Source of the DNA: a virus
Length of the DNA stretch: 28,681 bases
IMG/VR virus record: IMGVR_UViG_3300032116_001024
Coordinates: 1 to 28,681 of that record
Strand: one strand, 5' to 3'
Shown: in pieces, positions 1 to 28,681 of the stretch
Position numbering within the stretch: position 1 is the stretch's first letter
How the letters are laid out: every line of letters starts with the position of its first letter
Translations under genes and position numbers: made by a program
The notes under the pieces: generated by a model
The model's input: only the letters and a program-made list of their open reading frames with translations
What the model was told of the DNA's origin: nothing
Database searches by the model: none

Positions 1-165
1 ATTTCGACTTTTACCTTTTAATGGTTTTCTTTTAATTTTACGAGAACATTGTTTTTTACCGATATAAAATTTACCATTCAATTTATTGGTAATTTCATAG
101 ATGAATCCAAAAGTATCATCTTCCCATAAAACCCCTTCAGATAATGTCCAGTGTCCCAGATCCAT
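1..165 (-). CDS. GIY-YIG (Seg-like) endonuclease, partial
   Basis: The reverse strand reads an ATG at 165-163 and then 55 open codons running off the left edge, so only the N-terminus is present. Residues about 20-36 (GFIYEITNKLNGKFYIGKK) match the GIY-YIG nuclease signature: a GFIY strand, a short loop with N-G-K, then YIG, followed by a basic stretch (KIKRKPLKGK). Family members are homing or Seg-like nucleases that cut DNA through a conserved Tyr and Arg on this fold. The catalytic Arg/Glu region lies outside the window. The start overlaps the stop of the upstream minus-strand gene as TAATG, so the two are translationally coupled. Whether it is a mobile enzyme or a fixed phage nuclease cannot be told from 55 residues. 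Confidence 0.75.
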   Translation of the reverse strand, partial: MDLGHWTLSEGVLWEDDTFGFIYEITNKLNGKFYIGKKQCSRKIKRKPLKGKSRN

Positions 166-374
166 TATTTTTTTCTTTTGTTTTTCTTATCCAGAAAAGG
201 TCGTTTTTGAATTTTTTTGAATAAAGGTTTACCTCTTCGATTATCTCCTGGGTTATAAATACCAGGACCTGAAAATTGACTAGGAGTAGAAGTACTGTCA
301 GGAGAAACCAAAGCAGATGTTGGACCTCCAGCTACATTTTCTTCCTTTAAAAAAAATTGTTTGAAACTTTTCAT
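165..374 (-). CDS. small basic phage protein of unknown function
   Basis: This 69-residue reading frame starts at ATG (374-372) and ends with TAA overlapping the ATG of the downstream GIY-YIG gene. I do not recognise its function. The N-terminus (MKSFKQFFLKEE) is amphipathic. The middle is rich in Gly, Pro, Ser and Thr (about residues 15-47), and the tail is very basic (KKIQKRPFLDKKNKRKK). There is no signal peptide or membrane segment. The coupling to the nuclease gene and the composition support a real gene. Its minus orientation sets it apart from every other gene in the window, so it belongs to a different transcription unit. Confidence 0.6.
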   Translation of the reverse strand: MKSFKQFFLKEENVAGGPTSALVSPDSTSTPSQFSGPGIYNPGDNRRGKPLFKKIQKRPFLDKKNKRKK

Positions 375-387
375 TTTGATATATAAT
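361..387 (+). promoter_or_regulatory. candidate promoter of uvsY
   Basis: TTGAAA (361-366), a 15-base spacer and TATAAT (382-387) lie just before the uvsY ATG at 399. The -35 box overlaps the first codons of the divergent minus-strand gene. Transcription would start around 394, leaving only a few leader bases. On the opposite strand CATAAATA, one base off the T4 late box TATAAATA, may drive the divergent pair. Confidence 0.5.
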
Positions 388-398
388 GTAAACTATTT

Positions 399-818
399 AT
401 GGATGATCTAAAAGAATCTTCAGTTTCTTTATTCGAGAAATATGAACAGGAAATTAAAAAGTATGTAACGGTAGATGAATTTAACATGAAACAAATTCAA
501 ATGGACTTACCTGCTACCAGACACTATTGGGTAGGTCGATTAATGTTTCACAAACAAGAAATCATCAAACTTAAAAAATTACGCAAACAAGCTCAAGTTA
601 AAATTACAGAAAAGATGCAAGAAGAATCTCCTGTAGGGTTAACACATAAAACAGTGTATGCTGCGTCTGATAATCATCCTGTTATTATTAAAATTGATGA
701 ACAAATTGCTGAAAATGAATTACTAATAGAATACCTAACTAAAATCGAAGCTAACTTTAGATCTCTTAGTTTTGACATTAAAAATCTTATAGCAATTACC
801 CAACTTGAGACAACTTAA
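399..818 (+). CDS. uvsY: UvsY-like recombination mediator
   Basis: This 139-residue protein is close in length to T4 UvsY (137 residues). UvsY helps load UvsX recombinase onto ssDNA covered by gp32. The sequence is a mostly helical, charged protein. Its C-terminal stretch (RSLSFDIKNLIAITQLE) lines up with the T4 ending (RGFAIKHIQDMRAFE), and the middle keeps the basic helix with Trp-x(7)-His-x(2)-Glu. The immediate downstream neighbour is uvsW, as at the T4 uvsY-uvsW locus, and uvsX and gene 32 are in the same window. The stop overlaps the uvsW start as TAATG. Pairwise identity to T4 is low, so the call rests on length, the C-terminal pattern and synteny together. Confidence 0.75.
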   Translation: MDDLKESSVSLFEKYEQEIKKYVTVDEFNMKQIQMDLPATRHYWVGRLMFHKQEIIKLKKLRKQAQVKITEKMQEESPVGLTHKTVYAASDNHPVIIKIDEQIAENELLIEYLTKIEANFRSLSFDIKNLIAITQLETT

Positions 819-2263
819 TGATAAAATTGACAGTAGATTATGACTCAGGCAGAAAGAAAGGTATTTTAGCTACCGATTATTTGCCTGTTATAAGAGAACA
901 TTTTTCCGTAGAAGACAAAGATCAAGCTTTTAAGCGACGCTTTTCTGTTGGTTATCGACCACCAACCAGAAAATATGTTATTACTCCACAAGGCCGATTT
1001 GAGCCTCGTTTGCTTTTTGCTATTTTAGATTTTTTAAAAGATCAAAATGTCCCTTTAGATATTCAAATTACTGAAAATTTTAAAAAAGTCTTACAAACCC
1101 CAGCATTAGGTAAAGAACTAGTCAAATTAAACATTCCTTTAAGAGACTATCAAGAAGAATCTATTTTAGAAGCACTAGAAGCTAAATCAGGTATTATTTT
1201 ACTACCTACTTCTGCGGGTAAAACTTTAGTTATAGCTACCCTAGTTTTATCTATACTGAAACAACAAAATCTTAAAACATTAATATTGGTTCCTAATATA
1301 CAATTGGTAACCCAAACACACTCTGACTTCATAGAATATGGTACTTCTCCTGAAGATGTGACAATGTGGACTGGAAATCATATTCCGAATAAAGACGCTA
1401 AGATTGTGGTTTGCAATATTCAAATTTTACAGTCAGAAAAACAAGATTTATCTTTATTAAAAGAAATAGGACTATTAATTGTAGATGAGGTCCATGTTTG
1501 TAAAAAATCTAATTTGATTAATAAAATTTTAGATCAAATACCCGCTAAATATCGTTTTGGTTTTACTGGAACTTTACCCGATAATAATTTAGATCAATGG
1601 AACATTTTCGGTAAATTTGGTAAAATTCTATATAAAAAGAAATCTTATGATTTAAGAGAACAAAATTACATCACAGAAGTAGTTGTAGCGGTGTTAAAAC
1701 TTTTATACATTAATCTTCCTCGCTTCTCTCAATCTTCTGCTACTAATCCTATTCAAGCTTACGAAGAAGAAATTCAATTTCTTCAAACTAATTCTTTTAG
1801 AAATTCTATTATCACTAAAATAGTCAATAAACTAGATAAAAACACTTTGATTTTAGTCGATCGTATTATTCATGGAGAAGAACTTTTAAGAGTTTTACAA
1901 ACTAATACAGATAAACAAGTTTATTTTGTAAATGGTAATGTAGATATTGAAGAAAGAGAAAAAATTCGTAGTTTAATGGAACAACAAGATAATGTAGTGT
2001 GTATTGCTATTTCTAAAATATTTTCCACCGGTATTAACATTAAAAATCTCCACAATATTGTTTTCGCTGCTATCGGAAAAGCTAAAATTAAAATCATACA
2101 GTCTATTGGTCGAACTCTGAGAAAACACTCTTCTAAAAAAAGAGCTACCATTTTTGATATTTGGGACAATTTAAAATACGGCAACAATCATATGATGGAA
2201 AGATTAACGTTATATGAAGAGGAAAAAATTCCTGTAACTATCACAGAAATAAAGGAAAGTTGA
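818..2263 (+). CDS. uvsW: UvsW-like SF2 DNA/RNA helicase
   Basis: This 481-residue superfamily 2 helicase is close to T4 UvsW (about 500 residues), which unwinds branched recombination intermediates and R-loops and helps the switch from origin to recombination-dependent replication. Visible motifs are the Q-like RDYQEE (109-114), Walker A TSAGKT (131-136), DEVH box (223-226), FTGT motif III (249-252) and QSIGRTLR motif VI (428-435). The N-terminal ~95 residues before the helicase core fit the small UvsW N-domain. It follows uvsY with a one-base overlap and precedes gene 55. No key motif is missing. Confidence 0.93.
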   Translation: MIKLTVDYDSGRKKGILATDYLPVIREHFSVEDKDQAFKRRFSVGYRPPTRKYVITPQGRFEPRLLFAILDFLKDQNVPLDIQITENFKKVLQTPALGKELVKLNIPLRDYQEESILEALEAKSGIILLPTSAGKTLVIATLVLSILKQQNLKTLILVPNIQLVTQTHSDFIEYGTSPEDVTMWTGNHIPNKDAKIVVCNIQILQSEKQDLSLLKEIGLLIVDEVHVCKKSNLINKILDQIPAKYRFGFTGTLPDNNLDQWNIFGKFGKILYKKKSYDLREQNYITEVVVAVLKLLYINLPRFSQSSATNPIQAYEEEIQFLQTNSFRNSIITKIVNKLDKNTLILVDRIIHGEELLRVLQTNTDKQVYFVNGNVDIEEREKIRSLMEQQDNVVCIAISKIFSTGINIKNLHNIVFAAIGKAKIKIIQSIGRTLRKHSSKKRATIFDIWDNLKYGNNHMMERLTLYEEEKIPVTITEIKES

Positions 2264-2287
2264 TATTTATAAAATATAATGTATATT
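2260..2287 (+). promoter_or_regulatory. candidate promoter of gene 55
   Basis: TTGATA (2260-2265), a 16-base spacer and TATATT (2282-2287) overlap the uvsW stop and lie 14 bases before the preferred gene 55 ATG at 2302. The spacing matches the other candidate promoters in the window. The -10 box is weaker than TATAAT. Confidence 0.4.
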
Positions 2288-2301
2288 TCCTTTTGATTCT
2301 T

Positions 2302-2823
2302 ATGGCAAGAAGAAAAAAAACAGAAGAGGACGAATTTGATATTTCAGCAATTCTTGATGAAAAACCTAAAAAGAGAGTTCGTAGAACTAAAGAAGAACTT
2401 AAACCCAATTATGTAGACCCAAAAGAGATGGAAAATCTTATCAAGTCATTTTACGATACAGGTTTTCTAGATCCTAATCTAGCAGACATGGTTCAAAAAA
2501 TTGCTACACGCTTAGGATATGCTCATAATTTTTTGAGGTATAGCTATAAAGAAGAAATGATTGGCGATGCTATTATTAAAATGATTACAGCCCTCAAACG
2601 CCACAGATTCAAATGTGATTCAGGTTACAACCCTTTTTCTTATTTTACTAAAGTGGCTTTTAGAGCGTTTCAAAATAGAATTAAAAAAGAAAAGAAAGAA
2701 CACGACACACTCCATCGATACCAAGATGAAGTGTATTCTGTATTAACAGAATCTGGAAATATTCCGTTTCAAAAAAATACTAGATATGAACGAGAGGATA
2801 GTAATTCTCTTTTTATAGGTTAA
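2302..2823 (+). CDS. 55: gp55-like late-transcription sigma factor
   Basis: From ATG 2302 the protein has 173 residues (T4 gp55: 185). gp55 is the minimal sigma factor that directs host RNA polymerase to late promoters. The segment with EEMIGDAIIKMITALKRH, then PFSYFTKVAFRAFQNRIKKE, then KKEH corresponds to the sigma region 2 helix of T4 gp55 ([36 protein letters not shown]). The N-terminus is very basic and acidic by turns (MARRKKTEEDEF). An in-frame upstream start at 2260 would add a hydrophobic, low-complexity leader overlapping uvsW and a candidate promoter, so I prefer 2302. The position between uvsW and gene 47 fits a T4-like layout. The C-terminal clamp-binding tail of T4 gp55 is not evident. 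Confidence 0.88.
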   Translation: MARRKKTEEDEFDISAILDEKPKKRVRRTKEELKPNYVDPKEMENLIKSFYDTGFLDPNLADMVQKIATRLGYAHNFLRYSYKEEMIGDAIIKMITALKRHRFKCDSGYNPFSYFTKVAFRAFQNRIKKEKKEHDTLHRYQDEVYSVLTESGNIPFQKNTRYEREDSNSLFIG

Positions 2824-3890
2824 TGATTAACAATTTTTTTAAAGAAAAAAAGATAGCAGTTTTTACTGATATTCATATCGGGGTACATCGTGATTCTCCT
2901 TTATGGCATCAAATTGCTTTGGATTGGGTAGATTGGTTTGTAAATCAAGTTCGTTCAAAAGGTATTGAGAATATTTTATTTTGTGGTGATTTTTTTCATA
3001 ATCGTTCTTCTGTAGATTTAACCACACTCCAAACTGGCGCTAAAGTCATTGAAAAATTAAAAGACTTTAATTTACTCATGATAGCCGGAAACCATGATAG
3101 TTATTATAAAAATAACGCTTCTGTTAATTCTCTATCTCCTTTTAAAGGTAAGAAGAATATTTTTGTGGTTGATGAAACACCATTTACTATAGAAGACAAA
3201 ATAAAAATTTGTCTTTGTCCTTGGGGAACTGAATTAGAATCTATACCACAATGTGATCTTTTAATCGGACATTTTGAAATTCAAAACTTTAAAATGAATC
3301 AATTTAAAGTGTGCGATCATGGTCTTGGATCTGATTCTATTTTAAATAAAGCTAATCTTATTCTTTCGGGTCATTTTCATTTAAGAGAACATAGAAAGTA
3401 TCCAAACGGTAAAAGCATTCTTTATTTAGGTTCACCCTATGAAATGGATTTTGGTGAAAGAGGCCAAATAAAAGGATTTCATATCCTAGATACTGATACT
3501 TTGGATGTGGAATTTGTCGAAAACCACAACACACCAAGACACATCAAGATAAAAATTTCTGACCTATTGTCTGGTAATATTAAACCAGAAGAGCTTCCTT
3601 CTCTTCTTCATAATAATTTTATTGCTGTAGATGTAGATAAAAAAATGGATACTCAAACCTTAGATTTGATCATATCCAAATTTGCTCAACATCAACCTAA
3701 ACACGTTAGAACAGACTTTAATATCTTTGAACAAATGCAACTATCTGCTACAGAGATTGAAGAGTTTAGTTTTGATATTGATCAAGCCTTACAAGAATTT
3801 GTTGGTCTTTTAGAAACAGAAGTTCCAAAGGAGCAAATTTTAAATAAGTGTTTAGAATTCTATAAACTTTCTTTAGTACAAAATGAGTAA
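2823..3890 (+). CDS. 47: gp47-like recombination nuclease subunit (Mre11/SbcD type)
   Basis: This 355-residue calcineurin-like phosphoesterase corresponds to T4 gp47 (339 residues), the nuclease subunit of the gp46/gp47 complex that resects DNA ends for recombination. The metal-binding motifs occur in order: TDIHIG (15-20), GDFFHNR (55-61), GNHD (89-92), IGHFE (about 148-152) and SGHFHLREH (182-190). It overlaps the gene 55 stop as TAATG. Its usual partner, gene 46, lies about 11 kb downstream beyond a block of sugar-metabolism genes, which is unusual. The stop overlaps the start of the first island gene (ATGAGTAA), so the island is translationally coupled to gene 47. Confidence 0.95.
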   Translation: MINNFFKEKKIAVFTDIHIGVHRDSPLWHQIALDWVDWFVNQVRSKGIENILFCGDFFHNRSSVDLTTLQTGAKVIEKLKDFNLLMIAGNHDSYYKNNASVNSLSPFKGKKNIFVVDETPFTIEDKIKICLCPWGTELESIPQCDLLIGHFEIQNFKMNQFKVCDHGLGSDSILNKANLILSGHFHLREHRKYPNGKSILYLGSPYEMDFGERGQIKGFHILDTDTLDVEFVENHNTPRHIKIKISDLLSGNIKPEELPSLLHNNFIAVDVDKKMDTQTLDLIISKFAQHQPKHVRTDFNIFEQMQLSATEIEEFSFDIDQALQEFVGLLETEVPKEQILNKCLEFYKLSLVQNE

Positions 3891-4686
3891 AAATAATTTT
3901 GGAGTAGCTATTATTACCTGTGATAGAGTAGATTATGTTAATAATCTGTTAAATTGTTTACCGTCTTCAGAAATTTTACCATTTGTTATTAATGATGGTG
4001 AATCTGATTTGTCTGGTATAAACAAACCCCATCATTGTAGAAAAACAGAAAAACCAAGAAGTGGAGTTGGCAAAGCTAAAAATATAGCTTTGAAACAATT
4101 GATGAATATCGGTTATGATTATTTGTTTCTTTTAGAAGATGACATTCTTATTAAAGACACTGAAGTTTTTCAAAAGTACATTGAAGCTTCTAAATTGTCT
4201 GGTATTCAACATTTTAATTTCGCATTTCATGGTAATGACAATTATAAACCAGACGGATCTCCTGCTATTAATTTACAGGTAGAATATTCTAAAGATTGTG
4301 CGATTTGTCTTTATCCGAATGTTTACGGAGCTTTGTCTTTTTACACTCGTCGATGCATTGAAGAATGTGGTTATATGGATGAATATTACCACAACGCTTT
4401 AGAACATGTAGATCATACCTATAAAATTATTGAAAAACAAATGCATCCCCCATTTAGATGGTTTGCAGATATTGCGGATAGTTCGAAATATATTTCAGAA
4501 CAAGATTCCAATCATTCGGGGTCTACTATTAGAAAAGATCAAAATTGGATTCAAAATTTTCATAACATGGCAGATTACTTTGCCGAACAAAATAATTTTG
4601 ATGTAAGAAATCCATATACCAAAGTAGCTAGTAAAGAAGAAACAATTCAGTCGTTAAAGGAGATTAAAAAATTATGGAAAAAATAG
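3883..4686 (+). CDS. GT-A glycosyltransferase (family 2-like)
   Basis: This 267-residue protein begins with a beta strand typical of GT2 enzymes (VAIITCDR, 8-15). It has the GVGKAKNIAL segment (61-70) that follows the nucleotide pocket and LLEDDILI (83-90), whose E-D-D is the metal- and UDP-sugar-binding DxD-type site. The C-terminal half carries aromatic motifs (FRWFADI) and a family-specific ESEQDSNHSG-like region. It would transfer a sugar from a nucleotide donor; donor and acceptor are unknown. It is the first gene of the island, and its neighbour at 4674 is a paralogue with the same EDD...FQKYIE.SK.SG layout. The genes overlap by 13 bases. Confidence 0.85.
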   Translation: MSKNNFGVAIITCDRVDYVNNLLNCLPSSEILPFVINDGESDLSGINKPHHCRKTEKPRSGVGKAKNIALKQLMNIGYDYLFLLEDDILIKDTEVFQKYIEASKLSGIQHFNFAFHGNDNYKPDGSPAINLQVEYSKDCAICLYPNVYGALSFYTRRCIEECGYMDEYYHNALEHVDHTYKIIEKQMHPPFRWFADIADSSKYISEQDSNHSGSTIRKDQNWIQNFHNMADYFAEQNNFDVRNPYTKVASKEETIQSLKEIKKLWKK

Positions 4687-5453
4687 GAGTAGGAATTGTA
4701 ACTTATAATTCAGAAAATTATTATAAAGATCTTTTTAATAGTATTGATCAAACTAAAATTGATCATTTAGTTACAGTAAATGGAGGAGATGAATATTCTA
4801 AACGTTATGGCAATCATTGGATTCAACATACAGTAAACAAATATCCAGCAGTTTGTCGGAATGACGCTATTACTGCTTTGTTAAAAGAAGATTGTGATCA
4901 TATTTTTATCATTGAAGATGATATGATCATTCAAGATTCTAATATTTTTCAAAAATATATTGAAACCTCTAAAGTTTCGGGTTTGAAATATTTTTCTTTT
5001 GTTAGTACATCTTGGGAATCAGGTACACCAGAAAAAAGAACACCCCGTCTTGTGATAGAATATTCTAAAAATATTAGTGTTTCTTTTTATAACAATATGT
5101 GTAATGAATTTACATATCACCACAAATCGTGTTATGATAAAGTAGGATTTTATGATTCTCAATTTAGAGATCCATTTGACATTGATATGGCATATAGAGA
5201 GTCACAACAAGACTACGCAGCTCCTTTTTGGTGGTTCGCTGATATCACCAATTCAGATTTTTATATCAAAAACAATCCAGTAGCTGTTAGTCGTCTTCAA
5301 GCTGAAAGACCTGATGGCAATAGAGAACAACGTATTCAGGAACAATGGAAATTGTTCATTCAGAAACATGGTGTGATGGTCAATCAAATACCAAATGTTT
5401 CGAGAGAAAGCATTTTAGAAAAAATAAAAAAAATTAAAAAAATGTCTTGTTAA
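4674..5453 (+). CDS. GT-A glycosyltransferase, paralogue of the preceding gene
   Basis: This 259-residue GT2-like protein has an N-terminal VGIVTYN strand (6-12), CRNDAITALL (61-70) and IIEDDMII (79-86) with the DxD-type site at 81-83. It then matches the upstream gene closely (QDSNIFQKYIETSKVSGLK against KDTEVFQKYIEASKLSGIQ), and both share WFADI near the C-terminus. The pair looks like a tandem duplication that diverged, probably to add successive sugars or use different acceptors. It ends in a Lys-rich tail (EKIKKIKKMSC). The following 79 bases hold no gene, and the AT-rich sequence there shows at most a weak promoter. Confidence 0.85.
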   Translation: MEKIGVGIVTYNSENYYKDLFNSIDQTKIDHLVTVNGGDEYSKRYGNHWIQHTVNKYPAVCRNDAITALLKEDCDHIFIIEDDMIIQDSNIFQKYIETSKVSGLKYFSFVSTSWESGTPEKRTPRLVIEYSKNISVSFYNNMCNEFTYHHKSCYDKVGFYDSQFRDPFDIDMAYRESQQDYAAPFWWFADITNSDFYIKNNPVAVSRLQAERPDGNREQRIQEQWKLFIQKHGVMVNQIPNVSRESILEKIKKIKKMSC

Positions 5454-5532
5454 AACGGCAAATCCAAAATAATATATTATAGTACGTTTCTTTTTAAAAC
5501 AAATAAGAGCTTGAACAAATTTATTTCAAATC

Positions 5533-6339
5533 ATGAATGCTGCTATATCTTTATCTGTTAATTTTAAATATGATTATTTAAAACCATATCTTAAAAGTTT
5601 TAATGAATGCGTAGATGCTGATCTGTTTATGATAACTGATCACAATAGTCATACCATACCCTTAAATTCTAAAAAAATATATTTTATTAATGTATTTGAT
5701 TTGATAAAAAAATATAATGTTGCGACCCTCACTCCTTATAATTTAAAACCAGTTTTATTTTATCTTTTTTTAAAAGAACTTAAAAAAACAAACAAATATA
5801 AAAACATTTTATTAACAGATGTTGATGTTGTTTTTCAAAATGATCCATTTGTTGTTTATAATAATAACTTTGCAAATTGTGGGTTGGTTTTAGGCGAAGA
5901 AAGACACTTTTATAAAGATTGCGAAACTAATAGTATATGGTTTAAACAAGGATATAATGAGTATTACGATCAAGTTAAAGATAAAAAAATATTAAATTGT
6001 GGTGTAACTATCGGGCCGATTGATGAACTTATAGATTATCAAAAAAAAGTTGCAATGGAATTAGGTAATGTTTTAGCAAGACAAAATTATTTTGCATATG
6101 ATCAGGTTATTTTGAACTACCTTACATATGTTACTGAAACCCTCAAATTTAAAACACTTAGCCATTTAATAAATGATTATATTGTACATCTTTCGCAACA
6201 AGATGAAATAAGTGATTTATCTTTATGGGTAAAAAATAATATAGTTTACAACCCAGAAACAAACAACCCATTTACAATTATTCACCAATTTGATAAAAAG
6301 AAAGGGCTTAAAGAGTTTGTATTTAAAAAATATGAGTAA
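5533..6339 (+). CDS. DxD glycosyltransferase (nucleotide-diphospho-sugar transferase type)
   Basis: This 268-residue protein contains ILLTDVDVVFQNDPF (92-106). The D-x-D followed by F-x-N-D-P is characteristic of GT8/GT77-like nucleotide-diphospho-sugar transferases, where it binds the metal and sugar nucleotide. Later landmarks are LNCGVTIG (about 156-163), AYDQVILN and the C-terminal IIHQFDK, typical of the His that closes the active site in this fold. It has no signal peptide and should act in the cytoplasm of the infected cell. It begins a new block after a 79-base gap. The sequence is very AT-rich, with long A/T runs, more so than the genes 47 and 46 that flank the island. Confidence 0.8.
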   Translation: MNAAISLSVNFKYDYLKPYLKSFNECVDADLFMITDHNSHTIPLNSKKIYFINVFDLIKKYNVATLTPYNLKPVLFYLFLKELKKTNKYKNILLTDVDVVFQNDPFVVYNNNFANCGLVLGEERHFYKDCETNSIWFKQGYNEYYDQVKDKKILNCGVTIGPIDELIDYQKKVAMELGNVLARQNYFAYDQVILNYLTYVTETLKFKTLSHLINDYIVHLSQQDEISDLSLWVKNNIVYNPETNNPFTIIHQFDKKKGLKEFVFKKYE

Positions 6340-6535
6340 TTTAATTTATATTTTTTAGATAATAATTTTTATCAAGAATCTACTGTTTTATACATACACA
6401 TATCTTCCATATTTTTATAAATCAACATATTTTAATAATAATAAATATGTTGATAATTCACACTCTATAATCGACAATAAGTATTGTTTTGGCGATACAT
6501 GTTTTAATGTTGAAGATTTTAAAAAATACTTCTAA
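6332..6535 (+). pseudogene. decayed reading frame with in-frame amber stop
   Basis: An ATG at 6332 overlaps the previous stop as ATGAGTAA, the same junction used at 3883, so a real gene probably once began here. After eight codons a TAG interrupts it. The same frame then stays open to a TAA at 6533-6535 and reads plausible protein at its end (KYVDNSHSIIDNKYCFGD, then VEDFKKYF). A second frame between two T-runs also reads well (FLDNNFYQESTVLYIH), so an alternative is a pair of compensating frameshifts. I cannot assign a family. This and the next entry are the only content of the 331-base stretch 6340-6670. Confidence 0.45.
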
Positions 6536-6623
6536 ATATAATGAAATTTTAAATATTTTTAAAACAAAATAGTATAGAACAAACTGAATTGAATTTTTAT
6601 ATTTCTTGACTTGTAATCTAATA

Positions 6624-6674
6624 ATGAAAAAAATATTAACGACATTTGCTGGTTTTAGTTATAATTTAAAATGA
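6624..6674 (+). pseudogene. 16-codon remnant of a glycosyltransferase start
   Basis: ATG at 6624 opens MKKILTTFAG and stops after 16 residues at TGA 6672-6674, overlapping the next gene's ATG. The start resembles the gene at 7456 (MKKILVTFAD), a common opening of GT-A enzymes, so this looks like the leftover 5' end of a deleted paralogue. It could still act as a short upstream peptide coupling translation to the gene at 6671. Confidence 0.35.
6660..6665 (+). promoter_or_regulatory. candidate -10 box before the gene at 6671
   Basis: A perfect TATAAT lies five bases before the ATG at 6671, the same geometry as the leaderless-type promoters elsewhere in the window. No TTGA-type -35 box occurs at 16 bases; TTAACG at 18 bases is weak. 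Confidence 0.3.
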
Positions 6675-7459
6675 AAATAGTTTTTGGAATCAATACCTAT
6701 AAAGATAGTTCTGATTTAAACACCAGACAAAAACTCTGCATTAAAAGTTTAAAAAAAATAAGTTCTGAAAATAATCATATTGTAAATTTACAGTTTAATG
6801 ATGATTATTTTGAATATAAAGATTTCAATAAAACATTAAAATTGTATCAATCTTCACAATATTATATCTCACATTCTTCGTATAAATTTCCTATAGTCTC
6901 TGAAATCTTTGACGTTTTATCGAATGAAGATTGTGACTATTTTGTGTTTTTGAATGATGACATTATTATTCAAAAAAATTTTTTAAATGAAATAGAAGAT
7001 TTTGATTATGATTGTTATATTGCTTCTAGAGTAGATATAAATTTACATGAGAATGGGGAATGTTATACTCCAGTAAATTACAACATTCATGGTTTTGATT
7101 TGTTTTGTATTAAAAAAGAATGGTGGTTAAAAAATAGAGACAAATTTCCACCTTTAATACTTGGAAAATATTTTTGGGATACAGCTTATTATGTTTTATG
7201 TAAAAAATACGGTAAGACTAAAACCCTTAACGAATTACCTTATTCTATTTTACACCCTATTCATAATGGAGATTCAAATCATCAAACTAAAGAACATTTT
7301 TATAATCAATCGACAGTAGATCTTAAAATTATACAATCTTGGTTTTACGTTGCTAATAATATTTTAACAAATAGATTAGATGATAAAGGGATAAAAAATA
7401 GTTTACCTACTTTGAATGAAGAAATAAATAGTGATTTGTATTTAAAAGAAAATTTATGA
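6671..7459 (+). CDS. glycosyltransferase-like protein (GT-A, NDD motif)
   Basis: This 262-residue protein opens with a Rossmann-like strand (MKIVFGINTYKDS). It has DYFVFLNDDIII (89-100), whose N-D-D at 95-97 occupies the place of the DxD metal site in GT2-like enzymes, preceded by a long helix with SYKFPIVSEIFDVL. The C-terminal half has HGFDLFCIKKEWW and YSILHPIHNGDSNH, giving His and Asp residues that could complete the active site. Function is inferred from the fold-like pattern and the surrounding glycosyltransferases; substrate is unknown. Its stop overlaps the next start as ATGA. Confidence 0.7.
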   Translation: MKIVFGINTYKDSSDLNTRQKLCIKSLKKISSENNHIVNLQFNDDYFEYKDFNKTLKLYQSSQYYISHSSYKFPIVSEIFDVLSNEDCDYFVFLNDDIIIQKNFLNEIEDFDYDCYIASRVDINLHENGECYTPVNYNIHGFDLFCIKKEWWLKNRDKFPPLILGKYFWDTAYYVLCKKYGKTKTLNELPYSILHPIHNGDSNHQTKEHFYNQSTVDLKIIQSWFYVANNILTNRLDDKGIKNSLPTLNEEINSDLYLKENL

Positions 7460-8205
7460 AAAAAATTTTAGTAACATTTGCAGACAAAAATCCTCCTTTA
7501 GTAACTAGCCAAAGTGAGTTAATAAAACAATCTAAATCCTATTTTGATGGGCATGCTTCTTTTTCATTAAAGGATATAGATGAAAATTTTTATAAAAAGA
7601 ATGAACATATTCTTAAACAAAGAAGAGGAGTTGGTTATTGGTTATGGAAGCCTTATTTTATAGACAGAGTTCTTTCTATTTTGGATGAAGGGGATTTTTT
7701 ATTTTATATTGATAGTGGAACAGCTATTGTGAAAGATATATCTTGTTTGTTTAGATTATGTGAAAAGACTGGAGGAATTTTATTATTCGAAAATAGAGAT
7801 AGTAATCCCCATAAACAAATTTGGTTAAACAATCAATGGACTAAAAAAGATTGTTTTGTGAAAATGAATTGTGATGAATCTCAATATGTTCAAGGAATGC
7901 AATGTTCCGGTAATTTGCAACTTTATAAAAAGAATGAAAAATCTGTTAATTTTGTAAAAGAATATTTAAAGTATTGTGAAGATGAAGATATTCTTACGGA
8001 TAAACCTAATTTGTTAGGTGATAATTACCCAGAATTTACAGATCACCGTCATGATCAATCAATTTTATCTCTTTTGGGAATCAAACATAAAATTCCCTTT
8101 CTACCATCACCATCAGAATGCGGAGAAGGAACAAGACCAGATAAATGTCCCTATCAAACAGTTTTTTGGCATCATCGAGGATTAATTTATGGCAGAACTT
8201 CTTAA
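7456..8205 (+). CDS. glycosyltransferase-like protein with GYWLWKP motif
   Basis: This 249-residue protein carries RGVGYWLWKPYFI (57-69) and FLFYIDSGTAI (81-91). The first motif is typical of a family of capsule/LPS-type transferases in which Trp-rich G-x-W-x-W-K-P binds the donor. The second (D-S-G after a hydrophobic strand) stands where GT-A enzymes have DxD. A later HRHDQSILSLL gives the usual D-Q pair near the acceptor site. It starts within the previous stop (ATGA) and overlaps the next gene by 17 bases, so it sits in the middle of a tightly coupled operon. A short remnant at 6624 may derive from a relative. Confidence 0.7.
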   Translation: MKKILVTFADKNPPLVTSQSELIKQSKSYFDGHASFSLKDIDENFYKKNEHILKQRRGVGYWLWKPYFIDRVLSILDEGDFLFYIDSGTAIVKDISCLFRLCEKTGGILLFENRDSNPHKQIWLNNQWTKKDCFVKMNCDESQYVQGMQCSGNLQLYKKNEKSVNFVKEYLKYCEDEDILTDKPNLLGDNYPEFTDHRHDQSILSLLGIKHKIPFLPSPSECGEGTRPDKCPYQTVFWHHRGLIYGRTS

Positions 8206-8899
8206 AGAACTTTATATACATCATCATCTGGGTTTAGGTGATCACATTGTTTGTAATGGATTGGTTCGCAACATTCACAAACGGATAACCCCAAACATTC
8301 ATTTGTTTTGTAAACCAATGTATCATGAAAATATTCTCTATATGTATAGAGACACTAATATCAATATTATACCTTTAGATGATCACGATATCGCACCTTT
8401 TCTGGCCAAAATAGACCCCAAAAATATTATTCGTGTGGGACATCACCACATCATGAAGTACATACAAGGTACTACTTTTGATCATGCATTTTATAAACAG
8501 GTAGGACTTGATTTTAAAAAAAGATGGACTGATTTTTATATTGAAAGAGACCGAGTTAAAGAAGAAGAATTGTATCAAAAAATTAATCCACCAGAAAATT
8601 ATATTTTCTTGCACGATGATCCCTCTAGAGATTTTGTCATAGATCAAAAACATATTATTAATAAAAATTTAAAAATTATTAAACCGGATTTAAAATTAAC
8701 TTCTAACATTTTTGAATATACTAAAATTTTAGAAAATGCCACAGAAATACACTGCATAGATAGTTGTTTTCGATTGTTTGCAGATTCTTTTTTGAAAGAA
8801 AATAATCAACAATCTTTATTCTTCCATTTTAGATTATTAAACGGTCTTATCAAAGACAGAACTTATGCCCAATCTCGATTACCTTGGAAATTTATATGA
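8189..8899 (+). CDS. GT-B fold glycosyltransferase-like protein (GT9-like)
   Basis: This 236-residue protein has the N-terminal HLGLGDHIVCNG (13-24), the glycine-rich loop with G-D-x-(I/V) seen in heptosyltransferase-like GT-B proteins. A later segment (ATEIHCIDSCFRLFADSF) fits the second Rossmann half, where GT9 enzymes recognise the donor. It is shorter than full GT9 enzymes (300-350 residues), so it may be a compact or single-substrate version. It overlaps the preceding gene by 17 bases, and its TGA overlaps the ATG of the next gene. The donor is unknown; heptose is possible but not shown. Confidence 0.65.
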   Translation: MAELLKELYIHHHLGLGDHIVCNGLVRNIHKRITPNIHLFCKPMYHENILYMYRDTNINIIPLDDHDIAPFLAKIDPKNIIRVGHHHIMKYIQGTTFDHAFYKQVGLDFKKRWTDFYIERDRVKEEELYQKINPPENYIFLHDDPSRDFVIDQKHIINKNLKIIKPDLKLTSNIFEYTKILENATEIHCIDSCFRLFADSFLKENNQQSLFFHFRLLNGLIKDRTYAQSRLPWKFI

Positions 8900-9705
8900 A
8901 AAATATTATTAATGGAGTTAATTTACAATCTGTAGCTAATGTAATCATCGACCAAGATAGAAAGGATAGTTTACAAAATTTGCCAGATAAAACAATCATC
9001 TGGTGTAAAACTGATTATTTGGGAAATTTATTTCAAGAATTAAATCAATGTAAAGATAAAAATTTTGTATTGATAAGTCATTGTTCTGATCATGCTATTA
9101 CTGAAAAAGTTTTTAATCACAAACCCGAATGTATTCGCAAATGGTTTGCTCAGAATGTAGATTACAGACACCCCGATTTAATACCACTACCAATCGGGGT
9201 TGAAAATCATTTTACATTAAATAAAGGAAGTTATACAAATTTTCCTATATTAGAAAACAACGCATTTGATTTTAGAATTAAAAACAAAATAATAAACAAG
9301 TTGTATTGTAATTTTGGAAACACACACCCTTCTCGAAATTCAGTAAGAAATATATTACTAAACAATAATATGTGTATACAAGATTCTCGTATCACATACG
9401 AACAATACACCAATAGAATAAAAGAATTTTTATTTGTAGCTTCTCCAAGAGGAAATGGCATAGACACACACAGGACTTGGGAGTCTTTATATTTTGGTTG
9501 TATTCCTATTGTTGAAAAACATTTTATGTTTGATGGATATGAAGGATTGCCCATCATTCAAATAACAGATTGGAATGAAGTCAATAATGATTTTCTCAAA
9601 CCTTATATTGAACAATATAAAAATGGCAGTTGCTTTAAACAAACAGAAAAATTAAATTTAAATTATTGGATAACATTAATCCAAGAAACCTCAAAAAACA
9701 TTTAA
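8896..9705 (+). CDS. exostosin-like glycosyltransferase (GT47-like)
   Basis: From ATG 8896, which overlaps the previous stop as ATGA, the protein has 269 residues. A TTG start at 8884 is possible but less likely. The diagnostic part is at about residues 179-206: FLFVASPRGNGIDTHRTWE, then YFGCIPIV. This is the exostosin-type pattern in which S-P-R-G-N-G-x-D-x-H-R contacts the nucleotide sugar and the following aromatic/Gly-Cys-x-P segment closes the donor site. Upstream, DLIPLPIGVENHF marks the link between the two GT-B halves. It probably adds one sugar to a growing glycan. Confidence 0.78.
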   Translation: MKNIINGVNLQSVANVIIDQDRKDSLQNLPDKTIIWCKTDYLGNLFQELNQCKDKNFVLISHCSDHAITEKVFNHKPECIRKWFAQNVDYRHPDLIPLPIGVENHFTLNKGSYTNFPILENNAFDFRIKNKIINKLYCNFGNTHPSRNSVRNILLNNNMCIQDSRITYEQYTNRIKEFLFVASPRGNGIDTHRTWESLYFGCIPIVEKHFMFDGYEGLPIIQITDWNEVNNDFLKPYIEQYKNGSCFKQTEKLNLNYWITLIQETSKNI

Positions 9706-9706
9706 A

Positions 9707-10297
9707 ATGATTGGACAAATTAACAGAAACAGTAAACTAGGTGAAACGTTATACGAATTAGCCAAACAACCAGATGTAAACACTATTGTAGAAATTGGTA
9801 CTTGGAATGGAGCTGGTTCTACTCGTTGCATTATTGATGGTATTAAAGATAGTGGTTCTAAAAAAACTTTTATTAGTTTAGAAAGTAATAAAGAACAATA
9901 TAAATTAGCTCTTCAAAATCTTGAACCTTACAAAGATTTTGTAAATTCCCTTTACGGAAGAATCATTGATGTATATGACTTGACTTGGCTTAAAGGTGTT
10001 ACTCTTGGTCCAGAACAACAACAATGGTTATGGGAGGATGTTGAAGGATATAAAGAATGCCCGAATGTTTTAGATAAAATTCCAGAACAAATTGATTTGC
10101 TGTTATTAGATGGGGGAGAATTTTCAACAATTCCTGAATTTATTAAATTAAAATCTAGATACAAATATTTGGTATTAGACGACATCACCGCTTTAAAATG
10201 TAAAGAAATAAACAGACAACTTTCTAACAGAAATGATCACATCTTACTAAAAACAGACACAGAAAGAAATGGGTTTTCTGTCTTTAAAAAGGTATAA
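9707..10297 (+). CDS. class I SAM-dependent methyltransferase
   Basis: This 196-residue protein has a clear SAM-binding motif I, IVEIGTWNGAGST (27-39), an acidic residue ending strand 2 (ISLESN, 55-60) and LLLLDGGEF (130-138), whose Asp-Gly-Gly resembles the metal/acceptor site of O-methyltransferase-like class I enzymes (MTase_24 type). Its place among glycosyltransferases suggests methylation of a sugar hydroxyl, but the substrate is not visible. The start is one base after the previous stop, and its stop overlaps the next start as TAATG. Confidence 0.82.
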   Translation: MIGQINRNSKLGETLYELAKQPDVNTIVEIGTWNGAGSTRCIIDGIKDSGSKKTFISLESNKEQYKLALQNLEPYKDFVNSLYGRIIDVYDLTWLKGVTLGPEQQQWLWEDVEGYKECPNVLDKIPEQIDLLLLDGGEFSTIPEFIKLKSRYKYLVLDDITALKCKEINRQLSNRNDHILLKTDTERNGFSVFKKV

Positions 10298-10929
10298 TGA
10301 AAATAGCAGTATGCATAACGGGACAAATTAGAGAGGGATTAAAATTCCTTGATAATATTTATAATTTTTGCATTAAAGATTTATCACCGGATGTATACTT
10401 ACACACATATGAAGGCGACGAGATAAATACAATACTAGATTTTTATAAACCTAAAAAATATGTATTAGAAAATCCAGATCACAATTATTTGAAAATAGAT
10501 ACTTGTAAATATGTTTACAAGGACAATGGTTGCAAACCATCAAATACTTTAAACATGTGGAGAAAGAGAAAACAAGTATATGAATTAATTGGCGAAGAGT
10601 TGTATGATACAATTTTAATAACACGTTTTGATGCATATGGCCACACATCTATAACTCCCCATCTTGATACAGATAAACTATGTATACCTTTTAGAGGTAA
10701 TTACCATAGAGGTATTTTTGATCTTTGTGCATGGGGTAAACCTGATTATATAAAATATTACTGTTCTTTGTATGATAAAATAGATGAGTATTATGAGAAT
10801 AAAGTATGGTTTCATCCTGAAACTATATTAAAACATCACCTAGTTCAAAGACCAGACATTCAGATAGAACGAGTGTATGTGCCTTTTACTTTAAGACATA
10901 TAGTGAACTTTGGGAGTGATTCTCCATGA
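10297..10929 (+). CDS. putative glycosyltransferase, ITGQIR family
   Basis: This 210-residue protein begins KIAVCITGQIR (2-12), a signature of small transferase-like proteins found in capsule and LPS clusters. A central ILITRFDAYGH (106-116) has the T-R-x-D pattern that stands where the sugar nucleotide binds in that family. A C-terminal VWFHPETILKHHL supplies conserved His and Glu. No family member I know of is well characterised biochemically, so transferase activity is inferred from motif and context. Its stop overlaps the next gene as ATGA. Confidence 0.6.
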   Translation: MKIAVCITGQIREGLKFLDNIYNFCIKDLSPDVYLHTYEGDEINTILDFYKPKKYVLENPDHNYLKIDTCKYVYKDNGCKPSNTLNMWRKRKQVYELIGEELYDTILITRFDAYGHTSITPHLDTDKLCIPFRGNYHRGIFDLCAWGKPDYIKYYCSLYDKIDEYYENKVWFHPETILKHHLVQRPDIQIERVYVPFTLRHIVNFGSDSP

Positions 10930-12290
10930 TAAAATTAATAATTTTCGATTTAGATGGTGTTTTAGTAAAGGCAAAAAAAATACATTTTGATGCACTTAAT
11001 AAAGCGTTAGGTGAAAAATATAGTATTTCTTGGGAAGATCATTTAAACAGATATGATGGCTTAAAAACATTTCAAAAATTAGAAATGTTGACTAAAGAAA
11101 AACAATTAAATGTATCTGAGTATGATAAAGTTTGGAAAGAAAAACAAAAATACACTGTAAATGAACTTCAAAATTTAAAAAAATCAAATAGTTTAAGAAA
11201 TTGTTTAAGTGATTTATCACAAAAAGGTTATAAAATAGCTTGTGGTAGTAATAGTATAAGAAAGACAGTTATAACAGTTCTTTCAAAATTAAATATTATT
11301 GAATTTTTTGACTTAATTGTATCAAATGAAGATGCTAAAAATAGTAAACCTCACCCTGAAATTTATTGGAAATGTATTTCAGAAATGAGTGTTTTACCAG
11401 AAGAAACTTTAATAGTAGAAGATTCACCACACGGACTACTTGCGGCTCACAGAAGTAGAGCGAATATTTTGCGTGTGAAAGATCCAGATGACGTTACAAT
11501 AAAAAATATTAACTTCCGTTTAAATGAATTAAATAAAATGGAATATTATATGCCTAAATGGAAAGATGAAAAATTAAATGTGGTCATACCAATGGCTGGT
11601 GCGGGTTCAAGATTTGAAAAGGCTGGGTATACTTTTCCGAAACCTTTAATTGATGTTAAAGGAAAACCAATGATACAGGTAGTAGTTGAATCCTTAAACA
11701 TAGATGCAAATTATATATATTTGGTACAAAAAACTCATAGAGAAAAATATAATCTTGATACTTTGTTAAATTTAATAACACCAAATTGTAAGATAGTAGA
11801 GATTGAAGGCCTTACAGAAGGTGCTGCATGTACAACTTTACTAGCAAAAGAACATATCAACAATGACAATCCTATTATTATGGCAAACTCTGATCAGTAT
11901 ATTGATTGGGATTCAAATGAATTCATGTATAAGATGAATGAAAATAATTGTGATGGTGGTATATTGGTATTTAAATCTACACATCCTAAGTGGTCTTTTG
12001 CTAAAATAGACAATGACGGATATGTAATTCAAGTTGCAGAAAAAAATCCAATTAGTGATATTGCTACTGTTGGGGTATATTACTGGAAAAGGGGTTCGGA
12101 TTATGTAAAATATACTGAACAGATGATTAATAAAAATATTCGGACTAATAATGAATTTTACGTCTGCCCTGTGTTTAATGAAGCAATAAGTGACAATAAA
12201 AAAATAAAAACATTTGAAATAGAAAAAATGTGGGGAATTGGAACTCCCGAAGATTTAGATACTTTTTTAAAACAATATGATAATATTTGA
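10926..12290 (+). CDS. HAD phosphatase-nucleotidyltransferase fusion
   Basis: The 454-residue protein joins two enzymes. Residues 1-190 form a HAD-superfamily domain of the beta-phosphoglucomutase type: FDLDG (7-11) with the nucleophile Asp, CGSNS (106-110), SKPHPEIY (140-147) with the conserved Lys, and VEDSPHG (164-170). Residues about 217-454 form a sugar-phosphate nucleotidyltransferase: VIPMAGAGSRF (220-230), FPKPLIDVKGKPM (237-249) and ANSDQY (320-325) with the metal Asp. It could dephosphorylate or isomerise a sugar phosphate and then activate it to a nucleotide sugar for the surrounding transferases. The GmhB/HddC steps of GDP-heptose synthesis are a comparable pairing, but the sugar here is unknown. 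Confidence 0.85.
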   Translation: MIKLIIFDLDGVLVKAKKIHFDALNKALGEKYSISWEDHLNRYDGLKTFQKLEMLTKEKQLNVSEYDKVWKEKQKYTVNELQNLKKSNSLRNCLSDLSQKGYKIACGSNSIRKTVITVLSKLNIIEFFDLIVSNEDAKNSKPHPEIYWKCISEMSVLPEETLIVEDSPHGLLAAHRSRANILRVKDPDDVTIKNINFRLNELNKMEYYMPKWKDEKLNVVIPMAGAGSRFEKAGYTFPKPLIDVKGKPMIQVVVESLNIDANYIYLVQKTHREKYNLDTLLNLITPNCKIVEIEGLTEGAACTTLLAKEHINNDNPIIMANSDQYIDWDSNEFMYKMNENNCDGGILVFKSTHPKWSFAKIDNDGYVIQVAEKNPISDIATVGVYYWKRGSDYVKYTEQMINKNIRTNNEFYVCPVFNEAISDNKKIKTFEIEKMWGIGTPEDLDTFLKQYDNI

Positions 12291-12867
12291 TGTTGGTGCA
12301 AATAATGGTTCTAGTTGTGAATCATATATAAAGGAAGAAAATATGGTGTATGCTTTTGAACCTACACCATATTTATTAAATAATTTTTTATACAAAAAAA
12401 GTTGTAAAAATTATATAGTAATACCTAAAGCAGTTTCAGATTATAACGGGGTTGCTGAATTTAATATTGCAGGTCAATCTGATTGGGGGTGTAGTTCATT
12501 AAATAAATTTGAAAATAATTTAGATCAAACCTGGCCAGGTAGAACAGATTTCAAAATAACAGAAACTATACAAGTTGAAGTTACTAGATTGGATACATTT
12601 ATAGAAGAAAATAAAATATCACATATAGATTTTTTGCATTGTGATACACAGGGAAATGATTTTAAAGTATTAAAGTCCTTAGGTAAATTTATCAACATTC
12701 TTCGTGCAGGTAGTGTAGAAGCATTTAAACAAAACCCTTTATATATTAATATTGATAATCATTTAGACAATATTATTCAATTTCTTGAAGAAAATAAATT
12801 TAAAATTAAAAATATAATACCTAATGATTGCCATGACAATGAACATAACATAATATTTGAAAGATAA
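12277..12867 (+). CDS. FkbM-type methyltransferase
   Basis: This 196-residue methyltransferase starts directly with motif I (IIFDVGANNGSS, 2-13), followed by AFEPTPYLL (26-34) and RLDTFIEENKISHIDFLHCDTQGND (about 103-127, listed here as the R-L-D-T, I-D-F-L and D-x-x-G-x-D landmarks). These are the hallmarks of FkbM enzymes, which O-methylate sugars or polyketides. It overlaps the nucleotidyltransferase gene by 14 bases. With the other methyltransferase in the island it suggests that the final glycan carries methyl groups, perhaps as end caps. Confidence 0.88.
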   Translation: MIIFDVGANNGSSCESYIKEENMVYAFEPTPYLLNNFLYKKSCKNYIVIPKAVSDYNGVAEFNIAGQSDWGCSSLNKFENNLDQTWPGRTDFKITETIQVEVTRLDTFIEENKISHIDFLHCDTQGNDFKVLKSLGKFINILRAGSVEAFKQNPLYINIDNHLDNIIQFLEENKFKIKNIIPNDCHDNEHNIIFER

Positions 12868-12869
12868 TT

Positions 12870-13319
12870 GTGATACTCATATCACACAGGGGAAATATAA
12901 ATGGGAAAAATGAATTATATGAAAATGAACCCTCATATATTAACTCAGCATTAGATGAAGGTTATGATGTGGAAATAGATGTATGGTTAAAAAATGAAAA
13001 ATGGTTTTTAGGACATGATATACCACAATATGAAATAAATTACAATTGGTTAAACGATAGAAAAGACTCACTTTGGGTTCATTGTAAAAATATTGAAGCT
13101 GTTGTTAATTTACACAGTAAAGATATGCATTATTTTTGGCATGAAAATGATAAAATTACTTTAACCAGTAAAAATTACATCTGGGCTTTTCCAAGTGAAA
13201 ATAAAATTAAAGAAAGTATAGATGTGTTACCTGAACGATATCCTAACATTATTTCAAATTGCTTAGGTGTGTGTAGTGATTATATTGCAAATTTTAAATA
13301 CAATATTTATAGCAAATGA
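12870..13319 (+). CDS. short glycerophosphodiester phosphodiesterase-like protein
   Basis: This 149-residue protein uses a GTG start at 12870, three codons' distance from no better ATG; the first residues (ILISHRG) are already the core of the first strand, so a later start is impossible. It has HRG (6-8), VEIDVW (34-39) and LGHD (47-50). These supply the His, Glu, Asp and second His of the GDPD metal/catalytic site. Typical GDPDs have 230 or more residues, so this is a compact version lacking much of the later barrel. Possible roles are cleaving or transferring a glycerophosphate group in the glycan pathway. Its stop overlaps the next start as ATGA. Confidence 0.65.
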   Translation: MILISHRGNINGKNELYENEPSYINSALDEGYDVEIDVWLKNEKWFLGHDIPQYEINYNWLNDRKDSLWVHCKNIEAVVNLHSKDMHYFWHENDKITLTSKNYIWAFPSENKIKESIDVLPERYPNIISNCLGVCSDYIANFKYNIYSK

Positions 13320-14176
13320 ATTTTACTAAGAAAAATTTTGTAGATGGTTCTTTTTATCTTTATGAAAAATTTAAAGATGATAAACCTTTCGCTACTGGTA
13401 AGATAGGCAATTGTGAATTAATTTGTATTTACAATTATTTTTTATTCCAACACAAAAACCAATCAGTCCAATGGGCACCTAATGTTATAGAAGAGTCATA
13501 TAATAATACTGGAGTTTTTCCTAAAACAGAAGAAGCCAGAATTGATTTTATTAACCAAATCACAACTGATTTAAAAGATATAGATTCTTTGGCTTGGTGG
13601 TCTATGTTTAATTTAGATTTTGAAGCTCGATATATTAAAAAAAATTCACCAAATTGTGAATTATTAGATCTTCAAAGTCTGGAACCTTTTTATTCAGGTT
13701 CTCCATGGACAGAACATTTAGAGAATAAAAAAGTGTTGGTTATTTCTCCTTTTGTAGAAACAATCCAAAAACAATATTCTATCAAAGATAAATTATGGAA
13801 AGATCCACGTATTCTCCCAGATTTTAAATTACTAACAATCAAACACCAACATTCTCCTGGAATTGATAAACCCAGTCCTTATTCTTCTTGGAAAGAAATG
13901 ATAGAAAATATTAAAAAACTAATGTCAAATACAGACTATGATGTTCTTTTAATAGGAGCCGGAGCTTCTGCCTTACCGTTAGTAGCTCATGCTAAAAGAA
14001 GTGGTAAAAAAGGAATCCATTTAGGGGGACCTTTACAATTGTTATTTGGTATTAAAGGATCAAGGTGGGATAATGGCCCTATTGCTAAACATTTTTATAA
14101 TGAGTATTGGGCAAGACCTTCATTGGAAGAAACCCCAGAAAAATTTAAAAATATTGAAGGTGGGTGTTATTGGTAA
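13316..14176 (+). CDS. GT-D-like glycosyltransferase candidate
   Basis: This 286-residue protein has an N-terminal PFATGKIGNCELICI (about 24-38). In GT-D-type transferases a short loop G-x-x-x-x-E at this place binds the donor. It has a strongly conserved-looking C-terminal block beginning VLLIGAGASALPLVAHAK (about 213-230), followed by GIHLGGPLQLLFGIKG and RWD. That block is typical of proteins beside capsule clusters. The central WWSMFNLDFEARY is Trp-rich. I recognise the family pattern but not a specific reaction. It is coupled to the gene upstream by ATGA and ends nine bases before the next start. Confidence 0.55.
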   Translation: MNFTKKNFVDGSFYLYEKFKDDKPFATGKIGNCELICIYNYFLFQHKNQSVQWAPNVIEESYNNTGVFPKTEEARIDFINQITTDLKDIDSLAWWSMFNLDFEARYIKKNSPNCELLDLQSLEPFYSGSPWTEHLENKKVLVISPFVETIQKQYSIKDKLWKDPRILPDFKLLTIKHQHSPGIDKPSPYSSWKEMIENIKKLMSNTDYDVLLIGAGASALPLVAHAKRSGKKGIHLGGPLQLLFGIKGSRWDNGPIAKHFYNEYWARPSLEETPEKFKNIEGGCYW

Positions 14177-14185
14177 TTTATATTA

Positions 14186-14932
14186 ATGAATGTTAATTTT
14201 ATCATTACGGTTAATAATAGAGAAAATTATTGGCCTTATTTAAAAGAAATTTTTAATTCTTATAAAATTATTAAACCCAATATAGCTTTATGTTATAATG
14301 GAAATGATAAAAATTTTACCGCCGATTTTAAGTGTATTAATAAAGGGCATATAGAAGGTGAAATAGATTTAATAATTGGGGGTTACAACTTATTAAAAAA
14401 TAATAAAATTAATAAATGGGTTAAAATAGGGGTAGATAGTTGGTTATTAAATGAAGAAAAAATTTTATCTATTTTCAATGAAATGGATAAACAAAATTCA
14501 ATTTATGGTGGTAGTTATTGGAATGGGTATGATCGCTTATCTACCGACATATTTTTTGCTTCTACTGAAAATATTAATTTTTTAGAAGAATTAAATTATT
14601 TGTATGGCCCACCGGGTATTGAATTTAAAATGCTTCAATTAATAAACAAGTTTGGTGGTTTTTATATTATACCAGAAAGACAATATGTTGATGGTTGTAG
14701 TGGTAGTAGATTTGTCGTAGAATCGTTAGGATGGGTCATACAGCACGATTTAAGACTAAATTTAAAATTTGTTGAGTTGTATAAACAAAAGCACTTCTTA
14801 AAAGAGTATAACGAAGAATATTACCAAATTGTAATGAAAAAAATAAATGAGTTCGATTGGCATAATTTTATTTTTGTAGACCAGGATATCAAAAAACTTG
14901 ATTTGCAAATAAATGAAATCATGGATTTGTAA
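14186..14932 (+). CDS. putative glycosyltransferase, last gene of the island
   Basis: This 248-residue protein opens with NFIITVNNRENYWPYL, like a GT-A first strand. It has KWVKIGVDSWLL (about 88-99), in which D-S-W after a hydrophobic strand could act as the metal site. A second cluster, YVDGCSGSRFVVES, gives further conserved-looking polar residues. No classical DxD is present, so the transferase call rests on the fold-like pattern and the neighbours. The next gene, 46, has its own candidate promoter overlapping this gene's end. Confidence 0.45.
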   Translation: MNVNFIITVNNRENYWPYLKEIFNSYKIIKPNIALCYNGNDKNFTADFKCINKGHIEGEIDLIIGGYNLLKNNKINKWVKIGVDSWLLNEEKILSIFNEMDKQNSIYGGSYWNGYDRLSTDIFFASTENINFLEELNYLYGPPGIEFKMLQLINKFGGFYIIPERQYVDGCSGSRFVVESLGWVIQHDLRLNLKFVELYKQKHFLKEYNEEYYQIVMKKINEFDWHNFIFVDQDIKKLDLQINEIMDL

Positions 14933-14949
14933 AAAAAATAATTTATAAT
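14922..14949 (+). promoter_or_regulatory. candidate promoter of gene 46
   Basis: TGGATT (14922-14927), a 16-base spacer and a perfect TATAAT (14944-14949) end six bases before the GTG start at 14956. Transcription would begin at or next to the start codon. The -35 box is one base off the TTGATT seen upstream of 20648. Confidence 0.45.
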
Positions 14950-14955
14950 TTAAAA

Positions 14956-16749
14956 GTGCATTTAGTTAATTTTAAAACCTTAGAGGTTAAAAACTTTCTT
15001 TCTATAGGAAATACTCCTGTAAATTTAAATTTTAAATCTGGTGTCAACATTATCACCGGTATTAATTTAGACAAAGAAGATTCTAAAAATGGAGTAGGAA
15101 AGTCTACGGTAGTGGAAGCTTTGCATTTCGCTTTATTCGGAACAACCATCAGAGAACTTAATAAAGATCTTATTGTTAATTCTAAAACCAAGAAAGATTG
15201 CGAGGCTAAATTAATATTTGACATTACTCATAACGGAGTCACTCACTGTTATCAAATCATTCGCACATTGCAACCAACTAAATGTTTCATTTCTAAGGGC
15301 GGAGAAGATGTTACAAGATCAACACTCCCCAAAACCAATGAATTTATTTGTAAGTTAATCCATTCTAATAGTAAAATTTTCCAAAATTCTGTTATTATGA
15401 CCATAAACAACACTATTCCGTTTATGGCACAATCTAAGGTAGATAAAAGAAAATTTATTGAAAGTATTTTAAATTTAGAAATTTTTTCTGAAATGCTTTT
15501 AAAAGTTCGTGAAGAATACAACGAGAAAAAAAGAGACTACGAAATTAGCCACGCTAAACATTCAGAAATTGAAAAAAATTACAATATCAATAAACAACAA
15601 TTAGATTTTTTTGTAGACAATAAAACTTCTAAAATTTTTAACATTCAAAAGAAAATAGAAGATAATCACTCCAGAATAGAAGATCTTAAAAAGTCTTTTC
15701 ATGAAATTCCTGAAAATGTTGATCAATTGTTTGTCACCAAAATTAATTCTCTTCAAGAAAAATTAAAAGAGATAAAGAATCAACAAAAAGATATTTTTGA
15801 AAAAGTCACAGAATATAAAACAGCCATTAAACACGAAAAGAGTGTTTTAGACAGTATTGGGGAGGTCAATGCTATTTGTTCAACTTGTAATAGACCCTAT
15901 TCAGAAGATGATATTAAACATAAAGAAGAAAATATTTCAAAAATTACTAATAAAATTGAAGAACTTACTAAGAATAAAAATGAAATATCTCTTCTTTTAG
16001 AAGAAGCAGAAAAGAAACAAGACGAAAAAGAGTCTGAAATTAACAATATCAATTCTAAAAGACAAAAAATTCAAGAATTTATTAAACAAAATTCGAACAT
16101 ACAAACTAAAATATCTTTTTTAATAGATAGTATTAAAGATTTTGAAGTAGAAGAAGAAAATATTAAAAAAGAGTCTAATAAACTTTTAGAAAATTCTGTA
16201 AAAGAACTTCTCAATAATTTAAATGAACACAAATCTCAATTGGAAAAATTTGATAATGAATTATCTGTATTAGAATGTGTTAAATTTGTAGTATCTGAAG
16301 AAGGGGTTAAATCTTATATTGTTCGTAAAATACTAAAGGTTCTTAATTCTCGTTTAGCTTATTATTTGGAGCAGTTACAAGCTAATTGTTTATGTACGTT
16401 TAATGAATTTTTTGATGAAAATATCACAGACGAAAAAGGTGAAGTGAGATCTTATTTTAATTTTTCTGGTGGTGAACGAAAAAGAATTGATTTGGCTAGT
16501 TTATTTGCGTTCTTAGATATCAGAAGAATGCAAGGTGATGTCCATTTTTCTACAATTTTTTATGATGAACTCTTGGATTCTTCTCTGGATGATAAAGGAG
16601 TAGAATTGGTTCTAAAAGTTCTCAGAGAGAGAATGGAGAAATACAAAGAAAATTGTTATATCATTACTCATCGTGGAACTACCGTTCTGGATAAAGCCGA
16701 TAGTATTACTATGCTTGAAAAGAAGAACGGATTCACATACATAGTTTAA
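14956..16749 (+). CDS. 46: gp46-like recombination ATPase subunit (Rad50/SbcC type)
   Basis: This 597-residue ABC-type ATPase corresponds to T4 gp46 (560 residues), the partner of gp47. Motifs are Walker A NGVGKST (45-51), two coiled-coil arms (about 170-300 and 325-450) around a zinc-hook CSTC (308-311), the ABC signature FSGGERKR (503-510) and Walker B TIFYDELLDSSLD (about 533-545) with ITHRG near the end. The start is GTG at 14956; the sequence immediately becomes the conserved first strand (LVNFKTLEVKNFLSIG), so an internal ATG is not suitable. It has a candidate promoter of its own, which would allow expression separate from gene 47 across the island. Confidence 0.95.
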   Translation: MHLVNFKTLEVKNFLSIGNTPVNLNFKSGVNIITGINLDKEDSKNGVGKSTVVEALHFALFGTTIRELNKDLIVNSKTKKDCEAKLIFDITHNGVTHCYQIIRTLQPTKCFISKGGEDVTRSTLPKTNEFICKLIHSNSKIFQNSVIMTINNTIPFMAQSKVDKRKFIESILNLEIFSEMLLKVREEYNEKKRDYEISHAKHSEIEKNYNINKQQLDFFVDNKTSKIFNIQKKIEDNHSRIEDLKKSFHEIPENVDQLFVTKINSLQEKLKEIKNQQKDIFEKVTEYKTAIKHEKSVLDSIGEVNAICSTCNRPYSEDDIKHKEENISKITNKIEELTKNKNEISLLLEEAEKKQDEKESEINNINSKRQKIQEFIKQNSNIQTKISFLIDSIKDFEVEEENIKKESNKLLENSVKELLNNLNEHKSQLEKFDNELSVLECVKFVVSEEGVKSYIVRKILKVLNSRLAYYLEQLQANCLCTFNEFFDENITDEKGEVRSYFNFSGGERKRIDLASLFAFLDIRRMQGDVHFSTIFYDELLDSSLDDKGVELVLKVLRERMEKYKENCYIITHRGTTVLDKADSITMLEKKNGFTYIV

Positions 16750-16756
16750 TAATCTT

Positions 16757-18001
16757 ATGTCAAATTATATAGTCAAACAATCAGGTCTTGCACATAATCT
16801 TGGAGCGCCTGTCGGATTGCCTCCTTTTATTCCCGATTCAGTTCAATTTACTAGAGTTGTTGGTGGTCAATCACTACCTCCTCCAGAAGTTCCTGGTCAA
16901 AATCTTCCCCGAGCAGTAAATTATTTAGCAGATTACGGCGGTTGCGCTTTTTATCGTTGCATGGCACCCAACAATATGTTGAATCTTTATCAAAAAGCTA
17001 TCATTATGGAGTCTACTACCATGGTTTTAGATCCTAGATATTATCAACACATTAAAGCAGTTAAGATTCAACGTCAAGCTACTCCGGTTCAATTACAATT
17101 TGTTAAGTTTCTTAAAGAACTCTCAAAACAAAATGATTTTAAACTCATTTATGAAATTGATGATATTGTTTTTAGAGAAGATATTCCAGACTATAATCGA
17201 AATAAAGATGCTTTTACTTCAGACGAAATCCGAAGCTCTATTTTAGAAATTATGAATCTTTGTGATGAAGTTACAGTGACCTGTGATTTTATGAGAGATT
17301 ACTTTATTGACAAGACAGGTAATAAAGCTACTACTGTTATTCCTAATTATTTACAAAAATGGTGGTTTGATCGCTATTATAATTTGGGTAACCTTTTAAA
17401 ATCCTACGAAAAAAATAAAAAGAAACCAAAAATTTCTATTTTTGCTTCAGGTACTCACGTAGACGTGACTAATAGAACCAATCAACAAGATGATTTTGCT
17501 AATATTATCCAAGCTGTTATTAAAACACGTACTATGTTTAAATGGCAATTTTATGGGTGTTTCCCACTCCCATTAAAACCGTTTATTGATAAGGGAGAAA
17601 TTGCATACTATCCTTGGGTCCCTCTTCCAGAATTTCCTGAAGCTATGGCAAATTCAGATAGTCAATTAACATTTGCTTGCCTTCAAGATAATAATTTTAA
17701 CAGAGCAAAAAGTAATATTAAATTAATTGAAGCAGGTGCTTTGGGATTACCCGCTGTATGTCCTGATATGGTAACCTATAAAGATGCGTTCTTAAAATAT
17801 AAGACAGGAGATGAATTTATCGATCAAATCAAATATGCTTTGAAAGATCAAAGTCGATATGCAGATCTTTGTAAAAAGTCTCGAGCATTTGCAGACAACT
17901 TCTGGCTAGAAGATGAAAAGAATTTAGGTAAACATTACGAAGCCTATTTTACCCCTTTCGGTTCTCCAGAAAGAAAATATCTCAAGGAATGTAACCCTTA
18001 A
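16757..18001 (+). CDS. GT-B glycosyltransferase (family 4-like)
   Basis: This 414-residue protein has a GT-B layout. An N-terminal part has YGGCAFYRCMAP (60-71) and YEIDDIVF (132-139), the latter a common GT4 motif. A C-terminal part has NIKLIEAGALGLPAVC (about 321-336), where the E-x(7) loop binds the donor nucleotide. A Pro-rich N-terminal leader (about 18-52) is odd. It lies between gene 46 and DNA polymerase, outside the main island, and may be an older fixed gene of this phage group. It could glycosylate a virion protein, DNA or a surface glycan; nothing in the sequence decides. Confidence 0.78.
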   Translation: MSNYIVKQSGLAHNLGAPVGLPPFIPDSVQFTRVVGGQSLPPPEVPGQNLPRAVNYLADYGGCAFYRCMAPNNMLNLYQKAIIMESTTMVLDPRYYQHIKAVKIQRQATPVQLQFVKFLKELSKQNDFKLIYEIDDIVFREDIPDYNRNKDAFTSDEIRSSILEIMNLCDEVTVTCDFMRDYFIDKTGNKATTVIPNYLQKWWFDRYYNLGNLLKSYEKNKKKPKISIFASGTHVDVTNRTNQQDDFANIIQAVIKTRTMFKWQFYGCFPLPLKPFIDKGEIAYYPWVPLPEFPEAMANSDSQLTFACLQDNNFNRAKSNIKLIEAGALGLPAVCPDMVTYKDAFLKYKTGDEFIDQIKYALKDQSRYADLCKKSRAFADNFWLEDEKNLGKHYEAYFTPFGSPERKYLKECNP

Positions 18002-18004
18002 TAC

Positions 18005-18032
18005 TTGAGAATTGCATATATTGATGTATTAT
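18005..18032 (+). promoter_or_regulatory. candidate promoter of DNA polymerase gene
   Basis: TTGAGA (18005-18010), a 16-base spacer and TATTAT (18027-18032) end six bases before the GTG at 18039. The expected transcription start coincides with the GTG, giving a leaderless message. Confidence 0.55.
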
Positions 18033-18038
18033 TAATGT

Positions 18039-20630
18039 GTGTATAGAAACGCTTATTATTCTCCAAGAGAAGGAACTGTCTTTTTAAGAACGTGGTCAGA
18101 AGAAGGAACACGAATTGATACAGAAATTCCATTTACACCTTTTCTTTATACTGAAAAGGAAAATGCAACAGATGCTGTTTCTATTTTCAAAACACCTTTA
18201 AAAAAACATTACTTTAAAAATTCCTTTGAAAGAAATAAATTTGTTACAGAATCTACCACAAAAAGGCTTTTCGGTAATTTTCCGGTAGAACAGCAATTTC
18301 TTATTGAGACTTTTAAGGATAAAATTCACGAAAAAGATTTTAGTAAATTTCCTTTAAAAATTTATTTTCTCGATATTGAAGTCCATTGTCCTGATTTTTT
18401 CCCAGAACCTAAAGATGCAAAAGCAGCTGTTAATCTTATTACGATATACGACTCTTTAAAAGATCACACTTATACTTGGGGATTAAACGTAGATTACACA
18501 CCAAAACAAAAAAATATAACTTACTTTAAGTGTCGCTCTGAAGAAGATTTGTTTATAAGTTTTGTGGATCATTGGAAAGCAGATCCACCTGACATTGTAA
18601 GTGGATGGAATAGTGAACGATTTGATATGCCTTACATTATCAATCGAGCCACAAATATTATCGGTAGAGATTTCATTAATCAATTGTCTCCTGTAAGAAA
18701 TTTACATTTTAGAGAATTTAGAGATCGTTTCGGTCAAATGGCGGGTAAGTGGACTATTAGTGGAGTCAGCTCTCTTGACTATATGGAACTTTATAAAGTT
18801 TATAGTTTCGGTGACAGAGAATCATATTCATTAAATTATATTGCAGAGTATGAATTGAAGGAAGGTAAATTGGCTTACAATGCTACCAATTTAGCTAACC
18901 TGGCTAATGAAAATTGGGATCAATTTGTTGAGTATAATATTCAAGACGTAGATCTATTACGTAAATTAGAAAATAAATTAAATTTCTTAAAGGTAGTTCG
19001 AATGCTTTCGTATAAAGGGTGTACTAACTTCGAAGCGGCTTTGGGTAAAATAGGTATTCTTTCAGGGGCTATTGCCATTCAAGCTTATAATGAAGGTCAA
19101 ATTATTCCGACATTTAAAAATGAAAGTGACACAGAAGCGCTCGAAGGAGGGTATGTCAGAGAACCTGAAAGAGGGTTAAAGGAAAGTGTAGTTAGTTTTG
19201 ACGTCAACTCACTTTATCCTAATACTATTATTACATTAAACATTTCCCCAGAAACGAAACTTGGTAAGATTGTTACTGGTAATTGGAAAAAAGATTCTGA
19301 GGTAGAAATTAAGTTAGTTAACGGAAAGACAACTAAACTAGAAGCAGAAAAATTTAATAACTTTATTAAAGAAGAGAAAATATCTGTTTCTAAAGCAGGA
19401 GTTCTTTATACTCAAAAGTTTAAAGGAATTTTACCAACTCTTATTAATAGAGTGTATGGAGAAAGAGTAGAGTCTAAGAAAGCCATGAATAAGGCTAAAA
19501 AGGCTTTATCGAAAATAGAAAAAGAATTAAAAGAAAATAAATCATCTGAATTATTAAAACAAAGGAAAGAAACAGAGGATGAAGTCATTTATTACAATGT
19601 TCTTCAAAGCGTGTTGAAGTTAACTTTGAATTCAATTTACGGAATTATGGCTAACAAATATTCGCCGTTTGTGGACATTGATAATGCTTCTTCTATTACA
19701 TTAACTGGTCAAATGGTAGCCAAAACAGGATCTGAAATTTTACAAAAAAGAGCCAATGAAAAATATGGTGTTACCGAACCTATTGACATATACAATGACA
19801 CCGACTCCTGCTACGTCACCATTCAACCTATTTTAAATAAAGCTGATATTAAATTATCAAAAAAAAATCACGTCACCGAACAAGCTCATGAAATTGTAAA
19901 TGATCTAGAAAAATATGTTAACGAAGAAATTCTAGAATGGGCTCGACAAGAATTAAATTCTATTGATCCGCGATTTGAATTTAAAAGAGAAGCTATTGCC
20001 GATGTGGGTACTTTCTTACAAAAGAAAAGATACATTCTTCACATTTTAGATGAAGAAGGAGTCGCTTGTAATAAGTTCAAGTATGTCGGGGTGGAAGTAG
20101 CTCGATCTACAACACCTAAAAGAGTTAAAGAATTTATCAAGAAAACCATTGAGACTGCTTTCTTGACAAAAGACGTCAAGAAGACTAATGATATTTTTAG
20201 AGAAGCTTATAACGATTTCAAATCATTGGATGTTACAGAAGCAGCATTCCGAAAAGCAGTCAAAGATTATGACAAATATTCTTCTACTGCTTCTCTAAAC
20301 AAATTCGAAAAGGGAACACCGTGTCACGTTAAGGCTTCTATTGCACACAACCTTTTATTACAAGAACATAAGGTAGTCTCTAAATATGAAAGTATTCGAT
20401 CAGGGCAAAAGATCAAATATTTCTATGCAATGAAGAATCCTTACAATTTAGATGCTATTGCATTTATTAATGAATATCCTAAAGAATTTAGTAACATCAA
20501 AATTGATTATGATAAAATGTTTGAAAAGATTGTAGTACCACCCATTGAAAATGTATACGATGCTATTGGTTGGAGATTACCGCAAATGGGAAAAGAGGTT
20601 CAAACAGATTTATTTGATTTATTTTCGTAA
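18039..20630 (+). CDS. 43: family B DNA polymerase (gp43-like)
   Basis: The 863-residue enzyme (T4 gp43: 898) is the replicative polymerase with proofreading exonuclease. Exonuclease motifs are FLDIE (110-114), SGWNSERFDMPYI (188-200) and YNIQDVDLL (299-307). Polymerase motifs are A, FDVNSLYPNTI (387-397); B, KLTLNSIYG (527-535); and C, YNDTDSCY (585-592), followed by a KKRY-type segment. The C-terminal end (TDLFDLFS) is hydrophobic and acidic, like a clamp-binding peptide. The start is GTG at 18039: an in-frame TAA is two codons upstream and no ATG fits. No clamp, clamp loader or regA genes lie between 46 and 43, unlike T4. Confidence 0.96.
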   Translation: MYRNAYYSPREGTVFLRTWSEEGTRIDTEIPFTPFLYTEKENATDAVSIFKTPLKKHYFKNSFERNKFVTESTTKRLFGNFPVEQQFLIETFKDKIHEKDFSKFPLKIYFLDIEVHCPDFFPEPKDAKAAVNLITIYDSLKDHTYTWGLNVDYTPKQKNITYFKCRSEEDLFISFVDHWKADPPDIVSGWNSERFDMPYIINRATNIIGRDFINQLSPVRNLHFREFRDRFGQMAGKWTISGVSSLDYMELYKVYSFGDRESYSLNYIAEYELKEGKLAYNATNLANLANENWDQFVEYNIQDVDLLRKLENKLNFLKVVRMLSYKGCTNFEAALGKIGILSGAIAIQAYNEGQIIPTFKNESDTEALEGGYVREPERGLKESVVSFDVNSLYPNTIITLNISPETKLGKIVTGNWKKDSEVEIKLVNGKTTKLEAEKFNNFIKEEKISVSKAGVLYTQKFKGILPTLINRVYGERVESKKAMNKAKKALSKIEKELKENKSSELLKQRKETEDEVIYYNVLQSVLKLTLNSIYGIMANKYSPFVDIDNASSITLTGQMVAKTGSEILQKRANEKYGVTEPIDIYNDTDSCYVTIQPILNKADIKLSKKNHVTEQAHEIVNDLEKYVNEEILEWARQELNSIDPRFEFKREAIADVGTFLQKKRYILHILDEEGVACNKFKYVGVEVARSTTPKRVKEFIKKTIETAFLTKDVKKTNDIFREAYNDFKSLDVTEAAFRKAVKDYDKYSSTASLNKFEKGTPCHVKASIAHNLLLQEHKVVSKYESIRSGQKIKYFYAMKNPYNLDAIAFINEYPKEFSNIKIDYDKMFEKIVVPPIENVYDAIGWRLPQMGKEVQTDLFDLFS

Positions 20631-20641
20631 TAACGTATAAT
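20614..20641 (+). promoter_or_regulatory. candidate promoter of the gene at 20648
   Basis: TTGATT (20614-20619), a 16-base spacer and TATAAT (20636-20641) end six bases before the ATG at 20648. The -35 box lies inside the end of the polymerase gene. Confidence 0.55.
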
Positions 20642-20647
20642 TTCGGC

Positions 20648-21520
20648 ATGCTAGTATCACACGAAACTCCAATTCCTCTTTTAAAAGAATCTTTGGCTTA
20701 TAATTCATACGATTATGCACTAGTACATCTATTGCCTACACATTCTGAATATAGAAATTTTTATTTTGAATCTGTTCGAAAAGGCCGTCATGTATTGTTA
20801 GACAATTCATTATTTGAATTGGGTGAATCTTACGACCCAGAACAATTTGCTTATTGGGTTAAGGAATTAAAACCCACAGAGTATATTATTCCAGACGTCT
20901 TTAATGATAAGGATGGAACTATTGAAAGTTATAAAAATTTTATTTCCAAATATGATGATCTTCCCGGTAAGAAGATCGCAGTAGTTCACGGTAAAACCTA
21001 TGAAGAATTTAAAGAATGTTATGAATTTTTTGCTACTACTTACAAAGTAAATAAAATAGCCTTTAATTTCGTAGATGATTATTTTATCAATTCTTATGAA
21101 GATGAAATTTTAGTGAGTAATTTGAAGATTCCGGATTATTGGAACTCTATTCCTAATAATAATTGGAAAAAATATGCTTTAGGCCGAGCTATGTTGGTTG
21201 AACGTTTAGTAAAAGATCGTGTTATAAGGCCTTATATAAAACATCATCTCCTGGGTGCTACTCTACCAAGAGAATTTTCTTTGTATTTTGAAAACAATTT
21301 AGATCATTATATTACTAGTATTGATACTTCTAATCCCATTGTAGCGGGATTACTCAATAAACGATATGATGATGAATTTGGATTGAAAGAAAAATGGTCA
21401 ATCAAATTAGTAGATTTCATCGATGAAGATCCAAATGCGGAACAATTAAAAAATATGTTTTATAATATTTTTACATTCAAAAAGTATATTGAAAAAACAC
21501 AGAAAGGTGTTATTATTTAA
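20648..21520 (+). CDS. TIM-barrel protein, possible TGT/DpdA-like transglycosylase
   Basis: This 290-residue protein has a sequence of short strand-loop motifs that fit a TIM barrel: VLLDNSLFELGE (49-60), YIIPDVFND (79-87), KIAVVHGKTYEEF (109-121), KIAFNF (about 135-140), HLLGATLPREFSLY (about 200-213) and ITSIDTSNPIVAGL (about 222-235). The order of an Asp after the first strand, P-D, V-x-H-G, a Gly-rich loop and D-(T/S)-S resembles the tRNA-guanine transglycosylase superfamily, including phage DpdA, which swaps guanine for 7-deazaguanine in DNA. The zinc site of bacterial TGT is not seen. A GTP cyclohydrolase-like gene begins at 28555, which would fit such a pathway. The link is a hypothesis. 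Confidence 0.45.
   Translation: MLVSHETPIPLLKESLAYNSYDYALVHLLPTHSEYRNFYFESVRKGRHVLLDNSLFELGESYDPEQFAYWVKELKPTEYIIPDVFNDKDGTIESYKNFISKYDDLPGKKIAVVHGKTYEEFKECYEFFATTYKVNKIAFNFVDDYFINSYEDEILVSNLKIPDYWNSIPNNNWKKYALGRAMLVERLVKDRVIRPYIKHHLLGATLPREFSLYFENNLDHYITSIDTSNPIVAGLLNKRYDDEFGLKEKWSIKLVDFIDEDPNAEQLKNMFYNIFTFKKYIEKTQKGVII
21489..21516 (+). promoter_or_regulatory. candidate promoter of the gene at 21523
   Basis: TTGAAA (21489-21494), a 16-base spacer and TATTAT (21511-21516) end six bases before the ATG at 21523, exactly the geometry found at 18039 and 20648. Confidence 0.55.
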
Positions 21521-21522
21521 AT

Positions 21523-22080
21523 ATGAAAATTTGTATTTCAGGTGCTCATTCTACAGGCAAGACAACTTTAGTAAATGCTCTTAAAGATTCAGGAAAATTG
21601 GATAATTTTATTTTTCGTAGTAATCTCTTGAGGGGTCTTAAAGAATTGGGTATTCCTATTAATGAATTGGGTAATACTACCACTCAACTTTATGTTATGA
21701 CGAAGTTTTATGAATTTCTTCATACACCAGGTAATGCTATTTTAGATCGTTGTGCTTTAGATGGTATGGCATATACTATGTATTTTTATGATGAAATGAA
21801 TCATGAAATGCAACAGGTATTCGAAAACCTCTTTCAACAAATGGTATACAAATATGATGCTATTTGTTATGTAGTCCCAGAATTACCACTAATTGATGAT
21901 GGTGTTCGTTCAGTAAATAAAGACTTTTACGACAAAGTGGTTCATAATTTCGAAATTCTTATCGACGAATTTAGGGTACCAGTACATTACATTTCAGGTT
22001 CAGTAGAAGAAAGAACTAACCAGGTATTAGAAATCGTAAACAATCTTTCAAAAAAAGAAACAGTGCCGTTTGAACTTTAA
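21523..22080 (+). CDS. P-loop kinase-like ATPase (AAA_28/NadR-like)
   Basis: This 185-residue protein has ICISGAHSTGKTTLVNAL (3-20), a Walker A loop at the very N-terminus, and AILDRCALDGMAYTMYF (about 69-85), whose D-R is typical of the substrate-binding DR motif in nucleoside/nucleotide kinases. It fits the AAA_28 or NadR-kinase-like group common in phages, where the substrate may be a nucleoside, a nucleotide or a nicotinamide riboside. Size and single-domain architecture are normal for that group. The substrate cannot be read from the sequence. It has its own leaderless-type promoter. Confidence 0.72.
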   Translation: MKICISGAHSTGKTTLVNALKDSGKLDNFIFRSNLLRGLKELGIPINELGNTTTQLYVMTKFYEFLHTPGNAILDRCALDGMAYTMYFYDEMNHEMQQVFENLFQQMVYKYDAICYVVPELPLIDDGVRSVNKDFYDKVVHNFEILIDEFRVPVHYISGSVEERTNQVLEIVNNLSKKETVPFEL

Positions 22081-22096
22081 CAATATAAATTAAACC

Positions 22097-22474
22097 ATGG
22101 AAACAAATACAAACCTAATCGTATTCTTCGACACTGTCGGAAGAACTATTATCGGAGAAAAAAACAATGAACAAACTACAGACAAAAATCTAGTAGTTAA
22201 AAATCCAGCAGTAGTTCATATTTCTCCTAATCCAAATTCAGGCCAACTAACCCTACAAATTCTACCACTATTCTTTAGAGAATTTTTGGCAGATAAAACA
22301 GGATCCACTTCTTGGTCATATAAGAGGGATTTTATTACAGAAGCTAATGATGTAGCTTTGGATTTTAAACTTCAAGCTCAATATAAACAACTCTTTAATG
22401 GAGTACCCTCCCAACCACAGCAATCTCAGCCACAAGCTTCTCCAGATGTTGTGAAGCTGTTTGATGACGAATAA
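22097..22474 (+). CDS. small conserved-type phage protein with acidic tail
   Basis: This 125-residue protein starts with a beta-rich part (NLIVFFDTVGRTIIGEK, 6-22; QLTLQILPLFFREFL, about 50-64) and continues through a Gln/Pro-rich linker (PQQSQPQ, about 106-113) to a short acidic tip (VVKLFDDE). That layout of a compact domain, flexible linker and acidic-hydrophobic tip resembles ssDNA-binding-protein tails that recruit partner enzymes. I do not know a function. It sits just before the terminator and uvsX, so a role in replication or recombination is a reasonable guess. TATAAATT (22084-22091), one base off the T4 late box, precedes it. Confidence 0.65.
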   Translation: METNTNLIVFFDTVGRTIIGEKNNEQTTDKNLVVKNPAVVHISPNPNSGQLTLQILPLFFREFLADKTGSTSWSYKRDFITEANDVALDFKLQAQYKQLFNGVPSQPQQSQPQASPDVVKLFDDE

Positions 22475-22493
22475 GAAAAATAATAAGAATAGC

Positions 22494-22529
22494 AAAAAGG
22501 TCTTTGATTAATTTCAAAGACCTTTTTTT
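22494..22529 (+). terminator. rho-independent terminator before uvsX
   Basis: AAAAAGGTCTTTGA (22494-22507) pairs with TCAAAGACCTTTTT across a six-base loop (TTAATT), and the right arm ends in a seven-T run (22523-22529). The symmetry (A-run on the left, T-run on the right) means it could also end transcripts from the other strand. It isolates uvsX transcription from the polymerase block. Confidence 0.9.
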
Positions 22530-22534
22530 GTCGC

Positions 22535-22562
22535 TTGAAATTATTAAAAAGTAGTTTATTAT
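22535..22562 (+). promoter_or_regulatory. candidate promoter of uvsX
   Basis: TTGAAA (22535-22540), a 16-base spacer and TATTAT (22557-22562) follow directly after the terminator and lie ten bases before the uvsX ATG at 22573, giving a leader of only a few bases. Confidence 0.6.
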
Positions 22563-22572
22563 ATTCAATGAT

Positions 22573-23400
22573 ATGGCAAAAAATGAACTAGACTCACTAA
22601 AAGATATATTCAAATCAGTAGACGCTCTTAATCCAGATGCAGAGGTTTTAGAAGCTTCTACTTTATCCACTGCAGATGAATGGATTGATACAGGTTCTTA
22701 TGCACTGAACGCTATTATTAGTGGTTCTATGTATAAAGGAATCCCATCAGGTAGAATTACCGGATTTGCAGGTCCTTCTATGGCTGGTAAGACTCTTATC
22801 ATGAATAAGATTATGGCGAATGCTCAAAAGAAAGGTTACATCCCTGTTATTTGGGATTCCGAAGTAGCAGTAGATAAAAGAAGCGCAGAAAACGTTGGAA
22901 TGGACACTTCTCGTGTAAAATATTATCCGGTAGAGACAGTAGAAGATTGTAGAAATCAAATGTCTATGTTTTTAGACAATGTAATTAAAGCAAGAGAATC
23001 CAACCCTGATTTGAAATTCATTGCTACTATTGATTCTTTGGGTAATTTAGCTTCTGCTAAAGAAATTAAAGACGCTGCTTCAGGAAAAGATGCTGCAGAT
23101 GTGGGTCAGCGCGCAAAATGTTTATGTCCTGATACTTTAGTTAAAACTAAAGAAGGCATCAAAAAATTAAAAGATGTTTGTGAGGGAGAAGAGGTTCTTA
23201 CTCATTTGGGTAGATATCGTAAAATTAAAAATAAATGGAATGTTTCACATGAATCTTATTTGGTAATTAAAACTAAATCAGGTAAAGAAATTAAACTTTC
23301 TAAAGAACATCGCCTTTTAGTTAAAAGAGAAAATCAATTAGTTTACGTAGAAGCGCAAAAAATTATACAAACTGATAAATTAGTAAGTTTAGCTCTTTGA
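22573..23400 (+). CDS. uvsX: UvsX recombinase N-terminal half fused to N-intein
   Basis: The 275-residue product is the first piece of a fractured uvsX. Residues 1-182 are RecA-like: Walker A GPSMAGKT (67-74), the catalytic-region segment VIWDSEV (92-98) and IATIDSLGNL (150-159, Walker B). At VGQRAK the recombinase stops, and residues 183-275 are an N-intein starting CLCPDTLVKTKEG (block A, nucleophile Cys183), with block B-like LSKEHRLLVK (the S-x-x-H in place of T-x-x-H) and ending LVSLAL. T4 UvsX continues from RAK into T-M-K-S-L at this point; the matching CIKSM is found at 24651 in the second piece. The N-intein is basic (about +8 net). It is functional only after trans-splicing with the product of 24495-25208. 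Confidence 0.92.
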   Translation: MAKNELDSLKDIFKSVDALNPDAEVLEASTLSTADEWIDTGSYALNAIISGSMYKGIPSGRITGFAGPSMAGKTLIMNKIMANAQKKGYIPVIWDSEVAVDKRSAENVGMDTSRVKYYPVETVEDCRNQMSMFLDNVIKARESNPDLKFIATIDSLGNLASAKEIKDAASGKDAADVGQRAKCLCPDTLVKTKEGIKKLKDVCEGEEVLTHLGRYRKIKNKWNVSHESYLVIKTKSGKEIKLSKEHRLLVKRENQLVYVEAQKIIQTDKLVSLAL

Positions 23401-23424
23401 TAAATAACGAGCAAAGTCCATAAA
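23397..23424 (+). promoter_or_regulatory. candidate promoter of the homing endonuclease
   Basis: TTGATA (23397-23402), a 16-base spacer and CATAAA (23419-23424) match the window's promoter module with a weak -10 box. The same bases extend to CATAAATA (23419-23426), one base off the T4 late box. Either reading predicts a transcript starting at or near the ATG at 23432. Confidence 0.35.
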
Positions 23425-23440
23425 TAAAATTATGGACTTT
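23413..23440 (+). promoter_or_regulatory. hairpin hiding the endonuclease start codon
   Basis: AAAGTCCATAA (23413-23423) and TTATGGACTTT (23430-23440) form a perfect 11-bp stem with the loop ATAAAA. The endonuclease ATG (23432-23434) is inside the right arm. There is no T-run, so it is not a terminator. On messages read through from uvsX it would block translation, as known for T4 homing endonuclease genes. Confidence 0.75.
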
Positions 23441-24502
23441 AAACTCTTTCTAAATTTTTTAGATATTAATAATATTTTTTATAAACCTAACTTTGATCCT
23501 GTTTTAATTACCAATATTAAAGTATTTAAAAACACCGGTAAAACTGGTAAAATATTTTATATTTGGACAGCAGAAAAAAAGGGAATCGAAATCAAGTTAA
23601 ATTTATCTAAAAAAGAAACACCACTCACATTTCAAATTTTTTGTAAAGATTGTCAAAAGCAAATACAATCAGACATAAAAATATCTGAAATATTTGCTTT
23701 AAGAAATACAAATACTTTAAAGTTTACTGATAACTTTAACGTAAAATGCAAAAAGTGTGCTGCTAAATCTAATTCAATAAATGGATTAGAGAAAAGAAAA
23801 CAAACTTGTTTACAAAAATATGGCACAGAATACAATTTCAATTTGCCCAATTTTCAAGAAGAAGCACATAAAACAAAAATTGAAAGATACGGTGAAAATT
23901 ACGCGTCATTAGCAGCTCAAAAGGGTCAATTGACATATTTTTTAAGAACTGGATATACACACACAACACAAAATCCAGAAGCTGAAAAGAAACGAAAAGA
24001 AAAATATTTAAAAACAATATCACAATGGACTCCAGAAAAAATTAAAGAGATGACATCTAAAAGAATGGAATCTTATTTAAAAGAAGGATCTAAAGGAATG
24101 TTTGGCGGTGTTAAAGTAAAAACCAAAAGTATCATTTCACAAAAATTTATAAAAGAATTAAAAGAAATTACTAATTGGACCATAAAAGAAGAAGTACACA
24201 CAAACATATATCCTTATACAGTTGATTTTTTGGTGGGAGAAAAAGTAATAATAGAATTTTATGGGGATTTTTGGCATGCAAATCCTGAAATTTATGATGC
24301 AGATGATGTTTTAAATAGACTTGGTAATCAAATTAAAACAGCTAAAGAAATTTGGGAACGTGATGAAAAAAGATTACAATACATAGTAGAAAAAACCCAA
24401 TTACCTGTTATTATAGTATGGGAAAGAGATTATAAGAAAAATCCTTTATTAACCGTTCAAAATTTAAAAACAAAAATAGAAGAAATAATTTTACATGAAT
24501 AA
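23432..24502 (+). CDS. free-standing Vsr/EDxHD-type homing endonuclease
   Basis: The 356-residue protein lies between the two uvsX pieces in the same direction. Its N-terminal part has two CxxC pairs (C71/C74 and C106/C109), likely one zinc-binding module. Then come KYG-type DNA-binding repeats (TCLQKYGTEYNF, 125-136; KIERYGENYAS, 149-159). The C-terminal domain contains YTVDFLVGEKVIIEFYGDFWH (262-282, the D265, E275, D279 and H282 landmarks), then W-E-R-D (about 330-333). This is the Vsr-like fold seen in EDxHD homing endonucleases such as I-Bth0305I and in enzymes associated with split-intein 'fractured genes'. It probably cuts intein-less uvsX alleles so that the cassette is copied in. The only suitable start is ATG 23432; its stop overlaps the next start as ATGAATAA. 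Confidence 0.88.
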   Translation: MDFKLFLNFLDINNIFYKPNFDPVLITNIKVFKNTGKTGKIFYIWTAEKKGIEIKLNLSKKETPLTFQIFCKDCQKQIQSDIKISEIFALRNTNTLKFTDNFNVKCKKCAAKSNSINGLEKRKQTCLQKYGTEYNFNLPNFQEEAHKTKIERYGENYASLAAQKGQLTYFLRTGYTHTTQNPEAEKKRKEKYLKTISQWTPEKIKEMTSKRMESYLKEGSKGMFGGVKVKTKSIISQKFIKELKEITNWTIKEEVHTNIYPYTVDFLVGEKVIIEFYGDFWHANPEIYDADDVLNRLGNQIKTAKEIWERDEKRLQYIVEKTQLPVIIVWERDYKKNPLLTVQNLKTKIEEIILHE

Positions 24503-25208
24503 TAATGACCTAACATTTATCGAAGACCAATATCAAGAAGTAGAAATTTCAGAAATCACTGCAGTCAATGAAGTGATGGATATGATAGACATTGAAGTAG
24601 AAGATGATTCTACTTTCTGCATCACAGAAGACAATCTTATTAGTCACAATTGTATCAAATCCATGATGCGTGTTTTGACATACAAAGCAGCTAAAGCCAA
24701 AGTTCCTATTTTGTTTTCTAATCACGTTTATGAGGGAATGGAAATGTTTCCTACACTAGTAAAGAATCAATCTGGGGGTAAAGGACCGATTTATCTAGCT
24801 TCGGTTTTGGTTCAATTGAGTACACGTAATGAAAAATCTGCAGATAATCCTGATCAAGAGTCTGTAGCAATTGCGCATAATATTTCTGGTGTTACTCTTG
24901 GAGCTTTGACTGTTAAAAATCGTTTTGTTCCTAACTATCTCAAAACAGAACTTTATCTCAATTTCAAATCAGGTCTTAACAAATATACTGGTCTTTTTGA
25001 AATTGCAGAAGCATTTAAAGTCATTGAAAAACCAGGTCGTACAGTAATGTATAAAGGAGAAAGTTTGGGTTATCGCAAAGATCTAGAAAATAATGCTCAA
25101 TTCTGGGAAAAGATTATGCCTGATCTTGAAAAAGCTTTACAAGAAAATCTTTGTTATGGTAAAAGTTCAGTGAGTGATATTGAGGAAGAAGTTGATAATA
25201 TAGAGTAA
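24495..25208 (+). CDS. uvsX: C-intein fused to UvsX recombinase C-terminal half
   Basis: The 237-residue product begins with a 52-residue C-intein ending DNLISHN, preceded by MIDIEVEDD, the usual F-block strand, and the penultimate His and last Asn needed for cyclisation. Cys53 (codon at 24651) is the +1 nucleophile and opens the C-extein CIKSMMRVLTYKAAKAK, which matches T4 UvsX TMKSLFRIVTPYFSTKN. Further landmarks are PILFSNHVYE, QSGGKGPIYLAS and a very acidic tail (SDIEEEVDNIE). The exteins sum to 182 + 185 = 367 residues, near the 391 of T4 UvsX. The C-intein has 15 acidic and no Lys or Arg residues, so it should attract the basic N-intein. It overlaps gene 41 as TAATG. Confidence 0.92.
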   Translation: MNNNDLTFIEDQYQEVEISEITAVNEVMDMIDIEVEDDSTFCITEDNLISHNCIKSMMRVLTYKAAKAKVPILFSNHVYEGMEMFPTLVKNQSGGKGPIYLASVLVQLSTRNEKSADNPDQESVAIAHNISGVTLGALTVKNRFVPNYLKTELYLNFKSGLNKYTGLFEIAEAFKVIEKPGRTVMYKGESLGYRKDLENNAQFWEKIMPDLEKALQENLCYGKSSVSDIEEEVDNIE

Positions 25209-26545
25209 TGCATTCTGAATCCAAATTAGATCTGGATTACTACGAAAATATTATTCTTTTCAATTCTCTTCTCAGTCAAGAATATTTGGCTTCTATTGTT
25301 GAACACGTAGATATATCCTATTTCAATGATAAAAACATTAAAGTTGTTTTTAAGAATATTATATCATTCTTTAATGAGAGAGGAACAGTTCCTTCTTTAA
25401 CAGAAATTAAATCTCGTCTTACTTTAGAAGAAGAAAAAAAGTCTTTTAATGAAGTAGCGGCTAGATTTAAACAAATTGATAGTAATTTTAATAAAGATGA
25501 ATTACTTTCCAATACAGAAAGATTCTTAAAAGAAAGATGTCTTTATAATACAATTGTCAAGACAGCAGAAAAGTTTTCTAATGGTAAAGTAGACACAGGA
25601 GAAACATTACAAGACTTTGAAAAAGCTTATGCAATCAATCTTCGAGAAGATTTAGGACATTGGTATTTCGAAGAAGTTGATGAACACATTAAAGAATTAA
25701 CTGCCACATACAAAGCTATTCCTACTGGGTGGAAATTGATTGATGATAAGTGTGAGGGTGGTTTGTTTCCCAAGACATTGACAGTATTTGCTGGCCAGGT
25801 AAATGTAGGTAAATCTATTGTATTAGGTAACGTAGCCACTAATATGGTTCTAGCAGACAAGAATGTTCTTTTGGTTTCTTTAGAAATGTCCGAATTCATG
25901 TATTCCAAAAGAATTTCTTCTCAATTAACTCAAATCCCTCAAAGCGATTTAAAGACTTATACAGTAGAACTTAAAGAACAATTACAACACATTTACAAAA
26001 ACATTAATAGTAAATTGATTGTTAAAGAATATGCTCCTAAAAGTATTACCGTAAGACATATTGATGCTTATATTACTAAACTATCACACAAAGGATTTAA
26101 ACCTGATATTTTAGTGGTTGATTATATCAATCTTCTTTTACCAACAACAAAGAATCAAAATTCTTATTCTGAAGTAAAAGAAATAGCAGAACAATTAAGA
26201 GCCATGTCTTTTAAATACAATATACCTGTAGTATCAGCCACACAACTTCAACGTGCATCATTTAATACAACATCTCCCGGTATGGAAAGTATTGCAGAGT
26301 CTATAGGTTTGGCGAGCACTTGTGACATCATATGTTCTTTGTGGCAAACCGAAGAAGATAGAGAATTAGGAGTTGTTAATATGGGACTTCAAAAGAATCG
26401 CTTTGGTCCTAATTTTGGCCACAGTTCTTTTAAATGCAATTACGAGACCTTAACTTTAAAAGAAACCAATCCGGATCATTTTGAAGTAGAAGACCCACAA
26501 AGTGCTTTAAATGAGGCTTCTAATGCTTTAGAAAAGTTCAGTTGA
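25208..26545 (+). CDS. 41: gp41-like replicative DNA helicase (DnaB family)
   Basis: This 445-residue protein corresponds to T4 gp41 (475 residues), the hexameric 5'-3' helicase of the primosome. The C-terminal RecA-like domain has Walker A GQVNVGKS (196-203), the catalytic Glu in SLEMSE (224-229), Walker B ILVVDYINLL (301-310), SATQLQR (343-349) and QKNRFG (395-400) with the arginine finger. The first ~165 residues are the helical N-domain. It follows uvsX with a one-base overlap. Gene 41 is a known target of split inteins in related phages, but this copy is uninterrupted. Confidence 0.94.
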   Translation: MHSESKLDLDYYENIILFNSLLSQEYLASIVEHVDISYFNDKNIKVVFKNIISFFNERGTVPSLTEIKSRLTLEEEKKSFNEVAARFKQIDSNFNKDELLSNTERFLKERCLYNTIVKTAEKFSNGKVDTGETLQDFEKAYAINLREDLGHWYFEEVDEHIKELTATYKAIPTGWKLIDDKCEGGLFPKTLTVFAGQVNVGKSIVLGNVATNMVLADKNVLLVSLEMSEFMYSKRISSQLTQIPQSDLKTYTVELKEQLQHIYKNINSKLIVKEYAPKSITVRHIDAYITKLSHKGFKPDILVVDYINLLLPTTKNQNSYSEVKEIAEQLRAMSFKYNIPVVSATQLQRASFNTTSPGMESIAESIGLASTCDIICSLWQTEEDRELGVVNMGLQKNRFGPNFGHSSFKCNYETLTLKETNPDHFEVEDPQSALNEASNALEKFS

Positions 26546-26587
26546 GTGACAAAAAAATATCTAACGGGTAAATAACTTCACCTTTAG

Positions 26588-26893
26588 ATGTTTAATGAGA
26601 AAATACTAGATGACTTTATTAGCAGAAATGATCCTCTGTGTCAAATATGTACTAAGGAATATATATTAGGAGTATTTAAATTTGGGTCTTTTTTGTCTAT
26701 TATTAAAAATAAAAAAATCAATCCATCTACTCTTTTTACTTCTATTTTAGAAAGTAAAGATCTTAGAGAAATTTTTATTTACGTAACCCACTCAGAAAAC
26801 ATAAACGAAGCTTTATTAAACCTCTTGCAACTTTATCCTTCTCTATTAAAATCAAAGAACACAAAACGACTATTTAAAAAATCTTTGATGTGA
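26588..26893 (+). CDS. 101-residue protein of unknown function at the gene 33 position
   Basis: I do not recognise this protein. It has a C-x-x-C near the N-terminus (CQIC, 18-21), a helical middle, and a basic C-terminus (KSKNTKRLFKKSLM). It lies between gene 41 and a gene 59-like gene that precedes gene 32. In T4 the order is 33, 59, 32, so this small gene occupies the position and approximate size of gene 33 (112 residues, late transcription co-activator). I see no convincing sequence match to gp33. The preceding 42 bases have no good promoter. Its TGA overlaps the next start (GTGA). Confidence 0.6.
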   Translation: MFNEKILDDFISRNDPLCQICTKEYILGVFKFGSFLSIIKNKKINPSTLFTSILESKDLREIFIYVTHSENINEALLNLLQLYPSLLKSKNTKRLFKKSLM

Positions 26894-27543
26894 CTTCATT
26901 AGAAATAAGAATATACAACACTCATTTAGTAGTTTCTCGCACCATGAGAAACAAACCTTTTAAGATCAAAAAGTCTTTCGAGGGATTTGAAGAAGATGCA
27001 AAATATGTTGCAGTGAAAAGATTATCTAATTTTTTTACCAGATATCCGGATGTGGATATGACTGCTTATTTTAAAGCACCATACAAGCTCTACAATGATG
27101 TAGAGTATTTTGATTTAAATTATTTTTCTTCCCCGAGGGCTATCAAATCTTATACTATATACAAACAACTTTTAACACAAACCTTACCAGATACCCAATT
27201 TGATTCTGTTAAAGAATCTTTGGTTTTTATCTCTAGGTTTTGTTTAAAAAACAAAATACAACTCCACGATTATCTATCTTTTAAAGAAAACGGATCAGAA
27301 AATTCGTGGGTTTATCACATTAAGAAAAACGAAATCAATCCTTATTCTTTAATGGAATTTGATAACGTTTCTTCATATATAAATGAAATGGCAGAAGATA
27401 CCAAAGAATTCTTTTTAGGGGACTTTGGTAAAAACTTTTTGGAATATAGACAAAAGTATATTAATTCCGAAAAACTTCGACCATTTTTAATCAAAGCTTT
27501 TATCAAATTAAAACTTTTTATTGATAAAAGCTTGAACTCTTAA
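26890..27543 (+). CDS. 59: gp59-like helicase-loading protein
   Basis: The 217-residue protein starts at GTG 26890, overlapping the preceding stop. T4 gp59 also has 217 residues; it loads gp41 helicase onto gp32-coated ssDNA. The N-terminal pattern (IYNTHLVVSRTM, then KPFKIKKSFEGF, then KRLSNFFTRYP) can be aligned by eye with T4 gp59 (YKLYLMIKQHMNGKYDVIKYN, then RRDKYFFQKLSEKY), and the rest is helical and basic, as expected. The gene directly precedes gene 32, as in T4, and follows gene 41. Identity is low, so the call relies on length, pattern and synteny. Confidence 0.65.
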   Translation: MTSLEIRIYNTHLVVSRTMRNKPFKIKKSFEGFEEDAKYVAVKRLSNFFTRYPDVDMTAYFKAPYKLYNDVEYFDLNYFSSPRAIKSYTIYKQLLTQTLPDTQFDSVKESLVFISRFCLKNKIQLHDYLSFKENGSENSWVYHIKKNEINPYSLMEFDNVSSYINEMAEDTKEFFLGDFGKNFLEYRQKYINSEKLRPFLIKAFIKLKLFIDKSLNS

Positions 27544-27559
27544 CAAACCACTATATAAT
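27532..27559 (+). promoter_or_regulatory. candidate promoter of gene 32
   Basis: TTGAAC (27532-27537), a 16-base spacer and TATAAT (27554-27559) give a strong promoter. Unlike the others it lies 29 bases before the start codon and so makes a real leader of about 23 bases. Confidence 0.6.
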
Positions 27560-27565
27560 CTAAAA

Positions 27566-27588
27566 TCTAATCAACCTAATCTAATATT
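27566..27588 (+). promoter_or_regulatory. gene 32 leader with CTAAT repeats
   Basis: The predicted leader contains three CTAAT copies (27567-27571, 27576-27580, 27581-27585), is U/A-rich and has no obvious hairpin or Shine-Dalgarno sequence. T4 gp32 represses its own translation by binding cooperatively to an unstructured leader; this leader could serve the same purpose. Confidence 0.35.
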
Positions 27589-28542
27589 ATGACATTTACA
27601 AAAAACATGTTCGATGCTATTAAAACCTCTCTTAACAATAAGAACGGTGAAAGTTCTTTTAAAGAGATCATGAAATTTGAATCAGGAAAAACCTATTTGG
27701 TTCGTCTGATTCCTAATGTAATTGAACCTAAGAATACTATCTTCCATTACTATCACCACTCTTGGAAGAGTTTAGCTACAGGTCAATTTGTTACTACTCT
27801 TTGTCCCACCACTTATGGAGAATCTTGTCCTATTGATTCTTATGTTCTTAAAACCTATAATACAGGTTCTCCTGAAGAAAAGAGTAAACTTAAAGAAATT
27901 TCTCGCAAAGAGAATTGGATGGTTAACGCTTATGTAATTTCAGATCCCACTAATCCAGAGAACGAAGGTAAAGTTAAAGTCATTCGTTATGGTAAAGAAT
28001 TGGCTAAAATTATCAATAATGCTATTGATGGAGATGATGCAGATGAATTTGGTGTTAAGATTTTTGATCTATCCGATGGATGCACTTTCAAAATTAAATG
28101 TGAATCTCGTTCTGCTAGTTTTGGTGGATCTAATCGTATGATGACCACATACACTTCTTCCAAGTTTATGTCTCCTTCTAAACTAGAAGGTATCGATCAA
28201 AAGAAATTGGATGAGGTTTATAATAATATTCATGACTTGAATAAGTTCTTCAAACCTAAAACCCAAGCAGAACTTCAACGCATGCTGGATCAACACTACT
28301 TCTGTGTTTCTGATGTAGTGGAAGATACTTCAGATGAAGATGACGATGTAGTAGTGTCTGCTCCAACACCTTCACCCGCTAAGAAAGAAAAAGATGAAGC
28401 TCTGGATAGTATCTTTGCAGGTATTAAAGAGTCAGCAGAGATTCCTGAAAAGAAACCAGAGGTTTCATCCACTCCAGTTTCATCTTCAACTTCCGAAGAC
28501 GACACAGACGCTAAACTCAAAGAACTTCTTGCCGGTCTGTAA
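27589..28542 (+). CDS. 32: gp32-like single-stranded DNA-binding protein
   Basis: The 317-residue protein (T4 gp32: 301) coats ssDNA and organises replication and recombination proteins. The core has KTYLVRLIPNVI (34-45), HYYHHSWK (53-60), TLCPTTYGESCPID (70-83) and IRYGKELAKII. The acidic, low-complexity C-terminus (about 240-317, with repeated D/E, Ser and Pro, ending KLKELLAGL) fits the partner-binding tail. The T4 zinc site uses one His and three Cys, the last two as C-x-x-C; here the last is Asp (C80-P-I-D83). It has its own promoter and a short leader. Genes 41, 59 and 32 together supply helicase loading. Confidence 0.93.
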   Translation: MTFTKNMFDAIKTSLNNKNGESSFKEIMKFESGKTYLVRLIPNVIEPKNTIFHYYHHSWKSLATGQFVTTLCPTTYGESCPIDSYVLKTYNTGSPEEKSKLKEISRKENWMVNAYVISDPTNPENEGKVKVIRYGKELAKIINNAIDGDDADEFGVKIFDLSDGCTFKIKCESRSASFGGSNRMMTTYTSSKFMSPSKLEGIDQKKLDEVYNNIHDLNKFFKPKTQAELQRMLDQHYFCVSDVVEDTSDEDDDVVVSAPTPSPAKKEKDEALDSIFAGIKESAEIPEKKPEVSSTPVSSSTSEDDTDAKLKELLAGL

Positions 28543-28554
28543 TATTTTAAATAT

Positions 28555-28681
28555 ATGATTCAATCTAACGGTAATATTCCTTACACAGAAGACGAAAAGA
28601 AAATTCGTATTGAAGAAGCATCCAAACACTTTGGGTGCTTCATGGAAGCTTTGGGTTTTGATTACAAAACAGATCCTAATG
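28555..28681 (+). CDS. GTP cyclohydrolase I-like protein, N-terminal part
   Basis: ATG 28555 opens 42 codons to the right edge. Residues 17-42 (beginning IRIEEASKHFGCFMEALGFD, ending KTDPN) resemble the opening helix of GTP cyclohydrolase I, where a charged helix with H-F and a L-G-x-D turn precedes D-T-P-x-R. The defining catalytic part is outside the window. GTP cyclohydrolase I makes dihydroneopterin triphosphate, the first step of both folate and 7-deazaguanine (preQ0) synthesis, and is common in phages. The call is provisional. Confidence 0.5.
   Translation, partial: MIQSNGNIPYTEDEKKIRIEEASKHFGCFMEALGFDYKTDPN

What the first reader, a model, noticed from the sequence alone, without database searches (positions are those of the whole stretch)
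10926..12290. HAD phosphatase fused to a sugar nucleotidyltransferase
Seen: one 454-residue protein has a complete HAD domain (FDLDG, GSNS, KPHPE, VEDSPHG) and a complete nucleotidyltransferase (GAGSRF, FPKP, NSDQ). Known: such activities are normally separate steps. Inference: fusion channels a sugar phosphate to its nucleotide form, making the island independent of at least part of host metabolism. It is the best clue to the sugar used.
Basis: partly seen in the sequence, partly recalled or inferred. Interest (0 to 1): 0.5.

Follow-up and report, generated by a model that had tools for sequence, protein, structure and literature searches.

The report
Phage enzyme activating surface phosphate decorations
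A phage carries a two-in-one enzyme (a phosphatase joined to a nucleotide-attaching enzyme) that turns up in many phages and, patchily, in bacteria, and its recurrent gene partners suggest that it prepares a small phosphate-linked decoration for surface sugars rather than an ordinary sugar.

Summary
In detail: 10926-12290 encodes one 454-residue protein with a HAD phosphatase domain (HAD_2, E 2.4e-32) and a nucleotidyltransferase domain (NTP_transferase, E 1.4e-11). It is not unusual: 80 fetched IMG/VR loci carry the fusion, as do 11 Synechococcus phage records and 52 of 80 fetched bacterial or archaeal contigs. A minimal (~146 aa) GDPD-fold gene, 12870-13319 here, is in 68 of 81 fusion-bearing phage records. 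Found through that gene, 55 of 79 loci carry the fusion; of the 55 loci not overlapping the first set, 32 do. In eight bacterial loci, seven of them Legionellaceae, its place is taken by LicD, a phosphodiester-forming transferase family. In nine genomes checked, the two never occur together. Where HAD and nucleotidyltransferase are separate neighbours, a full-length GDPD relative precedes HAD in 9 of 10 loci. Best reading: a lic-like cassette that activates a small phosphorylated molecule for a phosphodiester decoration. Substrate and nucleotide are unknown; no assay supports any step. Side finding: RuBisCO-like genes in the phage variant lacking the HAD domain.

The parts
10926..12290 (+). 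HAD phosphatase - nucleotidyltransferase fusion, 454 aa
   Evidence: overlaps the gene before it by 4 bp (ATGA) and the gene after it by 14 bp
10926..11540 (+). HAD subclass I domain (residues 1-205): D8, D10, S108, K141, E165, D166 invariant in 47 rows
   Evidence: solved relatives 3kbb, 3e58, beta-phosphoglucomutases
11565..12287 (+). Nucleotidyltransferase domain (residues 214-454): G225, G227, R229, F230, F237-P240, N321, D323, Q324, E372, K373 invariant; Gly437 at the usual second metal-Asp site
   Evidence: VIA-align best 4evw Z 27.7, rmsd 2.2, 229 aligned
12870..13319 (+). Minimal GDPD-fold protein, 149 aa: H6-R7-G8, E18-N19, E35, D37, H49-D50 invariant in 20 rows
   Evidence: phrog_34507, unknown function; linkage
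12277..12867 (+). FkbM-type methyltransferase between fusion and GDPD-like gene; not among the recurrent partners
   Evidence: (Methyltransf_21, E 2.1e-23)
10297..10929 (+). Gene directly upstream (210 aa, phrog_13607, unknown function); its cluster occurs in 39 of 81 loci
3883..14932 (+). Island of glycan-type genes between gp47-like (2823-3890) and gp46-like (14956-16749) genes of a T4-like phage
   Evidence: gp46/gp47 names inferred from SMC and Metallophos matches; several island genes have no Pfam match

Best explanation
The protein is a bifunctional activating enzyme of a small surface-decoration cassette. Proposed order: the HAD domain removes one phosphate from a small bisphosphorylated sugar or polyol taken from central metabolism (inferred). 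The nucleotidyltransferase domain transfers a nucleotide onto the remaining phosphate, giving NDP-X, most likely CDP-X (inferred from LicD partners). A partner then uses NDP-X so that X-phosphate ends up on a glycan through a phosphodiester: LicD in the Legionella-type loci, the GDPD-fold protein or an unidentified transferase elsewhere (inferred). The GDPD-fold protein either makes or edits that phosphodiester. Shown by sequence: both domains, conserved catalytic residues, purifying selection, and the recurrent linkage. Not shown: any activity, substrate, nucleotide or product.
For: HAD motifs and the main nucleotidyltransferase motifs are invariant; dN/dS well below 1. Linkage runs both ways: the GDPD-like gene is near the fusion in 58 of 81 loci (22 directly downstream, 10 directly upstream) and is detected in the records of 10 of the other 23, one of these a 51-residue contig-edge fragment. 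The fusion is near the GDPD-like gene in 55 of 79 loci; the two sets overlap, and of the 55 loci that share no long stretch with the first set 32 carry the fusion. The linkage survives changes of gene order. In bacteria 47 of 52 fusion loci have a GDPD relative (39) or LicD (8) close by. In 9 genomes checked, 3 SAR11 and 1 Prochlorococcus genomes have the GDPD-like gene and no LicD (one SAR11 match is a contig-edge fragment), while 5 Legionella-type genomes have one LicD each, beside the fusion, and no minimal GDPD. LicD transfers phosphocholine from CDP-choline to glycans (PMC10434233, passages). Nucleotidyltransferases fused to the enzyme that makes their substrate are common in phosphonate clusters, and CMP-phosphonate formation was shown there (PMC6697681, passages).
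Against: No activity was measured. Gly437 replaces an Asp that other nucleotidyltransferases use for metal (recalled). No kinase that could supply X was recognised among the island proteins scanned; other loci were not scanned for one. Of 81 fusion-bearing phage records 13 show no GDPD-like gene; nine of them are fragments of 6-42 kb, but four are 91 kb or longer. Five of 52 bacterial fusion loci have neither partner, and 16 of 79 GDPD-anchored phage loci have no nucleotidyltransferase of this family within about 7 kb. The islands hold glycosyltransferase-like genes that could use an ordinary sugar nucleotide. No relative of the Legionella LicD was found in the fetched phage loci by profile search.
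Confidence: 0.42

Rival explanations
1. Ordinary sugar-nucleotide synthesis: the HAD domain clears a second phosphate from a sugar bisphosphate and the nucleotidyltransferase makes a conventional NDP-sugar for the island's glycosyltransferases (as GmhB plus HddC do for heptose; recalled). The GDPD-like gene does something unrelated in the same glycan pathway.
For: Closest annotated functions are sugar pyrophosphorylases, including heptose-pathway proteins 5xhw and 6jq8. Some island genes resemble glycosyltransferases (weak Pfam matches).
Against: Does not explain the reciprocal GDPD linkage or its replacement by LicD. No equivalog cut-off reached among the 25 of 49 matches shown.
Confidence: 0.3
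2. The HAD domain is a pyrophosphatase that destroys the pyrophosphate released by the fused nucleotidyltransferase and so pulls the reaction forward.
For: HAD pyrophosphatases are among the matches: PpaX E 2.6e-19, BT2121-type E 1.1e-16, both below their cut-offs.
Against: The beta-phosphoglucomutase/YqaB group matches better (E 2.4e-31). Homologues occur as separate genes, which gains little if the aim is local pyrophosphate removal (inference).
Confidence: 0.1
3. The HAD domain is a phosphomutase of beta-phosphoglucomutase type that converts a sugar-6-phosphate into a beta-sugar-1-phosphate for the nucleotidyltransferase.
For: Best NCBIfam match is the PGMB-YQAB subfamily (109.4 bits); solved beta-phosphoglucomutases are among the top hits.
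Against: Below the cut-offs of both models (153.35 and 189.4 bits). My hand reading of the cap loop (DGLKT) does not show the recalled Lys/Arg pair of the mutase; recalled, not tested.
Confidence: 0.1
4. One domain has lost catalysis and now only binds or regulates.
For: Gly437 at the second metal site. In Helicobacter and Campylobacter relatives, one of two nucleotidyltransferases has lost the GxGSRF loop (L156, L144).
Against: In the fusion the loop residues G225, G227, R229, F230 and the site residues N321, D323, Q324 are invariant, and dN/dS is lowest in this domain. 4evw shares the missing Asp.
Confidence: 0.08

Closest known systems
Lic pathway (LicC cytidylyltransferase plus LicD transferase)
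   Same: Nucleotidyl activation of a small phosphate followed by transfer to a surface glycan; in 8 bacterial loci the fusion sits directly beside a LicD-family gene.
   Different: HAD phosphatase instead of choline kinase; LicA/LicB homologues were not searched for. In phages, SAR11 and Prochlorococcus a GDPD-fold protein is the neighbour instead.
Phosphonate tailoring (PntC and its fusions; Rice et al. 2019, PMC6697681, passages read)
   Same: Nucleotidyltransferases fused to the enzyme that supplies their substrate, presumed there to serve surface decoration.
   Different: Different nucleotidyltransferase families (PF12804 or PF01467 there, PF00483 best here) and no phosphoenolpyruvate mutase among the Pfam matches of the 30 window proteins scanned.
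4evw, Vibrio cholerae nucleoside-diphosphate-sugar pyrophosphorylase (structural genomics)
   Same: Closest solved relative of the nucleotidyltransferase domain: 31% identity, Z 27.7, rmsd 2.2 over 229.
   Different: The 255-residue chain holds no HAD domain; I found no function for it beyond the depositors' name.
beta-phosphoglucomutase / YqaB-type HAD phosphatases
   Same: Motifs and best HMM matches.
   Different: Below curated cut-offs.
Glycerophosphodiester phosphodiesterases (partner gene)
   Same: Fold (e.g. 1vd6, Z 10.4, rmsd 3.1, 139 aligned) and HRG, EN, ExD, HD residues.
   Different: ~146 aa against 217 or more in the solved GDPDs listed; no Pfam match even at E 10; His71 here, Asn in full-length relatives, where the canonical third metal Glu is expected (alignment; the canonical residue is recalled).
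GmhB plus HddC route to GDP-heptose
   Same: HAD phosphatase followed by a nucleotidyltransferase (recalled).
   Different: GmhB belongs to another HAD class (recalled); the partner genes differ.

Membership tests
HAD superfamily, subclass I phosphatase | DxD, Ser/Thr, Lys and acidic (ED) motifs | tested here: met
   D8, D10, S108, K141, E165, D166 invariant in 47 rows; Pfam cut-off passed
beta-phosphoglucomutase (TIGR01990, TIGR02009) | Score over the curated cut-off | tested here: not met
   99.2 against 189.4 bits; 109.4 against 153.35 bits
NTP_transferase (PF00483) | Score over Pfam gathering cut-off and fold | tested here: met
   44.9 against 21.2 bits; Z 23-28 to the 50 pyrophosphorylase-type entries listed
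RmlA-type sugar pyrophosphorylase | Second metal-binding Asp near the C-terminus (recalled) | tested here: inconclusive
   Gly437 invariant in 47 rows, but the site was matched by hand, not on a superposition
RmlA-type sugar pyrophosphorylase | Curated equivalog score (TIGR01208) | tested here: not met
   55.9 against 320.25 bits
Lic pathway | LicD-family partner | tested here: inconclusive
   8 of 52 bacterial fusion loci; no relative of that LicD in the fetched phage loci
Lic pathway | Choline kinase and CTP:phosphocholine activity | not tested
   No search for LicA; activity cannot be tested with these tools
GDPD (PF03009), partner gene | Pfam gathering score | tested here: not met
   Minimal form: no match at E 10 for the two proteins scanned; full-length form L156: 19.4 against 23.6 bits
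GDPD, partner gene | GDPD barrel and HRG / EN / ExD / HD residues | tested here: met
GDPD, partner gene | Hydrolysis of glycerophosphodiesters | not testable with these tools
   needs an assay

The most novel reading that the evidence does not exclude
Phages and bacteria share an undescribed two-gene decoration cassette in which the ~146-residue GDPD-fold protein works as a transferase: it runs phosphodiesterase chemistry in the making direction, moving X-phosphate from NDP-X (made by the HAD-nucleotidyltransferase fusion) onto a glycan, and does the job of LicD in Legionella. Its substrate supply is modular: a HAD domain, a RuBisCO-like protein, or a transketolase/KdsC-like/PfkB set.
Probability: 0.22. 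Interest if true: 0.78.

Novelty: new variant of a known kind. Interest (0 to 1): 0.5.

Why it matters
If right, a widespread and apparently unstudied way of decorating surfaces with phosphate-linked groups is shared by phages and by SAR11, Prochlorococcus and Legionella. Surface decorations can decide phage adsorption (general knowledge). The cassette is small, is present in isolated cyanophages and in sequenced bacterial isolates, and makes clear biochemical predictions. It also gives a concrete context for phage-borne RuBisCO-like proteins.

Tried and rejected
Fusion as assembly or frame error: rejected; each of the 81 phage loci aligned has a fusion of 430-480 residues (the loci were found by similarity to it) and the frame is under selection. 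Fusion unique to this island: rejected. Substrate from curated models: no equivalog cut-off reached among the 25 of 49 matches shown. E. coli O-antigen parallels: a distant search with the Photobacterium region gave 5373 records but no place covering 80% of the query; the ten rows listed are wecA over 12% of it. Literature: ten searches listed no paper that I recognised as describing the fusion or the cassette; one search had 29,416 papers of which 12 were listed; the library lacks most subscription papers. I read only passages of PMC10434233, PMC6697681, PMC1821046 and PMC9602691, and of other papers only the listings. Sequence search of PDB with the full-length GDPD relative: no hit at E 0.1; with the minimal-family profile a weak hit to a GDPD (7e0v, E 0.0063); with one minimal protein nothing relevant. 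Host of the phage: unresolved; the DNA polymerase is under 32% identical to the 12 isolates listed, 11 of them Synechococcus phages; no tRNA. Domain orientation in the fusion model is not reliable (pTM 0.56), so I draw nothing on channelling. The HAD half was not tested by a fold search of its own; the list is filled by the nucleotidyltransferase half.

Limits of the counts: the 80-locus sets are the best-scoring of 115, 102 and at least 586, so they lean to close relatives, and many rows are related strains or near-copies. The 79 GDPD-anchored loci leave out L058, already held. 24 of the 79 share long identical stretches with fusion loci of the first set, so searches are not independent; I give the non-overlapping count too. 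Gene neighbours are from my own ORF calls of 60 codons or more. The profile of the full-length GDPD had 13 rows, eight from loci of the same set and five from plasmid loci; these had first shown up as weak hits of the minimal-family profile or as neighbours; L160 was left out of it. Two of 80 bacterial loci (L147, L164) had no detected nucleotidyltransferase in my gene calls and are counted as such. The profile of the RuBisCO-like protein was built from two of the nine loci it then found. The tree used 48 chosen rows, not all. The structure alignments used 47 of the 81 fusion rows and 20 of the 58 partner rows.

Full report
What is there. The window is an IMG/VR virus record of 28,681 bases. 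Its backbone genes mark a T4-like phage: a UvsW-like helicase, Metallophos and SMC-type (gp47/gp46-like) genes, family B DNA polymerase, RecA/UvsX pieces, a DnaB-like helicase and a gp32-like protein (Pfam matches; T4 names inferred). Between the gp47- and gp46-like genes lies an island of mostly unassigned, glycan-type genes. Within it 10926-12290 encodes a 454-residue protein with a HAD_2 domain (5-181) and an NTP_transferase domain (220-444). The main catalytic residues of both domains are invariant across 47 aligned phage proteins, apart from Gly437 at the usual second metal Asp (that Asp is recalled and the site matched by hand). Selection is purifying, strongest on the nucleotidyltransferase. 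The predicted domains are fairly confident (mean pLDDT 88.4) but their relative placement is not (pTM 0.56). The nucleotidyltransferase best matches 4evw (Z 27.7, rmsd 2.2, 229 aligned).

How common. A scan of IMG/VR gave 115 relatives; the best 80 were kept, at 66-74% identity in the best segment and nearly full length. Among phage records in GenBank, 11 cover at least 80% of the query, all Synechococcus phages and several of them records of the same phage. On contigs of GTDB species genomes the best 80 of 102 relatives include 52 fusions, 10 loci with HAD and nucleotidyltransferase as adjacent genes, 16 with the nucleotidyltransferase only and 2 in which I detected none. A tree of 48 rows puts 15 of the 17 phage rows in one starred clade (100/100) together with three rows from metagenome-assembled contigs. 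The two cyanophage rows lie elsewhere, one in a starred fork with Prochlorococcus, the other with a Poseidoniales contig. The tree needs 4 changes of the phage label, some of which come from those three contigs, which may themselves be viral. So the fusion sits in more than one phage lineage.

The partner. Clustering all genes around the fusion showed one family, ~146 residues, that recurs more than any other (58 of 81 loci; the next cluster 39). In those 58 loci it is always on the same strand: 22 directly downstream, 17 of them with a 4-bp overlap, 10 directly upstream, 26 at other positions. Of the 23 loci without it, 10 have it in the same record, one as a 51-residue fragment at a contig edge; of the other 13 records nine are 6-42 kb fragments, and four are 91 kb or longer and are the likeliest true exceptions. 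Starting from the partner instead, 55 of 79 loci carry the fusion within about 7 kb, 8 a stand-alone nucleotidyltransferase of the same family, 16 neither. The two sets overlap: 24 of the 79 share long identical stretches with the first set; of the 55 that do not, 32 carry the fusion. Three of the 16 (L239, L241, L243) lie in contigs that carry the fusion elsewhere. In the window the partner is 12870-13319. It carries HRG, EN, ExD and HD residues, folds with pLDDT 92.9 and pTM 0.88, and matches GDPD structures at Z about 10, although no Pfam model matches it. It lacks the length of ordinary GDPDs, and aligned relatives have His or Asn where canonical GDPDs have a metal-binding Glu (the canonical residue is recalled).

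The bacterial context. Of the 52 fusion loci on bacterial or archaeal contigs, 38 have the minimal GDPD and 1 a full-length relative within five genes, 8 have a LicD-family gene directly upstream, 5 have neither. The LicD assignment was tested with Pfam on L102 (PF04991, E 5.2e-41) and in five genomes; the other loci are its BLAST relatives. At genome level the split is clean in the nine genomes examined: SAR11 (3) and Prochlorococcus (1) have the minimal GDPD and no LicD, one SAR11 match being only a contig-edge fragment; five Legionella-type genomes have one LicD each, next to the fusion, and no minimal GDPD (positions of the fusion). Where HAD and nucleotidyltransferase are separate genes, a full-length GDPD relative lies directly upstream of HAD in 9 of 10 loci. 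On a Pseudomonas aeruginosa plasmid such genes are annotated 'phosphodiesterase', 'HAD family phosphatase', 'glycosyltransferase family 2' and 'cupin'; 'glycosyltransferase family 2' is the usual name of the nucleotidyltransferase in the plasmid rows listed, which I think is a misnomer.

What it most likely does. The nucleotidyltransferase and the GDPD relative recur together while the supply genes vary: a HAD domain, or a RuBisCO-like protein, or KdsC-like, PfkB and RpiB domains (L148), or transketolase-like, KdsC-like and PfkB-like genes (L199, named by eye). That pattern suggests that the GDPD relative acts at or after nucleotidyl activation. LicD transfers phosphocholine from CDP-choline to glycans (PMC10434233, passages), and FKTN/FKRP transfer ribitol phosphate from CDP-ribitol (PMC4873967, title and abstract start only; that these belong with LicD is recalled). 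I therefore favour a small phosphorylated sugar or polyol, activated as NDP-X and placed on a glycan by a phosphodiester. That the GDPD-fold protein is itself the transferase is bolder; it could equally hydrolyse mis-made or salvaged phosphodiesters. None of this has been measured.

Comparison and novelty. The nearest known logic is the Lic pathway and the phosphonate-tailoring pathway with its fused nucleotidyltransferases (PMC6697681, passages). The window's protein is not a proven member of either. Ten literature searches listed nothing that I recognised as this cassette; most subscription journals are not in that library. I rate it a new variant of a known kind, with moderate interest because function is inferred from context.

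The inference that it frees the island from host metabolism is untested, and the hope that it names the sugar is not met. The adjacent genes are more informative than the fusion itself.

Noticed in passing
L186, L204, L206, L208, L209, L212, L215, L226, L235 (for example L206:5764-6999): RuBisCO-like proteins (two scanned, L209 and L235: RuBisCO_large E 8e-32 and 1.3e-34) in phage loci beside the minimal GDPD; five loci have exactly the order nucleotidyltransferase, cupin, RuBisCO-like, GDPD. Present in 9 of 79 GDPD-anchored loci: 7 of the 8 with a stand-alone nucleotidyltransferase, 2 with none, 0 of 55 with the HAD fusion. Some of these loci are near-copies.
   Followed up: partly
L137:107-2011: A SAR11 contig has the same pair near its edge: nucleotidyltransferase followed by a RuBisCO-like gene.
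   Followed up: no
L199:3435-7813: Phage locus with GDPD-like, two transketolase-like halves, KdsC-like HAD, PfkB-like kinase, nucleotidyltransferase and cupin genes; supply-gene names by eye.
   Followed up: no
L148:6794-9921: Bacterial cluster with HAD hydrolase, PfkB kinase, a nucleotidyltransferase-RpiB fusion, cupin and minimal GDPD.
   Followed up: partly
window 22573-25208: A RecA/UvsX-like gene is split: its first part ends in a Hint/intein-like half, a separate 356-aa gene follows, then the rest of the protein. Looks like a split-intein arrangement (Hint match; the C-terminal part judged by eye).
   Followed up: partly
L156:8624-9340, L144:8349-9074: In Helicobacter and Campylobacter relatives the nucleotidyltransferase beside HAD lacks the GxGSRF loop, while a second one after the cupin keeps it.
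   Followed up: no
L089 (Lokiarchaeota MAG), L087, L088: Three contigs binned to cellular genomes fall inside the phage clade of the fusion tree and may be viral contigs in the bins.
   Followed up: no
L086 (Synechococcus phage S-SM2): Genes annotated 'phosphoheptose isomerase' (SSM2_207, 103 aa; SSM2_210, 110 aa by my gene call) read by eye as short HAD-like proteins; the 148-aa 'hypothetical protein' SSM2_208 is the minimal GDPD.
   Followed up: no
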